Shown: positions 1 to 64,000 of the stretch, in pieces
How positions within the stretch are numbered: position 1 is the first letter of the stretch
How the letters are laid out: each line of letters starts with the position of its first letter
Source: Taklimakanibacter albus
GTDB lineage: Bacteria; Pseudomonadota; Alphaproteobacteria; Rhizobiales; Aestuariivirgaceae
Reading direction: 5' to 3'
DNA length: 64,000 nucleotides
Assembly (NCBI RefSeq): GCF_016595235.1
Contig: NZ_JAENHL010000008.1
Location: forward strand, 354,390 to 418,389
Program-made: the position numbers and the translations under genes
Notes under the pieces: generated by a model
The model's database searches: none
Told to the model about the DNA's origin: nothing
Seen by the model: only the letters and a program-made list of their open reading frames with translations

Positions 1-437
1 GAAGCACAGCCGGCGGTCGGACCGTAACCGGCGCTTGCGACATGGAGGAATACCGCGCTGCCGGCATAGGGAACGACCGGATCGTCATTCTGGCCGAGCA
101 CGACGACGATGTCATAGAGGTCGTCCTTCCGCCACATCTCCTCATGGCTAGCCGCGAAGGGAAGACGAACCGGGCGGTTGTAGTCGGGATGGTCGGGCGC
201 ATCGCACCAGCCGTCCTTGGGATCGATGACGGCGGTCGCGAACACCGACACCGGTGCCGCGGCAAGCTTGTCGGGACGGTACAACACCTTGCGGATAGGC
301 CAGCAGCCGACCGGGCTGACGCCGTCGCCTTCCCGCTTCTGCCGCTGGATGCCGCCGCGGCCCACCGCCGCGCGCCAGGCCCTGTCGCCATAGCTGGCTT
401 GCCAGCCATCACCGGCACGTTTCACGATCAAGTTCAC
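1..437 (-). CDS. L,D-transpeptidase (YkuD-type) family protein, partial
   Basis: Partial gene; its 3' end lies beyond the left edge. The start is GTG at 437 with an AAGGAG ribosome site six bases upstream; the only nearby ATG is out of frame and runs straight into a stop. About 145 residues are visible. The segment near residue 30 (RGGI..QKREGDG.SPVG) and the segment at the cut end (FLHVASAGYGPTAGC) match the family of short L,D-transpeptidases, whose catalytic Cys is the last one visible. Family members form or edit 3-3 crosslinks in peptidoglycan. No signal peptide is evident at this start. It follows the peptide-transporter ATPase by 11 bases and is probably the last gene of that operon, which hints at a link between peptide uptake and cell-wall turnover. 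The family call is good; the role is inferred. Confidence 0.82.
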   Translation of the reverse strand, partial: MNLIVKRAGDGWQASYGDRAWRAAVGRGGIQRQKREGDGVSPVGCWPIRKVLYRPDKLAAAPVSVFATAVIDPKDGWCDAPDHPDYNRPVRLPFAASHEEMWRKDDLYDIVVVLGQNDDPVVPYAGSAVFLHVASAGYGPTAGCA

Positions 438-448
438 ATTCCTCTCCT

Positions 449-1420
449 TCAGCTTTCAAGCGGGAAATGGCAGCTCACGAGCCGGTCGTCGATCTTGCGC
501 GGCATCGGCTCCTCGGTCCGGCAGATGTCCTTGGCGAAAGGACAGCGGGTGTGGAACCGGCACCCCGAAGGCAGGTTCATCGGGCTCGGAATGTCTCCCA
601 TCAGGATCGGACGCTCACGGCCGCGCTGACGCGGATCAGCGCGGGGAACGGCCGAGATCAGGAACATGGTGTAGGGATGCAGCGGACGGTCGAACAGGTC
701 CTCCGTCAACCCGACCTCGACCAGGCGGCCAAGGAACATCACACCGACACGGTCCGCGAACTGGCGCACCACGCTCAGGTCGTGCGTGATGAAGAAATAA
801 GTCAGCTTCAAGTCGGCCTGCAGATCGGACAGAAGATTCAGGACCTGCGCCTGGATCGAGACGTCCAGCGCCGAAACGGACTCGTCGCAGACGACGAAAT
901 CCGGCTTGTTCGCCAGAGCCCGGGCGATGCCGATGCGCTGGCGCTGGCCGCCGGAAAACTGGTGCGGATAGTTGCGCAGATAGCGGCGGCTGAGGCCGAC
1001 CATATCCAAGAGTTCGGCGCAGCGCTCGCGGATCGCCTCGGCAGACCCAAAGCCGTGCGTGCGCAACGGCTCCGCCAGGATCTGCTCGATCCGCATGCGC
1101 GGGTTGAGTGAGGCATAAGGGTCCTGAAAGACGATCTGCAGCTTCTTGCGCTGCTCGCGCATGGCCCTCTCGTTCAATCGGGACAGGTCTTGTCCGCGGT
1201 ACAGGATCGTCCCGGAGGTGGGCTCGTGCAGCCGCAGCATCACGCGCCCGAGCGTGGTCTTGCCGCAGCCGGACTCGCCCACCAGCGCAAAGGTCTCGCG
1301 CTCGTAGATGTCGAGCGAGACGCCGTCAACGGCGCGCACCACATGACGCCGGCTGAAGAGACCGCCGCCCAGCACATAGTGCTTCGTCAGCTCGCGGGTA
1401 GAAAGCACGACCTCGCTCAT
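449..1420 (-). CDS. peptide ABC transporter ATP-binding protein (DppF/OppF type)
   Basis: ATPase subunit of a dipeptide/oligopeptide importer acting at the inner face of the membrane. Visible motifs: Walker A GESGCGKTT near residue 50, Q-loop FQDPYASLNPR, signature FSGGQRQRIGIARAL near 155, Walker B FVVCDES, and the C-terminal oligopeptide-transporter extension with paired cysteines (CRFHTRCPFA). Its 323 residues are normal for the family. The start ATG overlaps the stop of the preceding ATPase gene by four bases (ATGA), showing translational coupling. It is the fifth gene of a minus-strand operon (binding protein, permease, permease, ATPase, ATPase). The exact peptide substrate cannot be read from the sequence. 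Confidence 0.95.
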   Translation of the reverse strand: MSEVVLSTRELTKHYVLGGGLFSRRHVVRAVDGVSLDIYERETFALVGESGCGKTTLGRVMLRLHEPTSGTILYRGQDLSRLNERAMREQRKKLQIVFQDPYASLNPRMRIEQILAEPLRTHGFGSAEAIRERCAELLDMVGLSRRYLRNYPHQFSGGQRQRIGIARALANKPDFVVCDESVSALDVSIQAQVLNLLSDLQADLKLTYFFITHDLSVVRQFADRVGVMFLGRLVEVGLTEDLFDRPLHPYTMFLISAVPRADPRQRGRERPILMGDIPSPMNLPSGCRFHTRCPFAKDICRTEEPMPRKIDDRLVSCHFPLES

Positions 1421-2433
1421 GACGCGTCCCTCCCGCCAGCCGTCGCTGCTTGCGGCGCGTGCACCCAGCAGCGCGCGAAATGTCCTTCCGCGAGGCCGGC
1501 GAGCGCCGGTTCTTCCTGCCGGCAGACGGAGATGACGTCGCCGCAGCGCGGACTGAAACGGCAGCCCACAGGCAATCTCGCCAGATCGGGCACCCTGCCG
1601 GGGATGCTCGGCATACGGCGCCCGATGCGCTTCTCGGTCGACTTGGGAATGGAGGCGAGCAGCCCACGCGTATAGGGATGCGAGGGACGTTCGAACAGGT
1701 CGAAGACATCGGCCTGCTCGACGATCTGGCCGGCATACATCACATTCACCTCATCGCACATTTCGGCGATGATGCCGAGATCATGGGTAATCATGATGAT
1801 GGATGTTCCGACCCGGTCGCGCAGTTCGCGCATCAAACGCAGGATCTGCGCCTGCGTCGTGACGTCCAGCGCCGTGGTCGGCTCGTCGGCGATCAGAAGC
1901 TTCGGTTCGCAGATCAGCCCCATGGCGATCATCGCGCGCTGGCGCAGGCCGCCCGAAAGCTCATGCGGATAAGCGTCGAGGCGCGCCTTCGGCTCCGGAA
2001 TGCCCACCAGCTCGAACATCTCGAGCACGCGCGCCCGGATCTGCCGACGGGTCAGCCCCTTATGAACCGCCAGCGGCTCTCCGACCTGGTCACCGACCTT
2101 GCGCACCGGATTGAGCGACGTCATCGGCTCCTGGAACACCATGGCTATATCGCGACCCCTGATCCGCCGCAGGCCGTCGGCGCCAAGAGCCGTCAGCTCG
2201 ACACCATCGAGCTCGATGCTCCGGGCGCTGACATGGCTCTGCGGCTTCGGCGTCAAGCCCATGAGCGAGAGCGCCGTCATGCTCTTTCCGGACCCCGACT
2301 CCCCGACCAGGCCGACGATGCGCCCGCGCCCGACATCGAAAGAGACATTGTCGAGGACGCGGACATGCCCCCGGTCGCCGCGGAATTCCGTGCGCAGCTC
2401 GCGAACTCTCAGAACCGTGTCGCCCGTCGCCAT
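1417..2433 (-). CDS. peptide ABC transporter ATP-binding protein (DppD/OppD type)
   Basis: First of the paired ATPases of this peptide importer. Walker A GESGSGKS near residue 44, Q-loop FQEPMTSLNPV, signature LSGGLRQRAMIAMGL, Walker [14 protein letters not shown] and the H-loop ITHDLGIIAEM are all present, followed by the oligo/dipeptide C-terminal domain (CRFSPRC). The 338-residue length is normal. It starts at ATG 2433 three bases after the permease stop, with a GAAGGA ribosome site. It is expected to form a heterodimer with the next gene product beneath the two permeases. Family assignment is secure; substrate is unknown. Confidence 0.95.
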   Translation of the reverse strand: MATGDTVLRVRELRTEFRGDRGHVRVLDNVSFDVGRGRIVGLVGESGSGKSMTALSLMGLTPKPQSHVSARSIELDGVELTALGADGLRRIRGRDIAMVFQEPMTSLNPVRKVGDQVGEPLAVHKGLTRRQIRARVLEMFELVGIPEPKARLDAYPHELSGGLRQRAMIAMGLICEPKLLIADEPTTALDVTTQAQILRLMRELRDRVGTSIIMITHDLGIIAEMCDEVNVMYAGQIVEQADVFDLFERPSHPYTRGLLASIPKSTEKRIGRRMPSIPGRVPDLARLPVGCRFSPRCGDVISVCRQEEPALAGLAEGHFARCWVHAPQAATAGGRDAS

Positions 2434-2436
2434 GGG

Positions 2437-3327
2437 TCAATCCTTCATCGAAGGATCGAGGGCGTCGCGCAGCCCGTCACCGATGAAATTGAAAGCCAGC
2501 ACCGTCAGCAGGATCGCCACGCCCGGCGCGATCGCGACCAATGGCGCCTGGAAGAGATACTCCTTGCCCTTCGCCACCAGAAGGCCCCAGCTCGATCCGG
2601 GCGGCTGCACGCCGACGCCCAGGAAGCTCAGGCTCGACTCCCACATGATCGCGTCGGGGATGGACAGCGAGAAGAGGACGATCAGCGTCGGCACGACATT
2701 GGGAAAAATGTGCCGGAACATGATGGTCGCGCGCGAGGCGCCATTGGCGCGCGCCGCCTCGATGAACTCCTTGCCCTTCAAAGCGAGCGTCTGCGAACGC
2801 ACCACCCGCGCCACGCTGGCCCATCCCACCAGGGCCAGGGCGATGAAGATGTTCAGGAGATTGGCGCCCAGCGTGTACATCACCACCATGGCGAGCAGCA
2901 GCGACGGGAAGGATATCATCATGTCGGCAAGCCGCATCACGACGAAATCGGTCCTGCCGCCCAGATAGCCGCTGAGGATGCCCATGACGGTCCCGATCAT
3001 CAGCGCGATCAGGCTGGGCACGGTGCCGACGACCAGGGAAACGCGCGCGCCATAAAGAATGCGCGTCAGGATATCGCGACCAAAATTGTCCGTACCCAGC
3101 CAATAGGTCGACGAAGCTGGCAGCAATTGCTCGTCGAGCGCCACCCGATACGGATCGTGCGGGCTTATCCAGGGCGCAAAGACCGCGGCCAAGATCAGGG
3201 TCACGACGAAGAACAGCCCCACCATCGCCATCCGGTTCTTGCGGAAGGCGCGAAGGGCGTCGCGCAGGAAGCTGGTCTCCTCGATCACGTCGGGAGCCAG
3301 CGCCGTCATCTCGCTGGTCAGGCTCAT
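2437..3327 (-). CDS. peptide ABC transporter permease (DppC type)
   Basis: Inner-membrane permease of the DppC/OppC kind. It opens with a cytoplasmic N-terminus and a transmembrane segment (residues about 35-55). Then comes the family's N-terminal signature YWLGTDNFGRDILTRI, then about five more membrane segments with the EAARANGASRATIMFRH coupling loop that docks on the ATPases. The length of 296 residues is typical. The start ATG overlaps the previous permease stop by four bases. It would pair with the DppB-type subunit to form the channel. Confidence 0.95.
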   Translation of the reverse strand: MSLTSEMTALAPDVIEETSFLRDALRAFRKNRMAMVGLFFVVTLILAAVFAPWISPHDPYRVALDEQLLPASSTYWLGTDNFGRDILTRILYGARVSLVVGTVPSLIALMIGTVMGILSGYLGGRTDFVVMRLADMMISFPSLLLAMVVMYTLGANLLNIFIALALVGWASVARVVRSQTLALKGKEFIEAARANGASRATIMFRHIFPNVVPTLIVLFSLSIPDAIMWESSLSFLGVGVQPPGSSWGLLVAKGKEYLFQAPLVAIAPGVAILLTVLAFNFIGDGLRDALDPSMKD

Positions 3328-4262
3328 GGCGCGGCCTTTGTCATCTGGGAACGAATCCGGGGATCAAGGACCGAATAGAGCATGTCGGCGATGAGGTTGC
3401 CGAGGATGACGAGCGCCGTGGCGAAGAGCACCGAGCCCTGCAGCAGCGGCATGTCGCGCGACTGGATGGCGCTGACCGAGATGCGCCCGACGCCGGGAAT
3501 GCCGAAGATCGCTTCGGTGATGACCGCGCCGGACAGCAGCGTCGCCACCTGGATCGCCATGATCGTCACCACCGGGATGAGAGCATTCTTCAGCGCATGG
3601 CGTGAGATTACCCCCACCTCGCGCAAGCCCTTGGCGCGGGCGGTGCGGATATAGTCATGGCGCATGACCTCGAGCAGGCTCGAGCGTGTCAGGCGCGCAA
3701 TGACCCCGGCCGAGCTCCAGCCCAGCACCAGGGCCGGCAGGATCAGGTACTGCCAGCCGTAAAAGCCCGAAACCGGCAGCCATCTCAGCTGCATGGCGAA
3801 GACATACTGGAACAGCAGGGCCGACCAGAAGATCGGCATGGAGACGCCGAGCAGCGAGAAGCCCATGAAGAAGTGATCGAGGAAACTGTCACGCCGGACG
3901 GCCGAAAGGATTCCGGCGGGAATGCCGATGATCCAGGACACGCAGGCGGCGCTGGCGGCGAGCATCATCGTGTTTGGAAAGGCGTTCATGATCAGGCTCG
4001 TCACGCTGCGGTTGAGCTTGATCGAGATGCCGAGGTCTCCCTGGACGGCGTCCCAGAGGAAACGAAAGTAGCGGGTGATCAAGGGATCATCGAGATGCAT
4101 CTGCGCGCGGACGCGTTCGATCACCTCGGGGCTGGCATGTTCCTTCATCAGAAGAGCGATCGGATCGCCCGGAACCACGTTCAGCATGACGAACAGGATC
4201 GCCGTAATCCCGATAAGCACAGGAATAGAGATGACGATCCGCCTGATCGCAAACATCAACAT
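3324..4262 (-). CDS. peptide ABC transporter permease (DppB type)
   Basis: Membrane permease of the DppB/OppB family, 312 residues. The N-terminal hydrophobic segment (IRRIVISIPVLIGITAILF) is followed by the family landmark NVVPGDPIALL and by the EAA-type loop (TARAKGLREVGVISRH) near residue 210. About six membrane helices are evident. ATG 4262 is used here; a second in-frame ATG lies two codons downstream and cannot be excluded. It lies 99 bases after the binding-protein stop, a gap containing a GC-rich hairpin, and is coupled to the DppC gene by an ATGA overlap. Confidence 0.95.
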   Translation of the reverse strand: MLMFAIRRIVISIPVLIGITAILFVMLNVVPGDPIALLMKEHASPEVIERVRAQMHLDDPLITRYFRFLWDAVQGDLGISIKLNRSVTSLIMNAFPNTMMLAASAACVSWIIGIPAGILSAVRRDSFLDHFFMGFSLLGVSMPIFWSALLFQYVFAMQLRWLPVSGFYGWQYLILPALVLGWSSAGVIARLTRSSLLEVMRHDYIRTARAKGLREVGVISRHALKNALIPVVTIMAIQVATLLSGAVITEAIFGIPGVGRISVSAIQSRDMPLLQGSVLFATALVILGNLIADMLYSVLDPRIRSQMTKAAP

Positions 4263-4361
4263 CGAGGCAATGCTCCGTCAACGGCGAGAGCCTGGTGCGA
4301 GGCTTTGAAATGCCGGAGGCGGAGCGCAATCCGGCGCCCCGCCCCCGCCAAGTCCCGAACC
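4263..4361 (-). other. intra-operon spacer with GC-rich hairpin
   Basis: This is the spacer between the binding-protein stop and the first permease. Read on the minus strand it contains GCCGGA, a 12-base loop, and TCCGGC, preceded by a run of G and C. No U-run follows, so it is more likely an mRNA-processing or stability element than a full terminator. Such elements commonly keep binding-protein levels above permease levels. This is inferred from layout only. Confidence 0.35.
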
Positions 4362-5945
4362 TTACTCAACCTCGACTTTGTAATAGCTCATATCGCTCCA
4401 ACCATTCCACGGAACGACGAAATTCTTGACGCGCGGCTGCACGACATAGCTGTGATCAAGGCTGAACAGCGGGACCCACGCCGCATCCTTATCGACAATG
4501 CGCGCCGCGAGCTCCTGATAGAGCTTGCAGCGTTCTTCCGGATTGGTCAGGCTGCGCGCCTTCTCCACGCCCGAGAAGACCTCGGGGTCATTGTTGTTAT
4601 AGGCGCGCACCTTGGATCCGGACTCGGAGAAAAACGTATAGAAGAAATTGTCCGGATCATTGAAGTCCGCCGACCAGACCTGCGTGTAGGCGTCGGTTTC
4701 GCCGACCTTGCGGGCGGCGAGAAACGCGGCTTCGTCCGTGGTCACGATATTGGCCTTGAATCCGGCCGCCGCCACCTGCGCCTGGATGATCTGATTCATG
4801 TCCGACCATTTCGCAGACCAGCTGGAAACCTGCTGCAGGTTGATATCGACGCCGTCCGGATAGCCGGCCTCGGCGAGAAGAGCCTTGGCCTTTGCGGGGT
4901 CGTATGCGATCGGAGCCGCCGGCGCATAACACGCCACGCCGCGCGGCAGGACGCCGTCCTCGAGCTTGCCTTTGCCATAGAAATTCTTGTCGAGAATGGT
5001 CTGACGGTCGATGGCCATCTGAAAGGCCTTGCGCACGCGCACATCATCGAACGGCTTCTTCGCCTGGTTGATGTTGTAGTAATAAACGCCGACGCGCGGA
5101 CCCGAGCGCACCAGGTCCTTCCACTTGTCGTTGCCGTAGAAATAGGGCGTCTGCGTCGGCGCATAGTCGAGGTCGAACACGTCGATCTCGTCGGTTTCGA
5201 AGAGAAGGCGCAACGTTTCCGAATCCGCGACCACGCGCACCTGAAGCCGGTCGAGCTTCGGGCGGCCCCGGAAGTAGTTTTCATTGGCCTCCAGCATCTG
5301 GCTCTCGTTCAGCGTATATTCGCGCAGGATGAACGGACCGGTGCCGTTGGTCGTTTCGGGCGTCAGGCCAAACTGGTCGCCCGCCTTTTCCGTGAAAGCG
5401 CGATTGTAGATCGAGGCCTGGGGGCTCGCCAGAAGCGCCAGGAAGGCCGCATAAGGCTGGCCCAGCTTGATCTCGACCGTGTATTTGTCGACCGCCTTGA
5501 GGCCAGAAACGCTTTCGGCTTTTCCGTCCAGCCGTTCCTGCGCGCCTTCGATGAAGGTCAGAATGTCGGTGCCGAGCGCCTTTGTCTTGGGGTTCAGCAT
5601 GCGATCGAACGTGTAGACCACGTCATCGGCGGTCAGTTCGGCGCCGTCGTGAAATTTGACGCCCTGACGCAGATGGAACGTATAGGTCTTGCCGTCGCCG
5701 GATACGTCCCACTTCTCGGCAAGGCCAGACACGAGCGCCGACTGGCCGGGACTGGTCGTTTCGGATTCGATCAGCCGGTCAAAGACGTTGAGCGGAAGCG
5801 TGTAGGAATCCGACGTCATCTGTCCATCGGCGGTTTTCGGATCCTCCGGATAGGAGATCCGCAGCATGTTGTCCGCGAGCGCCGGGGAAATCAGGATCAG
5901 GCTGGTCACTGCGGTGGCCAGCAGAAGTCTTATTTTGTTTGTCAC
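4362..5945 (-). CDS. peptide ABC transporter substrate-binding protein (family 5)
   Basis: Periplasmic binding protein of the SBP_bac_5 (DppA/OppA) family. I place the start at GTG 5945, after GAGGG, because it gives a clean Sec signal peptide (NKIRLLLATAVTSLILISPALA, cut after ALA). An ATG 30 codons upstream would put a charged stretch before the signal. The 527-residue protein shows family landmarks such as FHLRQGVKFHDG (near residue 95) and GTGPFILREY (near 175). It begins the operon of two permeases and two ATPases and is divergent from a LysR regulator. The ligand is presumably a short peptide, but related proteins also bind nickel, heme or opines. Confidence 0.93.
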   Translation of the reverse strand: MTNKIRLLLATAVTSLILISPALADNMLRISYPEDPKTADGQMTSDSYTLPLNVFDRLIESETTSPGQSALVSGLAEKWDVSGDGKTYTFHLRQGVKFHDGAELTADDVVYTFDRMLNPKTKALGTDILTFIEGAQERLDGKAESVSGLKAVDKYTVEIKLGQPYAAFLALLASPQASIYNRAFTEKAGDQFGLTPETTNGTGPFILREYTLNESQMLEANENYFRGRPKLDRLQVRVVADSETLRLLFETDEIDVFDLDYAPTQTPYFYGNDKWKDLVRSGPRVGVYYYNINQAKKPFDDVRVRKAFQMAIDRQTILDKNFYGKGKLEDGVLPRGVACYAPAAPIAYDPAKAKALLAEAGYPDGVDINLQQVSSWSAKWSDMNQIIQAQVAAAGFKANIVTTDEAAFLAARKVGETDAYTQVWSADFNDPDNFFYTFFSESGSKVRAYNNNDPEVFSGVEKARSLTNPEERCKLYQELAARIVDKDAAWVPLFSLDHSYVVQPRVKNFVVPWNGWSDMSYYKVEVE

Positions 5946-6357
5946 GTTACCCTCAATGGTTGTTCTTCTGTTCGACAAGCGACATTGAATGCATTCCTCC
6001 CAGGGGCAGTCGCAGCTCCCCGAAGATCTCTTCACCTCGTCACGACATCGGTCATTCGCCGCCGGAGCCTGGCCTGTTCCAGAGCCGGAAAGCCGTCATG
6101 GCACAATGATAGAAAGGCGCGCCCGGAGTCCGGCGCGATGCCGGCCACGCCCCTGCGCCCGGCGGTGAACGCACCACGGCGGCGGGACAGCCCGTGTTCC
6201 ACGTTGTCCGGAGCGGCAGTGAAGACAGTGGCTTCAGTCATAGGCGCTTCAGGATGTTGCCGTGGTCTCACATTCTCAGATTGCAGCATATTTGTAAAAT
6301 GCTTCGTTTCCGCTTCTTATTCATTTTAGATATATTGGACACCGGGAGGACCGCAAC
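5946..6357. other. divergent intergenic region between peptide operon and LysR gene
   Basis: This stretch of about 410 bases should hold the promoters of both the leftward peptide operon and the rightward LysR gene. A GCAT-N9-ATGC imperfect palindrome at 6286-6302, in a locally AT-rich patch, resembles a LysR-type binding site and lies 56 bases before the LysR start. The middle contains only one weak minus-strand reading frame, described separately. Confidence 0.4.
6032..6241 (-). CDS. small hypothetical ORF, doubtful
   Basis: A 69-codon minus-strand frame starting at ATG 6241 inside the divergent intergenic region. It has no clear ribosome site, no signal peptide, no recognisable domain and an Arg/Ala-rich composition typical of chance frames in GC-rich DNA. 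It points the same way as the peptide operon and ends 87 bases before its first gene, so a leader role is conceivable. I list it only because nothing else occupies the region. Confidence 0.15.
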   Translation of the reverse strand: MTEATVFTAAPDNVEHGLSRRRGAFTAGRRGVAGIAPDSGRAFLSLCHDGFPALEQARLRRRMTDVVTR

Positions 6358-7293
6358 TTGAAATTGAAGCAGCGGCAGATCGACGTCTTCAACGCGGTGA
6401 TGGTCAACAAGAGCATCACGGCCGCGGCGGCGCGGCTCGGCAGCTCGCAACCCACGCTCAGCCGAGAGATCCGCGAGATCGAGCAACTCATCGGCTTTGA
6501 CCTGTTTCTGCGCTTCGGCAAGCGACTCACCCCGACGGACCAGGCAATCCTGCTGCACGAAGTGGTACTGCGCTCCTTCGTCGGCCTGGACGAGATCAAC
6601 CGGGCGGCCTCGGCCATACGCACCAACAACGCGGCAAATTTTCGGATTGCCAGCATCCCCGCTTATGCGGAATCGATCATTCCGCGCGCGATCCAGCATT
6701 TTCTCGCGACGCAGCCTGCCGTCCACTTCTCGATCCATTCGCATGAAGAACCCTCGCTGCGCCACGAGATGACCATGCAGGTCTTCGACCTGGGCCTGGC
6801 CGAAAATCTGTTCGGGCATGAAGGCGCGACGACGGAGACGATTTTGGTCGGTGATATGGTCTGCATATTGCCCCGCGATCATCCGCTCGCCGGTCAGAAG
6901 AAGCTGGCGCCCGAGGATTTCGACGGGCAGCCTTTCATCTATTTCGGCCAGAACGATCCTTACCGGCACAAGCTGGATGACGTCTTCGCCGCCGCCGGCG
7001 TCACCCGGAACTACGCGGCGGAGACCACAACCGCCGCAAGTGTCTGCGCAATGGTCGCGGCCGGCGTCGGCATGTCGGTGATCAATCCCCTCACGGCCGC
7101 AAGCTATGGCGGGCATAGCGTGACCTTCCGCCCCCTGACGGTCTCCGTGCCTTATCTTCTGTCGGTCTGGCGCCCGACCCGCAGCACGAGGTCCATGCAA
7201 GCCGGTCTGTTCATCGAGGCCTTGCATCAGGTGGCGAAGGATATGGCGGAGGGGCTCAAGCGCGCCTTGAACCATGCCGGGCCTAAACCCTAG
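6358..7293 (+). CDS. LysR-family transcriptional regulator
   Basis: LysR-type regulator, 311 residues. The N-terminal helix-turn-helix (residues about 5-62) reads RQIDVFNAVMVNKSITAAAA then SQPTLSREIREIEQLIG, the family's classic layout. A LysR substrate-binding domain follows (about 90-300). The start is TTG 6358 with GGGAGG eight bases upstream. It is divergent from the peptide ABC operon, the usual position for a regulator of that operon with an imported peptide or derivative as co-inducer. The regulator family is clear; the target is inferred from position. Confidence 0.93.
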   Translation: MKLKQRQIDVFNAVMVNKSITAAAARLGSSQPTLSREIREIEQLIGFDLFLRFGKRLTPTDQAILLHEVVLRSFVGLDEINRAASAIRTNNAANFRIASIPAYAESIIPRAIQHFLATQPAVHFSIHSHEEPSLRHEMTMQVFDLGLAENLFGHEGATTETILVGDMVCILPRDHPLAGQKKLAPEDFDGQPFIYFGQNDPYRHKLDDVFAAAGVTRNYAAETTTAASVCAMVAAGVGMSVINPLTAASYGGHSVTFRPLTVSVPYLLSVWRPTRSTRSMQAGLFIEALHQVAKDMAEGLKRALNHAGPKP

Positions 7294-7310
7294 AGCGCTT
7301 CCCGTCAAAG

Positions 7311-7328
7311 TTGCCCGACTTCGGGCAA
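7311..7328. terminator. bidirectional terminator-like hairpin
   Basis: TTGCCCG-ACTT-CGGGCAA is a perfect seven-base-pair stem with a four-base loop, located between the convergent ends of the LysR gene and the RidA gene. The sequence just before it (TAGAGCGCTTCC) resembles the arm of the palindromic element at 29771-29828. There is no long U-run on either strand. Confidence 0.5.
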
Positions 7329-7377
7329 CGGTTGAAAATCGTCCGAAAATATCGGGGTGAGGCGTGAGCTGGCGACG

Positions 7378-7788
7378 TTAGCTTCTGACGGCCTCGTCAA
7401 TGACCGCTATCGCGTCGACCTCTATGAGGTAACCTGGGGACATTATCGCTACACCGACCACCACATTCGCGGGTTTGTGATCGCCAAACAGCGAAATCTG
7501 CGCTGCCTCGATGATCGGAACGTGCTCATCGCGCTTATAATCGACAATGTAGATCGTGATCTTGCAAACTTGCTCAGGCCGGGCACCTGCCGCACGGAGC
7601 GCCCGGCCGAGATTGCCGAATGCCAGGCGCGCTTGCGTCGCAAAATCACCATGTCCGACGAGCTTGCCATGTATGTCTTCGGGCTGCTGACCCGAGACGA
7701 ATACCAGCTTGGATCCCGTCGCGATGACAACTTGTGTGTACATCTCCGGAATTGGCAGTTCATCCGGGTTGATGAATTGGAGCGGCAT
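7378..7788 (-). CDS. RidA/YjgF family protein
   Basis: A 136-residue protein of the RidA (YjgF/YER057c/UK114) family, small cytoplasmic trimers. The best known members hydrolyse reactive enamine/imine intermediates released by PLP enzymes; others act in specific catabolic steps. Family features: FVSGQQPEDIHG near residue 30 and the C-terminal VDAIAVID with its conserved acidic residue. ATG 7788 is chosen because AGGAG lies eight bases upstream; an ATG at 7824 has no ribosome site. The canonical Arg of the active RidA subgroup (R-x-C/V near residue 105) is not evident, so this may belong to another RidA subfamily. It is convergent with the LysR gene. Confidence 0.85.
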   Translation of the reverse strand: MPLQFINPDELPIPEMYTQVVIATGSKLVFVSGQQPEDIHGKLVGHGDFATQARLAFGNLGRALRAAGARPEQVCKITIYIVDYKRDEHVPIIEAAQISLFGDHKPANVVVGVAIMSPGYLIEVDAIAVIDEAVRS

Positions 7789-8136
7789 TAAATAATCTCC
7801 TACTTCGTTCGACTGAAGCGACATTGGTAATCACCGCGCCGGCGATCATCGAGGATGCGACGAGACTCCGCATCGAAACCACCTGCGGAGCGTTTTAGCC
7901 CGCCTGCCCTTCCCCTCTCAATTGGAAAACGCGGGAATTGGCGGGAAAGCTGATCTATGGTCTGATCAATTGTCATGCCAATCCCAAAGGCGTGAACCGG
8001 CTTCTCTTGCCCGCCCTGTTGGGAGTCGGCGCCCCGATCCCCTCAACTCGCCCCGGCGTGACCAGCCAAAGCCAGCCATTTTGAAGGCGCGACTTGAAAT
8101 GTTGAGCCGCATTCGGATTTCGTGGGATAACAAAGC
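7789..8136. other. intergenic region, divergent promoters presumed
   Basis: About 350 bases between the RidA start and the flavoprotein start, which point away from each other. I see no convincing gene, RNA or repeat in it. A TGATCAATTGTCA stretch near 7965-7977 is AT-rich and partly palindromic and could be a regulator site, but I cannot assign it. Confidence 0.3.
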
Positions 8137-9789
8137 ATGAGCAATCCCGCGCGTCATGCCCGCCACGACCAGATGTTTCCCATTCTGGAGCCACGCGACA
8201 TTGAGCGGCTGAGGCGTTTCGGCAGAAGCGTGACCTATCCGGCTGGCACGCCGATTGCGCGGACGGGCAACCTGTCGCCCGGCATCGTCGTGTTTCTCTC
8301 GGGCAAGGCGGACGTCCACCAGATGACGGCGCTCGGTCAGCGGCAGCTCATCGTCACCTATCGAGCCGGTCAGTTCGCCGGAGAATTGGCCCAGCTGTCG
8401 GACCGGCCGTCGCTGGTCGATGTGGATGTGGTCGAGGACTCCGAGGCGCTCGTCCTGTCGCCAGATCGCCTGCGCGATGTGCTTGTGCAGGAGGCGGCGC
8501 TGGGCGAGCGCATCATGCGCGCCTTGATCCTGCGGCGGACCAATCTGCTGGAGATGTCGGCCGGAGGACCCATCATCATCGGAAGGTCGGAAGCCGCCGA
8601 TGTCGTGCGCCTTCAGGTGTTCCTACGCCGTAATGTCCAGCCGCACCGCATGCTCGATCCCGAACGCGATCCCGACGCAGCGGGATTGATCAGCCGCTTC
8701 AATGTCGATGTCCATCATCTGCCGATCGTGCTTTGCCCGAACGGGAAAATCCTGCGCAATCCCGGCGAGAATGAGCTCGCCCGCTGCCTCGGCCTCCTGC
8801 GGCGCGTGGACGAAACGAAGGTCTATGATCTCGCCATTGTCGGGTCAGGTCCGGCCGGGCTTGCCGCCGCGGTCTATGCGGCATCGGAAGGCCTGTCGAC
8901 GATCGTGCTCGATTGCCGCGCCTTCGGTGGCCAGGCCGGCGGGTCGGCGCGTATCGAGAATTATCTCGGATTCCCGACAGGCATCTCGGGCCTGGCGCTG
9001 ATGGCTCGCGCCTACAACCAGGCCCAGAAGTTCGGCGTCGAGATGGCTATTCCCGATGAGGTGCATCGCCTGGAGCAGAACACCGACTCAACCTTCAGTC
9101 TCGACGTCGGCGATGGCGAGAGGCTCCGGGCTTCCTCGGTCGTCATCGCGAGCGGAGCGCGATACCGCAGACTGAACCTCGCCAATATCTGCCAGTTTGA
9201 GGATTCATCCGTGCATTATTGGGCCTCGCCCATCGAGGCACGCCTGTGCGAGGGACAGGAAGTCGCCCTCGTGGGCGCAGGCAACTCCGCCGGCCAGGCG
9301 GCCGTGTATCTTGCCGGCCTGGTCGGCAAGGTCTCCTTGATTGTTCGCGGCGCCAGCCTGGCAGCCTCGATGTCAAGCTATCTGATCGAGCGCATCAAGG
9401 CGCAGCCGAATATCGAGGTCGTGCTGCGCACCGAAGTGACGAGGCTGGAGGGCGGCGAAACCCTGACCGGTGTGAGCTGGCGCAACCGAGAGACGGGAGA
9501 GGAGGCAATACGCCCGATCCGCCATCTCTTCCTTTTCGTAGGCGCCGATCCTCATACGGAGTGGCTGGCGGGCTGCGGCGTCGAGCTTGACCAGAAGGGC
9601 TTCATCAGAACGGGGATTGGCGAAGACTGCCATGCTCTCGAGACCAGTCTTCCGGGAGTATTCGCCATCGGCGATGTCCGCGCCGGCTCGGTGAAGCGCG
9701 TGGCATCGGCAGTCGGGGAAGGCGCTCAGGTCGTCGCCGCCATTCACGACTTCCTGGCGCGCAAGCGCGCCGAGCCGGCCATATTGTGA
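8137..9789 (+). CDS. cyclic-nucleotide-domain FAD-dependent thioredoxin-reductase-like oxidoreductase
   Basis: A 550-residue three-part protein. Residues about 15-125 resemble a cyclic-nucleotide-binding domain (PAGTPIARTGN, then GQFAGELAQLSDRPS). Residues about 145-220 look like a thioredoxin/glutaredoxin-like spacer. Residues about 228-545 are a class II thioredoxin-reductase fold with FAD motif IVGSGPAGLAAAVYA, GGQAGGSARIENYLGF, NAD(P)H motif LVGAGNSAGQAAVYLAG and the closing FAIGDVRAG. The disulfide CxxC expected after the VHY segment is replaced by WASP, so it cannot reduce thioredoxin in the usual way. It is monocistronic and convergent with the next RidA gene. A redox sensor or ferredoxin/quinone reductase role is possible; the substrate is unknown. 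Confidence 0.85.
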   Translation: MSNPARHARHDQMFPILEPRDIERLRRFGRSVTYPAGTPIARTGNLSPGIVVFLSGKADVHQMTALGQRQLIVTYRAGQFAGELAQLSDRPSLVDVDVVEDSEALVLSPDRLRDVLVQEAALGERIMRALILRRTNLLEMSAGGPIIIGRSEAADVVRLQVFLRRNVQPHRMLDPERDPDAAGLISRFNVDVHHLPIVLCPNGKILRNPGENELARCLGLLRRVDETKVYDLAIVGSGPAGLAAAVYAASEGLSTIVLDCRAFGGQAGGSARIENYLGFPTGISGLALMARAYNQAQKFGVEMAIPDEVHRLEQNTDSTFSLDVGDGERLRASSVVIASGARYRRLNLANICQFEDSSVHYWASPIEARLCEGQEVALVGAGNSAGQAAVYLAGLVGKVSLIVRGASLAASMSSYLIERIKAQPNIEVVLRTEVTRLEGGETLTGVSWRNRETGEEAIRPIRHLFLFVGADPHTEWLAGCGVELDQKGFIRTGIGEDCHALETSLPGVFAIGDVRAGSVKRVASAVGEGAQVVAAIHDFLARKRAEPAIL

Positions 9790-9853
9790 ACGAGGCGTGG
9801 CAATAGGCTCGTCCTTCACGCGTCGCTGATGCGCCGGCTGTCCCGCCCGCCGG

Positions 9854-10357
9854 TCAGCGGCGTGTCTTCCGTGCGGCTATCGGTTTATACGCGGTCACCT
9901 TGATCTCGATGCGGCAATCGAACATGAAATCGATGCGGAAGATCGAGCGGGTCGGCTGGTTCTGCGTGAAGAACTCGCCATAGGCGCGGTTCATCTCGTG
10001 GAAATCGCGCGGATCGCGCAGCCAGACCGACGTGTCGACGACATCGGCCAGCGTGCAGCCGGCTTCCTTCAGGCTCGCCTCGATATAGCGCAAGGTGGCG
10101 CGCGTCTCATCCGCCATGCTGCGGGGCGGCAGCTTGTTGCCGTCGCTGACGACGAGACCCTTCTTGTCATAGACCACATCGGCGGGATCGAAACCGTGAT
10201 CGCCCTGCGCCGAGGTGAAGACGAAGTCGCCGGCGCGCATCGCCAGCGAAATGGGAAAACCCGGCTCGCTGCCATAACCCTGGACCAGGGGTCGCTTGGG
10301 CTTCTTTGCAGTCTTGGCCTTCTTGACCGTCTTTGCCTTCTTCGCCGTCCGTGCCAT
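9854..10357 (-). CDS. RidA family protein with basic N-terminal tail
   Basis: A 167-residue RidA-family protein. The core (residues about 25-160) has the fold's landmarks: AMRAGDFVFTSAQG, DETRATLRYIEASLKEAG and the closing RIEIKVTAYKP. An unusual N-terminal extension of about 22 residues consists almost only of Lys, Ala, Thr and Arg in imperfect repeats (AKKAKTVKKAKTAKKPK), like a histone H1 tail. ATG 10357 is preferred over the adjacent GTG 10360 because GAGGG lies five bases ahead. It is the last gene of the ten-gene operon beginning at 20319, right after a DadA-like dehydrogenase, where clearing imine products would fit. Confidence 0.87.
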   Translation of the reverse strand: MARTAKKAKTVKKAKTAKKPKRPLVQGYGSEPGFPISLAMRAGDFVFTSAQGDHGFDPADVVYDKKGLVVSDGNKLPPRSMADETRATLRYIEASLKEAGCTLADVVDTSVWLRDPRDFHEMNRAYGEFFTQNQPTRSIFRIDFMFDCRIEIKVTAYKPIAARKTRR

Positions 10358-10369
10358 CACATCCCTCGT

Positions 10370-11629
10370 TCAATGATCCGCCAATGCAAAGCCGCTGGTG
10401 TCGATACTCGCGGCATTTCCCGTCACCAAGGCCGCCATGACCTCGCCCGAGCCGCAGCCCATGGTCCAGCCGAGATGACCGTGACCGGCGGCAATGAAGA
10501 GATTGGCGATCGGCGCGCGCCCGAGAATGGGCGTGCCGCTGGGCGTCACCGGCCTGACGCCGGCCCAGTATTTCACCGTCGCCGGATCGACGCAGCGGGC
10601 GAAATCAGGGAACACGCTGACGACATTGTTGAGGATGGCCTGGCAGCGCGCCGGGCTCGGCGTCGTGTCATAGGAGGCGACCTCGGCAGAGCCCGACACC
10701 CGCATGCGATCGCCCAAGGGCACCAGGCCGAAAATGCGGCCGTCATCGATGACCGGAAGCGATGGCCGGTCGGGCCAGGCCTGACCCGGCACCGTGATGG
10801 TGACGCCCTTGACCGGATAGATCGGCACGCGGATGCCGACCTGCTTCAGCAACAGAGCTGAGAAACTCCCCATGGCCACGACAAATCTGTCGGCCCGCAT
10901 CACGCCACGGCTGGTGACGACGGCCGTAATGCCGTTGCTGCCGCGCTCGAGGTTCTGGACGGTCGTGCCATAATGAAAAGTGACGCCGAGCTCGGCGCAA
11001 CGCTTCGCCAGCGCGGTCGTGAATTTATGGCAGTCGCCGATCTCATCGCGCGGGAAATAGATGCCGCCGACGAGGCTCCCGGCGGTCGCCTGCAAGGCCG
11101 GCACCCGCCGCACACACTCCGCCACATCGGCTTCGGCGAAAGTGAGGCCGGAGCCGGAGAGAAATTTCGCCGTCGCGATGCCGGATCTGAGCGACTGCGC
11201 GTTGGTATAGATCTTGAGCACGCCGTGCGTGCGCAGATCGTAGTCGATGTCGGTTTCGGCGCGGATCTTCTGCAGCATCGCCAGGCTGTGCAGCGCGAGC
11301 CTCAGATTGACCAAGGTATTGCGGCGGAAACGCTCCTCCGTGCAATTGGCCATGAATTTCAGGCCCCACTGCCACATTTTCGGAAGCGCGCCATACCGCA
11401 CGAGCAGCGGCGCATTCTCCTGGCCGAGCCATTTCAGAACCTTGAGCGGCATGCCTGGCTGCGACCAGGGCTCGACCTCGCTCGCATGGATGACGCCGCC
11501 ATTGCCGAAGCTGGTCTCGAGCGCCGCCCCCGGCTGGCGTTCGACCACCTCGACCTCGACGCCATGGCGGGCGAGGAAATAGGCCGTCGCCGTCCCGACG
11601 ACGCCGGCGCCCAGCACGATCACTTTCAT
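10370..11629 (-). CDS. D-amino acid dehydrogenase-like FAD oxidoreductase (DadA family)
   Basis: FAD-dependent amine/amino-acid oxidoreductase of 419 residues. The Rossmann motif VIVLGAGVVGTATAYFLARHG sits at the extreme N-terminus. The central DadA-like features VKGVTITVPGQ and the C-terminal AGHGHLGWTMGCGSGEVMA close the FAD site. DadA enzymes oxidise D-amino acids to 2-oxo acids and ammonia at the membrane, passing electrons to the respiratory chain. GAGGGAG lies seven bases before the start. It sits between a DSD1-like PLP enzyme gene and a RidA gene, which favours a D-amino acid or amine substrate, although sarcosine or other imino acids remain possible. Confidence 0.88.
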   Translation of the reverse strand: MKVIVLGAGVVGTATAYFLARHGVEVEVVERQPGAALETSFGNGGVIHASEVEPWSQPGMPLKVLKWLGQENAPLLVRYGALPKMWQWGLKFMANCTEERFRRNTLVNLRLALHSLAMLQKIRAETDIDYDLRTHGVLKIYTNAQSLRSGIATAKFLSGSGLTFAEADVAECVRRVPALQATAGSLVGGIYFPRDEIGDCHKFTTALAKRCAELGVTFHYGTTVQNLERGSNGITAVVTSRGVMRADRFVVAMGSFSALLLKQVGIRVPIYPVKGVTITVPGQAWPDRPSLPVIDDGRIFGLVPLGDRMRVSGSAEVASYDTTPSPARCQAILNNVVSVFPDFARCVDPATVKYWAGVRPVTPSGTPILGRAPIANLFIAAGHGHLGWTMGCGSGEVMAALVTGNAASIDTSGFALADH

Positions 11630-11655
11630 GAAGTTGCTCCCTCAGCGCCGCTCAT

Positions 11656-12795
11656 TCAACGTCCCCGCGCATCGACGGGCCAGATCTCGACCAGCATGTC
11701 GCCGCGCACGCAATGATAACGGTCATAGAGATTGATGGTCGGATCGCAATGCGGCGTCAAGAACTCGACGACATCGCCGATCGCGAGCCTGGCGCTCTTC
11801 GCATCATAAGCGACACCGCCATGCTCATCGCCCATCAGCCGGTAGCTGGCATTGGCGAGCTCGGGCCTCGTCACGACCGGCGGGCCGCCTTCGGTGGCGA
11901 ATGACTTGTAGCCGGCATTGACGATGGCGAGCCCTTCGCGATTGGCGCTCACCACCGACGTCTGGACGAAAAGCGCGGCGGCGAAAGGCGAGCTGCCGCC
12001 AGCGGTCATGGCGATTTCGAGATATTCCCGGTCCATGAAGGGATAGGAGCCAGCCTGCACTTCGGTATATACATGGCCGTCGGGGTCGATGTCGAACGTG
12101 CCGGTCCCCCCGCCGGTGACGATCGCCGGCGAGAGGCCCTCGGCCTTCAGATGATCGAGCAGCGCCTTGACGCGCGCCATTTGCGTCGCCGCCGCCGCCT
12201 TGCGGTCGGCATGGGCCTGGATGTGCTGGAGATGGCCGTAATAGGCCTGGACGCCGGCATAGCGCAGATGGGCCGAGGATTTGATCCGGCGCGCCAAGGC
12301 GGCGGCCGCCTCGACGCTCGTCGTCCCGGTGCGGCCCTGGCCGACATCGAATTCGACGACGAGCGCCAAGGACTGGCCGGTCGCGGCGCCAGCTTGCGCC
12401 AGGGCTTCCACATTGTCCGGGTTGTCGGCAACGACGAGGAGGCCCCTGCTCCTGCCGTTGAGCGCCATGAGCCGGTCGATCATCGCCGGTGTCACCACCG
12501 GCGAGGTGATGAGAAGATTCTCGATGCCGCCCGCGGCCAGCGCTTCCGCTTCGCCCAATGTCGCGCAGCATATGCCGATGGCGCCCGCCGCCACTTGCCG
12601 GCGCGCGATCTCGATCGACTTGCCGCCCTTGCTGTGCGGCCGGAGATTTATTCCGGCCTTCTTCGCATGCGCCGCCATCGTCGCGATATTGCGGTCCATC
12701 ACATCGAGATCGAGCAACAGCGCCGGCGTATTGAGCTGCCGGCGCCCACCCTTCACGCCGATGAATTTCGCGTTCGGTCCAAGAGTCATGTTCAT
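11656..12795 (-). CDS. DSD1-like PLP-dependent enzyme (D-threonine aldolase / D-serine dehydratase fold)
   Basis: PLP enzyme of the alanine-racemase N-terminal fold plus metal-binding C-terminal domain, 379 residues. It begins with TPALLLDLDVMDRNI and LRPHSKGGKS, where the Lys after HS should carry the PLP. The C-terminal HCDPTINLYDRYHCVRG provides the His and Cys metal ligands. The family includes D-threonine aldolase, 3-hydroxy-D-aspartate aldolase and D-serine dehydratase. ATG 12795 is chosen since it lies one base after the preceding stop; in-frame starts lie up to six codons upstream. Its neighbours (DadA, RidA) support work on D-configured hydroxy-amino acids. The precise reaction is not decidable from sequence. 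Confidence 0.85.
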   Translation of the reverse strand: MNMTLGPNAKFIGVKGGRRQLNTPALLLDLDVMDRNIATMAAHAKKAGINLRPHSKGGKSIEIARRQVAAGAIGICCATLGEAEALAAGGIENLLITSPVVTPAMIDRLMALNGRSRGLLVVADNPDNVEALAQAGAATGQSLALVVEFDVGQGRTGTTSVEAAAALARRIKSSAHLRYAGVQAYYGHLQHIQAHADRKAAAATQMARVKALLDHLKAEGLSPAIVTGGGTGTFDIDPDGHVYTEVQAGSYPFMDREYLEIAMTAGGSSPFAAALFVQTSVVSANREGLAIVNAGYKSFATEGGPPVVTRPELANASYRLMGDEHGGVAYDAKSARLAIGDVVEFLTPHCDPTINLYDRYHCVRGDMLVEIWPVDARGR

Positions 12796-12796
12796 G

Positions 12797-14710
12797 TCAT
12801 TCACCCATCTCAATCAAAGCGATGCCGTATGCGCCGATCTCGATCTCACGGCCGATGCGAGTGGCCTTCTGCCTGTCCAGGAAATCCGCCGCGAGGCCTG
12901 CTGCAGCGAAAGTCTCCTCATCGAGGCGGCGCAAATTTCCACCCTCCGGCAGCGTCACGCGCTGCACTTCGTCCGTCAGATTGGCGAGCCACAGGACGAT
13001 GCGGCCCGCGGCATTGCGGCAAGCGATCGCCCTGACCCGTGCCGGATCGGAGGAGACCGTCCCGGCAACATCGCGGCCGGCGGCGCGTGCCAGGCCGCGC
13101 ACCACGTGATAGATCGGATGGAGAGAGAGGCGGTCACCGCATTCGACAATGCCGAGATCGCCCGCGAGGGCCGCCGGCGTAACGGCGGCGATGCCATTAT
13201 GGGCAGCTTCGGCAAGGGCGCCCAACGCCCAGGCGGCGGCGAAGAGGCCGCGCTGGCGGGGATCACGGCGCACCAGCGTGCGCCGTGTATCGTCGGGATT
13301 GGGCGCCGGCTCGCCATAGGGGCCGCTGTCGAGACCGAGGCTCAAGGCGATCAGCCGATAGGGCATGGCGCCGGCGAAGGCCCGCACCGTCCGCGCCATC
13401 GCCGGCAGCGACTCGAGATTCTCCATCATCGTGCGGTCATCCGCGGCATGGACGACGCTCGCGGCGATATGGGTGATGTAATCGATGAGACCGAAAGGCG
13501 GCCAGTTGCGGTTGAGCTCGGCGAAGAAGCCGAAAGTGCCGCCGCCGATCGTCATCTGCGGGAATACGTTGCGCGCCGCGCCATAGACCACGCCCAGAAG
13601 CGCCAGATCGGGCGGCGGCGGACCGGGCACAAGACGTAAGCGATCCTCGGCAACGGCCACCGCGATCGATTCAGGCTGGACACCGGACTGGCTCAGCATT
13701 TCGGCGAAATCCCTGAGCTCGTGCGCCGGGTCGCGCCGGCACGGCACAACGAGCTCCAGCGCCAACTCCGCGCCCAGGGCCTGTGCCAATTCACCGAGAT
13801 GCCCCAAGCGCTGGACATCGTGATCGGCGCGCGGGTCGAAGCGGGCATTGACGAGCCCGATGCCAGTCCTGCGGCCGAGATCGGCGGCGCGCATCCTCTC
13901 GGCGAGTGTTTCGGTCCCTACCCGCAAGCCGAGGACCGGCATCCGCGCCTGGCTGTCGGCATAGGTGATCGCGACGGGGCGAGGTCCGTTCGCCATGGAT
14001 GGCGCGCTGGGCCGTCCGGAAAACTTCAGCGTTACGCTCTGCGTGGCTTCACTGCCGCCGGCGAGCTTGTAAGGAAATGGCAACGCGAGCGGACGCACAT
14101 AGGTCTTGAACGAGGCATCGAGCCAGTTGCGATGATCCTCCATCTCCCATGTGTCGCCCTCCATCCGGCTAGTCGCCCAAAGGCCGGGTGCGGCCTCATG
14201 GGCAAGGCTCCTGATGTCGAGGAAACACTGTTCGGGATCGATGAGCTCGGGAAACCGCGCTTGCCGCGTCTCGCCATTGGTGTGGGTGATCTCCACCGGC
14301 CGGCCCGCGACGCCGGCCAGCGGATGAAGAATGACGAAGCCTGTCCGGTTGGTGAGGAAATCCACGCGCGGCCGGGCCGTGCCGGTGAAGCGCAATGTCC
14401 CGTCCGCTTCGCCGATGATCTCGGCAAGCCAAGGCAATTCGCCATCGGCGCTGCGACAGAGCGCATCGAATGTGACGCGAAAGCCCGTCTTCTGCTGCTG
14501 CACCACCAGATTGGTGACGAGCGGCTCGGGCGTGTCCCAATTGCGGTCGCGCACCTGCCAGGCAATGGCGCGCAGCACCTCGATGTCGCCATGCCTGATC
14601 CAGCGCAGCGCGCCGTTCTCGAGCGTTGCCGTCAGCGAGCCCGCGGTGAGCGTGAGCCGCGGCGGAACCGGCTGCGACGTGCCGAAGAGTGCGACCGAGC
14701 GTTCAACCAT
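12797..14710 (-). CDS. probable D-apionate lactonase-like / glycosidase-fold protein
   Basis: A 637-residue protein without signal peptide. Residues about 15-240 look like a beta-sandwich (QVRDRNWDTPEP near 52). Residues about 255-520 look like a TIM barrel (IGLVNARFDPRADHD, MTIGGGTFGFFAELNRN, DYITHIAASVVHAADDRTMMENLES). A C-terminal beta domain (about 540-637) has RIVLWLANLTDEVQRVTLP. This layout recalls D-apionate lactonase (ApnL) and related glycoside-hydrolase-like proteins; I make this link from memory of the family. It overlaps the GH140-like gene by eight bases and precedes the DSD1-like gene by one base. If it is ApnL-like, it would open apionolactone in the cytoplasm. A different sugar lactonase or glycosidase is the main alternative. 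Confidence 0.5.
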   Translation of the reverse strand: MVERSVALFGTSQPVPPRLTLTAGSLTATLENGALRWIRHGDIEVLRAIAWQVRDRNWDTPEPLVTNLVVQQQKTGFRVTFDALCRSADGELPWLAEIIGEADGTLRFTGTARPRVDFLTNRTGFVILHPLAGVAGRPVEITHTNGETRQARFPELIDPEQCFLDIRSLAHEAAPGLWATSRMEGDTWEMEDHRNWLDASFKTYVRPLALPFPYKLAGGSEATQSVTLKFSGRPSAPSMANGPRPVAITYADSQARMPVLGLRVGTETLAERMRAADLGRRTGIGLVNARFDPRADHDVQRLGHLGELAQALGAELALELVVPCRRDPAHELRDFAEMLSQSGVQPESIAVAVAEDRLRLVPGPPPPDLALLGVVYGAARNVFPQMTIGGGTFGFFAELNRNWPPFGLIDYITHIAASVVHAADDRTMMENLESLPAMARTVRAFAGAMPYRLIALSLGLDSGPYGEPAPNPDDTRRTLVRRDPRQRGLFAAAWALGALAEAAHNGIAAVTPAALAGDLGIVECGDRLSLHPIYHVVRGLARAAGRDVAGTVSSDPARVRAIACRNAAGRIVLWLANLTDEVQRVTLPEGGNLRRLDEETFAAAGLAADFLDRQKATRIGREIEIGAYGIALIEMGE

Positions 14711-16034
14711 CGCTGATCCCGGTCGAAGTGAGGACCAGCATGGCGTCTTCGTCGAAGGGCGGCGTCAGGATCGCCGGACCTTTCGCCCGTAAGGTTCCAC
14801 CGGAGACGCGCCGGCCGCTCGCCGGGTCGAACCATTCGACGTCGAGCCACGGGCCGTGCAAGCGATCGAGCTGCACCTCGACCGGACGATGAACCGGAAG
14901 ATAGGCCGCGCCCATCCGTCCATCGGCGGTGCGCGCCGCCGTCACCCGGTCGAGGCCACGCGCTTCGCCGAGGCCGGCCGAGACCAATTCGCGATCGAGA
15001 TCAGGCAGGAAGTCGCTCCACGGCAGAGCGCGGAAGTAATCCCCCCACCGCGCCATGGCTTCTGATCCCGGCAGATCGAGGGCCGCCTGCCAGCCCTCGC
15101 CGAACAGCCAGATCGGGTGATTGCCCATGCAATGGCCGTTGCCGCCGCACATCACCGACCAATAGGCCTGGCGGCGGATCTGCTGGGCACTGGCATTGTG
15201 CTCGCTCTCATAAGTCGACTCGATCAGGAAGAACGGCATCACCGGGCGGCGCTGCCAGTCGTCATGCAGCATGCGATGCACGATTCCGTAAGTGTAAGTG
15301 ATGTTGAGATCGAGCCAGTCGGCGTCAGGGAAAGTGTCGGCGGCCGAATATTCCGGGTGGGTGTGGCCGGTCATGAGCGTGGTGACGCCCGCGTCGCGCA
15401 AGCCATGCGCCACCGCGTCAAGGCCGGCCCGTGTCTTCTCCGGATGCCAGTCGCCGCCGATGCACCAGATGATATTGGCGAAGCGGCCGAAGCGGCGACC
15501 GAGATATCTGCCATAAGCACGACAGCCTTCCGGCCCTGTCGCGACGATCTCCTCATACCAGCCATCGAGATGGCGCGAGATGCCGGGTCCGCGGTCACGA
15601 ATGTAGCCGATGTAAGCGGGCGCCAGGATGATGCAGAAGCCGCGCTGCGCCGCCGCCTCGAGCACCTGCTCGGCCGCATCGAAATAGGCGTCGTTGGGCG
15701 TCGTGAGATCGCCCGGCGTCGTGAAAGGCTCGCGCCCGGCGCGGTCGCGCGGCGGGTCCTGCGAATAGAGATGCTCGATCAGACTGACGATGAGCGTGTT
15801 GAAGCCCTTGGCCTTGCGGTCGTCGAGATACTGGACGGCTTCCGCGAAGCTGAGATTGGCGATGAGCGACCAGGCGGCATCGCCCTGGATCAGGAACGGC
15901 TTGCCCGCGGCATCGAGAAGACGGCGCCGGTCGGCGGAGATCGCCAAAGGATAACGTGCCGCTTCTGCCGGTGCCGCCGCCAGCACGCGCCCCAATTTGG
16001 GCTCGAGCGGATGAACCTGGTGATGGCGATGCAT
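14703..16034 (-). CDS. DUF4038 glycoside hydrolase, apiosidase-like (GH140-like)
   Basis: A 443-residue TIM-barrel glycosidase of the DUF4038 type, the group that contains GH140 apiosidases. Landmarks: LDAAGKPFLIQGDAAWSL (residues 40-57), RKAKGFNTLIVSLIEH (73-88), NIIWCIGGDWHPE (187-199) with candidate catalytic Asp195, and FFLIESTYESE (268-278) with candidate Glu272 or Glu276. A C-terminal beta domain (about 350-440) ends the protein. No signal peptide is present, so it should act on imported small glycosides in the cytoplasm. The ribosome site AAGGAGG is inside the end of the ATPase gene before it. Membership in the broad family is good; apiose specificity is not proven. Confidence 0.75.
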   Translation of the reverse strand: MHRHHQVHPLEPKLGRVLAAAPAEAARYPLAISADRRRLLDAAGKPFLIQGDAAWSLIANLSFAEAVQYLDDRKAKGFNTLIVSLIEHLYSQDPPRDRAGREPFTTPGDLTTPNDAYFDAAEQVLEAAAQRGFCIILAPAYIGYIRDRGPGISRHLDGWYEEIVATGPEGCRAYGRYLGRRFGRFANIIWCIGGDWHPEKTRAGLDAVAHGLRDAGVTTLMTGHTHPEYSAADTFPDADWLDLNITYTYGIVHRMLHDDWQRRPVMPFFLIESTYESEHNASAQQIRRQAYWSVMCGGNGHCMGNHPIWLFGEGWQAALDLPGSEAMARWGDYFRALPWSDFLPDLDRELVSAGLGEARGLDRVTAARTADGRMGAAYLPVHRPVEVQLDRLHGPWLDVEWFDPASGRRVSGGTLRAKGPAILTPPFDEDAMLVLTSTGISDG

Positions 16035-16037
16035 CTC

Positions 16038-17129
<1,092 letters not shown>

Positions 17130-17138
17130 GGCAGCATC

Positions 17139-17993
17139 CTATTGTTTCAAAGCGCCGGCCAGCGAGCGCGCCAGGAACTGGCGCTGCAGCACGAAGAAGA
17201 AGACGCCGATCGGCACCAGCGACATCACGGCGGACGCCGACCACACGCCGTAATTGGCGCCGCCATGGGCGCGCAGAGCGGCGATGCCGACGGTCAGCAC
17301 CTGCAGCTCATCGCTGGTCGTGGCGATCAGGGGCCAGGTGAAGCTCATGAACTGGTCGGTGAAGATGATGACCGCGAGGACGACGAGGCCCGGCTTGATC
17401 AGCGGCAGAACGATACGCCAATAGATGGCGAATTCGCTCAGGCCATCGAGGCGCGCGGCATTTTCGAGATCGCGCGGCAGGCCTAAGATGAACTGCCGCA
17501 TCAATATGGCGCCGAGCGGATTGGCGAGCGGCGGCAGGATGAGCGCCCAATAGGTGTTGATGAGGCCGAGACCCGACACCATCGACCATAGAGGCACGAT
17601 GAGCGCGCCGATCGGCACCATCAGCAGAATGACCATCAGGAGAAAAACGAGGCGCCGGCCGGTGAATTCGATCTTGGCCAAGGCATAACCCGCCATGGAA
17701 TCGAGGAAGACCTTCAGCACCGTGACGCTCGTCGCGACAAAAAGCGTGTTGAACATCCAGCGCAGAAAGCCGGTGTTCCACAGAAGATCGCGGTAATTGC
17801 CGAAATAGGGCGGGATCGGCAGAAGCTTCGGCGGATAGCTGAAGATCTCGGTGCTGTCCTTCAGCGATGCGAGAAGCACATAGTAGAAAGGCGCCACCAG
17901 GATGAAGGCGATGAGCCCCAGGACGAGATGGCGGCCGAATTCCCGCCTGCGCCTTTGCCTCACCCGGATACGCGCGTGCTGTTCGGCCGTCAT
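17139..17993 (-). CDS. carbohydrate ABC transporter permease (MalG/UgpE type)
   Basis: A 284-residue inner-membrane permease. The first helix (VLGLIAFILVAPFYYVLLAS) is followed by five more and by the MalG-type EAA loop ENAARLDGLSEFAIYWRIVLPLIKP near residue 190. The start ATG overlaps the stop of the partner permease by four bases (ATGA at 17993), which fixes it. It works with the next upstream gene product as the channel heterodimer. Confidence 0.93.
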   Translation of the reverse strand: MTAEQHARIRVRQRRRREFGRHLVLGLIAFILVAPFYYVLLASLKDSTEIFSYPPKLLPIPPYFGNYRDLLWNTGFLRWMFNTLFVATSVTVLKVFLDSMAGYALAKIEFTGRRLVFLLMVILLMVPIGALIVPLWSMVSGLGLINTYWALILPPLANPLGAILMRQFILGLPRDLENAARLDGLSEFAIYWRIVLPLIKPGLVVLAVIIFTDQFMSFTWPLIATTSDELQVLTVGIAALRAHGGANYGVWSASAVMSLVPIGVFFFVLQRQFLARSLAGALKQ

Positions 17994-18949
17994 CAGTCCC
18001 CTCCCCGCCGACCGCGCAGCAGCCGCATCTGGACGAGGGTGAGGAGCAGGATCGTGACAATGAGGACGAGCGAAATCGCCGAGGCGACGCCGATCTTGTT
18101 GGTGGCGCCGAACATATAGAGCCAGACCCTGTAGATGACCGTCGTCGTCGCGGTGCCAGGCCCGCCACTGGTGAGGACGAGAGCCGTGTCGAAGACCTGC
18201 AAGCCCCAGATCGTCGCCACGACGACGGCGAAGAAGATGATCCGGCGCATCAGCGGCAGGGTCAGATAACGCAGGCGCGCGAAGGCCGAAGCGCCGTCGA
18301 GCTCGGCCGCCTGATAGAGCTCCTTCGGGAGGCCGATAATGGCGGCGACGAAGAACAACGCCCAATAGCCGACATTGCGCCAGACATCGAGGATCGCCAG
18401 CACGGTCAGGGCATGATCGGCGCCGAGCCAGACGACAGGCTTGCCGCCGAGGCCGCGCACGACCCCATTGAACAGGCCGAAATCGACATTGGTCATGAAG
18501 AGCCAGATGAGGGCCGCAACCACGCCCGGCACCAGAACCGGGAAATAGATGAGGAAGCGATAGATCGAGCCGCCCCGCTCGATGCGCGCCAGCAAGAGAG
18601 CGATGGCAAGCGCGCCGACCAGAATCAAAGGCACCGAGATCAACGCGAAGACCAGCGTGTTGGTGACCGCGGCCGAGGCGCCGACAATGTCGGGAAGATC
18701 GATGAAATTCTTGAGGCCGACGAATTTCGTGTCGCCGCCGAGCCCGCCCGAGCGCAGGCTCCACCACACGGTGCCGAGAACGGGAAGCACGAGGAAGATC
18801 ACGAAACACAGGAACATGGGCGCGAGGAACGCCCAGCCGAGGACCTCGCGCCTGAGCCGCCTGTTGCGGCTCAGGCGCCGGTGCTCTTCGGGCGCTAAGC
18901 GCAGCCGGCCGCTCGGAGCCGCCGGCATGACCCTGGCATCAAGGCCCAT
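17993..18949 (-). CDS. carbohydrate ABC transporter permease (MalF/UgpA type)
   Basis: A 318-residue permease of the CUT1 family with about six membrane helices. The first helix (AFLAPMFLCFVIFLVLPVLG) begins near residue 38. The EAA loop ELDGASAFARLRYLTLPLMRR lies near 220. The start at ATG 18949 has GAGAGGAAAG upstream. It lies 29 bases after the binding-protein gene and overlaps the next permease gene. Confidence 0.93.
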   Translation of the reverse strand: MGLDARVMPAAPSGRLRLAPEEHRRLSRNRRLRREVLGWAFLAPMFLCFVIFLVLPVLGTVWWSLRSGGLGGDTKFVGLKNFIDLPDIVGASAAVTNTLVFALISVPLILVGALAIALLLARIERGGSIYRFLIYFPVLVPGVVAALIWLFMTNVDFGLFNGVVRGLGGKPVVWLGADHALTVLAILDVWRNVGYWALFFVAAIIGLPKELYQAAELDGASAFARLRYLTLPLMRRIIFFAVVVATIWGLQVFDTALVLTSGGPGTATTTVIYRVWLYMFGATNKIGVASAISLVLIVTILLLTLVQMRLLRGRRGGD

Positions 18950-18978
18950 TTCGGAACTTTCCTCTCAGCCTTTGGACG

Positions 18979-20319
18979 TCAGAGGCCGACTTCGTGGATG
19001 ACGATCTTCTCGACATTGGCCACGGCCTCGGCCGGCGTCGACTTGCCGGTATAGCAGTTCTGGATCTCCGCCTCGGCGAGGCCCTCGACCGTCGCCCATT
19101 GTGGGAAATTCTCCAGGCCCACCGCATGTTTTTCGAACAAGGGCAGCGCCTCGGCGAGCTGCGGCACGGCATTGGTGCCATAGCCGCTCTGGGCGGCGTC
19201 GGTGCGCGCCGGATAGGTGCCCGAATTGTCCGCCCAATAAGCGTCGTTGGCGCCATTCGTCCAGAAGGTGATCACTTCCCACATCAGGTCCTGGTCGGGC
19301 GATTTGGCGTTGACCATGTAATAGGTGACGTCGTTGAAATTCACCTGGGACACGGGGCCCGGAGGATAGGGCAAGAGCTTCCAGTCGAAGGGCATCTTCT
19401 TGGGCAGGACGGTCGTGCCGGCGAGATCCGATGACAGGATGGCGAGCTTGCCGGCGGCGAAAGCGGCGGGTGCCGCATCATAGCCGTAGGTGCCGAGCGG
19501 CGGCGCGATACCTCGCTTGAAGAGATCGGCCATCTGCTCGGTGACCTTGACGACGTCCGGCAGGTTCACATTGGGCTTCTTGAGATCGGGCGTGAGATAA
19601 GAACCGCCGGCCGAACGCAGCCGCTGATACCATTCGCCATAGCCGCCAAGCTGGATGCCGATGCCGAGACCATAGGTCTCGCCTTCCTTTGTCATCTTGG
19701 CGATGCAATCGACGAAGCCATCCCAGCTGTCGATGAAGCTCGCATCGTGGCCGGCTTCCTTCACCTTGTCCATGTTCACGAACAAGGCGTCCTCGACATG
19801 CCAGCTGATCGGCAGGCCGAGCAGCTTGGGACCATAACCTTCAGTGCGCTCCCAATAGAGATATTTGGCCTTCTCGGCGGCAAAAGCCGGATCGTTGATG
19901 CGCGCCGTCAGATCCGCGAAACCGCTGCCCGCCTGATAATCGGGATAGGAGCTTTCGGTCGTCATATAGATGTCGTGGCCGCCGCCGGCGACAGACGCGC
20001 CGATCTCCTGGGTGGCGGTGCCCCACTGATAGAGGCGGAAGTCGAAGGTAACGTCGGGATGCAGCACATTGAAGGCTTCGGCGATGTGCTTGTGATGCGC
20101 GACCTCGCCTTCAGACCACGGTCCGACCAGGAAGCGGACATGGCCTTTGAGGCTCTTGGCCGCGGCATAGGCCGGGCGGACCCCGGCGGCGATCGAAGCG
20201 ACCGCGGCGGTCGAAAGGCCGAGTTGCAGGAGCCCCATGACAAAGCCGCGGCGCGACAGCCTGGCCTCGTGATGAGCTTCCGAAAGCGCAGAGATTTGCC
20301 GGTGAATTCGCTGATTCAT
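18979..20319 (-). CDS. sugar ABC transporter substrate-binding protein with Tat-type signal
   Basis: Extracellular solute-binding protein, family 1, 446 residues. ATG 20319 is preferred because GGAG lies nine bases upstream; an ATG five codons earlier has poor spacing. The N-terminus has a twin-arginine motif (LSRRGFVMGLL, residues about 20-30), a hydrophobic stretch and an AYA cleavage site, so export by Tat is likely, suggesting folding or cofactor loading before export. The mature part has the usual GHDIYMTTESS and TFWTNGANDAYWADNSGTYPAR segments. It opens the ten-gene operon and lies directly behind the palindromic operator described at 20381. Confidence 0.92.
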   Translation of the reverse strand: MNQRIHRQISALSEAHHEARLSRRGFVMGLLQLGLSTAAVASIAAGVRPAYAAAKSLKGHVRFLVGPWSEGEVAHHKHIAEAFNVLHPDVTFDFRLYQWGTATQEIGASVAGGGHDIYMTTESSYPDYQAGSGFADLTARINDPAFAAEKAKYLYWERTEGYGPKLLGLPISWHVEDALFVNMDKVKEAGHDASFIDSWDGFVDCIAKMTKEGETYGLGIGIQLGGYGEWYQRLRSAGGSYLTPDLKKPNVNLPDVVKVTEQMADLFKRGIAPPLGTYGYDAAPAAFAAGKLAILSSDLAGTTVLPKKMPFDWKLLPYPPGPVSQVNFNDVTYYMVNAKSPDQDLMWEVITFWTNGANDAYWADNSGTYPARTDAAQSGYGTNAVPQLAEALPLFEKHAVGLENFPQWATVEGLAEAEIQNCYTGKSTPAEAVANVEKIVIHEVGL

Positions 20320-20380
20320 GACACGTGTCTCCATCCCTGTTGAGTGCCGCCGGATGACAAAATGGGTCTCCGTTGGCTTA

Positions 20381-20434
20381 TGTACTGATCATGAGTACAA
20401 TGTCGTTATAAGCCGCCCGAACCGCGTCTGTCAA
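20381..20434 (-). promoter_or_regulatory. sigma70 promoter with palindromic operator for the sugar-uptake operon
   Basis: Read on the minus strand: -35 TTGACA (20429-20434), an 18-base spacer, -10 TATAAC (20405-20410), five bases, then the palindrome TGTACTCATGATCAGTACA (20381-20399). The operator would cover the transcription start, a layout for repression. The same arrangement, with a matching palindrome, precedes the peptide-uptake operon at 23066. The MocR regulator gene starts 100 bases away in the opposite direction and is the likely binder. Confidence 0.75.
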
Positions 20435-20534
20435 TCATGAATCCCCAATTTTACGGTGCGATTGCGTTGGGCCGCGGCTCTCGGTAAGCTAGCGACTCGA
20501 AAATGTACCAACAAAGAAGCAATGTGGAGTTTGG

Positions 20535-21953
20535 ATGAGCGAATGGTATTCGGGCTGGCCCGTCCGGCGTGACGACGTGGCCACCTCGCTCGCCGACACC
20601 CTGGAGGAGGCGATCCGCTGCGGCAGGCTCCTGCCCGGCGCGCAGCTTCCCACCCATCGCGAATTGTCGAAGCGCCTCGGCGTTGCTGTAAGCACCGTAT
20701 CACGCGCGTATGCCGAGGCTGGACGGCGCGGCCTCATCGGCGGCACGGTTGGACGCGGCACATTCGTTCTAACCCCCGACAAGGACAACGACCTCATCTC
20801 CAACCGCGAGGTGCTGCGTCCGCTCGAACGTCTCTATCTGCCGCTGATGCAGCGCGAGGATGCGATCAATCTCAGCCTCAACGAGCCTTTGTCCGACGGC
20901 ACGGGCGAGCGCCTGCGTACGGCGCTGAAGGTCATCGCCAAGAAGCCCGACCTCGACGATCTCGCGCATTACCAGCCGCCGCAGGGCCAGCTGGAGCATC
21001 GCGTCGCCGGCGCCGTCTGGCTGCGCGAGCTCGGTGTCGAGGCGCCGGCCGATGACATCTATGCGGTGTCGGGCGGACAGACGGCACTGATGACCATCTT
21101 CCTCGCTCTGGCGCGGCCGGGCGACACCGTGCTGACCGAGGAGCTGACCTGGCCGGGGGCGCTGTCGGTCGGACGCCTCACCGGCATCCGCCTGATGCCA
21201 GTCGCGATCGATGAGGAAGGCCTCGTGCCGCAGGCCTTCGAGGCCGCCTGCCGCATCCATCACCCGCGCTTCGTCTATACGATGCCGACCCTGCACAACC
21301 CGACCATGGTGACGGCGAGCCTCGCCCGGCGCCAGGAGATCGTGCGGATCGCGCGCGAATACAACGTGCTGATCGTCGAGGACGATGCTTACGGCTTCCT
21401 GGTGGAGCCGCGCGTCACGCCCTACTGCCAGCTGGCGCGCGACATCACCATCTACCTCACCAGCCTGTCGAAATCGATCGCGCCGACCTTGCGCATCGGC
21501 TTCATGGCCGTGCCGCCGCGCCTGCACAAATCCATGCGCGCCTCGACGCGGGCGACGACCGCCATGGTGTCGCCCTTGCTGCTCGAGCTGACGACGCATC
21601 TCATCAACAGCGGCGCCGGCCGCGAGGCGATCGAATTCCAGACCAAGGCGGCGCGCCACCGGCAGGAGATCGCGGCGTCGATCCTGGGCCTGGCGCACCC
21701 GGCGCCGGCCTCGCTGCATTACTGGCTGAAGCTGCCGAGCGACATGAGGAGCGCCGTCTTCGTCGCCGACGCCCTGGCGCGCGGCGTCGCGGTGACACCT
21801 GGCGATGCCTTTTCCGTCATGCCGGGACAGGATCCCGGCGGCGTGCGCCTGTGCCTGTGCAGCGAAGCGAGCGAGGCCCGCGTGAAGCAGGCCCTGACGA
21901 TCATCGCCGAACTGGTCCACGCCGATCACGGCGCCGCGCTGCCGATTGTTTGA
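20535..21953 (+). CDS. MocR-type (GntR/aminotransferase fusion) transcriptional regulator
   Basis: A 472-residue fusion. Residues about 8-78 form a GntR winged helix-turn-helix (LPTHRELSKRLGVAVSTVSRAYAE). Residues about 100-465 form a fold-type I aminotransferase domain in which SLSKSIAPTLRIGFM (near 310) holds the PLP-binding Lys. MocR proteins sense amines or amino acids through PLP. GGAG lies five bases before ATG. The gene lies between two divergent uptake operons that share the same palindromic operator. A half-site TGTACC at 20503-20508 sits just before its own start, compatible with autoregulation. The effector might be an amino compound released by the neighbouring enzymes. Confidence 0.92.
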   Translation: MSEWYSGWPVRRDDVATSLADTLEEAIRCGRLLPGAQLPTHRELSKRLGVAVSTVSRAYAEAGRRGLIGGTVGRGTFVLTPDKDNDLISNREVLRPLERLYLPLMQREDAINLSLNEPLSDGTGERLRTALKVIAKKPDLDDLAHYQPPQGQLEHRVAGAVWLRELGVEAPADDIYAVSGGQTALMTIFLALARPGDTVLTEELTWPGALSVGRLTGIRLMPVAIDEEGLVPQAFEAACRIHHPRFVYTMPTLHNPTMVTASLARRQEIVRIAREYNVLIVEDDAYGFLVEPRVTPYCQLARDITIYLTSLSKSIAPTLRIGFMAVPPRLHKSMRASTRATTAMVSPLLLELTTHLINSGAGREAIEFQTKAARHRQEIAASILGLAHPAPASLHYWLKLPSDMRSAVFVADALARGVAVTPGDAFSVMPGQDPGGVRLCLCSEASEARVKQALTIIAELVHADHGAALPIV

Positions 21954-21976
21954 GTTTAGGAGGTGCCGCCTGCACT

Positions 21977-22156
21977 CCCCTTCTCCCGCCTGCGGGAGAA
22001 GGTGGCCGAAGGCCGGATGAGGGTGTTCCCTCAACCATCGCATAGCCCGTTGAGAATTGAAGAATCTCGTTATTTTGTCCTCCTGAGAAACTGTCGCGCT
22101 GAACCGACCCCCTCATCCGCCCTATCGGGCACCTTCTCCCGCAAGCGGGAGAAGGG
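21977..22156. repeat. pair of inverted dispersed repeats (REP-like), convergent-gene terminator region
   Basis: Two copies of one element face each other. The first copy (21977-22023) reads CCCCTTCTCCCGCCTGCGGG and continues through GAGAAGGTGGCCGAAGGCCGGATGAGGG. The second copy (22109-22156) is its reverse complement with few changes. Each copy holds two hairpins (CTTCTCCCGC/GCGGGAGAAG and GGCC/GGCC type). This element type is common between genes in Rhizobiales. The pair lies between the convergent MocR and PhzF genes and can terminate transcription from both sides. Confidence 0.75.
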
Positions 22157-22199
22157 AGAATATTCGGACATGCGATCGCGCCGGGATGACGAATGAAAA

Positions 22200-22988
22200 T
22201 CAGATATGAATCGTGCCTTGCATATAGAGGGCACATTGGCCGGCGAGCCGCACCTCATCGCCGAGAAGAGCGCAATGCAATTCGCCGCCGCGCGGTGAGA
22301 GCTGCAACGCCACATGCTCGCGGCGCCCGAGGCGCTCGGACCAATAGGGCACCAGCGCCAGATGCGCCGAGCCGCAGACCGGATCTTCCGGCAATCCCTC
22401 TTTGGGCGCGAATGCCCGCGACACGAACTCACTCGCTCGGCCGGGCGCCGTGATGATGACGCCGTCGCGGTCGAGCGTCATGAGCGCATTCATGTCGGGC
22501 GCGACAGCGGCCACCGTCGTCTCGCTGTCGAGAATGGCAAAATACTGATTCTGATTGACGCGCACTTCGCGCAACGGGACGCCGAGGGCGGTGGCGAGCG
22601 CCGGCGGCACCTCGCACCGCTCGGCCGGCAAAGCGGGTAACGTGATGGCGAGCAGATCATCATCGAGCTGCGCCACCTTGAGCGCACCTTTCCGGCGCTG
22701 CAGCACGGCCTGCGCGAGACCAGGCCGCAGGATACGCAGGACCACATGGGCCGCGGCGAGCGAGGCGTGCCCCACGAGGCCCAATTCGCCGATCGACATG
22801 AAATAACGGATTTCTAAATGCGGGCCGCGATCGACCAGGAAGGCGACGACGGCGCCGCCGCCATGCTCGGCCGTGATCGCCTGCAGCAGCTCGTCCTCCG
22901 GCCATTCGTCGAGACAACATATGAGAGCCGGGTTGCCCGCGAACACACGCGCAGCAAAGGCGTCGATCTGGAAGACATCACATTTCAT
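22200..22988 (-). CDS. PhzF family isomerase-like protein
   Basis: A 262-residue protein of the PhzF/YddE diaminopimelate-epimerase-like fold. The N-terminal half has FQIDAFAARVFAGNPALI (residues 6-23) and GELGLVGHASLAAAHVV (about 67-83). The C-terminal half has LPEDPVCGSAHLALVPYW (about 208-225). In PhzF a catalytic Glu sits in the NLSET-type segment near residue 45; here the matching stretch reads EHGGGAVVAF, with no Glu at that site by my alignment. It may therefore catalyse another reaction. The ribosome site is weak. It is convergent with the MocR gene and divergent from the peptide operon. Confidence 0.82.
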   Translation of the reverse strand: MKCDVFQIDAFAARVFAGNPALICCLDEWPEDELLQAITAEHGGGAVVAFLVDRGPHLEIRYFMSIGELGLVGHASLAAAHVVLRILRPGLAQAVLQRRKGALKVAQLDDDLLAITLPALPAERCEVPPALATALGVPLREVRVNQNQYFAILDSETTVAAVAPDMNALMTLDRDGVIITAPGRASEFVSRAFAPKEGLPEDPVCGSAHLALVPYWSERLGRREHVALQLSPRGGELHCALLGDEVRLAGQCALYMQGTIHI

Positions 22989-23065
22989 GGGTCGCCCACA
23001 TTGTCATGCATTTAAGAGCAATCATCGTTTCCCCCTATTACTCTCACAATTTTGTGATTCATCCG

Positions 23066-23119
23066 TTGACAGGTGAAAGTTTTGTCATCTAATCTGATCT
23101 TGTACCGACTATCGGTACA
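23066..23119 (+). promoter_or_regulatory. sigma70 promoter with palindromic operator for the second peptide-uptake operon
   Basis: The elements are -35 TTGACA (23066-23071), an 18-base spacer, -10 TAATCT (23090-23095), five bases, then TGTACCGACTATCGGTACA (23101-23119), a perfect 8-3-8 palindrome. The geometry matches the promoter at 20381-20434, and 14 of 19 operator positions are identical. The operator begins where transcription should start. The binding-protein gene begins 32 bases later. Confidence 0.78.
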
Positions 23120-23151
23120 TATGACAAGAACAAACAATTGGGGAGGTTGCA

Positions 23152-24699
23152 ATGACTGCACGACTTGGCGGATTACTGGCGCTCGCAGCGAGCGCTCTCT
23201 TCGTTGCGGCACCCGCTCAAGGTGAAGAGGGAGCGCCCCGCAAAGGCGGTACGCTCACCATGGCGCGCGACAGCGAGCCCTTGACCCTCAATCCCATCGG
23301 CGCCGGCGACAATGGCTCGATCTTCATGATCGTCCAGGTCTTCGACACGCTGGTCGAAACCGCGGACGCGCCGTTGCCGCAATCCGCCCTCGCCACAGGC
23401 TGGACAGTGTCGGACGATGCGAAGACCTGGACCTTCGCGCTGCGCGAGGGCGTGAAATTCTCCAATGGCGATCCGCTCACCTGCGACGACGTGAAATTCT
23501 CGATCGACCGTTTCGCCGATCCAAAGGTCAATACCAGCTATGGCGGCTTCGGCGCCGCCATCGCGCAGACCGAATGCGCAGGCCCCTCTTCCTTCGTCGT
23601 CAAGCTCAAGGCCCCGCAAGGCGCTTTCCTCGACTATCTCTCGACCTTCATTCCCTCGATCGTCCCCAAGGCCCTCTATGAGAAGATGGGCGACAAGGCC
23701 TTCAGCGAGAAGCCGGTCGGCTCCGGCCCCTTCATGGTCAAGGAATGGGTGCGCGGCCAGCGCCTGGTGCTCGAGCGCAACCCTTATTACTGGAAAAACG
23801 GCCAGCCCTATCTCGACCAGATCGTCGTCAATTACGTGCCCGATGAAAACACGCGCATGCTCAAGGTCGAATCAGACGAGGCGCAGATCGCGACCGAAGT
23901 ACCCTATGCGCAGATCGAGCGCGTCGCGGCCCTCGACCATGTCGATGTCCAGATCGAGAATGTCATGGCGTGGGATGCCGTCTGGTTCAACAGCCGCAAG
24001 GCGCCTTTCAACGACCCGCAGGTCATCCGGGCTCTGAACTACGCGACGCCCAAGGAGGCGATGCTCAAAACCTTGATGCATGGCGCGGGGGATATCGCCA
24101 ATCATGTCATCGCCAGGGTCAAATATTGGGACCCGGCGGTTGAGGCCTATCCTTATGACCTCGCCAAGGCGAAGGAGGCGCTCGCCAAATCCTCGGCGCC
24201 GCAAGGCTTTGCCCTGTCCTGCCTCATCGTGGCAGGTGATCAGTTCGAATTGCAGCAGGCGCAGATCCTGCAGTCGGAATGGGCGAAGATCGGCGTCACG
24301 ATGGAAATCCAGGCGGTCGATACGGGAACGATCTGGACGCGCTGGGGCAGCGGCGATGAAAACTGCTTCACCTTCACCGGCGCGGGTCTCTCGAGCGATG
24401 CGCTCTCCGACGACAATCTCGCCGTCGTCTTCTTCGACTTCACCGGCGGCATCGAATCCTTCTGGACCGGCTGGAACAACAAAGACGCCATTGCCCTCGT
24501 CAAGGAAGCGGACGGCACCATCGATGAGGAGAAGCGCAAGGCCGCCTTCCACAAATTGCAGCGGCTGGCAATGGCGGAATACCCCGCCGTGCCCTTGTTC
24601 TTCATCAAGGCGCGCACCGCCGTGTCGGACAAGGTGAAGGGCTTCAAGACCCTCCCCGTCAAATGGTGGAACCTCGAAGACGTGTGGCTGGCGCCCTGA
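23152..24699 (+). CDS. peptide ABC transporter substrate-binding protein (family 5)
   Basis: Periplasmic binding protein of the SBP_bac_5 family, 515 residues. A Sec signal peptide (LGGLLALAASALFVAAPAQG, residues 5-24) precedes the mature GGTLTMARDSEPLTLNPIG. Other landmarks are FALREGVKFSNGDPL (near 95) and GSGPFMVKEWV (near 192). GGGGAGG precedes the ATG. It is the first gene of a plus-strand operon with two permeases, two ATPases, a cupin and an SDR, under a promoter that shares its operator with the sugar operon on the other side of the MocR gene. Ligand unknown; opines and amino-sugar conjugates are also bound by this family. Confidence 0.93.
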   Translation: MTARLGGLLALAASALFVAAPAQGEEGAPRKGGTLTMARDSEPLTLNPIGAGDNGSIFMIVQVFDTLVETADAPLPQSALATGWTVSDDAKTWTFALREGVKFSNGDPLTCDDVKFSIDRFADPKVNTSYGGFGAAIAQTECAGPSSFVVKLKAPQGAFLDYLSTFIPSIVPKALYEKMGDKAFSEKPVGSGPFMVKEWVRGQRLVLERNPYYWKNGQPYLDQIVVNYVPDENTRMLKVESDEAQIATEVPYAQIERVAALDHVDVQIENVMAWDAVWFNSRKAPFNDPQVIRALNYATPKEAMLKTLMHGAGDIANHVIARVKYWDPAVEAYPYDLAKAKEALAKSSAPQGFALSCLIVAGDQFELQQAQILQSEWAKIGVTMEIQAVDTGTIWTRWGSGDENCFTFTGAGLSSDALSDDNLAVVFFDFTGGIESFWTGWNNKDAIALVKEADGTIDEEKRKAAFHKLQRLAMAEYPAVPLFFIKARTAVSDKVKGFKTLPVKWWNLEDVWLAP

Positions 24700-24721
24700 T
24701 CCACGGCCGGAGACGCTCATC

Positions 24722-25660
24722 TTGTCGCTTATTGCCTTTGCGGGACGGCGGCTGGCGCAAGCCATCCCCGTCCTCCTCATCATCACGGTCGCGGCTTTCT
24801 CGGTGATCCATCTCGTTCCGGGCGATCCGGCGCGCGTGATGCTGGGCTCGCGCGCCACCGACGAGGCGGTCCAAGTGCTGCGCGAGCAGCTCGGCCTCGA
24901 CAAGCCGCTCGTCACGCAATATCTCGATTTTCTGAAGGCTGCCATGCGGCTCGATTTTGGCGACTCCCTGTTCCAGCGCACCGCCATCGGCCCCATCGTG
25001 GCGGCGCGCGCCGTGCACAGCCTGGCGCTCGTCGCCTATGCCGTCCTGATCTCGCTCGTCATCGCGGTGCCGCTTGCCCTTCTCTCCGCCATCCGGCGCA
25101 ATCTCCTCGCCGATCACGTCGTGCGGGCGCTGACCACGCTCGCCTTCTGCATGCCCTCCTTCTGGACAGCCCTGCTCCTGGTGCTCCTGTTCAGCATCCG
25201 CCTCAAATTCTTTCCGACATCGGGCCTGGGCGACAGCCCACTGGCCTATCTGGCCAGCCTGACGCTGCCCGCGGTCAGCATCGGCCTCTATCTCACCCCC
25301 ATTCTGCTGCGCAGCCTGCGCGCCAGCCTCATCCAGACACTGGGCGCCGAATTCGTCGAGGCGGCCCGCGCCAGGGGCTTCGGCGAGGCGCGCATACTCT
25401 TCAAACATGTGCTGCGCAATTCGCTCATCGCCATGCTGACCATCCTCGGCATCAATGTCGGCTTCCTCATCTCGGGCGCCGTCATCGTCGAGAATGTGTT
25501 TTCCATACCGGGCCTCGGCTCGCTGATGGTCGCGGCCATCGTCCAGCGCGACTATCCGGTGATCGTGGCCCTAACGCTCGTCTTCGGCGTCGTCGTGGTC
25601 GCCGCCAACTTCCTGGTCGATCTCTCCTATGCGCTGCTCGATCCGAGGATCCGGCAATGA
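24722..25660 (+). CDS. peptide ABC transporter permease (DppB type)
   Basis: A 312-residue permease with the DppB N-terminus (RRLAQAIPVLLIITVAAFS), the landmark HLVPGDPARVMLG near residue 38 and the coupling loop EAARARGFGEARILFKH near 215. It starts at TTG 24722 with GGAG nine bases upstream, 22 bases after the binding-protein stop. It is coupled to the DppC gene by a four-base overlap. Confidence 0.94.
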   Translation: MSLIAFAGRRLAQAIPVLLIITVAAFSVIHLVPGDPARVMLGSRATDEAVQVLREQLGLDKPLVTQYLDFLKAAMRLDFGDSLFQRTAIGPIVAARAVHSLALVAYAVLISLVIAVPLALLSAIRRNLLADHVVRALTTLAFCMPSFWTALLLVLLFSIRLKFFPTSGLGDSPLAYLASLTLPAVSIGLYLTPILLRSLRASLIQTLGAEFVEAARARGFGEARILFKHVLRNSLIAMLTILGINVGFLISGAVIVENVFSIPGLGSLMVAAIVQRDYPVIVALTLVFGVVVVAANFLVDLSYALLDPRIRQ

Positions 25661-26535
25661 GGCCGTTCCCACCCGGCATAGAAGAGGACGCCTGGCTCAG
25701 ACTCACAAAGCGCGCCCGGCTCGACCGCCGCTGGGCGACGATCTCGCTTTATGCAGGGATCGCGATCGTCGCCTTCATCGCGGGCCTGAGCGCCGCGGCG
25801 CCGTTTCTCGGCCTCAAGGATCCGACCGCGACCGATCTCATGAACGCCCTCCAGCCGCCATCGCTTGCTTTCCCCTTCGGCACCGACGATCTCGGCCGCG
25901 ATATCTTCGCCCGCGTCGTCTATGCCGGTCGCGTCGATCTCGTCTTCGGCATCGTCGTCACCTATGTCTCGCTCGTCATCGGCCTGAGCATCGGCGCGAT
26001 CTCCGGTTATTTCGGCGGGCTCATCGATACGGTCATCATGCGCATCGTCGATCTGGTGATCTCCTTCCCCTTCATCATCCTCATTCTCACCATCGCCGCC
26101 ATTGTCGGACCGGGGTTGACCGGCGCCTATATCGGCGTGATCGCGGTGAGCTGGGCGCTCTATGCACGGCTGACGCGCGGCGAAATGCTGGCCATCCGCC
26201 GGCGCGAATTCATCCTCAATGCCGAGACGCTCGGCTACAGCGCGCCACGTGTCGTCTTCGTGCATGCGCTGCCCAATCTCCTGCGCGCCAATCTCGTCTT
26301 CTCGATGTCGGATATCGTTCTCAACATCCTCACCCTCGCCGCCCTCTCCTATCTGGGTCTCGGGGTGGCGCCGCCGACGCCCGAATGGGGCGAAATGATC
26401 GCGCAAGGCCAGAAGAACCTCTTCAATGCCTGGTGGATATCGACCTTGCCCGGCCTCGTCATCGTGCTGGCCGGCATCGGCTTCAGCCTGATCGGCGACG
26501 GGCTCGCCGACCGGCTCGATGAAAGCGGGCGCTGA
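25657..26535 (+). CDS. peptide ABC transporter permease (DppC type)
   Basis: A 292-residue permease with the DppC signature FPFGTDDLGRDIFARVVYAG near residue 75 and the coupling region FILNAETLGYSAPRVVFVH near 190. About six membrane helices are evident. The N-terminus (RPFPPGIEEDAWLRLTK) is cytoplasmic. It overlaps both neighbouring genes (four bases upstream, one base downstream), so its boundaries are well fixed. Confidence 0.94.
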   Translation: MRPFPPGIEEDAWLRLTKRARLDRRWATISLYAGIAIVAFIAGLSAAAPFLGLKDPTATDLMNALQPPSLAFPFGTDDLGRDIFARVVYAGRVDLVFGIVVTYVSLVIGLSIGAISGYFGGLIDTVIMRIVDLVISFPFIILILTIAAIVGPGLTGAYIGVIAVSWALYARLTRGEMLAIRRREFILNAETLGYSAPRVVFVHALPNLLRANLVFSMSDIVLNILTLAALSYLGLGVAPPTPEWGEMIAQGQKNLFNAWWISTLPGLVIVLAGIGFSLIGDGLADRLDESGR

Positions 26536-27521
26536 TGCAGACGGCATCGTCACCAGCTCCCCTGCTCGCGGCGCGCGGCCTCTCGGTCGGGCTCGTCAAC
26601 CGGCATGGCGCCTTTCTGGCGACCAAGCGCGTGTCGCTCGCGGTCGATCGCGGACAAAGCCTCGGGCTTCTGGGCGAATCGGGCTGCGGCAAGAGCATCA
26701 CCTTGCGCGCGTTGCTCGGGCTCGTCCCGCATCCGGGCGAGATAGTGGGCGGCAGCGTCACCTGGAAAGGCCGTGACTGGCGAAGCTTGAGCAAAAGCGA
26801 GATCAGGCGCATCCGCGGCAAGGACATCGCCATGATCTTCCAGGATCCGGCCTCCTGTCTCAATCCGGTCTTCACCATTGGCGACCAGGTGACCGAAACC
26901 TTGCGCCTCAAGCTGTCGCTCAAGGCCAAGGCGGCCCGCGAGCTGGCGCGTGATCTCCTCGACCAGGTCGGGATCCCGGCGCCGGAAGAACGCCTGCGGC
27001 TTTACCCGCATCAGCTGTCGGGCGGCATGCGCCAGCGGGTGATGATCGCGATGGCAATCGCGACCGAGCCCGATCTGCTGCTCGCCGATGAGCCGACGAC
27101 GGCGCTCGATGTCACCATCCAGGACCAGATCCTGACCCTGCTGGCCGGCCTCAAGGAGCGCAACCGCATGGCGATGATACTGGTTTCGCATGACGTCGGC
27201 GTGGTGGCGCAGAATTGCGACCTCATCGCCGTCATGTATGCGGGGCACATCGTCGAGTGGGGGCCGACATATGATGTTCTCAGAACGCCGCGTCATCCCT
27301 ATACCAGAGGCCTCCTGGCGGCGATCCCGCGGCTCGAGGTCAGCGGCGGACGGCGGCCTTTGCAGACCATCGCCGGCGCGCCGCCCACGCCGGGCGAGCT
27401 GCCGGAAGGCTGCCCGTTCCGGCTGCGCTGTTCGTCGGCGCGCGCCGAATGCGCAACGATCCCCGTGACGCTCGACCACAAGCCGCCGGGCCATGGGTCG
27501 GCCTGTCCGATCGTGACGTGA
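26535..27521 (+). CDS. peptide ABC transporter ATP-binding protein (DppD type)
   Basis: A 328-residue ATPase. Walker [10 protein letters not shown] near residue 45, Q-loop [12 protein letters not shown], signature [15 protein letters not shown] near 155, Walker [14 protein letters not shown], and the C-terminal peptide-transporter domain (CPFRLRC). The start ATG shares one base with the permease stop. It pairs with the next gene product. Confidence 0.95.
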
Positions 27522-27528
27522 GGGGCCG

Positions 27529-28533
27529 ATGATCGAAACTCCACTTCTGAGCGTCACCAGCCTGCACAAGAGCTTCGCCGGCAGGGCGTCGCTTGTAGGG
27601 CTGCTGCAGGGCAAGCCGGCGCGGCGACTGACCGCGCTCGATGACGTCTCGCTCACCCTCGGGCGCAATGAGGTGCTGGGCATCGTCGGTGAATCGGGCA
27701 GCGGCAAATCGACCATCGCGCGCTGCATCACCCGCCTCGAAAAGCCGGATCGGGGTGAAATCACCTTCGCCGGCCAGGATGTGTGGCAGGCACGCGGGGC
27801 GAAGCTGCGTGGGATCCGCAAGGATCTGCAGATGATCTATCAGGACCCTTACGGCGCCCTCAATCCGCGCATGAGCATCGGCCGCGCCATCGCCGAGCCG
27901 GCGCTCGTGCATGGCCTCATCGGCAAGGACGGCGCCCGGGCGCTCGCTTATGAGCTGCTCGACCGCGTCGGCCTGCCCCGGTCGGTCGCCGAGCTCACGC
28001 CGCGCGCCCTCTCCGGCGGGCAGCGCCAGCGGGTCGCCATTGCCCGCGCTTTGGCCCTCAAGCCTCGTGTGATCATCGCCGATGAGGCGGTGAGCGCGCT
28101 CGATGCCTCTGTCCAGGCGCAGATCCTCAATCTGTTCGGCGAGCTCATGCGCGACCTCTCCTTGAGCATGATCTTCATCTCGCATCAGCTCTCGGTCATC
28201 GCCCATCTGGCGGACCGTGTGGCCGTCATGTATCTCGGCCGCATCGTCGAGACCGGCGCGACGGCGGATGTGTTCGCCCGGCCGCGCCATCCTTATACGG
28301 CGGCGCTCCTCAAGGCGCATCCGCATCTCGAGGCCAGACGATCGCAGACGCCGGCGCTCGCGGGCGAAATCCCCTCGGCCTATGCGATCCCGGAGGGCTG
28401 CCGCTTCAACACACGCTGCCGCTATGCCGAAACACGCTGCCGGCTGAGCGATCCGCCGGCCGCGGCTTTCGCCCACGGACATGAAGCCTGGTGCCATGTC
28501 CTGCCCGATCTCGAAACTCACACCGACATCTAG
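27529..28533 (+). CDS. peptide ABC transporter ATP-binding protein (DppF type)
   Basis: A 334-residue ATPase with Walker A GESGSGKST, Q-loop YQDPYGALNPRMS, signature LSGGQRQRVAIARAL, Walker B VIIADEAVSALDA and the closing CRFNTRCRYAETRC. It begins seven bases after the partner ATPase with GAGGG as ribosome site. It completes a five-component importer; the next gene (cupin) follows after ten bases. Confidence 0.95.
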   Translation: MIETPLLSVTSLHKSFAGRASLVGLLQGKPARRLTALDDVSLTLGRNEVLGIVGESGSGKSTIARCITRLEKPDRGEITFAGQDVWQARGAKLRGIRKDLQMIYQDPYGALNPRMSIGRAIAEPALVHGLIGKDGARALAYELLDRVGLPRSVAELTPRALSGGQRQRVAIARALALKPRVIIADEAVSALDASVQAQILNLFGELMRDLSLSMIFISHQLSVIAHLADRVAVMYLGRIVETGATADVFARPRHPYTAALLKAHPHLEARRSQTPALAGEIPSAYAIPEGCRFNTRCRYAETRCRLSDPPAAAFAHGHEAWCHVLPDLETHTDI

Positions 28534-28543
28534 GAGGAAGACC

Positions 28544-28987
28544 ATGTACCCGATCAACTATTCGAAATTCGCCTATTACAAGATCGAACCCGACGATCTC
28601 GACTCGGTCGAGCCCAAGCCGATCGAATTCCTGGGCGGCGGCCTGCACCGCATGGTGGGGGTGGGCATCGAAGAGCCCTGCTGCCAGGTCGTCTATGAGG
28701 ACTTCTTCCCCGGCCATGAATATAAATGGACGACCTGGGTGGATCAGATCGATGTCGTGACCTCGGGCAAAGCCGAGATCACCTATCATCAGCCGCCCTC
28801 GCTCGAAGAGAAACGCACCATCCTGGTCGAGGCGCCCTGCATCTATCTGATCCCGCGCGGGACGCCGCTGGTCTGGAAGGTTATCGGCGACGAGGTCTTC
28901 CGGCATTTCTCCTTCGACGTGCCGCATCCGCAGTTTCCCTCCGACCTCGCCAAAAGCGTAAAAGCCAAACGTGCCATCGCAAAGTAA
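28544..28987 (+). CDS. cupin-fold small protein of unknown substrate
   Basis: A 147-residue protein, probably a single cupin barrel. ATG 28544 follows a strong AGGAGG. The first cupin motif region (EDFFPGHEYKWTTWVDQIDVVTSGKAEI, in two strands) and the second (YLIPRGTPLVWKVIGDEVFRHFSF) are recognisable, but the usual His pair of the metal site is only partly present. It is too small to be a typical dioxygenase and may be an isomerase or a binding/regulatory protein acting on the imported compound. It is co-transcribed with the peptide importer and the SDR. Confidence 0.7.
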   Translation: MYPINYSKFAYYKIEPDDLDSVEPKPIEFLGGGLHRMVGVGIEEPCCQVVYEDFFPGHEYKWTTWVDQIDVVTSGKAEITYHQPPSLEEKRTILVEAPCIYLIPRGTPLVWKVIGDEVFRHFSFDVPHPQFPSDLAKSVKAKRAIAK

Positions 28988-28999
28988 GGAAGATCGCCG

Positions 29000-29776
29000 A
29001 TGAAGATCGTGAAAGAACGTTTCGCCGGCCGCCGGGCCGTGGTCACGGGCGCCAGCGCCGGCATCGGCCGCGCCACCGCCTTGCGCCTTGCCGCCGAGGG
29101 GGCGCGGGTCGGGCTGGTAGCGCGACGGCGGGAAGCCCTTGAAGCCACGGCAGATGAAATCCGCGCCGCCGGCGGTGAGGCTCTGGTCCTCATCGCCGAC
29201 AGCTCGGCCGAAAGCGAGATCGGGAGCGCGATGGACAAAGCCGCAAGCGAATGGGGCGGCCTCGATATCATCGTCTCCAATGCCGGAATCGAGCTTCTCG
29301 GCCAGGATGACCGGGTCGACCGCCTCGAGACCGCGATCTGGGAAAAGCTGATCACGACCAACCTCACGGGTCAGTTCCTGACCTGCAAGCATGGCGCGCG
29401 GCATCTTCTCGCCGCCGGCGGCGGCGCCATCGTCTGCCTCGGCTCCAACTGCGCCTATCTCGGCATGGCAACCAACGAGCCGGCCTACAGTGCCAGCAAG
29501 GGCGGCGTGCTGGCGATGATGAAAGTGATGGCGATCGACTATGCGAGGCTGGGCATCCGCGTGAATATGGTCATCCCGGGCTTTATCGACACCCCCATGA
29601 ACGCGCCGGTGATGAAGGACACGAAGGAGCTCGCCTATTGGAGCAACCAAATTCCAATTGGGCGCGCCGGCACCGCGGATGAGTGTGCATCGGCGATCCT
29701 GTGGCTCGCGTCCGATGAAGCGAGCTACTGCATCGGCACGACGCTCATCGTCGATGGCGGTCAGGCTTCCATTTAG
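29000..29776 (+). CDS. SDR family NAD(P)-dependent oxidoreductase
   Basis: A 258-residue classical short-chain dehydrogenase. The nucleotide-binding motif TGASAGIGRATAL is at residues about 15-27, NAG near 93, and the active-site YSASKGG near 165. The C-terminal CIGTTLIVDGGQ ends the fold. AAGGAAG precedes ATG. The Arg pair after the second strand (LVARRREAL) suggests NADP. It is the last gene of the MocR-linked peptide operon; oxidation of a hydroxyl on the imported substrate is the likely task. Its stop codon is inside a long palindrome that should terminate the operon. Confidence 0.9.
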   Translation: MKIVKERFAGRRAVVTGASAGIGRATALRLAAEGARVGLVARRREALEATADEIRAAGGEALVLIADSSAESEIGSAMDKAASEWGGLDIIVSNAGIELLGQDDRVDRLETAIWEKLITTNLTGQFLTCKHGARHLLAAGGGAIVCLGSNCAYLGMATNEPAYSASKGGVLAMMKVMAIDYARLGIRVNMVIPGFIDTPMNAPVMKDTKELAYWSNQIPIGRAGTADECASAILWLASDEASYCIGTTLIVDGGQASI

Positions 29777-29828
29777 GGCGCTTCCTTATCGCCAAAGTCG
29801 AGCAACTTTGGCGGGAGGCGCTCTAAAT
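29771..29828. repeat. imperfect palindromic element / bidirectional terminator
   Basis: Nested inverted repeats: outer arms ATTTAGGGCGCTTCC (29771-29785) and GGAGGCGCTCTAAAT (29814-29828), inner arms CGCCAAAGT and ACTTTGGCG around a six-base loop. It occupies the whole gap between the convergent SDR and HTH genes and includes the SDR stop codon. Part of its arm recurs before the hairpin at 7311, suggesting a dispersed intergenic element. Confidence 0.7.
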
Positions 29829-30248
29829 TCAATCCTTCGTCTTTCCCAACGCCATGGCGATGAGGCTTTCCGCGGTACCTTTCAGTGTCCGCTTGATCAG
29901 GCTTCTTTGCGCCTCGTCTTTCACGGCGGAGAGATCGATGGTGATCGAGTCGACCATGGCGCTGTTGTCGAGAAGCTCGGCCTGTCCCGGATGCGCCGCG
30001 AGATAAGCAGTGAGGAACTCACTGCGCTCCACCGGCGACAGGTGGCAAACCGACATGAGCGTGTGGATGTAATGCGACGGTATCGGCACCGAATATTTGG
30101 GGTTGGTGATCTGGGACACGAAGCTGCGATTGGTCCCGATCGCATCGGATATGCGCTTGCGAAGCCCTGAGGGACGCTTCTCCAGATAGGAGCGGAGCAA
30201 TTCCTTATAGGCGGCGACGAGCTCGGCCTGGCGCTGATTACCGTTCAT
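29829..30248 (-). CDS. small HTH-domain protein, putative transcriptional regulator
   Basis: A 139-residue protein with an N-terminal XRE-like helix-turn-helix (residues about 25-85). The stretch LRKRISDAIGTNRSFVSQITNP gives the turn and recognition helix. It continues with HLSPVERSEFLTAYLAAHPG (about 70-90). The C-terminal half (about 95-139) is a predicted helix pair of unknown role ending LIAMALGKTKD. I do not recognise a named family. It faces the SDR gene end to end and has its own promoter region upstream, shared with the exporter gene that points away. Confidence 0.65.
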   Translation of the reverse strand: MNGNQRQAELVAAYKELLRSYLEKRPSGLRKRISDAIGTNRSFVSQITNPKYSVPIPSHYIHTLMSVCHLSPVERSEFLTAYLAAHPGQAELLDNSAMVDSITIDLSAVKDEAQRSLIKRTLKGTAESLIAMALGKTKD

Positions 30249-30355
30249 GTGCCATCATCCCTCATCGGCCCGGTGATCGGCAAGCCCAACATTCACTCGC
30301 CGGAAGCGCGATTCGCCACGTCAATTCAACCACGTTCCGATCCCGCCGCCAATGA

Positions 30356-30375
30356 GCCCGCCGAACCGGCGGGGC
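30356..30375. other. GC hairpin in divergent intergenic region
   Basis: CCCGCCG-AAC-CGGCGGG gives a tight seven-base-pair hairpin 80 bases before the exporter start, in the 209-base region shared with the HTH gene. It may be an operator or a leader hairpin. There is no U-run. Confidence 0.3.
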
Positions 30376-30457
30376 TTGCCGCCACAGCCTCATAGTTTGT
30401 AGGGTCGACGCCGCGCCCGTCATGGCGACATGATTCCTCCCTCAGAAAGCTCCCCAT

Positions 30458-31696
30458 GTGATCGAAGAAAGCCGGAAACAGTCCATCGGGACGCGCGAGT
30501 TCATTGCGCTCATGGCCATGCTGTCGGCGCTCGACGCGCTGTCGATCGATGCGATGCTGCCCGCCCTGCAGGATATCGGCCGGGAATTCGCCGTGGCGCG
30601 CGAAAACGATACCCAGCTCGTCGTCTCCACGGTGTTCTTCGGCTTCGCGATCGGCCAGATATTCGCGGGGCCCTTGTCCGACAGCTTCGGCCGAAAGCGC
30701 ATCGCCTATGCCGGGCTCGCCATCTATCTGGTGGGATCGTTGTGCGCCATGCTCGCTGTCAGCTTTCCGATGCTGCTCGGCGCCCGCGTCCTGCAAGGCA
30801 TCGGCGCCTCCATACCCTATGTGCTGAGCACGGCCATCGTGCGCGACCAGTATGAGGGCCGCGCCATGGCACGTATCATGTCCTTCATCGTGATGGTCTT
30901 CATTCTTGTCCCGATGATCGCGCCGGCGATGGGACAGGCGGTGCTGCTCCTCTTCGACTGGCGCGGAATCTTCGCGTGCTATCTGGGGCTCGGCCTCCTG
31001 ACCTCAGCCTGGTTCGCGCTGCGCCAGCCGGAGACGCTGAAGGAATCCGACCGCCATCCCTTCTCGATGGGCCGGATCCTCCGCGCAGCGCTGAAGATCT
31101 GCACCACCCGCGTCACGCTCGGCTATATCCTGGCACAAGGCTTCATCATTGGAGCCTTCATCGGCTATCTCTCGACCGCGCAGCAGGTCTTCCAGGTCCA
31201 ATATGGCCTCGGTGTCCTTTTCCCGGCATTCTTCGCGACGCTTGCCGCCTCGCTCGGCCTTGCCTCCTTCCTCAATGGCAAGCTTGTCCTCCGGCTCGGC
31301 ATGCTGCGCATCTGCAAGATCGCCTTGACGGTCATGATCGCCGTATCCACCGTCTTCGCCCTCATCGCATTTGCCTTCGACGGCCATCCGCCGCTCTGGG
31401 CGCTGATGCTTTACCTCGCCACGACCTTCGCCTGCGTCGGCATGCTGTTCGGCAATCTCTATGCGGCCGCCATGGAGCCGCTCGGCCATGTGGCCGGCAT
31501 CGGCGCCTCCGTGGTCGGATCGCTCGCGACCTTGATGTCGCTGCCGCTCGCGACACTCGTCGGCCAGTCTTATGACGGATCGGTGTTGCCGCTGATATTA
31601 GGCTTCGCCATTCTCGGGGGCCTCGCCATGCTCGCGGTGTTCTGGGGTGAGGCCGGCACCCCCCACGAAGCCAGGCAAGGCGCTCTCGGCGACTGA
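30458..31696 (+). CDS. Bcr/CflA-type multidrug efflux MFS transporter
   Basis: A 412-residue major-facilitator protein with 12 predicted membrane helices. DALSIDAMLPALQDIGREF in the first loop, GQIFAGPLSDSFGRKRIAYAG (motif A, residues about 66-86) and RVLQGIGASIPYVL (about 108-121) are hallmarks of the Bcr/CflA drug-resistance subfamily. It exports drugs or small metabolites in exchange for protons. The start is GTG 30458, with only a weak ribosome site. It stands alone, divergent from the HTH-protein gene, which might regulate it. Confidence 0.9.
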   Translation: MIEESRKQSIGTREFIALMAMLSALDALSIDAMLPALQDIGREFAVARENDTQLVVSTVFFGFAIGQIFAGPLSDSFGRKRIAYAGLAIYLVGSLCAMLAVSFPMLLGARVLQGIGASIPYVLSTAIVRDQYEGRAMARIMSFIVMVFILVPMIAPAMGQAVLLLFDWRGIFACYLGLGLLTSAWFALRQPETLKESDRHPFSMGRILRAALKICTTRVTLGYILAQGFIIGAFIGYLSTAQQVFQVQYGLGVLFPAFFATLAASLGLASFLNGKLVLRLGMLRICKIALTVMIAVSTVFALIAFAFDGHPPLWALMLYLATTFACVGMLFGNLYAAAMEPLGHVAGIGASVVGSLATLMSLPLATLVGQSYDGSVLPLILGFAILGGLAMLAVFWGEAGTPHEARQGALGD

Positions 31697-31800
31697 CCCC
31701 CATTCAATTGCGGCGCCAACCACGCCGTGATAGATTCAACCTCCAGTCCTCTGCGCATTTCGGCGATGCGCCCTGCCGTCGTCAGATAGCGGAGGTTGAT

Positions 31801-34050
31801 TTGACGTTTCGACATCTGAGCCGGCGTCTCTTTGCGTCACATGGTGTATTGGCCGCATGGGCCGGGATTCAGACGCTTACTTCCGACAGAAGCAGTCACG
31901 CAACGGCAGTGGACTCCTCGGGAACCATCAGGTCCGAGTCCCGTCCTCAGGCTTTCACTCAGGAAACGGATCTCGGGCCCGAAATCCAGTCTGTCCTCGA
32001 TGAAATAAGTGCGCCGGCCAAGGTGATATTCCCGCCGGCGGATTACATAGCGCAAGCGCGGGACATCTCGTCCTATTTCTTCGCCAATACCCGTCGCGGC
32101 ACATACGCATCCATTGAGCTGAACAAGTCTCATGTCATCTTCGACGGCTTCGCGGCGACACTGCGCGCCAAGGGCCGGGCACGCCCGGACGCCAATGACA
32201 TACAACCGGTCATGGCGACGCCCAAGAATATCGACGTTGGCACGCTGGTCGATATCGGCTTTTTGGGCCTCGCCTTCGACACCAACAACGATGACGACAA
32301 GATCAACTCGAACCAGCGCGCCCCCTATCTCATGGGCATAGACGGGCTGAAATTCCTCTCGACCATCTGCCATTCGAGCGGAGAGCGCCGCGGCTCCGGC
32401 CCCTATCTCCACAACAATCACAATATCCAGATCATCGGCCATCGTCACCAGAAGGTGACCAGCGGCGGCAATCGGCGATACAACCGGAATCTGGTCGAGG
32501 TCGGTGGAATCTATTGTGATTACTCCGAAGCGATCGACCTCGACGGCATCAACTGGCAGGTCGTCCACGACGCCATGGTTTTCGAGAGCGTCAACCGCAA
32601 GTCCCAGGCGCTCGATGCGAACTCCGTCGTCAACGGCGTATTTGCCAATATGGCGGTGAAGCTCACCGGGCAGTTCATCAATATCAACCATAAGAACACG
32701 ACGCCGCCCACCTTCGCGCAATATGTGGTCCCTGCCTGGGCCGCCAATACCCGTTATGCCATCGGCGAGAAGTCGACGAACGACCACGGCAAGGAGTATG
32801 TCGCCACGGCGGAGGGAGTCTCCGCAAATTCCGGCGGTCCGGCCGGCACAGGGCGCGACATTGCGGACAGCACGGTCGCCTGGGATTACGTGCAGCAGAA
32901 TCCGTCCACCGTCACACCGTCGCAACGCGTCGTCGTCAGCAACATCGTCGGCGAGCAGATCGGCAGCGCCACAAATCCGGTGATCGCGATCGGCACGCAA
33001 TGGGCCAATGCCCATCCCGGCACCCGCTGTGAACATGACATTACGCTCAGCAATTTCATGTTCGAGGACACGTCGTATCTCGCGGTCAATGAGGCCTCGA
33101 ACCTCACTCTCGACAATTTCTACATGGGGAAGGTCATCGTCCCCGACACGGCCGCGGCCCTTTACATGTTCTCGGCGACGACGGGCGATGAGCAGCTTGC
33201 ATGGTCGGATCTCGACGTCGCCCTGAAATACGGGACGATCAGGTCCAGCGAGCGCGGCATTCTTCGCGCCCACAGGCCACGGCGGATCGTCATCGATCAT
33301 CTGCGCGGCTCTGATCTTCAGACTCAGGCCAAGGGAGAGCCGGATGTCGACATCACCGGCCTCGAGTTGCGCGGGGCCTATGTCGAGATCGACGGGCTCG
33401 ATATTCCAGGAGACATGGTGCTCAGCGGGAATTCCGCTCTCATCAATGCCTGGGCCGCCAGCACGGCCTATGTCCAGAACAAGATCGTCAGCCATGGCGG
33501 GAAATACTATCGCTGCCGCAAGAGCGGCATATCCGCGAGCGCCGGCCCGGCGATGACGACCGCATCAGTCGCCGACGGCACATGCGTCTGGGAGTGGATG
33601 CCGGAGCCCTATACGGTCCTCTGGGGCAAGCGCAACCAGCTTCGCGGCAGGCTGACGCTCCAAGGCGATGTCCATCACCACATTCATGGCGAGAATGTGC
33701 ACTGCCCGCTGCCGGATCTGGATATGACGGGCGCCGCTACGCGCGTGCTCTATATCGCGAGACGACGGTGCACCATCGCCCGGGTGACTTTGAGCGTTGC
33801 GGCTGACGTACCTGCTGACGCGGACAACCATCGGACCGTGCGCCTCACGCGCCATCGGGATGGTTCTGCGACGGCGCTCTCCTCCGTCACCACAGCTTCC
33901 GGCTGGCCCGCTTTTGCACAGATCGATTGCGGCTTTCCCGGCGGGGCCGCCCTCGACATCGGAGATGTGGTCTATTTCGAGTCCGTCGCGGCCGGGCTGG
34001 GCGCGGCGCTGACCGGCATGTGCCTGTCACTGGATGTCTTGGAGTACTGA
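31801..34050 (+). CDS. Tat-exported right-handed beta-helix protein with two repeat modules
   Basis: A 749-residue secreted protein. TTG 31801 has GGAGG five bases upstream and gives a twin-arginine signal (LSRRLFASHGVLAAWAG). Residues about 60-310 and 365-545 read like a pectate-lyase-type beta-helix (NNHNIQIIGH, DITLSNFMFEDTSY, NLTLDNFYM). Two related modules of about 50 residues interrupt it, near 312-364 and 550-598. Both have W.A.T.Y..G......GK.Y.......S...GP, then D.T..W.., the pattern of small carbohydrate-binding or phage-tail-fibre modules. It lies tail to tail with the exopolysaccharide operon, so a polysaccharide lyase, hydrolase or anchoring protein for that polymer is the best guess. 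No catalytic residues could be assigned. Confidence 0.72.
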   Translation: MTFRHLSRRLFASHGVLAAWAGIQTLTSDRSSHATAVDSSGTIRSESRPQAFTQETDLGPEIQSVLDEISAPAKVIFPPADYIAQARDISSYFFANTRRGTYASIELNKSHVIFDGFAATLRAKGRARPDANDIQPVMATPKNIDVGTLVDIGFLGLAFDTNNDDDKINSNQRAPYLMGIDGLKFLSTICHSSGERRGSGPYLHNNHNIQIIGHRHQKVTSGGNRRYNRNLVEVGGIYCDYSEAIDLDGINWQVVHDAMVFESVNRKSQALDANSVVNGVFANMAVKLTGQFININHKNTTPPTFAQYVVPAWAANTRYAIGEKSTNDHGKEYVATAEGVSANSGGPAGTGRDIADSTVAWDYVQQNPSTVTPSQRVVVSNIVGEQIGSATNPVIAIGTQWANAHPGTRCEHDITLSNFMFEDTSYLAVNEASNLTLDNFYMGKVIVPDTAAALYMFSATTGDEQLAWSDLDVALKYGTIRSSERGILRAHRPRRIVIDHLRGSDLQTQAKGEPDVDITGLELRGAYVEIDGLDIPGDMVLSGNSALINAWAASTAYVQNKIVSHGGKYYRCRKSGISASAGPAMTTASVADGTCVWEWMPEPYTVLWGKRNQLRGRLTLQGDVHHHIHGENVHCPLPDLDMTGAATRVLYIARRRCTIARVTLSVAADVPADADNHRTVRLTRHRDGSATALSSVTTASGWPAFAQIDCGFPGGAALDIGDVVYFESVAAGLGAALTGMCLSLDVLEY

Positions 34051-34057
34051 CGGTCCC

Positions 34058-35404
34058 TCACTCGCGGCCGGACGCCTCCGCTTCCACCACAGCGCGGCCC
34101 GGCTCCTGCATGCGCCACACGATGATGCAGAGGCAGATGGCGACACCGACGCTGCAACAGAGATAAGCGAGCGCCACGAGGGCAATGTACCCTGTCGTCG
34201 ATGCCAGAGCTATCAGCACCAGGTAGGCCAAGCCCGCCACACTGCTGATCAGCAAAGCGAAGGTGGCACGATCGGCCGAATACAGCACCGGCATGCCCGT
34301 CCTCACCACGATCTCGAACGGGAGCGCCGCGCAGAAGATAAGGGCGGGCAAAAGGGCCACCGAATATTCGGGGGCAAAGGCCAGGGGGATGACAATGACC
34401 ATGCCGACCGCCATGGCGGCCGCGAGCACGGTTCCGATGGCGAAGGACACCAAAAGGAATCTCAGCCCGAAGCGGCGCAACATGCCGTCTCCCGAAAAGC
34501 GCAGCTGCGCAAAGACCGGATAGGCAAGCTGCGTCAGCACCGCGAGCAGTCTGATCAGCTTCAGCGTCGTATCCTTGGCCAATCTGTATATCGCGACACT
34601 CTCACTGTTCATGACATAACCGACGACGATGGTGTCGAATTCCTGCAATGAGCTGGATAGAGACGCAAAATGAGTCGTGACCGCGAAGCGGAACGACTGC
34701 CAGAACCGGCCGGCGCCCCATGAGGTGAATGTCGGCAGCAGCCGGCGTGCCGACAATTCGCGAAAACACCGGATGGCCGGCCATGCCGTCATCAGGAACT
34801 GATGCGCGGCCCATATCACCGCGACCCAGAACAAGCTCCCGCTCAGATACAGCACGATCAGGAGCGCCACCGCCTTCACGATGCTCAGATATACCGGCGG
34901 CCAGGCGAGCGGGCCGGTTATCGAGAATATGCGGAGAACCGCCGAGGCCGTCCCTCCGAACTTCGCCAGATGCACGGCGGCGAAGAGCAGCAATAACCAG
35001 GGCGGCGCCTGAACCAGCTCATAATATCCGTTCACCCAGATCGTCAGTAGACTGGCGACGACAGCAACGCTGATCCCGATGGCGTCCAGAACGAACGAGC
35101 GGCCCAATGCCTGCCGGAATTCGAGATCCTCCTGCTTGGTGATGTGCTCGCTTCCGAAGCGGGTGAAGGCGTTCCAGCCCTGGAGCCCGAATATGCGACC
35201 AACGAGAAACATCGTCGATTGCGCCAGCAGCATCGCGCCCAGCTCGGAGGGGGAGACAATCCGGGTCGATATGGCGAAAGCGATGAGGCCGAAGACAGCC
35301 GCGATGCCGCCGCCCAGCGACACAAGCGCCGAGTCGGACACCAGCTTCAACAGTTGCTGACGCAACCAGCCGGGGGGCGCTAACCTGTCGAGAAGCTTCT
35401 TCAT
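34058..35404 (-). CDS. polysaccharide flippase (Wzx-like, MATE/MVF superfamily)
   Basis: A 448-residue integral membrane protein with about 12-14 helices, of the polysaccharide-transporter family. The stretch GGGIAAVFGLIAFAISTRIVSPSELGAMLLAQS near the N-terminus is typical of lipid-linked repeat-unit flippases. The start at ATG 35404 overlaps the stop of the glycosyltransferase before it by four bases; an upstream ATG would extend into that gene. It should move undecaprenyl-linked repeat units across the inner membrane. It is the last gene of the leftward exopolysaccharide operon. Confidence 0.87.
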   Translation of the reverse strand: MKKLLDRLAPPGWLRQQLLKLVSDSALVSLGGGIAAVFGLIAFAISTRIVSPSELGAMLLAQSTMFLVGRIFGLQGWNAFTRFGSEHITKQEDLEFRQALGRSFVLDAIGISVAVVASLLTIWVNGYYELVQAPPWLLLLFAAVHLAKFGGTASAVLRIFSITGPLAWPPVYLSIVKAVALLIVLYLSGSLFWVAVIWAAHQFLMTAWPAIRCFRELSARRLLPTFTSWGAGRFWQSFRFAVTTHFASLSSSLQEFDTIVVGYVMNSESVAIYRLAKDTTLKLIRLLAVLTQLAYPVFAQLRFSGDGMLRRFGLRFLLVSFAIGTVLAAAMAVGMVIVIPLAFAPEYSVALLPALIFCAALPFEIVVRTGMPVLYSADRATFALLISSVAGLAYLVLIALASTTGYIALVALAYLCCSVGVAICLCIIVWRMQEPGRAVVEAEASGRE

Positions 35405-36234
35405 CCGTTCATGGAGCCCGGAGCCAGGCAACGCAGGGCGCCGATCGCGGCTCTCCCGCCATAGACCGCAACGCCCGCGACAGCTTTGGCCAGAAACCGC
35501 AGCGACCGATAACGCCCATGGACAAAGGCGCGCACATGAGTCGCGTAAAGCAGCGCCATGGGATAGGCGTCACGCGCCTTGAGCCTGCTTATATTATTGG
35601 TCATCCCGTCGGTGAGATACACTTTGCGCCCAAGCACGATGTCGCGGCAGATCACATCATACCGAATGGCCAGCCGCGACCAGATCAACGACGTCGGCAC
35701 ACGCCTGAAACGCCTCTGGCCATCATAGAGGGCCGCCTTGAGCGCATCGGCCAGCACAATCTCCTTCTTGTCGCCGCGCACCCCGTGGTCAGCCCGCAAA
35801 GCCAGGAAATTCGACCGGGGCATCATCGGGAAGGGATCGCCTATACGCTCTCCCTGCTCGCCGATCAGATGATAGACATAACCGACGGCACCGTCGGGAA
35901 GCGGGCGCGCGCAGTCCCCCAGGGCGATCAGAAGTCCGTCGTGGCTGATCGTGTCGTCATCATCGAATATCATGATGAAGCGGCCGCGCGCCTGCCGGCA
36001 TGCCTCGAGAAGCGCATTGGCCCGGCCGCCATTGGGGCTGCTGGAAACCACAAGCCGCGGGCTCGCGATCGTCGCCAGTTCCTCCACCGTGCCGTCGGTC
36101 GATCCATCGACATGCACACAGATCTCAAATCCACCCGGGACGGTCAGAAGGTCACGAACCAACGCCGCCACGCGCTCGCGCCGATTGTATGTCGGAATGC
36201 AGATGCTCAGAATGATCTCGCCTGCCGCTGTCAC
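35401..36234 (-). CDS. glycosyltransferase family 2
   Basis: A 277-residue GT-A enzyme. ILSICIPTYNRRERVAAL opens the nucleotide-sugar domain, HVDGSTDGT is the first Asp site and FIMIFDDDDTISHDG holds the metal-binding DxD near residue 105. GTG 36234 is used because it shares one base with the stop of the polymerase gene and has AGGTGG ahead. Donor and acceptor sugars cannot be read from the sequence. It ends in an ATGA overlap with the flippase gene. Confidence 0.9.
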   Translation of the reverse strand: MTAAGEIILSICIPTYNRRERVAALVRDLLTVPGGFEICVHVDGSTDGTVEELATIASPRLVVSSSPNGGRANALLEACRQARGRFIMIFDDDDTISHDGLLIALGDCARPLPDGAVGYVYHLIGEQGERIGDPFPMMPRSNFLALRADHGVRGDKKEIVLADALKAALYDGQRRFRRVPTSLIWSRLAIRYDVICRDIVLGRKVYLTDGMTNNISRLKARDAYPMALLYATHVRAFVHGRYRSLRFLAKAVAGVAVYGGRAAIGALRCLAPGSMNG

Positions 36235-37607
36235 TAGCCCACCTGCCGCAATGGTTTTCGCATAAAGACGACGAGCAGCCTGGCCAGCACCCAAGTGACG
36301 ACCACCATGATCAGGATTTGCCGGAAGAAGGAGAACATGTTGTCGAGGCCATTCCGATAGGTATAGACCGCGATGACCGTGCCGGTCACGGCCAGGAAGA
36401 CCTTCGGGGCGCCCGACAGGCGCTCGTAATACCGGTCACAGAATACAAGCGCCGACGCATAGAGGACCGCGAAGACCGCCACCATCGGAAAGCCCCCGAT
36501 AGCCCAGGCATGCGCCCAATAATTGCCCGCAACACCATAGGTGACGTTGAAAGGCAGCATTTCCGTCACGCGCAGATTGTACAGATTGGTCTCGATGCCA
36601 AAGACCGATGGCGCGACCAGAAATTGTCCCAAGAGGCTCGTAACAAACTCGGTGAGCGAGAATGACAGATTCGAGTCGATGACGAAGTCGATGTGGTTGT
36701 AGGTGACGAAAGGCTCAAATCCGAGGATGACGGTCGCCATATTCTCCGGCTGCACCGCATCGATCAGAATGGACAAGTCACCCGCCTTGGCGCTGAGATA
36801 TACGGCCTTTCCGAAAATGATCAGTGACACCAGGACAATGCCGGCGACGATGAAGGTCGGGCGGAACAATGTCCGAATATCCTTCCGCCCGTAGGACCAT
36901 ACGAGGGCGAATGACACCATGGTGATGCCGAGCATGGTCCTGTCACCCCGCAGGAACAGGACGGCCAGAAGCATGAACAGGCCCATCTGGGTCTTGGTGC
37001 TGCCGGAGAATGTCGCCGCCACTATTCCCAGAGGCACGGTCCATTTCCATAGAAGGGTCAGAAGCCCGTCATTCTGCAGTTCGCGCTGGTCGAGAAAAAA
37101 CAACCATCCCGAGGTCGCCGAGAGATAGAGATATCCCAAAATGCCGAGGATCAGTGAGGCGACCGCAAAACGGTGCATCCGGGCGGCGTCGTTCTTCGCA
37201 ACCGGGGCCTGCACCGAAGGCCTTCGCCGCGCCGCGGCGGGGACATTCAATGAAGGCCGGTTGGGCAACCTGGTCATGCCGGGAGCATTCAAATAGGGCC
37301 TGCCCCGCTGGCCGGATATTGCGGAAGCCGGCGCGCGCCTGCTTTTCCACCCCGTTGTGATCAGCAAGGTGACCGCGACGGTGGCCCATGCCGTGAGCAT
37401 GACCAGGCCGGACTCCGGCCCAGCTTCCGCCAGATATCGGAGATCCTTGCTCTCATATGAAAACAAGGTCTTGAGCTGCAGGATGGCGGGTATGCTGTAG
37501 ACGAAGAACACCCCCAGTCCCGCCATGACAAAGGTAAAAGGGCCATGGCCCTTATAGGCAACGGCGATCGTCAGAGCGATGACCGCAATGAGGAGCCAGC
37601 CGATCAT
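36234..37607 (-). CDS. polysaccharide polymerase-like membrane protein (Wzy candidate)
   Basis: A 457-residue protein with about 11-12 membrane helices and a cytoplasmic loop rich in Arg, Pro and Ala (residues about 95-145). Weak similarity to oligosaccharide repeat-unit polymerases (EpsG/Wzy class) is suggested by the topology, the LFLRGDRTMLGI segment and its place between glycosyltransferase and flippase genes. Polymerases of this class are very divergent, so the assignment rests on topology and context. Its start overlaps the preceding glycosyltransferase stop by four bases. Confidence 0.68.
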   Translation of the reverse strand: MIGWLLIAVIALTIAVAYKGHGPFTFVMAGLGVFFVYSIPAILQLKTLFSYESKDLRYLAEAGPESGLVMLTAWATVAVTLLITTGWKSRRAPASAISGQRGRPYLNAPGMTRLPNRPSLNVPAAARRRPSVQAPVAKNDAARMHRFAVASLILGILGYLYLSATSGWLFFLDQRELQNDGLLTLLWKWTVPLGIVAATFSGSTKTQMGLFMLLAVLFLRGDRTMLGITMVSFALVWSYGRKDIRTLFRPTFIVAGIVLVSLIIFGKAVYLSAKAGDLSILIDAVQPENMATVILGFEPFVTYNHIDFVIDSNLSFSLTEFVTSLLGQFLVAPSVFGIETNLYNLRVTEMLPFNVTYGVAGNYWAHAWAIGGFPMVAVFAVLYASALVFCDRYYERLSGAPKVFLAVTGTVIAVYTYRNGLDNMFSFFRQILIMVVVTWVLARLLVVFMRKPLRQVG

Positions 37608-38725
37608 CGCGCGACGGCCTCCGCCGCAACCCGCGCTCGGTCCAGCATGGCGTCCAGAAATACATCCGCAGTTCGCAGGAACTCGCGTCGATCATGGTCC
37701 CGTCTCGCCGGGAGGTCCTCCCCGGTTGGCACACCAAGTGCGCGGGCCAAGGCGTCAGCATCATGCGGCGTGATGTGAACGCAGCGATATCGGTCCAGAT
37801 CACCGGCGCAATCCGTCACCACAACCTGCCCGATGCCGCAGGCCAGCATTTCGTTCACGACATTCGGAAAGCCCTCCTTGCGGGAGGTCAGCAGCCCCTT
37901 CGCCGCCGCGGCCATATAGGGAAACGGGTTGTCGAGCTTACCCGTGAAGATGACATCCTCGCTCAGCGACAATGACGAGGCGTAGTCCTGTACCGCCGGC
38001 AACAGGGGACCATCACCGATCATGATCAATCCAAATTGCCCACGAAGCCGCGCCAGCGTATCGATCGCCAGCATCGGATTCTTCACATCGATCATGCGCC
38101 CGCACCACACAATATGCGGGCGGGCCTGCAGGCGTTGACTTACCGCCGCCGGCAGCGGTGCCGCGGCCACCGCGCGGATGGCGGCCACATCGACCGGATT
38201 GGAGATGACCTTCAGCTTGTCGTTGAGACGGCCGGCGGTATTTTCGTCAACCGACCGACGCATCCGTTCGGTCTGGCAGACGATGAGATCCTGATTGCCA
38301 TAGAGGCGATAAAGGGCGCGGATGGCGCGCCCTTTCCAGCCAAAATTCCGGTCGAATATTATCGTGGATTCACGGCTGATCAGGGTGTCGGCTTTGAGCC
38401 AGCGCAGCTTCCGCAGAATACTGCACACCGCATTGATGTAGGTATTCGAGCTGAGGACCAGCTCGTAGCGATGTCGCCTCAAAATTCCGAGACAAAACGG
38501 AAGAGCGTGAATCAGGTTTCTGGCATGAAAATAGCGCAAGCTGACATTCGGCTGCGCTTCGAGCTCGTCCAGGGTTCCCGTTCTGGCCCAGCACAGGACG
38601 CAGATGTCGACCTGGCTGAAGCGTCCGGACGTCGCGGCCTGGGCCGCGACCATGCGCAATATCCTCTCCGCGCCCCCCATGAGGTCACTCGGCAGCAGGA
38701 TAAGGGCGCCCCGGACGCTTGGCAT
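37604..38725 (-). CDS. glycosyltransferase family 4 (GT-B)
   Basis: A 373-residue GT-B fold glycosyltransferase. The N-terminal LLPSDLMGGAERILRMVAAQA is the acceptor-domain signature of the family. The C-terminal domain has HIVWCGRMIDVKNPMLAIDT and, near residue 285, SRKEGFPNVVNEMLACG, the family's nucleotide-binding EX7E region. ATG 38725 is used since it lies one base after the methyltransferase stop; GTG 38737 is an alternative. Cytoplasmic, acting on the lipid-linked repeat unit. Confidence 0.9.
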   Translation of the reverse strand: MPSVRGALILLPSDLMGGAERILRMVAAQAATSGRFSQVDICVLCWARTGTLDELEAQPNVSLRYFHARNLIHALPFCLGILRRHRYELVLSSNTYINAVCSILRKLRWLKADTLISRESTIIFDRNFGWKGRAIRALYRLYGNQDLIVCQTERMRRSVDENTAGRLNDKLKVISNPVDVAAIRAVAAAPLPAAVSQRLQARPHIVWCGRMIDVKNPMLAIDTLARLRGQFGLIMIGDGPLLPAVQDYASSLSLSEDVIFTGKLDNPFPYMAAAAKGLLTSRKEGFPNVVNEMLACGIGQVVVTDCAGDLDRYRCVHITPHDADALARALGVPTGEDLPARRDHDRREFLRTADVFLDAMLDRARVAAEAVAR

Positions 38726-38726
38726 A

Positions 38727-39551
38727 TCAGGCTTCACTCCCGGTCAATTGCGCCGCCCTGCCGCTAACCCGCAAGGCCTTGCTGTCCAAGGCGACGGCAT
38801 GGCTCTTGCGCAACACATAGACGAAAGACTCAGCCGCATCCTTGCCAAGCACCATGTAGGAAAGACCTTGCCAGGCGCGCCACAAGAGATAAGCGGGCGT
38901 GAAGATGAAGAAATACGAGCTCGTCCAGAACAGCCGCCGCTCTTCTATTTCGAGCCCATTGCGCCGCGCGATGGCCTCTATCTGTCCGGGGGTGCAGTGG
39001 TCATAGAATGCCTTGAAGCCGTCATGCCCCGTCGCCTTTTCCGGAAACAGTCTGAACAGCAGGAAACGCTTCAACCCCTCCGGGAGGATCAGATTGATCC
39101 GCGCAAAAGCGGCATTACGGCAGGGCGCAAAGAGATAGACCGCCCCACCGGGCCTGACGCATGTCGCCAGCCCCCTTATGGCACCGACAGTGTCGGGCAC
39201 ATGTTCGAGGGTGGCCTGGCAGATCACGGAATCCGCCGCTGCGGTTCCGGTAAAGGTGCAAAGGTCAGCGACGATGGTCTGATCATAGGTTCCCACCGGC
39301 GCCGCGGCCAGCTCCTCGCCACTGACATCCAGCCCGACCAGCCGCAGCCCAAGGCGGTCCTTCAGCTCACGATCCACACAAGGCCTGGACCCGCCGCCCA
39401 AATCATAGACGGTGATGTCGGCCCTCAGCGCGCGCGGCAGAACGTCTCTCAGGAAGGCCTGATTGCCGTCCTGCCTCACATGATCCGGCAGAAAGCTGTC
39501 TATCCAGCAGCTCGCCGCGCGATTTGCTTTAAGAAACGTTCGCCATAACAT
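38727..39551 (-). CDS. class I SAM-dependent methyltransferase
   Basis: A 274-residue protein with a Rossmann methyltransferase core. Motif I is VYDLGGGSRPCVD near residue 50, the acidic end of strand two is GLDVSGEEL near 75, and CQATLEHVPDTVGAIRGLATCVRPGG (about 110-135) carries the family's post-motif helix. The C-terminal third has hydrophobic aromatic stretches (YFFIFTPAYLLWRAW) that may rest on the membrane. It overlaps the previous glycosyltransferase gene by 23 bases. It probably methylates a sugar of the exopolysaccharide or its lipid-linked precursor. Confidence 0.85.
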   Translation of the reverse strand: MLWRTFLKANRAASCWIDSFLPDHVRQDGNQAFLRDVLPRALRADITVYDLGGGSRPCVDRELKDRLGLRLVGLDVSGEELAAAPVGTYDQTIVADLCTFTGTAAADSVICQATLEHVPDTVGAIRGLATCVRPGGAVYLFAPCRNAAFARINLILPEGLKRFLLFRLFPEKATGHDGFKAFYDHCTPGQIEAIARRNGLEIEERRLFWTSSYFFIFTPAYLLWRAWQGLSYMVLGKDAAESFVYVLRKSHAVALDSKALRVSGRAAQLTGSEA

Positions 39552-40707
39552 CGGCAGATGATCCCAAGTTTTTTTCAGGTAGTCGATCAGTCGAGAATCG
39601 GTGCTCGAGGCTCGCCAGCACTTTCCGATACGCCGCGATCACGATGGCCTGGTCGAATTCTCGTTTCATTTTCTCCCGCCCCCGTCGCCCCAAGTCGGCG
39701 CGCGCGCCATTGCCCAACTCCAGGAATCTGAGACAGGCTTGCGCGAGACTCTCTGCGCTGCGCGCGGCGCAGAGATATCCCGTCACACCATCCTCGATGA
39801 CGGACCGGCAACCTGGAACATCCGTCGTGATGATCGGACGCCCCATGGCCGCCGCTTCGATGAGCGTCCGCGGGGCGCCCTCGCGATAGGAGGGGAGGAC
39901 GACGCAGGATGCGGCGGCAATATGCGGCCGGACATCCGAAGCCTGGCCGAGATATTCGATCGTGCCTTCCGCCTGCCAGCCGCGCACCACATTGGGGTCG
40001 ATGGCACCGCGGTTCTCCGGCGCAAGAGCGCCCAGCAATTGAAAGCGCGCTTGCGGCCATCGCGACTTGACACGGATGGCGGCCTCGACGAACTCCGCGA
40101 CCCCTTTGTCCCGCAAGAGCCGGGCGATCATGAGGAAGATCGGAGGCTCCTCCTCGGCAGGGAACGCCGCCACATCGAAATACCTAAGGTCGATGCCCGA
40201 CCCGGGGACAAGCTCGGCCTGGCCGGTTCGGATCAAATTGCGCTGGATGAAAAAGTCGCGGTCGTCGGCATTCTGGAAGAACACCCTCTCCGGATGCCTG
40301 AAGGCCTTGCGATAGAGTCCTTCGGCGATGGTCCGCAGAATGCCACCCGACAGAAAGGCGGTTCCGAGCCCGGTAATGTTCGGAATGAAGGGAAGCCCCA
40401 ATGGACGAGCGGCCAGAGCGCCGAACAGGTTGTTCTTGACCGTGTAGCTGAGGACGACGTCCGGGCGCTCGGAACGGAAGTGCCGGCCAAACCGCCGCAT
40501 CAGCCAGAAGTCGGCGACGGGATTGAGCCCCTTCACGTCCATTGCCAGAGGGATGAACCGGCAACCGGATGCCTGAAGCGACGGAACGGAGTCGTCGTGG
40601 GGCGCCAGGATGGTGATCCGATGACCATCAGCCTGCAGCGCTTCGACGAGTGATCGCCGGAAGTTCCATATGTTCCACGCCGCGTTGACGGTGATCAGGA
40701 TATGCAT
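39529..40707 (-). CDS. glycosyltransferase family 4, PglA/WbpH-like
   Basis: A 392-residue GT-B enzyme. The N-terminal ITVNAAWNIWNFRRSLVEAL, followed by LSYTVKNNLFGALAAR and IPNITGLGTAF, is characteristic of the subgroup that adds N-acetylhexosamine or related sugars to lipid-linked acceptors. The C-terminal domain has VVLPSYREGAPRTLIEAAAMGRP with the EX7E motif near residue 275 and GVTGYLCAA. It is placed between a polymerase/ligase candidate gene and the methyltransferase gene. Confidence 0.9.
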   Translation of the reverse strand: MHILITVNAAWNIWNFRRSLVEALQADGHRITILAPHDDSVPSLQASGCRFIPLAMDVKGLNPVADFWLMRRFGRHFRSERPDVVLSYTVKNNLFGALAARPLGLPFIPNITGLGTAFLSGGILRTIAEGLYRKAFRHPERVFFQNADDRDFFIQRNLIRTGQAELVPGSGIDLRYFDVAAFPAEEEPPIFLMIARLLRDKGVAEFVEAAIRVKSRWPQARFQLLGALAPENRGAIDPNVVRGWQAEGTIEYLGQASDVRPHIAAASCVVLPSYREGAPRTLIEAAAMGRPIITTDVPGCRSVIEDGVTGYLCAARSAESLAQACLRFLELGNGARADLGRRGREKMKREFDQAIVIAAYRKVLASLEHRFSTDRLPEKNLGSSADVMANVS

Positions 40708-40710
40708 CGC

Positions 40711-42249
40711 CTATTGAAATCTCCCGGACTTGGTCGAAAAGGGTCGCGTTTCCTCCTCATCCGCGAGGCTTGCCGCTGCTCCCCATGCCGATCTCCCCGC
40801 GGCCGGGAGTGGTGCGATTTCCGGCACGCTCGGCTCTTCGCGCCGACGCGCGCGCACCCGCCTTGAACGACGCGGAGTCTCTTTCGGCAGATCGAGGACC
40901 AACGCGCAACAGAAGGCAAAGAACGCGGCGAGAGCGGTGGTGCGCAACGGATAGTCGACGAGCGAATGGAGGAGGAGCAGGATGATCGAGATCGACGCCG
41001 CCCGGGCGAGCAGCCAGTCGAGACTTTCCCCGGGTTTCCAGCTGCGCCCTATGCTCACCGCGAGCCAGGCGAGAAATGCCGCGACAATCAGGAGCGCCGG
41101 CACGCCGCCCTCCAGCCAGAGCTCCAGCCAGTCATTATGCGCATGATTGACGTAGCTCACCCCGATTTCCCTCGGGGTTTCGAACATGGCGTAATAGGGG
41201 ACGAAGCTTCCAATCCCGGAGCCCGTGGGAAATACCGAAGCCGCCGCCCGCAAGGTAACCTGGGCAATGGCCAGCCTCCCCTCCTCCAGCGGATCAGTGT
41301 CGAGACGCGACAGAATTCCCGCCAGACCAAACTGGAGGACGGCAAAGACGCCGACGGCCCCTGCGATGAACACGATCTTTGACGCACCGCCGCGCGTCTC
41401 TTGCACGGGCCGGCGCCAGGCAAGCGACAGCGATGCAAGGATGGCCAGCATCGCCAGGACGATCCCGGCCCGCGACGTGGCTATGCCAAGGCCGAGGATC
41501 AACGAGCTGTAAATGACGATGGTCATCGCCACGCTCGTCCATTTCTGCACCCCTTGCGTCTGAACGAGGTGAATCATCCAGGCGGCCGTTATGGGCATCA
41601 CGCTGTAGAGCAAGGCGGCGTAGTGGTTGCGATTGGCGAAGAACCCGACGGCCGAATAGTTGTTGGTGACCTCGTAGATGCGCAAGGAGCTTGCCGGACC
41701 GCCGGCGATCTGGCCGAGGCCGAGCACCACGCTGACAATGCCGAAGGCGATGATGATCAAGGTGGCGAGCCGTCGCTCCTGGTGGGTCAGCGTCAGCGTG
41801 GCAAGGAACATGGCGAGAGGCGGGAAGAGCGAGAGGAAGGTGCGAAGGGTCGCCGGAGGGCTGAGGCTCAACGCCATCCACGGGGCGTCAATACCGGCCG
41901 CGCTGAACGTCTCCACCACAAACTCCCTGCCGGGGAATGACGTCCAAATGACCGGCGGCAAGGGAATGAGCTGCAGCAGCGGGAGCAGGAGAATCGCACC
42001 GCATAAAGCGAAGGCAACGATCCTTCCGATGCTCAGGGGTTTCTGTCTCGCGAGGTGAAGCGCCGCAATGAAGATGATCGGCAGGCTGGCCAGCTCCAGA
42101 AGGGTATCGCCATAGGAACCATATCGGGGTGTCCCGCCCACCCCCAACACGACGACCAGAAACGCCAGGGTGCAGCATACCCACAGCTGACGCTCAATGC
42201 CGGCCGGGTAGGCCTCGGCTCCCGATGCCGCCCTCTGATCAATCGTCAT
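40711..42249 (-). CDS. O-antigen ligase/polymerase family membrane protein (WaaL/Wzy superfamily)
   Basis: A 512-residue membrane protein with about 11 helices. The large periplasmic loop and the segment SYVNHAHNDWLELWLEGGVPALLI (residues about 360-385) are the O-antigen-ligase superfamily landmark (His before Asn-Asp-Trp). ATG 42249 has GGAGAG upstream; an upstream in-frame ATG gives an implausible Arg/Ser-rich leader. The C-terminus is a basic cytoplasmic tail. With the polymerase candidate at 36234 this gives two enzymes of the polymerisation/ligation type in one locus. Confidence 0.85.
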   Translation of the reverse strand: MTIDQRAASGAEAYPAGIERQLWVCCTLAFLVVVLGVGGTPRYGSYGDTLLELASLPIIFIAALHLARQKPLSIGRIVAFALCGAILLLPLLQLIPLPPVIWTSFPGREFVVETFSAAGIDAPWMALSLSPPATLRTFLSLFPPLAMFLATLTLTHQERRLATLIIIAFGIVSVVLGLGQIAGGPASSLRIYEVTNNYSAVGFFANRNHYAALLYSVMPITAAWMIHLVQTQGVQKWTSVAMTIVIYSSLILGLGIATSRAGIVLAMLAILASLSLAWRRPVQETRGGASKIVFIAGAVGVFAVLQFGLAGILSRLDTDPLEEGRLAIAQVTLRAAASVFPTGSGIGSFVPYYAMFETPREIGVSYVNHAHNDWLELWLEGGVPALLIVAAFLAWLAVSIGRSWKPGESLDWLLARAASISIILLLLHSLVDYPLRTTALAAFFAFCCALVLDLPKETPRRSRRVRARRREEPSVPEIAPLPAAGRSAWGAAASLADEEETRPFSTKSGRFQ

Positions 42250-42262
42250 TGGCTCTCCATGA

Positions 42263-43426
42263 TCATTGATCGTCGCGCCTGACCTCGATGCCATCGGCCC
42301 AGAGCGTTCCGGAGGCCTTGCGATCGAGATAGGCCTTGGCAATGAGCTCGAGCTTGAGCGTTTGCGACTCACAGCCGGTCTCCGGCACGGCGAAGCGAAC
42401 CTCGAAACTGGTCCAGTCACTGGTGCCGTTCATGGACGGGCCTTGCGCCAGGGCTTGCGACGGCGTGCCGGCGCAATAAAGCCGCCAGGCAAGCCCCCGC
42501 TCGGTTTCGAGCCTGATCGTCTTGTAGTCACCGGCCAGGACATAATGACCGGGTGGGATGAGAAGCGACTGATAGACATTCCCATAGGCAACTTGTGAAT
42601 TGGCGAAGGATATTTCGAGCACCCTGCCCCGGCTCGTCTGCGTGCTCACCAGCGTCCTGGCCTTCACGTTCAAGGCCGGCTTTATCGTCCAATCGAAGGG
42701 TGTTTCCGTGCGCTCCGCCTCGAACTCACCATCATAGACATAACCGACGCGCGCCAGCTGATCCTCGGTCAGGAAACTCAACCAAAGAGAATAGGCGGCC
42801 GCGGCGCCGCCGCTGGATACCATGCGATCGAAGAGCGGGCGCAATTCCGGCATACGCGGTGGAGTCTCCGTCGAGCGCAACCCGATGAAGACGCCGGCGA
42901 CCATCGCCAGATCCTGCTTTGATGCCGCCAAGGAGCTGAGAAAGGCTTTTCGCCAGGGTGGATCGACGGCCAAGACATCGATCAGGGCCTGCCGGCTCTC
43001 TGGGATTTGCGCGAACTGGGCCAACGCCTCGCTCAGTCCCGGTCGGAAGCCCGGTCGTGCCCGCATGAGACCATCAAGGCGGTAGATCGCCTCGGCATAA
43101 CCGCCGTTCTTGATCAGGCGATCGATCAGGGCGGACTGAATCGTGCCGTCCCGGAGCGAGCGGGCGGCGGCTAGGTCCAGCAGCCGCTGCGCTTCGTTCG
43201 AGTCGTTCGTCGTGTCCTGAAAGAGCGAATACACCGCGTAACGATCGAGGGGATCTCGCGCAAATTGCGCTTTTGCGGCGATCGGATCCAAGGCCGTCGC
43301 AGGGGCCTCGCTCGACGGGGGACGCGCGATATCGGCATTCGAGGCATCGAAGCCGATGATGATTCCCGCCACGGCGAGCAGGATCGCGCCCATGACGGCA
43401 GATAGCCCGAGCTCCTTCACGCGCAT
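42263..43426 (-). CDS. exopolysaccharide-locus hypothetical protein, membrane-anchored, repeat-helical with C-terminal beta domain
   Basis: A 387-residue protein with an N-terminal membrane anchor (LSAVMGAILLAVAGIIIGFDA). Residues about 60-190 look like TPR-type helical hairpins (ALIDRLIKNGGYAEAIYRLDGLMRARPGF). Residues about 210-385 look like a beta-sandwich (GRVLEISFANSQVAYGNVYQSLLIPPGHYVLAG). ATG 43426 is favoured by GAGG six bases upstream; GTG 43468 is an alternative that would overlap the J-domain gene. I recognise no named family. It probably sits in the periplasm and helps polymerisation or export. Confidence 0.6.
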   Translation of the reverse strand: MRVKELGLSAVMGAILLAVAGIIIGFDASNADIARPPSSEAPATALDPIAAKAQFARDPLDRYAVYSLFQDTTNDSNEAQRLLDLAAARSLRDGTIQSALIDRLIKNGGYAEAIYRLDGLMRARPGFRPGLSEALAQFAQIPESRQALIDVLAVDPPWRKAFLSSLAASKQDLAMVAGVFIGLRSTETPPRMPELRPLFDRMVSSGGAAAAYSLWLSFLTEDQLARVGYVYDGEFEAERTETPFDWTIKPALNVKARTLVSTQTSRGRVLEISFANSQVAYGNVYQSLLIPPGHYVLAGDYKTIRLETERGLAWRLYCAGTPSQALAQGPSMNGTSDWTSFEVRFAVPETGCESQTLKLELIAKAYLDRKASGTLWADGIEVRRDDQ

Positions 43427-43457
43427 GATGCCCCTCGGCACATCATCATTTTGCTCG

Positions 43458-44108
43458 TCAGCTCTCACCGGCGTTCAACCACCACAAAATGTTCGTGAAC
43501 CAGCGATGCGCCTGGAGCACGCCCGTGAAGACGGTGACCTGAACCAGAAGCGCACCGGCGAGCAGGAGCAGAAGCATGGCGAGCTTGACTGCTTTCGGGA
43601 TACGCAGAGTGAGCGGCGCGGGCCTGGCCTGACGGCGCGGTCGGATCTTCCGGCGCTGGCTCAGGACACGCTGCTTCTTGGGTGGTGAGCTTAGTGTAGC
43701 GGCCGAGCGCGGCTCGGCGACCGCCTTGGCGGAACGCACGACCCGCTGAAACAGCGCCGTCTCCCATCGATTGTTGTTGCGGTCGGGATGCAGCCACATC
43801 AGGAGCCAACGTTTGTGCTCCCTGATCTCCTCGGGTGACGCATTTTGCTCCAGCCCCAAGGTCCTGTGGCTGTCGGCGCCGGTAAAGAGAACCGCCTCGA
43901 GCAGAAAGAAGATGCAGGCCTCGCGGATATAACCTTCCGAGAAGCCATATTGGGCCGCATATCCCTGGGCCAGCTCCCGCGAGCCGGCGGCGACGCGAAT
44001 GAGAGGCGTGACCAACGGGGGCAATGGACGCCGGCGAACGACCTTGGCCAGCTTCGGCATGGCCTTGAGGTCGAGTGCGATCTCGATGGCTGGCCGCGTA
44101 TGTGACAA
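43458..44108 (-). CDS. membrane-anchored J-domain-like protein
   Basis: A 216-residue protein. Residues about 80-130 form a J-domain-like helical pair (TLGLEQNASPEEIREHKRWLLMWLHPDRN) with an intact HPD motif near residue 106. A basic linker follows (KKQRVLSQRRKIRPRRQ). Then comes one membrane helix (LAMLLLLLAGALLVQVTVF, about 178-196) and a short tail. TTG 44108 directly follows the kinase stop, with GAGGG ahead. J-domains stimulate DnaK-type chaperones, so this may recruit a chaperone to the export machine, although the domain is degenerate. I know no named gene for it. Confidence 0.65.
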   Translation of the reverse strand: MSHTRPAIEIALDLKAMPKLAKVVRRRPLPPLVTPLIRVAAGSRELAQGYAAQYGFSEGYIREACIFFLLEAVLFTGADSHRTLGLEQNASPEEIREHKRWLLMWLHPDRNNNRWETALFQRVVRSAKAVAEPRSAATLSSPPKKQRVLSQRRKIRPRRQARPAPLTLRIPKAVKLAMLLLLLAGALLVQVTVFTGVLQAHRWFTNILWWLNAGES

Positions 44109-46400
44109 TCATCCCTCTGCGGAGCTGCGCGCTAATTTCGGCACGTCCGGGTCGGCAGAACCCTGATAGTCGTAATCGCCATAACCATAGCCATAGCCGT
44201 AACCCACCTGCGCCGTGTCGAACTTGCTCAACACCGCGCCGATGATCGAGGCGCGCGCGAAATGCAGGCGCTTGACGGCCACTTTCGCCGCTTCGCGGCG
44301 CGTCTCATTCGCGGCCACGACGAGCAAGGTTCCCGACACGACGCCGGCAAGCAACGGCGCATCGGCAAGTCCCATGATCGGGGGGCTGTCGACGATGACC
44401 ACGTCGAAGGATTCCGTCGCCAGGCCCAATAGCGACGTGAACCGGGATCCGGCAAGCAGCTCGGCCGGATTGGGCGGCAGAGGCCCGGCCGAGATGAAGG
44501 TCAGGTGATTGGTTCGCGTATCCTGCGCCACCTCCTGTGGAAGCTTGGCGCCGGCCAGATAATTGCTCAAGCCGACTTCATTGGTGAGGGCGAGATGCTT
44601 GTGCAGCGACGGATTACGCAGATCCGCATCGACGAGCAGCACCTTCATGCCGATCTGGGTCAGCGTCGTCGCCAGGCTTACACAGGTGGTGCTCTTGCCC
44701 TCCGACGGACGCGAGCTCGTCACCACAAGGGTGCGCGGGAAGCCCTCGGCGCTGGCGAACTGGAGCGCGGTCCGCAACGATCGATAGGCTTCGGACATGC
44801 CGGAGCGTGCATCCTGGGCCGCCTCCGATACCGTGATGCCCGATTTCGGCTTGGGGATGACGCCCACCACCGGCATGGCCAGACCACTCTCGACGTCCTC
44901 CGGCGATTTGAACGTATCGTCGGTGAATTCGAGGCCGAAGGCACCGGCGACGCCCAGCGCCGTCCCGGCCACGAGCGCCATCATCATGTTGACCAGCAAT
45001 TTCGGCGATGAGGGAATACTGGGGCGCTCGGCCCGGTCGACAACCGAAATATTGTTCGTGCCGACGCCGCCGGCGACGCCGATTTCCTTATAACGCTGCA
45101 GAAGCCCGTCATAGAGCGTGCGGTTGGTGTCCACCTCGCGCTGCAGGATATTGTATTGGATGCTCCTGCTGCGTTGATCGAGAACGTCGGTCTTCGTTGC
45201 CTCGAGCTGCTGCGCGAGCTCGGCCTCGGCGCTTTTCGCCGCCTCGAATTGTGCCTGGATCGATGCCTTGATCGCACCGGCGGCCAGCTTGGCCTGATCA
45301 TCCAGCTCCTGAATCTGCGCCTTCAGACGAACCATGGCGGGAAAGGCCGGCTTGTACAGCCCGAGCTTCTGCTGATAGTCGGCGGCGAGCTGCGAACGAA
45401 GTTTCCGGTTTTCCTGAATCGTCGGATCCCCGAGGATCTGCGTCAGCCCCAGCCCGCCCGCCTTTTGGGCCTGCAGCCACAGCTGTTCCAGACGAATGCG
45501 ATCATTGCGCGCATCCTGGAGCTTCGCGTTGATACTCGCCAGATCGTTGCCTTTCAGGCTCTGACGGTCGTCGAGATTGATGATCCCTTGCTTCTGCGCA
45601 TAGGCCACAAGCTGAGCCTCGGATTCCTCCAGCTTCACCTTGAGCTGCTGCAGCCGTTCCTCCAGAAATTTCCGGGCATAGGACGAGGCGTCGTATTTGC
45701 GCTCGAGATTGGAGGCGATGAAGGCTTCCGCCAGGCCGTTCGCCACCCGCAAAGCCATGTCGGCATTAGGGTGGCTGAAGGTGACCTTCACAAGCCTCGA
45801 ATTGCGGATGGGAGAAACCGCGAGCCCGCGCTGCAGGGCGTCAATGGCGTCCTTCTGGGCCTTCTCCACCGACGCCTCGCCGTCCTCGGATGCCGCTTTG
45901 GCCGAGCTGAAGACGGCGGAGCGCAACCATCCCAGGACCGATTGGGGCGCCTTGACCACGAATTTCGGATCATCGGCCAGGCCGATGGCGGCGACCGCCC
46001 TTTCGGCAAGGGCGCGGCTCTGCAGGAGCTCGTATTGCGTCTGATAGAATTGCGGGTCGCCCACATTCTCCGAGGTCTGGAGACCCTCCACCTGCACGAC
46101 ATTGGCGACCTCTCGATCGATCTGCAGCGTCGCGGTCGCCTGATAGATGGGCGTCATCAGAAAGGTGGCGATCAGGCTCAAAAGCACGGATGTGCCGATA
46201 CATCCGGCGATCACCCACCGATGCTTATGGAGAATCCGCAGATATTTGCGAAAATCGAATCCTTCAGCGTCCGCTCCGTCGACCAGCTCCGGATAGCCCG
46301 GATAACCGGGTGTGCGGAGATACCCCACTGCCCGCCCCGCCGCGGTCGCTGGCAAATGAGGGTCACGCGCATCAGGCAAGGTGGAATTGCTGGGTAACAT
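44109..46400 (-). CDS. polysaccharide co-polymerase / tyrosine autokinase (Wzc/ExoP type)
   Basis: A 763-residue inner-membrane protein. Residues about 50-145 hold the Wzz domain with the first membrane helix (HRWVIAGCIGTSVLLSLIATF). Residues about 200-440 are coiled-coil periplasmic helices. A second membrane helix is near 475-495. The C-terminal BY-kinase domain has Walker A SSRPSEGKSTTC (about 555-566), VLLVDADLRNP and VVIVDSPPIMGL. The tail YGYGYGYGDYDY is the tyrosine cluster that autophosphorylates. It controls chain length and couples polymerisation to export with the Wza-type lipoprotein, reset by the phosphatase two genes away. Confidence 0.94.
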   Translation of the reverse strand: MLPSNSTLPDARDPHLPATAAGRAVGYLRTPGYPGYPELVDGADAEGFDFRKYLRILHKHRWVIAGCIGTSVLLSLIATFLMTPIYQATATLQIDREVANVVQVEGLQTSENVGDPQFYQTQYELLQSRALAERAVAAIGLADDPKFVVKAPQSVLGWLRSAVFSSAKAASEDGEASVEKAQKDAIDALQRGLAVSPIRNSRLVKVTFSHPNADMALRVANGLAEAFIASNLERKYDASSYARKFLEERLQQLKVKLEESEAQLVAYAQKQGIINLDDRQSLKGNDLASINAKLQDARNDRIRLEQLWLQAQKAGGLGLTQILGDPTIQENRKLRSQLAADYQQKLGLYKPAFPAMVRLKAQIQELDDQAKLAAGAIKASIQAQFEAAKSAEAELAQQLEATKTDVLDQRSRSIQYNILQREVDTNRTLYDGLLQRYKEIGVAGGVGTNNISVVDRAERPSIPSSPKLLVNMMMALVAGTALGVAGAFGLEFTDDTFKSPEDVESGLAMPVVGVIPKPKSGITVSEAAQDARSGMSEAYRSLRTALQFASAEGFPRTLVVTSSRPSEGKSTTCVSLATTLTQIGMKVLLVDADLRNPSLHKHLALTNEVGLSNYLAGAKLPQEVAQDTRTNHLTFISAGPLPPNPAELLAGSRFTSLLGLATESFDVVIVDSPPIMGLADAPLLAGVVSGTLLVVAANETRREAAKVAVKRLHFARASIIGAVLSKFDTAQVGYGYGYGYGDYDYQGSADPDVPKLARSSAEG

Positions 46401-46427
46401 CTACGAAGGGTCCAATGGAACTACGTC

Positions 46428-47210
46428 CTAAAGCGCCAACAGGGTGAACAGGCCGGGAATCGACAGCGCCGATTTGACATCTCGGAAAGTCGTCCGCGCT
46501 TTCGATTCATCGACCATGACGACGTCTCCGGCGCGCAACATGGGATCATCGGACTGCCCCTTTCTGATAGCGGTCAGGTCGAAGCGCGCGGCCATGCGCC
46601 GATTGTCGATCGTGCGGAAGACGATGACGCCGCTGGAATCGGCCACTTCATTAAGGCCTTCCGCCAAAGCGATGGCCTGCAGCAAGGAAAGGCGGCCGGT
46701 GGAGGCAAAGATCCCAGGCTTTCTGACGGCGCCATCGACGGTGACGCGCTGGCTCGTATATTCCTTCACATAGACCTGCACCTGGGGCGACTGGAGATAT
46801 TTGGCCTCGAGCTTGCGGGCGACCTCGCTTTCGAGCTCCGTCCCCGTCTTGCCTCCCGCCTTGATGGCGCCGATGAGCGGCAGCGAGATGAGCCCCTGCG
46901 AATTGACCTGAACGGTTCGGGTCAGTTCATCCACCTGGAAGACCGACACCTCGATCACATCGAGCGGCGAGATGCGATAATCTTCCGGCGGCGGCACGAC
47001 ATTGCTGCCAGCCGTCTTGATGGCCGCTCCCGAGAATACCGCTTCCGCGCTTGACGCGGCCGCGCCTTGCAGCACGGCGGGGTTCTTGCCGTCGAAACTC
47101 GCATTTCTTGTGGAAGTGGTCGTTGTCCGCTCACCGAGCTTTGGACCACCGGAACATCCGGCGAGCGCGAATGTCACGGCAATCGCGACGATCAGTGAAC
47201 GAAGGGACAT
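46428..47210 (-). CDS. polysaccharide export outer-membrane lipoprotein (Wza/ExoF type)
   Basis: A 260-residue lipoprotein. ATG 47210 has GGGAGG nine bases upstream and gives a compact signal with lipobox LAGC (residues about 16-19); earlier ATGs at 47231/47228 overlap the phosphatase gene. Residues about 75-160 form the Poly_export domain (YRISPLDVIEVSVFQVDELTR). A SLBB domain follows (VTVDGAVRKPGIF, about 165). It is shorter than E. coli Wza and resembles the periplasmic ring part. It should form the outer-membrane exit for the polymer together with the Wzc-type kinase. Confidence 0.9.
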   Translation of the reverse strand: MSLRSLIVAIAVTFALAGCSGGPKLGERTTTTSTRNASFDGKNPAVLQGAAASSAEAVFSGAAIKTAGSNVVPPPEDYRISPLDVIEVSVFQVDELTRTVQVNSQGLISLPLIGAIKAGGKTGTELESEVARKLEAKYLQSPQVQVYVKEYTSQRVTVDGAVRKPGIFASTGRLSLLQAIALAEGLNEVADSSGVIVFRTIDNRRMAARFDLTAIRKGQSDDPMLRAGDVVMVDESKARTTFRDVKSALSIPGLFTLLAL

Positions 47211-47227
47211 GGGCGGAATCCTCCCCA

Positions 47228-48028
47228 TCATGCTCTCACCACATTGACGACGCGCTGCCACAGAGAGGCTCGTTCCGGCACGCGCGGGACCGCCGCCGAA
47301 GCCGGCAAGGTTGCCGGGTCAACATTGTTCACGATGCCCAGAGGGCGTGTAACGAGCAGATGCGTGGCCTCTTCGGCGCCTACGAGCTGGGCCGCCACCG
47401 CGCGGGCCTGCGAGAGCATCGGCGGACGCGTGGTGCAATTGTGAGCGTCGCTGGCCAGAATATGCACCAGCCCTTCACTCAACATGCGCTCCGCCCAATA
47501 TTGCGGCCGTTTCCCCATCGCGCCGGTGAGCGAGCCGGCGGTGATCTGCATCCAGACCCCCGCCTGGGCGAGATGGGCGATCAAGGCATATTGCCGCTCG
47601 ATCCACAAAAGCCGTTCGGGATGCGTCAGCACCGGCACATAACCCGCCAGCTGTATGTCGAACAAACACTCCTCGAGCCGCAACGGCGCCAAGTTGTGCG
47701 GGGGCTCAAACAGCACATAACGCGAGTTGTCGAGCGTCAGAATTCGGTCTTCCCTGATTGCCGCGGCAAAATCTGGGCGCATATGGGCGTCCGACCCGGC
47801 TACGAGATCGAGAGGAATTCCCGCCTCCTGCAGAGCCTGCCGCAGAAGCTCCACCCGATATCTGATCGAGGACGGAACATTGTCGTAGACGCCCGGCATT
47901 ATGTGCGGCGTGCAGGCGGTGACGGTTATTCCGTCCTCCACCGCCATTCTCGCCATGTCCAGTGCCGTCCCCAGATCCGGCGCACCATCGTCGATCCCCG
48001 GCAGGATGTGACAATGAAGATCAATCAT
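47228..48028 (-). CDS. PHP-type protein-tyrosine phosphatase (CpsB/YwqE-like)
   Basis: A 266-residue metal-dependent phosphatase of the PHP fold. IDLHCHILPGIDDGAPD at the N-terminus, CTPHIMPGVYDN near residue 38, GSDAHMRPDF near 78, LTHPER near 137 and LASDAHN near 190 give the metal-binding His/Asp set. Such enzymes remove phosphate from the tyrosine tail of polysaccharide kinases. This type is best known from Gram-positive capsule loci, while many Gram-negative loci use a Wzb-type low-molecular-weight phosphatase. Its stop overlaps the region of the export lipoprotein start. Confidence 0.9.
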   Translation of the reverse strand: MIDLHCHILPGIDDGAPDLGTALDMARMAVEDGITVTACTPHIMPGVYDNVPSSIRYRVELLRQALQEAGIPLDLVAGSDAHMRPDFAAAIREDRILTLDNSRYVLFEPPHNLAPLRLEECLFDIQLAGYVPVLTHPERLLWIERQYALIAHLAQAGVWMQITAGSLTGAMGKRPQYWAERMLSEGLVHILASDAHNCTTRPPMLSQARAVAAQLVGAEEATHLLVTRPLGIVNNVDPATLPASAAVPRVPERASLWQRVVNVVRA

Positions 48029-48126
48029 GAGTTCCCCCAGCCTTCATCCGGAGGACTCGCGCGCAACATTACGGACGTGCTCTTCTGCTTCCAAGTCTGG
48101 GTCAATCCCGGCTTTCTTCACCACTA

Positions 48127-48174
48127 GATCACGATGAATTTGGATCGAATCGATCCAAATTCATAAACGTGATC
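48127..48174. repeat. long intergenic palindrome
   Basis: GATCACG..TGAATTTGGATCG, a short centre, then CGATCCAAATTCA....CGTGATC: two arms of about 21 bases with a small internal mismatch. It lies upstream of the phosphatase gene and just before a second palindrome. The type is a dispersed intergenic element seen in Rhizobiales genomes, recalled from family knowledge. Confidence 0.75.
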
Positions 48175-48186
48175 GATACTCATATG

Positions 48187-48237
48187 AGCGCGGGATTCTC
48201 GCGAAAAACCGGCATCCACTTTTTCGCATCCCGCGCT
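48187..48237. repeat. intergenic palindrome, dispersed Rhizobiales-type element
   Basis: AGCGCGGGAT (48187-48196) pairs with ATCCCGCGCT (48228-48237). Inside, GCGAAAAA pairs with TTTTTCGC around the loop CCGGCATCCAC. The sequence closely resembles a repeat widely scattered between genes in Rhizobiales. It follows the first palindrome by 12 bases. Confidence 0.75.
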
Positions 48238-48388
48238 AGGCGAAACAACACTCAGGCCACGAAGCGCAGTCCACACTTCGCAAGCCGAGGGTCTTGGCCG
48301 CATCAAAGGCTATATGTCGAATACACGAAGCCGGCGCTGTACGTATCAGCCGCCAAATAGCAACACGGCCACCAGCCGAGCCGCCGGT

Positions 48389-48838
48389 TCAGGGGCTCTG
48401 GCCGTTGTCGTTATTTCTGTCATTGCTGCTCGTCGCTACAGACGTACCCAGACCGACCATTGTCGCAACACCGACGGCGGGCACGAGCGGACCGATACCC
48501 ATCCCGCCCGCGCCGGACACCAAGCCCTGCGTGGACAATGTCGAGCTGCCCTTGCAGGGCGCCTTTTCCGAAATGGTCGTCATGGACGACGATGTCAGCA
48601 TCACATCGCAACCGGCGAGGTAGTAGCCAATCGAAGCCGACCCCTTCTCTCCGACCATGATACGGTCACCCTTCGACAATTCGACGGTGCCTTTCACAGG
48701 CGTGAAGCCGTCGCCCTTATTCACATAAACCTTGCCTTCGACATTGCTGAGCTGAGCGACGGGAGAAGCCGCTTCAACTCCGCCTGCCAGAAAGGCACAA
48801 GCCCCCAGAACAGACAACACTGTGACGTAATTCCGCAC
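48389..48838 (-). CDS. secreted FecR-like-domain small protein
   Basis: A 149-residue exported protein. GTG 48838, with GGAGGG six bases ahead, gives a signal peptide (VTVLSVLGACAFLAGGVEA, cut after EAA or nearby). Residues about 28-85 resemble a FecR/SLH-less surface domain (AQLSNVEGKVYVNKGDGF, ELSKGDRIMVGEKGSASIGY) with one cysteine pair. The C-terminal part is a glycine-rich hydrophobic stretch (GAGGMGIGPLVPAVGVATMVGL) and a hydrophilic Asn/Asp tail. It may be a periplasmic or surface accessory of the exopolysaccharide system. I know no gene name. Confidence 0.7.
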   Translation of the reverse strand: MRNYVTVLSVLGACAFLAGGVEAASPVAQLSNVEGKVYVNKGDGFTPVKGTVELSKGDRIMVGEKGSASIGYYLAGCDVMLTSSSMTTISEKAPCKGSSTLSTQGLVSGAGGMGIGPLVPAVGVATMVGLGTSVATSSNDRNNDNGQSP

Positions 48839-48898
48839 TCTATTCCCTCCGGATATGAGAGGTGGCCGACACACCCCCAGCTCCGCCGTCCGGCCGAG

Positions 48899-48927
48899 AG
48901 TATATCCGAGTCACCTATAAACTCCAA
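48899..48927 (-). promoter_or_regulatory. putative promoter of the FecR-like gene
   Basis: On the minus strand TTGGAG (48922-48927), a 17-base spacer and TATACT (48899-48904) give a good vegetative promoter, about 55 bases before the GTG start. It suggests that the small secreted protein is transcribed separately from the sugar transferase. Confidence 0.5.
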
Positions 48928-49123
48928 CTTGCTTTTGATACTTAGTCGTTGCGTCACCTCCAGAATGTTGCACCAAAACAACCCAGTTTAACCTTACGTC
49001 CACCGACCCTCACGCGCTCATGTCGCCTTTGAGCTACTCATCAGATTGGACGATTTTTAATGAATATTCGGTCTCAGCACTGAAACCTCCATGCGTGTCG
49101 ATCTTTCCTTTCGCGCAGAACGT

Positions 49124-50446
49124 TCATCGTGACCCGAAGCCCGTCAGAATGGTCTTGATCGTCCGGAGCACGATCAGCAGATCGAGCCACGGAGAGAAGT
49201 ACTTGATGTAGTAAAAGTCATACTGGAGCTTCGTCGTGGCGGCCTCGATCTCTGCCACGTTGCCCTGACTGACCTGCGCCCAGCCGGTGATTCCGGGGCG
49301 CACGGCGTGCCGATAGGCGTAGAATGGTATGCTCTCCTCGTACCAGCTCGCCAGCTTCACCGCCTCCGGCCGCGGCCCGATCCAGCTCATGTCGCCTTTA
49401 AGCACATTGAAGATCTGAGGCAGCTCGTCGATCCGGTATTTGCGGAAAAACCGACCCAAGGTTGTGATGCGCGGATCGTTTGCCGCGGTGAAGAGCTGGT
49501 CCGCCGGCATGTCGATGCGCATCGAACGCAGCTTGATCATCGTGAACATTCTGCCGCGATATCCCATACGCTGCTGCAGGAAAAACATCGGCCCCTTCGA
49601 ATCGATCTTCACCATCAGCGCGGAGAGCGCGATGACCGGAAGGATGATGGGCAGGAGAACCGCCGCAGCCGCGCAATCCACCAGGCGCTTCAATCGCAAG
49701 TAGAGCAATGAAGGAAGCACCGAGCCGAAGCTATTCTCGGACAGATGCTCGATCGATACCCGGCCCGTCAGCGACTCCATGACTTGCTTGACGTGGAACA
49801 CCGGCCATCCGGCCAATACGCTGGCGGCAATGAAACGCTCCCAATGAGACGGCAGGTCAGCGCGCAAATCCGCCACGACCCCGTCGAATTGCTGGAAGTT
49901 CTCCGTCGGCTCCTTCAGCCGCGCCCATTCGGCGCCTTCGATCTCGAACAGCCTGTCGTCCTCGCCGCCCGGTATGATCGCGAGACGTGGTTGAGCGAGG
50001 CGGCTCGTCAGGAAATAGATGAAATAGAACCAGGTGATCGCCGCGGCGAAGCTGACGATGAACTGATAGCGGGAATAGTCGAGGCGCAGGAAGAAGAAGA
50101 CCAGGGCAATAGCGCCGTAGCTGCTGACGAAGGAGGGAATGATGTAGTTGGACGCGCTGACGCCCGGAAATGCGACGAACTGGCGAAGCAGGACGATCCC
50201 CGCCAGGACGGCGATCAGCGTGCCGAGAACCGCATTCTGGAGCGTGCTCGCCGTCGCCGAGCCCAGCAATTCCGAGCTCGCGGGCGCAAATCTGAGGACC
50301 GCCGGCACGCAAACCGCGAAAATAATCGCCCCCACAAGCTGAACGCGCAGACGGCGGCCATACTGAAATATCGACACCGCACGCTCCCCGAAGCCACTGG
50401 ATGGGATCGGAATTTGGCGGCTGACTCTGCCGATCGGATTCGTCAT
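49124..50446 (-). CDS. undecaprenyl-phosphate sugar-phosphate transferase (WbaP/ExoY-type initiating enzyme)
   Basis: A 440-residue polyprenyl glycosylphosphotransferase. Four to five membrane helices occupy residues about 25-145, followed by a soluble middle part. The C-terminal catalytic domain (about 240-440) has RLKRLVDCAAAAVLLPIILPVI, the re-entrant helix, KLRSM, DELPQIFNVLKGDMSWIGPRPE and RPGITGWAQVSQG, all hallmarks of the family. It transfers a sugar-1-phosphate to undecaprenyl phosphate, the first step of repeat-unit assembly. A perfect palindrome lies 24 bases before its start codon. Confidence 0.93.
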   Translation of the reverse strand: MTNPIGRVSRQIPIPSSGFGERAVSIFQYGRRLRVQLVGAIIFAVCVPAVLRFAPASSELLGSATASTLQNAVLGTLIAVLAGIVLLRQFVAFPGVSASNYIIPSFVSSYGAIALVFFFLRLDYSRYQFIVSFAAAITWFYFIYFLTSRLAQPRLAIIPGGEDDRLFEIEGAEWARLKEPTENFQQFDGVVADLRADLPSHWERFIAASVLAGWPVFHVKQVMESLTGRVSIEHLSENSFGSVLPSLLYLRLKRLVDCAAAAVLLPIILPVIALSALMVKIDSKGPMFFLQQRMGYRGRMFTMIKLRSMRIDMPADQLFTAANDPRITTLGRFFRKYRIDELPQIFNVLKGDMSWIGPRPEAVKLASWYEESIPFYAYRHAVRPGITGWAQVSQGNVAEIEAATTKLQYDFYYIKYFSPWLDLLIVLRTIKTILTGFGSR

Positions 50447-51119
50447 AAGTGACTATCGTCCTTATGTTTTGCGGCTCCGCGGAGCCGCCTGGACTTCACT
50501 TCGCCGCAAGAAGCCACTGGCCTCCGCAGCAACTTCTCAGTGGCCGGCGAAGCGGGATCGGGCGCACCCTAGGCCCAACAACGGACCTGCTCGACAACTG
50601 GAAGTTGGCTGAGCTACACAGCAGCGAGAATGAGATTTGTGAGGGAGCGCCCCAAGCTCGGGATTCCGCATGTCATTGCCATTCACGAACAACCATCGAC
50701 GCTTCGATAAATCGAATTTGCCGATAAGCGACACCATCCCAATGACGCGCACACTAACAACACACGGCCTCTTGCACAAGACCGCAAACACTTATCAATG
50801 TGTTCCAATCCTGAACAGTGTTGCACGATTGCACTCATCGGACGATTCAATGCTCCGAGTACGTTGGATCTTCAGCGTCAATATCATGCACAGGAGAATG
50901 ACCCTGCGGTATCCCGCAACGATGCCCCTGCGTCGCACGCGAAGCCTGTCGGGTTATGCGTTGCCCGTCAGAGTTCCGTGAGATAGGAGTGCTGGCCCTG
51001 ATTTTTCCGAGTCCCTTTGCAGGAATCATGAGAGAGCCCCTGAACAATGAATTCAGCTGCAGCCGCGTGCGTGTCGCAATATGACACATTCCTTGAACGG
51101 CCAATCGAAAGCGCCCACC
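50447..51119. other. long divergent intergenic region
   Basis: A 673-base stretch between the sugar transferase (leftward) and the nucleotide-sugar dehydrogenase (rightward). It contains the GC palindrome at 50471-50488 and, near 50786-50803, AACAC-N8-GTGTT, a possible operator. Base composition is less GC-rich than the flanking genes. Short open frames in it look like chance. It should hold promoters for both halves of the exopolysaccharide locus. Confidence 0.45.
50471..50488. promoter_or_regulatory. perfect 18-base palindrome in the leader of the sugar transferase gene
   Basis: GCGGCTCCGCGGAGCCGC is a perfect 9+9 palindrome. In the leftward transcript it would be a strong hairpin followed by AAAACATAAGGACG, i.e. 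immediately ahead of the AAGGA ribosome site. It could be a protein-binding operator or an RNA hairpin controlling translation. Confidence 0.45.
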
Positions 51120-52394
51120 ATGACAGATGACTCCAATAAACTCGTAGCCGTCATCGGACTTGGCTATGTCGGCCTGCCGCTCGCCGTCGAATTCGGCAAA
51201 CGGCGTCCGGTCATCGGCTTCGATATCAAGCCGCAACGCACGGAAGAGCTGCGCGCCGGACACGACAATACGCGCGAAGTCGAGAGCAATGACCTGAAGG
51301 ACGCCCGTCAGCTCACCTATACGTCCAATCCCGACGACCTGAAAAGCTGCGAAATCTTCATCGTCGCGGTCCCCACGCCCATAGACAGCGCCAACCGCCC
51401 CGATCTCGAACTTCTGCGCAAGGCGTCGGAGCTGGTGGGCAGCGTCATGCCGCGCGGCGCCCTCGTCATATATGAGTCGACCGTCTATCCCGGTTGCACC
51501 CGGAATTTCTGCGTGCCGCTGCTCGAACGCGCCTCGGGTCTCGTCTTCAACAAGGACTTCTTCGTCGGCTACAGCCCGGAACGCATCAATCCCGGCGACC
51601 GGGCGCACAAGCTCACGACCATCGTCAAAGTGACGAGCGGCTCGACCCCCGAAGCGGCGAGCGCCGTGGACGACCTTTACCGCTCCATCGTCACGGCCGG
51701 CACGCACAAGGCGGCCTCCATCGAAGTGGCCGAAGCGGCAAAGGTGATCGAGAACACCCAGCGCGACCTGAACATCGCACTGATGAACGAGCTGGCCATC
51801 ATCTTTCACCGGCTCGGCCTCGATACCAACGAGATCCTGGCCGCGGCCCGGACGAAGTGGAATTTCCTGCCCTTCTCACCCGGCTTGGTCGGCGGCCACT
51901 GCATCAGCGTCGATCCCTATTACCTCACCCATCGCGCGCAAGAGGTCGGCTACCATCCGGAGGTCATCCTCGCGGGGCGGCGGATAAATGACTCGATGGG
52001 GTCTTATGTCGCCGACCGTGTCGCCCGGATCATGATGGCGAAAGGCTTTCCGGTCGTCGGTTCGCGCATCCTCATTCTGGGCGCCACCTTCAAGGAGAAC
52101 TGTCCGGATCTGCGGAATTCCAAGGTTTTTGATGTCATCAAGACCTTGTATGAATACAATGCCATCATCGATGTCTGGGACCCGCAAGTCGACCCGCGGG
52201 ACAAGACAAACGGAATAGAGATCAAGAGAAGCATGCCCGGCAGCGGAGGATATGACGCGATCGTGGTGGCCGTTGCCCACCGAGAGTTCATCGAGCTCGG
52301 CGCCAAGGCCATTCGCGCGCTGGGGCGGCCCGGCGCGGTCCTGTTCGACGTCAAGGGCGTCTTCGCCAAACATGAAAGCGACGGTCGGCTGTAA
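51120..52394 (+). CDS. UDP-N-acetylhexosamine 6-dehydrogenase (TviB/WbpA-type nucleotide sugar dehydrogenase)
   Basis: A 424-residue UDP-sugar dehydrogenase. NAD site [16 protein letters not shown] at the N-terminus; [13 protein letters not shown] near residue 95; [14 protein letters not shown] near 117; [19 protein letters not shown] near 205; and the catalytic Cys in [13 protein letters not shown] near 258. The GGHC-VDPYYL variant is that of enzymes oxidising UDP-GlcNAc or UDP-GalNAc to the uronic acid, rather than UDP-glucose. ATG 51120 is chosen; ATG 51081 is possible and neither has a strong ribosome site. It supplies an acidic precursor to the exopolysaccharide. Confidence 0.87.
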
Positions 52395-52396
52395 TC

Positions 52397-53416
52397 ATGA
52401 AAGTTCTCGTGACCGGCGCCGCCGGCTTCATCGGCTTCCATACCGCCCAAAGGCTCATCGAACGCGGCGACGAGGTCGTCGGCTTCGATATGGTCAACAG
52501 CTATTACGACCCCTCGCTCAAGGAAAAGCGGCTTTCCCTGCTCGAGAAGTCGGCCGCCACGGCGCAGGGCAGCTGGCGTTTCATCCGCGCCGACCTGACC
52601 GACAAGAGCGCCGTCAAGGAGGCGTTCGCCACGCGCTTCGACCGGGTGATCCATCTCGCGGCCCAGGCCGGTGTGAGGCACAGCCTGACCCACCCGGACG
52701 ACTATATCAGCTCGAATATCGTCGCCTTCCTCAACATCCTCGAGGCGTGCCGCAACCACAGCACGCCACATCTGACCTACGCCTCGACCTCCAGCGTCTA
52801 TGGCGCCAACCGCAAGCTGCCCTTCTCGGAGCATGAAGGCGTCGATCACCCGCTCCAGCTCTATGCCGCGACCAAGCGGGCGAACGAGCTCATGGCGCAT
52901 GCCTACAGCAATCTCTTCCGGCTGCCGACGACGGGCCTGCGTTTCTTCACGGTCTATGGACCATGGGGGCGGCCGGACATGGCGCTCTTCCTGTTCACCA
53001 AGGCCATTCTGGCGGGCGAGCCGATCAATGTGTTCAATCACGGCAAGCATACGCGCGACTTCACCTATGTCGACGACATCGTCGAGGGCGTCGTCCGTGT
53101 GTCCGACCAGATCGCCGCGCCCAATCCCGACTGGGACGCCATGGACCCGGATCCGGCAACGTCCGATGCGCCGTTCCGGGTCTTCAATATCGGCAACAGC
53201 GCGCCGGTCGCGCTGATGGACTATATCAGGGCGGTCGAAGACACCCTGGGCATGAAGGCCACGCTGAACTATCAACCCTTGCAGGCGGGCGACGTGCCCG
53301 ATACCTCCGCCGACGTGTCGGCGCTTATCAAGGCAGTCGGCTACAAGCCGGCCACGCCGGTCCGCGAAGGGGTGCGGAAATTCGTCGAGTGGTATCGGGA
53401 TTATTATCAGGTCTGA
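52397..53416 (+). CDS. UDP-glucuronate 4-epimerase-like nucleotide-sugar epimerase
   Basis: A 339-residue extended SDR. NAD site [31 protein letters not shown] (near 34) typical of glucuronate-type epimerases, active-site [13 protein letters not shown] (near 155), [17 protein letters not shown] and FNIGNSAPV. It starts two bases after the dehydrogenase stop, so the two act in series: oxidise the nucleotide sugar, then invert C4. A TviB/TviC-like pair is one reading, UDP-GlcA to UDP-GalA another. It ends in a palindrome shared with the convergent reductase. Confidence 0.87.
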
Positions 53417-53426
53417 CAGCTGTCAG
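53413..53426. terminator. palindrome across convergent stop codons
   Basis: CTGACAGCTGTCAG is a perfect 14-base palindrome that contains the TGA of the rightward epimerase and the TGA of the leftward reductase. The two genes are separated by only six bases, so this short element is the only space left for punctuation. It is too short to be a strong terminator. Confidence 0.4.
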
Positions 53427-54412
53427 CGGACAGCGACGACAACCCGCCCGCGTACCTCGCCCTTGAGGATCGCCGGCCCCAGCTCCGCGATGTCTTCGAG
53501 CCGCACCACCCTCGTCATGGTGGAGAGCTTGTCGCGCGGCAGGTCGGTTGCGATGCGCCGCCAGGCGGCCTCGCGGCGCGCGACAGGCTGCATGACGGAA
53601 TCGATCCCCAGGAGATTGATGCCCCTGAGCAGGAAGGGAATCACGGTCGCCGGGAGCTGTACGCCGCCGGCGAGACCGACGGCCGCAACCGAGGCGCCGT
53701 ATTTCATCTGGCCGAGCAGGCGCGCCAGCATGGCGCCGCCGACATTATCTATGGCACCGGCCCAGCTTTCGCTTTCGAGCGGGCGCTTCGAGATTTCCGC
53801 GAGATCGGCTCGCGGCACGATGCGGCCGGCGCCGAGCTCCTTCAGATAGGCCTCGCTTCCCGCCCGGCCCGTCACGGCCGCCACCTCATAACCACGCGCC
53901 GCGAGAAGCGCCGTCGCGACCGAGCCGACACCCCCCGTGGCACCGGTGACGAGCACCGGACCACGATCCGGCGAGAGGCCATGCTCCTCGAGCGCCAAAA
54001 TCGCCAGCATCGCGGTGAGCCCCGCGGTGCCGACACCCATCGCCTCGCGCGTTGTCAGTCCCTCCGGCAGCGGCACCAGCCAGTCGGCCTTGACCTTGGC
54101 TTTCTCGGCGTAACCGCCCCACCAGACCTCGCCGACGCGCCAGCCGGTGAGGACGACCTTGTCGCCAGGCCGGTAGCGCGCATCGGCCGAGCTTTCGACC
54201 GTTCCAGCGAAATCGACGCCCGGCACATGCGGGTAGGTGCGGACCAGACCGCCACCGCCCGTCAGGCAGAGTCCGTCTTTGTAATTGAGGGTCGAATAGT
54301 CGACATTCACAACGACATCGCCGGCGGGAAGCTGGTCTTCCTCCAGCTCACGGATGCTCGATGTGACAGTGCCGTCGGCGTTCTTGTCGACGACCAAAGC
54401 TCTGAAGCTCAT
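53423..54412 (-). CDS. acrylyl-CoA reductase-like quinone oxidoreductase (AcuI/YhdH family)
   Basis: A 329-residue medium-chain dehydrogenase/reductase without zinc ligands. SFRALVVDKNADG and STLNYKDGLCLTG at the N-terminus, PHVPGVDFAGTVESS near 62, GVGTAGLTAMLAI near 120 and NADPH motif VTGATGGVGSVATALLA near 148 match the AcuI/YhdH family, which reduces acrylyl-CoA to propionyl-CoA. ATG 54412 is used, since the frame upstream is only intergenic leader. It is the last gene of the transport/CoA operon (31 bases after the ATPase), which gives the AcuI reading functional support. Confidence 0.87.
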   Translation of the reverse strand: MSFRALVVDKNADGTVTSSIRELEEDQLPAGDVVVNVDYSTLNYKDGLCLTGGGGLVRTYPHVPGVDFAGTVESSADARYRPGDKVVLTGWRVGEVWWGGYAEKAKVKADWLVPLPEGLTTREAMGVGTAGLTAMLAILALEEHGLSPDRGPVLVTGATGGVGSVATALLAARGYEVAAVTGRAGSEAYLKELGAGRIVPRADLAEISKRPLESESWAGAIDNVGGAMLARLLGQMKYGASVAAVGLAGGVQLPATVIPFLLRGINLLGIDSVMQPVARREAAWRRIATDLPRDKLSTMTRVVRLEDIAELGPAILKGEVRGRVVVAVR

Positions 54413-54443
54413 GATGGAATACTCTTCGCTGTTGTTCGAGATT

Positions 54444-55505
54444 TCAGGCGCCGGCCAGGACAACCGTATCGGCGATGGGCAGGCCGAGCCTAATGCGATG
54501 CCCGGGCTCGGGCAGATTGTGACGCCCCGGCTGTCGCAAAGAGAGCACGGCGCCATCGGCGAGCTCGACCTGCACCAGGACGGAGTCACCCTGGAACAAC
54601 GCGCTCCGCAAGGCCCCTTCGATGAGATTCTGTCCGGCCGGCAGCTGGCCGTCGCGCAGCACTTCGAGTTTCTCGGGCCGGATCACCAGATGCGGCGCGG
54701 TGCCGATCGCCTCGGGGGCGCAGCCCGGATGGATCGGCGCGCCGTTCAGCATCAGCCGGCCGGCCTCGCGATGCAGCGGCAGAATGGTCGAATCGCCGAT
54801 GAAGTCGGCGACGAACAGGTTCTTCGGCTTCTCATAAAGGGCGGCCGGGGCATCCACCTGGGCGATACGCCCTTCATTGATCACAGCGATGCGGTCCGAC
54901 ATGGTCAACGCCTCGCGCTGATCATGCGTCACATAGATCGTCGTGATGCCGAGGCGGTCATGCAGATCACGGATCTCGATCTGCATATGCTCACGCAGCT
55001 TCTTGTCGAGGGCGGACAGCGGCTCATCCATAAGGAGAATACGCGGGTCGAAGGACACGGCGCGAGCGAGCGCGATGCGCTGTTTCTGGCCACCCGACAG
55101 CTGGCTCGGATAACGCTCGCTCAACGCCTCGAGCTGCACGATCTTGAGCGCGGCGTTGACCTTATCCGCGATCTCCGCCTTCGAATAGGAGCGGCGCTTC
55201 AACGGATAAGCGACATTCTCGCCGACCGTCATATGCGGGAAGAGCGCATAATTCTGGAACACCATGCCGAGATCGCGCCGATGCGGCGGCACCCGCGTCA
55301 TGTCCTTGTCGCCGACCAGCACCTGGCCGGATGAGGGACGTATGAAACCCGCGATCACCATCAGCAAGGTCGTCTTGCCGGAGCCCGAGGGTCCGAGCAG
55401 CGTCATGAACTCGCCACTGCGGACATCGAGATCGACACCGTCGAGCACAGTCAGCGCGCCATGTGCCTTGGTGAGAGAGCGAATGCTGATCGGAAGCGAG
55501 GTCAT
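54444..55505 (-). CDS. polyamine-type ABC transporter ATP-binding protein (PotA type)
   Basis: A 353-residue ATPase of the spermidine/putrescine/opine importer class. Walker A GPSGSGKTT near 41, signature LSGGQKQRIALARAV near 138, Walker B ILLMDEPLSALDKK, H-loop YVTHDQREAL; the C-terminal TOBE domain spans about 275-350. ATG 55505 overlaps the deacetylase stop by four bases. It serves the two permeases and the binding protein encoded upstream in the same operon. Confidence 0.93.
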   Translation of the reverse strand: MTSLPISIRSLTKAHGALTVLDGVDLDVRSGEFMTLLGPSGSGKTTLLMVIAGFIRPSSGQVLVGDKDMTRVPPHRRDLGMVFQNYALFPHMTVGENVAYPLKRRSYSKAEIADKVNAALKIVQLEALSERYPSQLSGGQKQRIALARAVSFDPRILLMDEPLSALDKKLREHMQIEIRDLHDRLGITTIYVTHDQREALTMSDRIAVINEGRIAQVDAPAALYEKPKNLFVADFIGDSTILPLHREAGRLMLNGAPIHPGCAPEAIGTAPHLVIRPEKLEVLRDGQLPAGQNLIEGALRSALFQGDSVLVQVELADGAVLSLRQPGRHNLPEPGHRIRLGLPIADTVVLAGA

Positions 55506-56629
55506 GTCTTCTCCGTCTTGGCAAACCACTGGGCCGCCAGCGGATGGCGCTTCACCAGGACCGTGACGATGGCTTCGGCGAGCGGGCCATCCTCGGGATA
55601 GAACGCCAGCGGGTCCTTGATATCGAGCGCGTGGCCGGTCAGGCCGGCGGCAATGGCGTAAGCGCAGAAGGCGGCATGCGCCGGGTTGTAGCCGCCCTCC
55701 TGAATGGCGACGAGGCGCCCCGCGCACAGCCGGTCGGCGGCATCACGCAGAAGCCCCGCCAGGCGATGGAAGCCGCGCATGGTGACCAGCTGACGACCGT
55801 TCGGATCGAACTGCCCGGCATCCTGGCCATTGGCCACGATGATGAGATCAGGCTTGAAACGATCGAGCGCCGGAAGGACGCAGGTCTCCGTCAGATGGAT
55901 ATAGGTGTCGTCGCCACAGCCCATGGGCAGCGGCAGATTGATATTGTAGCCCTTCCCCGTCCCGCGGCCGACCTCGTCCACGCCGCCCGTCTGCGGATGC
56001 GAAGCTCCCCAGGGGCCATGGTCCATATGGATGGAGATCGTCAGCACGTCGGCGCGCTCATAGAAACCTTCCTGCGTGCCATTGCCGTGATGGACGTCCC
56101 AGTCGACCACGGCGACGCGCCGGCAGCCGCGCGACAAAGCATCGAGTGCCGCCACACCGACCGCATTCACGAAGCAATAGCCGTCGGCCACTGCGGGCGC
56201 GGCATGATGGCCTGGCGGGCGCACCAGCGCATAACTGCGCCGGACCTTGCCGGCGAGGACATGGCGAACCGCATCGATCGCGCAGCCGGCTGAGGCACGC
56301 ACCGCCGCGAGGCCGCCTTTGGGCAAATAGGTCGTGCTCGTTGCCCAGGCACCTTCCTTGTCCCACTCCTTCACGGTCGCGAGATAGGGCGCCTCATGAA
56401 AGAGCAGGATCTCGGCGTCGGTGGCCGCGTGCCCTGGAAACCAATCGATATCTCCCGCCATCGGCCCCCGCTTCAGGATGGAGCGCATATTGGCGATGCG
56501 ATCCGGCCCTTCCACCGAGGGCAGCTGATAGTCGAGCAAGGGAGACGGCATCTGATCGAACAGCCCGTCGGGCGTACGCACAGCAAGCACGATATCGTCG
56601 AAGAAAACTGCAAGGCGTTCAGGCGTCAT
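55502..56629 (-). CDS. histone-deacetylase-family amidohydrolase (acetylpolyamine amidohydrolase-like)
   Basis: A 375-residue class II HDAC-like enzyme. RPPGHHAAP (near residue 137) holds the catalytic His pair, VVDWDVHHGNGTQ (near 175) gives Asp and His zinc ligands, GQDAGQFDPNGR (near 260) the second Asp, and QEGGYN (near 305) the transition-state Tyr. In bacteria such proteins remove acetyl or other acyl groups from polyamines and related amines. ATG 56629 has GGAG seven bases ahead. Its place between importer genes argues that the imported solute is an N-acylated amine. Confidence 0.9.
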   Translation of the reverse strand: MTPERLAVFFDDIVLAVRTPDGLFDQMPSPLLDYQLPSVEGPDRIANMRSILKRGPMAGDIDWFPGHAATDAEILLFHEAPYLATVKEWDKEGAWATSTTYLPKGGLAAVRASAGCAIDAVRHVLAGKVRRSYALVRPPGHHAAPAVADGYCFVNAVGVAALDALSRGCRRVAVVDWDVHHGNGTQEGFYERADVLTISIHMDHGPWGASHPQTGGVDEVGRGTGKGYNINLPLPMGCGDDTYIHLTETCVLPALDRFKPDLIIVANGQDAGQFDPNGRQLVTMRGFHRLAGLLRDAADRLCAGRLVAIQEGGYNPAHAAFCAYAIAAGLTGHALDIKDPLAFYPEDGPLAEAIVTVLVKRHPLAAQWFAKTEKT

Positions 56630-56651
56630 CCCGGTACTCCATGGGTCAAGG

Positions 56652-57470
56652 TCATTGGTGCGACTTCCGATTGGCAAGCTGTACCACCAATACGATCGTC
56701 ACCGAAACCAGCACCAGGCATGTCGACACCACGGTGATCAGCGGGTCGATCTCGTCGCGCAACGAATTGAACATGACCCGCGTGACAGTCGAATTCTCGC
56801 CGCCCGAGATGAACAAGGCGACATTGACCTCATCGAGCGAGGTGAGAAAGGACAGCAGCACGGCATTGAGGATGGCCGGACGGATCTGCGGCAAGGTCAC
56901 CGTCCAGAAGGCGAGCCAGCGCGGGGCGCCCAGACTGCGGGCCACCCTCTCCTGGTTCATGTCATAGGTCTTGAGACCGGCCAGCACGGTGATCACCACC
57001 AAGGGGATCGCCAGCATGGCATGGGCGAGAACGAGGCCGAGCTTGGTGTTGAGCAGCTCCAGGCGCGCATAGATGAAATAGAGCCCGATCGCCACCATGA
57101 TGACCGGCACCATCATCGGCGACAGGAGAACGGCATGCACGCCCGACATCGCGGCGAGCCGCGATTCATGAATGGCATAGGCGGCCAGCGTGCCGAGCGG
57201 GGTCGCGACCAGGACCGTGAAGACCGCCACGAGGAGAGAGGTCTTGGTGGCCATCAGCCAGGTGGAGGACTCGAAGAAGGTCCGATACCAGCCGAGCGAC
57301 CATCCGGTCGGCGGGAAGGTCAGGTATTTCGAATCCGAGAAGGACATCGGAATCACGATCAGCGTCGGCGCGACCAGAATGATCATGACGAGGATGGCGA
57401 TGGCATAGAGCCACAGGCGGCGGTAATGGGCCACCTGGTCCCAGGCCGGTGAGGTGAGCCAGCGGATCAT
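56652..57470 (-). CDS. polyamine-type ABC transporter permease (PotC type)
   Basis: A 272-residue permease with six predicted helices. ILVMIILVAPTLIVIPMSF is helix one, GWSLGWYRTFFESS the first periplasmic loop and EERVARSLGAPRWLAFWTVTLPQIRP-type coupling loop (reading QERVARSLGAPRWLAF) lies near 180. ATG 57470 overlaps the partner permease stop by four bases. Confidence 0.93.
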   Translation of the reverse strand: MIRWLTSPAWDQVAHYRRLWLYAIAILVMIILVAPTLIVIPMSFSDSKYLTFPPTGWSLGWYRTFFESSTWLMATKTSLLVAVFTVLVATPLGTLAAYAIHESRLAAMSGVHAVLLSPMMVPVIMVAIGLYFIYARLELLNTKLGLVLAHAMLAIPLVVITVLAGLKTYDMNQERVARSLGAPRWLAFWTVTLPQIRPAILNAVLLSFLTSLDEVNVALFISGGENSTVTRVMFNSLRDEIDPLITVVSTCLVLVSVTIVLVVQLANRKSHQ

Positions 57471-58378
57471 GACATCACCGGACGGTTGCCGCGGTTGCGC
57501 CGCCAGATCCACAGGCCGAGCAGCAGCACCAGAGCGGTCACCACGAGCAGCACGACAGCCAGTGCGCTGGCGGCACCCCAATTCGGATAGAGCGCGACAC
57601 TCTTCTGGATGCGCATCGCCACCATGGTGACCTTGCCGCCGCCGAGCAACGCCGGCGTCACATAGAAGCCGAGCGACAGGACGAAGACGATCAGCGCGCC
57701 GGCGCCGAGCCCCGGCAAGGACAGCGGGAAACTCACCGTCCAGAATCGCACGATCGGACCGGCGCCCAGATTTGCCGCGGCGCGGATGAGATCGTGATCG
57801 ATCGCTTTCATCGCGCCGTAAAGCGGCAGAACAAGGAAAGGCAGCATGATATGCGACATGCCGATGACGGTGCCGGCATAATTATGGAGGAGTGCAATTG
57901 GCTCGTCGATCACGCCGAGCTTGAGCAGCGTGCTGTTGACCAGCCCCTGCTTCTGCAGCAGCACCATCCAGGCATAGGTCCTGACCAGGAGCGAGGTCCA
58001 GAAGGGCAGGATGATCGCCAGCATCGCAAAGCCGACGGCGCGGGGCGGCAGCAGAGTGATAAAATAGGCGAGCGGATAGCCGAGAAGCATGCAGATGAGG
58101 GTGATGACCGCCGAGATTTCGAAGGTGGTCAGGAAGATCGCCAGATAGGCCTTGTTGTCGATCAGGCGCTGATAGTTCTCCAGAGACAGATTGCCCTGCG
58201 CGCCGATGAAAGACAGCGCCAGGAGACTGCCGACCGGGATGATCAGGCAGACCGCGACCAGCAACAACGCTGGGAGCGAAAGGCCGGCAATGGCGAGCCT
58301 TTCGCGCCGTTCGTCATCCTTGAGGGTGGCGGCACTGCCCGCCTCGTCCGATCCCGTAAAATAGCTCGCCGCGGTCAT
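57467..58378 (-). CDS. polyamine-type ABC transporter permease (PotB type)
   Basis: A 303-residue permease. The cytoplasmic N-terminus (about 1-30) precedes helix one (AIAGLSLPALLLVAVCLIIP). FWTSLLVRTYAWMVLL near 120 and AAANLGAGPIVRFWTVSFPLSLPG near 205 are the PotB/PotH landmarks. ATG 58378 lies eight bases after the crotonase stop. It forms the channel with the PotC-type subunit. Confidence 0.93.
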   Translation of the reverse strand: MTAASYFTGSDEAGSAATLKDDERRERLAIAGLSLPALLLVAVCLIIPVGSLLALSFIGAQGNLSLENYQRLIDNKAYLAIFLTTFEISAVITLICMLLGYPLAYFITLLPPRAVGFAMLAIILPFWTSLLVRTYAWMVLLQKQGLVNSTLLKLGVIDEPIALLHNYAGTVIGMSHIMLPFLVLPLYGAMKAIDHDLIRAAANLGAGPIVRFWTVSFPLSLPGLGAGALIVFVLSLGFYVTPALLGGGKVTMVAMRIQKSVALYPNWGAASALAVVLLVVTALVLLLGLWIWRRNRGNRPVMS

Positions 58379-58386
58379 GCCGTCAT

Positions 58387-59196
58387 TCAACCCTCGAACT
58401 GGCTCTCCCGCCATTTGATCGCGGCGCCGAGCCCATCCTTCTTGCGGACCGCATCGAACGTGCGCAGCGCCTCGGTATCGGAGGCATCGAGCATCGCCCC
58501 CTGCTCGATGCCATAGGTGATCGCATTGCGCAGGCCGCCGATCTCGGCGCCCTTGTTGATGGAGGCCTTCGTCGTCTGCAGCGCCTCGATCGAGATGGCC
58601 GACATGCGGCGGGCCAGCTTGAAAGTTTCCTCTTCGAGCTTCTGGTCCGGAACGACCCGGTTGACCATGCCCCATTGCAGCGCCTGCTCAGCGTCGATCG
58701 TGTCGCCCGTATAGAGCAGCTCGCGCGCTTTCTTGAGCCCGACGATCCACGGCATGATCACCGCCGGCGGCGATGTCGAGAAACGCACTTCCGGCTCGCC
58801 GAATTTGGCATTGTCGCTGGCAATCGTCACACAGCACATCATGGCGAGCTCGCAGCTGCCGGCCAGGCAATAGCCGCGCACCATGGCGATCACCGGCTTG
58901 CTGCAGTCCCAGGGCGCATATTCGAAATCGACGCAGTCTTGCAGCATGCGGCGCTGGCCGAGAACGCTGCGGCCATAATGCTCGCCCCATTTGAATTTGA
59001 GATCATAGCCGGCGCCGAAATGATCGCCGACGCCGGAGAGTACGATCACCGATATCGCTGGATCCTCGTCGAGCTCACGGATCAGCGCCTTGAAATCGCG
59101 CATCATACCGGGATGTATGGCGTTCATGGCCTTCGGCCGGTTGATCCGGACATGAGCGACCCGGTCGGTGACTTCCTTCAGAAATTCGTCTGACAT
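58387..59196 (-). CDS. enoyl-CoA hydratase/isomerase (crotonase) family protein
   Basis: A 269-residue crotonase-fold enzyme. VAHVRINRPKAMNAIHPGMM opens the fold. The first oxyanion-hole segment is DHFGAGYDLKF near 60. GYCLAGSCELAMMCCVTIAS near 112 carries the second; the usual GGG of hydratases is AGS here. FGEPEVRFSTSPPAVIMPWIVG (near 135) has one of the usual catalytic Glu positions. In this operon a 3-hydroxypropionyl-CoA dehydratase or acyl-CoA hydratase role between the CoA synthetase and the acrylyl-CoA reductase is attractive, but the enzyme could also be an isomerase. Confidence 0.88.
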   Translation of the reverse strand: MSDEFLKEVTDRVAHVRINRPKAMNAIHPGMMRDFKALIRELDEDPAISVIVLSGVGDHFGAGYDLKFKWGEHYGRSVLGQRRMLQDCVDFEYAPWDCSKPVIAMVRGYCLAGSCELAMMCCVTIASDNAKFGEPEVRFSTSPPAVIMPWIVGLKKARELLYTGDTIDAEQALQWGMVNRVVPDQKLEEETFKLARRMSAISIEALQTTKASINKGAEIGGLRNAITYGIEQGAMLDASDTEALRTFDAVRKKDGLGAAIKWRESQFEG

Positions 59197-59206
59197 GTTT
59201 TCTCCA

Positions 59207-61297
59207 TTAATTGCTTTGTGGCCGGCGCGGGACGATCAGGGCATCGACCGCCCGGACTCCCTTCTCGCCGACGATGAGAGGGTTGACGTCGACTTCGGCG
59301 AGGAATTCGCCGAGATGCGAAATCATGACCGAAAAGCGGGCAAAGGCCTCAGTCAAAGCTGCGACATCGAGGGCCGGCTTGCCGCGCACGCCGTCGAGAA
59401 CCTTGCGCATCGCCAGCCGGTCGATGAAACCCTGCGCCTCCCGCACGTCGAAAGGCGGGATGGCAAGCACGGCATCCTTCTGGATCTCGATGAGGACGCC
59501 GCCGGCGCTGATCATCGCCACCGAACCGAATTGCGGATCGGCGACGAAGCCCAGTGCGACCTCGGCACCAGGGGCCGCCATCTCGGCCAGGAGAACACGC
59601 GGGCCCAGCCGCCCGGCGATATCATCATAAGCGGCGGCGACCGCATCCCGATCGGCGAGGCGCAATCTGACGCCGCCGACATCCGATTTATGATTGATGC
59701 CGGGCTCGGCCGTCTTCAGCGCAACCGGGAATCCGATCGCTTCGGCCGCCGCCACGGCCTCGGCGCGGTTGGTCGCCAGCCGATGTGCCACGACAGGGAT
59801 GCCGAAGTCTTTCAGCAGCGCCAGCCCTTCCGCTTCATCGAAGGTGGCACCGGCCTCACACCGTTTGCGCCAGCGCGCCACGACGTCTGACGCGGGCGGC
59901 AATGGCGGCGAGCTCGCCGGGCGCGCGCGGAAGGCCCGATAGTCGAGCGCGGCGCGCGTGGCGATCATGGCCCCGCGCATACCTTCCAGCACCGGAACAC
60001 CGGCATCGCGCAGCCGCGTCGCGAGACCGGTGTTGCGCGCCTTGGCGAAACAGGTGGCGAAAGCCAGCGGCTTGTCGCTCTCAGCGGCGATCCGGGCCGC
60101 CGCAGTGGCGTAATGCTCGTGATAACGCGTTCCATCGCGCAGATCGGCGACCCAGATGCCGAGCGCGGCTTGGGGATCTTCGAGGAGCGACCGCATGCAA
60201 TCGTGAAAAATGTCCTCGAAGCCGTGGCCCGTCCCCCAGGCATCGAGCGGGTTCTCGGGCGTCAGGCCATATTCGAGGCGACCGGCGAGTTTCGCCTGTG
60301 TCGCATCGGTGAGCTCGGCGAAGGTCACGCCCTGCTCCGTCGCGATGTCGGTCAGCAACTCGCGCTCACCACCGGAATCGGTGATCGCCACCACCGAGCC
60401 GGTGCCGCGCAGGCGTTTGCCGCAGGACAACAATTGCAGGCAGGCGACGAGCTCGTCGGGGTCGTTGACGCTGATCGCGCCATAGCGCTTGAAGATGGCG
60501 TCATAAACGGCGGCGTCGCCGGCAATGGCGCCGGAATGGCTGACGGCAAATCGCTTGGCCGCCTCGCTGCGACCGACCTTGTTGATCACGACCGCCACAT
60601 CGGCCGCGGCGGCGCGCTCGAGAACGGCGACGAACTTTTCCGGGCTGCGCACGGTTTCGATGAACAGACCTATGGCGCGCGTGGTTTCGAGGCTCAGCGC
60701 GAAATCCATGTAGTCGGCGACATCGGTGGCGATCTCCTGGCCCGACGAGACGGTGAGATTGAAGCCGAGGCGGCCGTCATTTTCGTTCACCGCCGCCCAG
60801 ATCGATCCTGACTGTGAGATGAAGGTGACAGGACCCGGCGCCTGTGCTCCGCTTCCGCCCAGCTGAAACCGCACCTTGTGGACGCGATTATAAAAGCCCG
60901 ATCCGTTACCGCCGCAGACCAGGAGCCCAGCCTCGCGGGCCTGCGCCTTCAGGCGATCAAGCAAAGGCACCTCATTGCCGTCGTCGAGATAACCGCTGCC
61001 GAAGATGGTCGCGGCCTTGACGCCGGCGGTGATCACGTCGCTCAAGACCCGCTCGATACGGGCATTCGCCACCATCAGCACGGCGTGATCCGGGACATGC
61101 GGAAGTGATTTGAGATCGGGATAACAGGCGAGATCGTCGATCCGTTCGTATCCCGGATTGACGAGCGAGATGCTCCCTTCGAATCCCGCCTCACGGCAGG
61201 CCTCGATCATGCCGCGCCCATAGGAGCCCGGTTTCGGCGACGCCCCGACAAGGGCGACAGATCGCGGACGCAGCAAAGGATCAAGCCGATGACTCAT
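59207..61297 (-). CDS. NDP-forming acyl-CoA synthetase (fused alpha/beta subunits)
   Basis: A 696-residue single-chain enzyme. Residues about 8-130 are the CoA-binding domain (PRSVALVGASPKPGSYGRGMIEA). About 140-450 are the ligase-CoA domains, with the phospho-His in FAVSHSGAIAGDAAVYDAIF near 260. About 475-696 are an ATP-grasp domain (EGLALLKDFGIPVVAHRLA, FPVALKTAEPGINHKSDVGG). The reaction is acid + CoA + NTP to acyl-CoA + NDP + Pi. Relatives act on acetate, 3-hydroxypropionate, 4-hydroxybutyrate or pimelate. ATG 61297 has GGAAG five bases ahead. Next to a crotonase and an AcuI-like reductase, a C3 acid is the favoured substrate. Confidence 0.9.
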   Translation of the reverse strand: MSHRLDPLLRPRSVALVGASPKPGSYGRGMIEACREAGFEGSISLVNPGYERIDDLACYPDLKSLPHVPDHAVLMVANARIERVLSDVITAGVKAATIFGSGYLDDGNEVPLLDRLKAQAREAGLLVCGGNGSGFYNRVHKVRFQLGGSGAQAPGPVTFISQSGSIWAAVNENDGRLGFNLTVSSGQEIATDVADYMDFALSLETTRAIGLFIETVRSPEKFVAVLERAAAADVAVVINKVGRSEAAKRFAVSHSGAIAGDAAVYDAIFKRYGAISVNDPDELVACLQLLSCGKRLRGTGSVVAITDSGGERELLTDIATEQGVTFAELTDATQAKLAGRLEYGLTPENPLDAWGTGHGFEDIFHDCMRSLLEDPQAALGIWVADLRDGTRYHEHYATAAARIAAESDKPLAFATCFAKARNTGLATRLRDAGVPVLEGMRGAMIATRAALDYRAFRARPASSPPLPPASDVVARWRKRCEAGATFDEAEGLALLKDFGIPVVAHRLATNRAEAVAAAEAIGFPVALKTAEPGINHKSDVGGVRLRLADRDAVAAAYDDIAGRLGPRVLLAEMAAPGAEVALGFVADPQFGSVAMISAGGVLIEIQKDAVLAIPPFDVREAQGFIDRLAMRKVLDGVRGKPALDVAALTEAFARFSVMISHLGEFLAEVDVNPLIVGEKGVRAVDALIVPRRPQSN

Positions 61298-61374
61298 GAA
61301 GTCTTCCGATAGTGAGCACATATTTTGAGATGGGGAGGAGAGCACCCGTCGCACCCGGATACTCTCCCCGGCAG

Positions 61375-62415
61375 TTATTTCTGGGTCAGAAAGTCGTCCC
61401 AGCGCTCCTGCAATTCACCGCCATGATCGCCCCACCAGATGGCGTCATAAACGAACTGCTTGTCCGTGTTTTCTGGCGAGGAGTTCAGGCCGGGCAGCTT
61501 TTCCGGCGGAATCTTGCCGGTATCGAAGGCCTTTATGTTGATCGGACCGTAATCGATATGCTGCGGGATGTTGGCCTGGAGCTCGGGCGAGGTGAACTGC
61601 GCCAGCGCCTTCATGGCGAGGTCCTTCTTCTTCGAGCCTTTCGGGATGACGAAGCAGCCATAATCGAGCTCGCCCTGGTCGAAGGTGAAGTCAACCTCGG
61701 CGCCGGCCTTCTGGGCCGCGATCGCGCGGCTCACCCAGATGGCGATCATGTCGACCTCGCGGTCCTTGAGCAGCTGGGTCGTCTGGGCGCCCGATGTCCA
61801 CCATACGGTGATGGCGGGCTTGATCTCTTCCATCTTCTTGAAGGCGCGGTCGACATCGAGCGGATAGATCTTGTCCTTTTCGACGCCGTCGGCGATCAGC
61901 GCGAGCTCCAGCGGCCCGCCGGGGCTGTTATGGAGCGAGCGCGTGCCGGGGAATTTCTCGACATTCCAGAAATCGGCCCAGTTCTTGGGCGGATTGGCGC
62001 CGTATTTTGCTTTGTTCCAGGCCAGCACGACCGAATAGAACATCGAGCCGACCCAGTGATCGCTGAAGCTGCCGGGGACGAAGCCGTCCTTGTTGATCAC
62101 AGTGAAGTCGAGCGTCTCGAACAGGCCCTCCTTGGCGCCTTGCGCGCAATCCGAGCTGCCAAGCTCGGCGATGTCCCACGTCACCGCGCCCGACTGGACC
62201 TGAAGCCGGACATCGACGATGCCGGAGAGCGTCTCTTCCTTTATGGTGATGCCGAGCGCTTTCGCGGCGGGCTCGAAGAAAGCGGCCCGTTCGGCATCCT
62301 GATAGACGCCGCCCCATGAGGCGACCGTGATGCTTTCCTCTGCGTGAGCAGCTCCTGCCCCCAGCAGCGCGCTCGACGTCAGCAGAGCCAACGCAAAAAA
62401 TTTTCTTGTAAACAT
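61375..62415 (-). CDS. polyamine-type ABC transporter substrate-binding protein (PotD/PotF-like)
   Basis: A 346-residue periplasmic protein. ATG 62415 (GGGAGG five bases ahead) gives a Sec signal MFTRKFFALALLTSSALLGA ending AHA. The mature part begins EESITVASWGGVYQDAERAAFF, as in spermidine/putrescine and opine binding proteins, and has AWNKAKYGANPPKNWADFW and VWWTSGAQTTQLLKDREVDM. It shares the operon with PotA, PotB and PotC-type genes. The pocket could suit acylated amines, but related proteins bind thiamine, iron or opines. Confidence 0.92.
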   Translation of the reverse strand: MFTRKFFALALLTSSALLGAGAAHAEESITVASWGGVYQDAERAAFFEPAAKALGITIKEETLSGIVDVRLQVQSGAVTWDIAELGSSDCAQGAKEGLFETLDFTVINKDGFVPGSFSDHWVGSMFYSVVLAWNKAKYGANPPKNWADFWNVEKFPGTRSLHNSPGGPLELALIADGVEKDKIYPLDVDRAFKKMEEIKPAITVWWTSGAQTTQLLKDREVDMIAIWVSRAIAAQKAGAEVDFTFDQGELDYGCFVIPKGSKKKDLAMKALAQFTSPELQANIPQHIDYGPINIKAFDTGKIPPEKLPGLNSSPENTDKQFVYDAIWWGDHGGELQERWDDFLTQK

Positions 62416-62467
62416 AAGTTCCTCCCTTTGCTTGTTATGTGACACGGACTTCTACTTTCATTATTGC

Positions 62468-62511
62468 GCATCGGTTTATCCGAAAACCGCGCGCACTCTT
62501 CGGACCGATGC
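62468..62511. repeat. intergenic palindrome, dispersed Rhizobiales-type element
   Basis: GCATCGGT (62468-62475) pairs with ACCGATGC (62504-62511), and inside TCCGAA pairs with TTCGGA around a GC-rich loop. It resembles an intergenic element scattered in Rhizobiales genomes. It lies between the M24 gene and the binding-protein gene, where it could lower read-through or stabilise the downstream message. Confidence 0.7.
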
Positions 62512-62536
62512 TCTAAACTGACCGTTGCCCTTCGGT

Positions 62537-63775
62537 TCAATCCAGCACGCAGAGATCGCGCGGGATCCGGCTGGCGATGCGCGCTCCCTCGGCTGAGAAA
62601 ATGAAAGTGTCGATGGTGAGCGACAGGCCGCTCTGGCGCGGACCGAAGAACACCGCCTCGTGATTGACGACCGTCATCGGCAGGAACTTTTCGCCCGGCT
62701 TCGAGATGCTCTTGTCGTAGATGAAAGGCCCGACCCAGTCGGGCGGGAAGGCGACGCCCAGCTCATAGCCGCCGATCCAATAGGCCTCGTCGAGCAAACC
62801 CTGCTCGGCATAATAGGCATGAGCGGTGTCGATGAGGGTCGCGACTTCCATGCCCGGCCGCAGAACCGGCTCGATCGCCTTGAAGACCGCCGCCACGCGG
62901 TTGTGGAAATCGAGGACATCCTTGGGCGGGTCGCCGACAAAGAAGCCGCGCGCCATATTGCTGTGATAGCGGTTGTAGACCCCGCAGACATCGACATTGA
63001 CTCGCTCACCCTTGGCGATCTTCTTGCGGGTCGCGATCGGATGGCTGCAATTGGCGCGGAAGCCCGACATCACCGGCGGCAGGATGCCAGGGAACTCGCC
63101 CCCGGCGCGCGTCATCGCGGCGATCATCTCGCCGAAGACTTCGAGTTCGGTAACGCCCGGACGGATCGTCTCTTTCGCGGCGATCATGCCGATATCGGCG
63201 ATGCGGGTCGCTTCCTCGATGCATTTCATCTCGAGCGGCGATTTGATGTGGCGTGCTTCGCGAATGATGTCGGTCGCATCGACCACGGCCATTCCTTCCT
63301 TCTGGAAGGCCAAGACATATTGCTCGCTGACGATCGGGTTCGGCCGGTAATTGTAGCGCTCGAGGCCGGCCGTCCCCTTCAGGTAGCCCGCTGCCCGCAA
63401 TTCATCGATGATGAAGGTCAAGCCGTCGCGGCGCGTGCCGATCGGGAAAATACGGATGTCGCTCGATATGGTCGACACGCGCGACAGGATGGCCTCGCTC
63501 GGTGTCTCGAAATGAATGAAGTCGTCGCGATCGGCGCGGATGGCGATGCCGCTCGAGGGCGGAAAGGGACGGCCGCTTTGCGCCTGATACCATTCGGCCT
63601 GGAAGCCGGTCAGATAGAAGATGCTTTCGGGCGCGCTGACGAAGAGAAGATCGAGCTTGCGGGCGGCCATGCCGGCTCTGACCCGCGTCAAACGATCGGC
63701 ATATTCCTCGCGTGGGAACGGGGCTTCGCGATGGTTTTCGACATTCGCAAGTACCTCGTTGAAATTCTTTCTCAT
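62537..63775 (-). CDS. creatinase/ectoine-hydrolase-like M24 family hydrolase
   Basis: A 412-residue pita-bread-fold protein. The N-terminal creatinase domain spans about 25-175 (YADRLTRVRAGMAARKLDLLFVSAPESIFYLTGF in two parts) and the catalytic domain about 185-410. At the five metal positions, the first Asp is kept (VNVDVCG, near 262). The second is Asn (HSNMARG, near 272). The His is Tyr (GGYELGVAFPPDW, near 342). One Glu is kept (NHEAVFFG, near 373). GYxxGxxxPPDW is typical of creatinase and ectoine hydrolase, which act without metal on C-N bonds. GAGGGGG precedes ATG. It heads the operon, divergent from a LysR gene. Confidence 0.87.
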   Translation of the reverse strand: MRKNFNEVLANVENHREAPFPREEYADRLTRVRAGMAARKLDLLFVSAPESIFYLTGFQAEWYQAQSGRPFPPSSGIAIRADRDDFIHFETPSEAILSRVSTISSDIRIFPIGTRRDGLTFIIDELRAAGYLKGTAGLERYNYRPNPIVSEQYVLAFQKEGMAVVDATDIIREARHIKSPLEMKCIEEATRIADIGMIAAKETIRPGVTELEVFGEMIAAMTRAGGEFPGILPPVMSGFRANCSHPIATRKKIAKGERVNVDVCGVYNRYHSNMARGFFVGDPPKDVLDFHNRVAAVFKAIEPVLRPGMEVATLIDTAHAYYAEQGLLDEAYWIGGYELGVAFPPDWVGPFIYDKSISKPGEKFLPMTVVNHEAVFFGPRQSGLSLTIDTFIFSAEGARIASRIPRDLCVLD

Positions 63776-63908
63776 TTTCCCCCTCTGGCCAAAACCGGCA
63801 GTGATTTTTCAGTTGCTTGGCAGGGAGATTGATGTGAGATAATTTTGCTGTCAAACCCGTAATTCTCATCATATAGTTGAGAAATATGAACATATTTGGA
63901 AAGCTGAA
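63776..63908. promoter_or_regulatory. divergent promoter region with candidate LysR site
   Basis: A 133-base AT-rich gap between the M24 and LysR starts. CATAT-N9-ATATG at 63870-63888 is an interrupted palindrome of the LysR-box kind. On the minus strand a TTGACA -35 candidate lies at 63849-63854, with only a weak -10 (CAATCT) 17 bases further on. Together they suggest LysR control of the M24-led operon. Confidence 0.45.
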
Positions 63909-64000
63909 ATGCGGCGCCATTTGCCCTCGTTGAACAGTCTGGTCGCCTTCGAAGCGGTGGGCCGGAACGGCAATCTGCAGCGGGCGGCGCGCGAGCTTCT
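63909..64000 (+). CDS. LysR-family transcriptional regulator, partial (N-terminus)
   Basis: Only the first 30 codons are present before the right edge. RRHLPSLNSLVAFEAVGRNG and then LQRAARELL is the start of a LysR helix-turn-helix, most like the GcvA/AmpR group. ATG 63909 follows GGAAAG. It is divergent from the M24 gene and probably regulates that operon. Confidence 0.8.
   Translation, partial: MRRHLPSLNSLVAFEAVGRNGNLQRAAREL

Follow-up and report, generated by a model that had tools for sequence, protein, structure and literature searches.

Background

The MocR subfamily is defined by an N-terminal winged helix of the GntR type joined to a fold-type-I aminotransferase-like domain. In the survey of Suvorova and Rodionov (2016, PMC5320631), a site layout of two inverted boxes (57 regulogs, 150 regulons) is already known, most MocR motifs contain TGT or TGG, five regulogs include RidA genes, and the text assigns tentative roles to only 38 of the 86 MocR groups. 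The described system most similar to ours is EnuR/EhuR/EutR, a MocR-type repressor of ectoine catabolism. Its palindromic operator overlies the sigma-70 promoter of an uptake-plus-catabolism cluster, its inducers are amino metabolites of the pathway, and its PLP peptide was mapped as TIYLTTFTK (PMC8739950). PdxR, which controls PLP synthesis, is one regulator for which two site layouts are reported, direct and inverted repeats.

The locus described here resembles EnuR in the MocR architecture, in a similar PLP-lysine peptide, in an operator that we predict at the same kind of place, and in the inducer that we propose. With the regulons of the survey it has the two inverted boxes in common, and with PdxR the two kinds of layout, here a palindrome before each operon and an element of another form in the leader of the regulator gene; PdxR differs in its control of PLP synthesis. 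The main text of the survey contains neither GTAC nor D-amino, and this MocR group may be present, unnamed, in its supplementary tables. Literature searches for MocR together with D-threonine aldolase, and for apionate lactonase with apiose catabolism, found nothing, and no such system appeared in the titles and abstract openings returned for MocR, D-amino acid and repressor.

Results and discussion

The genes of the locus

The window is the whole stretch of 64,000 nucleotides of Taklimakanibacter albus that was analysed. The genes considered are the following.

9854 to 10360, minus strand: RidA-like protein, with which the leftward operon ends (TIGR00004, 54.7 bits, cutoff of 106.25 not reached)
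10370 to 11629, minus strand: D-amino acid dehydrogenase, DadA (PRK00711, 434.9 bits, above the cutoff of 383)
11656 to 12813, minus strand: PLP enzyme like D-3-hydroxyaspartate/D-threonine aldolase, of the BhcC/DSD1 kind (NF045642, below cutoff)
12797 to 14710, minus strand: protein like ApnL, D-apionate lactonase (NF049900, 554.4 bits, cutoff 750)
14703 to 16034, minus strand: apiosidase-like glycosidase (PF13204)
16038 to 18949, minus strand: ABC permeases and ATPase, from translations read by eye
18979 to 20334, minus strand: sugar-type ABC solute-binding protein (SBP_bac_8), with which the leftward operon begins
20535 to 21953, plus strand: MocR-subfamily regulator of 472 aa, with a GntR winged helix (18-78) and an aminotransferase-like domain (109-456)
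22200 to 22988, minus strand: PhzF-family isomerase/epimerase, divergent from the peptide operon
23152 to 28533, plus strand: DppABCDF-like peptide-type ABC transporter, five genes, the first family-scanned and the rest assigned by eye
28544 to 28987, plus strand: small conserved protein, perhaps a cupin, its start and sequence kept in four genomes
29000 to 29776, plus strand: SDR oxidoreductase, with which the peptide operon ends

An earlier reading of this DNA, made from the sequence alone, had placed a MocR gene between the two operons. The position holds, but the PhzF-family gene is there as well, between MocR and the peptide operon. Regarding the enzymes, the ApnL-like product is, judged by the family cutoff, a relative of ApnL and not a member. 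The aldolase-like product reaches 323.8 bits on the BhcC model, under half of the cutoff of 690, and matches 6qkb with an E-value of 3.6e-77, which supports its kinship with D-3-hydroxyaspartate and D-threonine aldolases. Two core genes of the predicted regulon belong to described enzyme families, BhcC/D-threonine aldolase and DadA. Beyond the aldolase-like gene, the scanned proteins of the cluster include no enzyme known from the beta-hydroxyaspartate cycle. The small protein at 28544-28987 matched EutQ only below threshold. The permease and ATPase genes have homologues in the same order in two relatives, G001 and G003 (the genome studied here is G000).

The MocR protein

Both domains scored well above their cutoffs (PF00392, 45 bits against 27; PF00155, 100.6 bits against 19.7). 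The predicted PLP lysine is K313, in the peptide TIYLTSLSK (residues 305-313), which is close to that of EnuR and is kept in three compared sequences.

It is hardly credible that the protein is itself EnuR/EhuR and that ectoine use is what the cluster serves. EhuR (NF052286) is its best NCBIfam model, but the score of 411.8 bits lies under the cutoff of 480, which a separate paralogue of the same genome (L064) exceeds with 504.6 bits. Moreover, the genes controlled are others: in NCBIfam and Pfam, an ectoine enzyme was not the top match of any protein scanned from the cluster, part of the transporter genes included. The operator differs too, as the reported EnuR consensus ATTGTnnnnnnACAAT is a shorter palindrome (ATTGT-N6-ACAAT) than the one found here (TGTAC-N9-GTACA). 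On the PdxR model (NF052282) the protein reached 199 bits, under the cutoff of 320.

Two promoters with the same design

Both operons start with a promoter of the same layout, followed by a palindrome of 19 bp.

20381 to 20399, minus strand: predicted palindromic operator for sugar uptake, lying on the start of transcription predicted for that operon
20405 to 20434, minus strand: promoter of the sugar-uptake operon, with the same layout in G001 and G003
20502 to 20527, plus strand: second operator-like element, AATGTACC-N9-RCAATNNGG, in the MocR leader
23066 to 23095, plus strand: promoter of the peptide-uptake operon, with the same layout in G001 and G003
23101 to 23119, plus strand: predicted palindromic operator of the peptide-uptake operon, with counterparts in G001, G003 and G438

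On the minus strand, TTGACA (20434-20429) is separated by 18 bp from TATAAC (20410-20405), and five bases further on the palindrome begins (20399-20381). On the plus strand, TTGACA (23066-23071) is followed after 18 bp by TAATCT (23090-23095) and, again after five bases, by the palindrome (23101-23119). Every element of this design was where the sequence-only reading had put it, and a comparison letter by letter bore out its count of 14 common letters out of 19. Its consensus needed correction: both sites match it, but as written it was asymmetric, and the symmetric form is TGTACYNANNNTNRGTACA. The palindrome at 23101-23119 is also the one upstream of the divergent phzF gene.

Each of the two 19-mers has eight of nine complementary pairs. 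Palindromy alone is not rare, as 22 19-mers of the window have eight or nine pairs, and what stands out in the two sites is the common letters together with the common promoter spacing.

Since the palindrome starts five bases after the -10 box, it should in both operons lie on top of the transcription start, which fits repression. We regard it as likely that this MocR is a PLP-dependent repressor acting over the transcription start, and that an amino compound from the pathway releases it. GabR is an activator, and activators are found among the characterised MocR factors. TauR is also termed an activator (PMC5320631). We nevertheless consider it improbable that the protein binds the palindromes and activates, or both activates and represses: in G000, G001 and G003 both operons have their palindrome downstream of the -10 box, at the point where transcription should begin, and an activator bound there would obstruct the polymerase. 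EnuR, which comes closest in family score among characterised regulators, is likewise a repressor, with predicted operators that overlap the core of the promoter.

Frequency of the motif

With up to three mismatches, the window contains four matches (the two sites, on both strands) against 0.06 expected, and none of 100 shuffles reached four. In the whole genome, TGTACYNANNNTNRGTACA with at most one mismatch occurs only at the two window sites. With up to three mismatches from the earlier consensus, a single match is added to the two palindromes, at C7:566773 (three mismatches, seven of nine pairs); it lies inside open reading frames and was set aside as a third site. The scatter over the genome that would have spoken against the sequence-only reading was thus not found.

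Across genomes the raw counts were rejected as evidence, the control being as frequent as the motif or more so. A pattern written backwards gave 0-4 matches per strand per genome, counted alongside the symmetric motif with at most one mismatch. Without mismatches, the motif occurred in 5 of 397 genomes of the order and the control, whose sites were counted rather than located, in 12; with up to three mismatches 90 of 100 genomes had a match, and the control counts were similar. The motif is not rare by count, and therefore the case rests on location and co-occurrence.

Four of the 397 genomes (G170, G177, G230 and G397), in which a search at 1e-70 found no match to this MocR, contain eight perfect matches to the degenerate pattern. 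Those of G397 and G170 lie inside open reading frames, and that of G177 is 50 bp 5' of one frame and, on the opposite strand, within a second one. There are five sites in G230; in the stretches of four contigs examined, three sites were beside similar frames of 277/309 aa and one was inside a frame. A similar palindrome, TGTRCTGATNATCAGTACA with a variant, is found in several genomes of the same family. Three such loci were examined, and at L138, the one scanned, the gene that follows encodes a glutathione S-transferase. We took this palindrome for a different system and not for part of the regulon. A gatB-like gene, named by eye, adjoins a palindrome of this type.

Conservation with the MocR gene

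Six MocR orthologues were found, with 53-98% identity and three of them from one genus; they form one clade (100/100). In the tree the row L099 was wrongly cut, since its locus lies at the edge of a contig, and L089 is missing, the clade of six being unaffected. The 69 genomes of the family, a complete set, have the orthologue in G000, G001 and G003; the other search sets are samples of larger groups. At an E-value of 1e-95, 385 genomes of the class and 398 of the phylum yielded only the own genome, and the 358 records of a plasmid search all had less than 60% identity. A scan of genome contigs with two very specific peptide patterns returned the G001 record (98%) and two remote matches.

The sequence-only reading had proposed that the motif would track the orthologues and lie before the orthologous operons. 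The tracking was borne out: the palindrome is beside five of the six orthologues, as 10 sites with at most one mismatch from TGTACYNANNNTNRGTACA (two each in G000, G001 and G003, three in G438 and one in G437), all in regulon clusters, and of the five sister genomes without the gene that were tested, none has a site at this threshold. Around other MocR homologues (62 loci, each taken with about 1.5 kb on either side of the gene) no site was found with up to two mismatches. The position before orthologous operons held in G001, G003 and G438, and in G437 the site precedes a transporter gene beside MocR; at the sixth orthologue (G355, 53% identity) there is only a decayed copy, TGTGTTGTCCATCAGTACA. 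The G438 and G437 sites each differ by one mismatch from TGTACYNANNNTNRGTACA.

The best test of the tie between palindrome and regulon is G438, from another family, where the orthologue has 67% identity and the genes are rearranged. Its three palindromes lie before the peptide operon, before the phzF counterpart (this one with no clear promoter alongside), and, on contig C108, directly before the ApnL-like, aldolase, DadA and RidA genes, with the MocR gene on another contig. In G003 a TRAP transporter site, TGTACTTCCGTCAAGTACA (operon sense, two mismatches), lacks the promoter geometry, and we assign it to the regulon only tentatively.

These comparisons also bear on whether the two promoters resemble each other through recent duplication or by chance rather than by common control. 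The mere two sites in the own genome and the many equally palindromic 19-mers would suit this explanation, but the promoters are alike in hexamers, spacing and palindrome while their spacers and flanks differ. Between G000 and G003 the sites keep 18/19 and 17/19 letters, whereas the flanks keep 32/46, 62/108, 70/128 and 24/51 aligned columns; the site at 20381-20399 has the 18/19, against the 62/108 on its MocR side. With three units marked by three sites in G438, the explanation is already contradicted by the relatives, whose sites would have to be non-functional, and we hold it to be very improbable.

The MocR leader and the identity of the regulator

The half-site TGTACC, noticed earlier before the MocR start, is indeed present at 20504-20509, 31 bp ahead of the ATG, within the element AATGTACC-N9-RCAATNNGG. 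This element is at the same place in the MocR leader of G000, G001, G003 and G438, four of the six orthologue genomes, and is absent before MocR in G355 and G437. In those four genomes it has five matches, all within the regulon, against none for the controls. MocR would probably limit its own synthesis through this related leader element.

We think it slightly less probable than activation that another regulator, for example a GntR factor of the NanR/FadR type, reads the palindrome and MocR is a mere neighbour. GntR factors generally bind palindromes (PMC5320631), NanR-like GntR genes that could bind there lie near MocR in G437 and G355, and the similar palindrome described above, which precedes a glutathione S-transferase gene at the locus scanned, occurs in genomes without this MocR. 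On the other side, the sites accompany the MocR orthologue in two families, the related half-site recurs in the MocR leader of four of the six orthologue genomes, and between 9.8 and 29.8 kb MocR was the only gene recognised as coding for a transcription regulator (10 proteins compared with Pfam, one more with NCBIfam, the rest by eye).

Proposed regulation and its meaning

From the position and conservation of the sites, and their co-occurrence with MocR and the same gene set, we infer how binding, repression, autoregulation and induction may work. A PLP-loaded MocR dimer on the palindrome would block transcription of both operons. Substrate taken up and degraded would yield an amino compound whose amino group is free; a D- or beta-hydroxy-D-amino acid from the aldolase and DadA steps is the most likely candidate. 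Its reaction with the K313-bound PLP to an external aldimine may then release the DNA. Both transporters and the ApnL-like, aldolase, DadA, RidA-like, PhzF, cupin-like and SDR proteins would then rise together, and MocR would probably also damp its own expression.

More tentatively, and with less than even confidence, this MocR clade may mark an undescribed catabolic pathway for a conjugate that joins a beta-hydroxy-D-amino acid to a moiety resembling a sugar or a lactone, in which one protein reads two operator codes and the operator is re-used modularly. The palindrome would shut the catabolic operons, and the AATGTACC-N9-RCAAT half-site, in the leaders of mocR and, in G438, of the SDR gene, would serve a milder autoregulation. 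The operator may have recruited the sugar ABC transporter and the glycosidase in one genus, and possibly the TRAP transporter in G003. Such modular re-use would make the palindrome a means to find pathway genes. The neighbours of plasmid homologues of the ApnL-like and aldolase-like genes (five regions of 229 and 105 records) gave mixed contexts and no clear substrate.

An uncharacterised MocR thus gains a predicted operator, a short list of candidate inducers, and a predicted regulon whose membership is kept when the genes are shuffled. One proposed pathway now links an ApnL-like protein with an enzyme resembling D-threonine aldolase and a D-amino acid dehydrogenase, and the ligand of the regulator would help to name its substrate.

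Promoters and palindromes of the two operons

The common promoter design that the sequence-only reading had claimed for the two operons is read directly in the sequence: TTGACA, 18 bases, TATAAC or TAATCT, five bases and a 19-bp palindrome, the candidate operator of the MocR-subfamily regulator (MocR). The features are as follows.

Leftward operon: sugar-type ABC transporter, apiosidase-like glycosidase (PF13204), ApnL-like protein, D-3-hydroxyaspartate/D-threonine-aldolase-like PLP enzyme, DadA, RidA-like protein
20381-20399, read leftward: its 19-bp palindrome, five bases after the -10 hexamer
Rightward operon: DppABCDF-like transporter, small, perhaps cupin-like protein, SDR
23101-23119, read rightward: its 19-bp palindrome, five bases after the -10 hexamer

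MocR does lie between the two operons, as had been stated, but a PhzF-family gene, which had gone unmentioned, sits there too. The DadA protein passes its curated cutoff; cluster proteins score below the curated cutoffs of the ApnL, BhcC and RidA models and, judged from sequence, these names denote kinship only. The apiosidase-like enzyme (14703-16034) carries a Collagen_bind_2 domain, and the ABC uptake operon that holds its gene encodes D-amino acid enzymes as well. The gene at 8137-9789, which runs toward the end of the sugar operon, encodes a thioredoxin-reductase-like protein with a cyclic-nucleotide-binding domain at its N-terminus. Where MocR and phzF converge, an inverted repeat of the type CTTCTCCCGC...GCGGGAGAAGG is visible by eye (21975-22160) and may be a terminator-like or a repetitive element of the intergenic region.

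Palindromy alone is common: 8 or 9 pairs form in 22 of the 19-mers in the window. The 19-base motif held in the genome-wide check: at up to 3 mismatches the consensus proposed earlier matches only the two sites in the window (4 matches counting both strands, vs 0.06 expected), and the whole genome adds a single three-mismatch match (contig position C7:566773) with 7/9 pairs, within open reading frames. The symmetric form TGTACYNANNNTNRGTACA, at up to 1 mismatch, finds exactly the two operon sites in the whole genome.

Distribution among relatives

Orthologues of MocR are rare: they are present in 3/69 genomes of the window's family, its own counted, and in 3/28 of the family of G355; at E 1e-95, among 385 class and 398 phylum genomes, the window's own genome is the only one with an orthologue. 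Identity to the window's protein is 98% in G001, 92% in G003, 67% in G438, 54% in G437 and 53% in G355, and these five form one clade with it at 100/100 (27-row tree). NanR-like GntR regulators lie near the orthologues of G437 (L112:5391-6302) and G355 (L107:15046-15948); none was recognised in the window's cluster.

That the motif tracks these orthologues was borne out with one exception. In the window's genome, G001, G003, G438 and G437, 10/10 palindromes (up to 1 mismatch) fall in the regulon's clusters, and at the same threshold 0/5 sister genomes tested without the orthologue have one (G002 and G004 of the genus; G074, G439 and G440, 3 of 25 orthologue-free genomes in the family of G355). 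The exception is G355, whose sole candidate site is a decayed 3-mismatch copy upstream of the operon adjoining MocR, the later genes of which include aldolase-like (44%) and DadA (52%) homologues. At up to 2 mismatches, no palindrome was found in 62 loci (264 kb) surrounding other MocR homologues, paralogues included. By count, a backwards control pattern is as frequent as the motif or commoner, and therefore the evidence is the location of the sites; the degenerate pattern has 8 perfect matches in 4/397 order genomes, all four without the orthologue.

Between the window and G003 the palindromes retain 18/19 and 17/19 letters, and the non-coding stretches beside them 32/46, 62/108, 70/128 and 24/51 columns. 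The TTGACA-18-N6-5-palindrome spacing is kept at both operons in the window's genome, G001 and G003 (35 bases from -35 to palindrome); at the Dpp and ApnL sites of G438 and the sites of G355 and G437, TTGACA or TTGACT lies 37 to 39 bases off.

Read from the sequences, G438 is the strongest single test of the palindrome marking the regulon. There the genes are rearranged: phzF and the peptide operon are on opposite sides of MocR, and the SDR gene is inverted, with the genes for the ApnL-like protein, the aldolase, DadA and RidA coming next. The three palindromes stand upstream of DppA, of phzF (with no clear promoter alongside) and directly of the ApnL-like/aldolase/DadA/RidA unit; therefore, the palindrome marks transcription units and not a fixed place near MocR. 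Contigs C123 and C108 of G438 probably adjoin, because both end within DppF, and in these two we found no homologue of the sugar solute-binding protein, its permeases or the apiosidase.

Other palindromes were also seen. In G003 a TRAP transporter (DctP, DctQ, DctM; L077:13029-15982) is inserted between MocR and phzF, with a two-mismatch palindrome upstream (L077:16095-16113) lacking a matching promoter, and an AATGTAC half-site also precedes the DctP start. A different conserved palindrome, TGTRCTGATNATCAGTACA with one variant (L138:5063-5081, L137:3948-3966, L139:5390-5408), occurs in genomes of the same family without the window-type MocR, three bases past a TATAGT box and downstream of gatB-like genes (named by eye); the gene after it in L138 is a glutathione S-transferase.

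The MocR leader

The TGTACC half-site noted before MocR is found 31 bp before the ATG in the window's genome, G001, G003 and G438, but not in G355 and G437, where neither TGTAC nor GTACA occurs in the 250 bp upstream of the matched MocR start. In G437 MocR closely follows an SDR gene, and thus may have no promoter of its own. The pattern AATGTACC-N9-RCAATNNGG (up to 1 mismatch) has 5 matches in the four whole genomes with the half-site, namely one in each MocR leader and a fifth in the SDR leader of G438, vs 0 for the control; having been derived from the same sequences, it shows uniqueness and not independent discovery. Two readings fit the element, a compressed palindrome and a direct repeat with 19-bp spacing, and PdxR is reported to use both palindromic and direct-repeat layouts (PMC5320631).

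Proposed regulation and known MocR groups

The palindrome overlies the expected transcription start, a position that suits a repressor. EnuR, the best-scoring characterised relative, is described as a repressor that depends on PLP, has operators overlying its promoter and is induced by amino metabolites of its pathway, its Lys302His form repressing constitutively (PMC8739950); the PLP peptides are similar, TIYLTSLSK in the window's MocR and TIYLTTFTK in EnuR (PMC8739950). Because of the operator position, this likeness and the similar peptide, we propose that MocR would repress from the palindrome and that an amino compound would lift repression. Our guess, from the enzyme families, is that the inducer would most likely be a D- or beta-hydroxy-amino acid processed by the aldolase and DadA. 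MocR was rejected as EnuR itself, with 411.8 bits vs the curated cutoff of 480, and a paralogue in the same genome scores 504.6.

Suvorova and Rodionov describe 86 MocR groups; their sites commonly hold a TGT or TGG core, 20% of the regulons have two-inverted-box sites, and RidA occurs in five regulogs (PMC5320631). The window's system fits this pattern and adds to it, and it may be among the unnamed groups.
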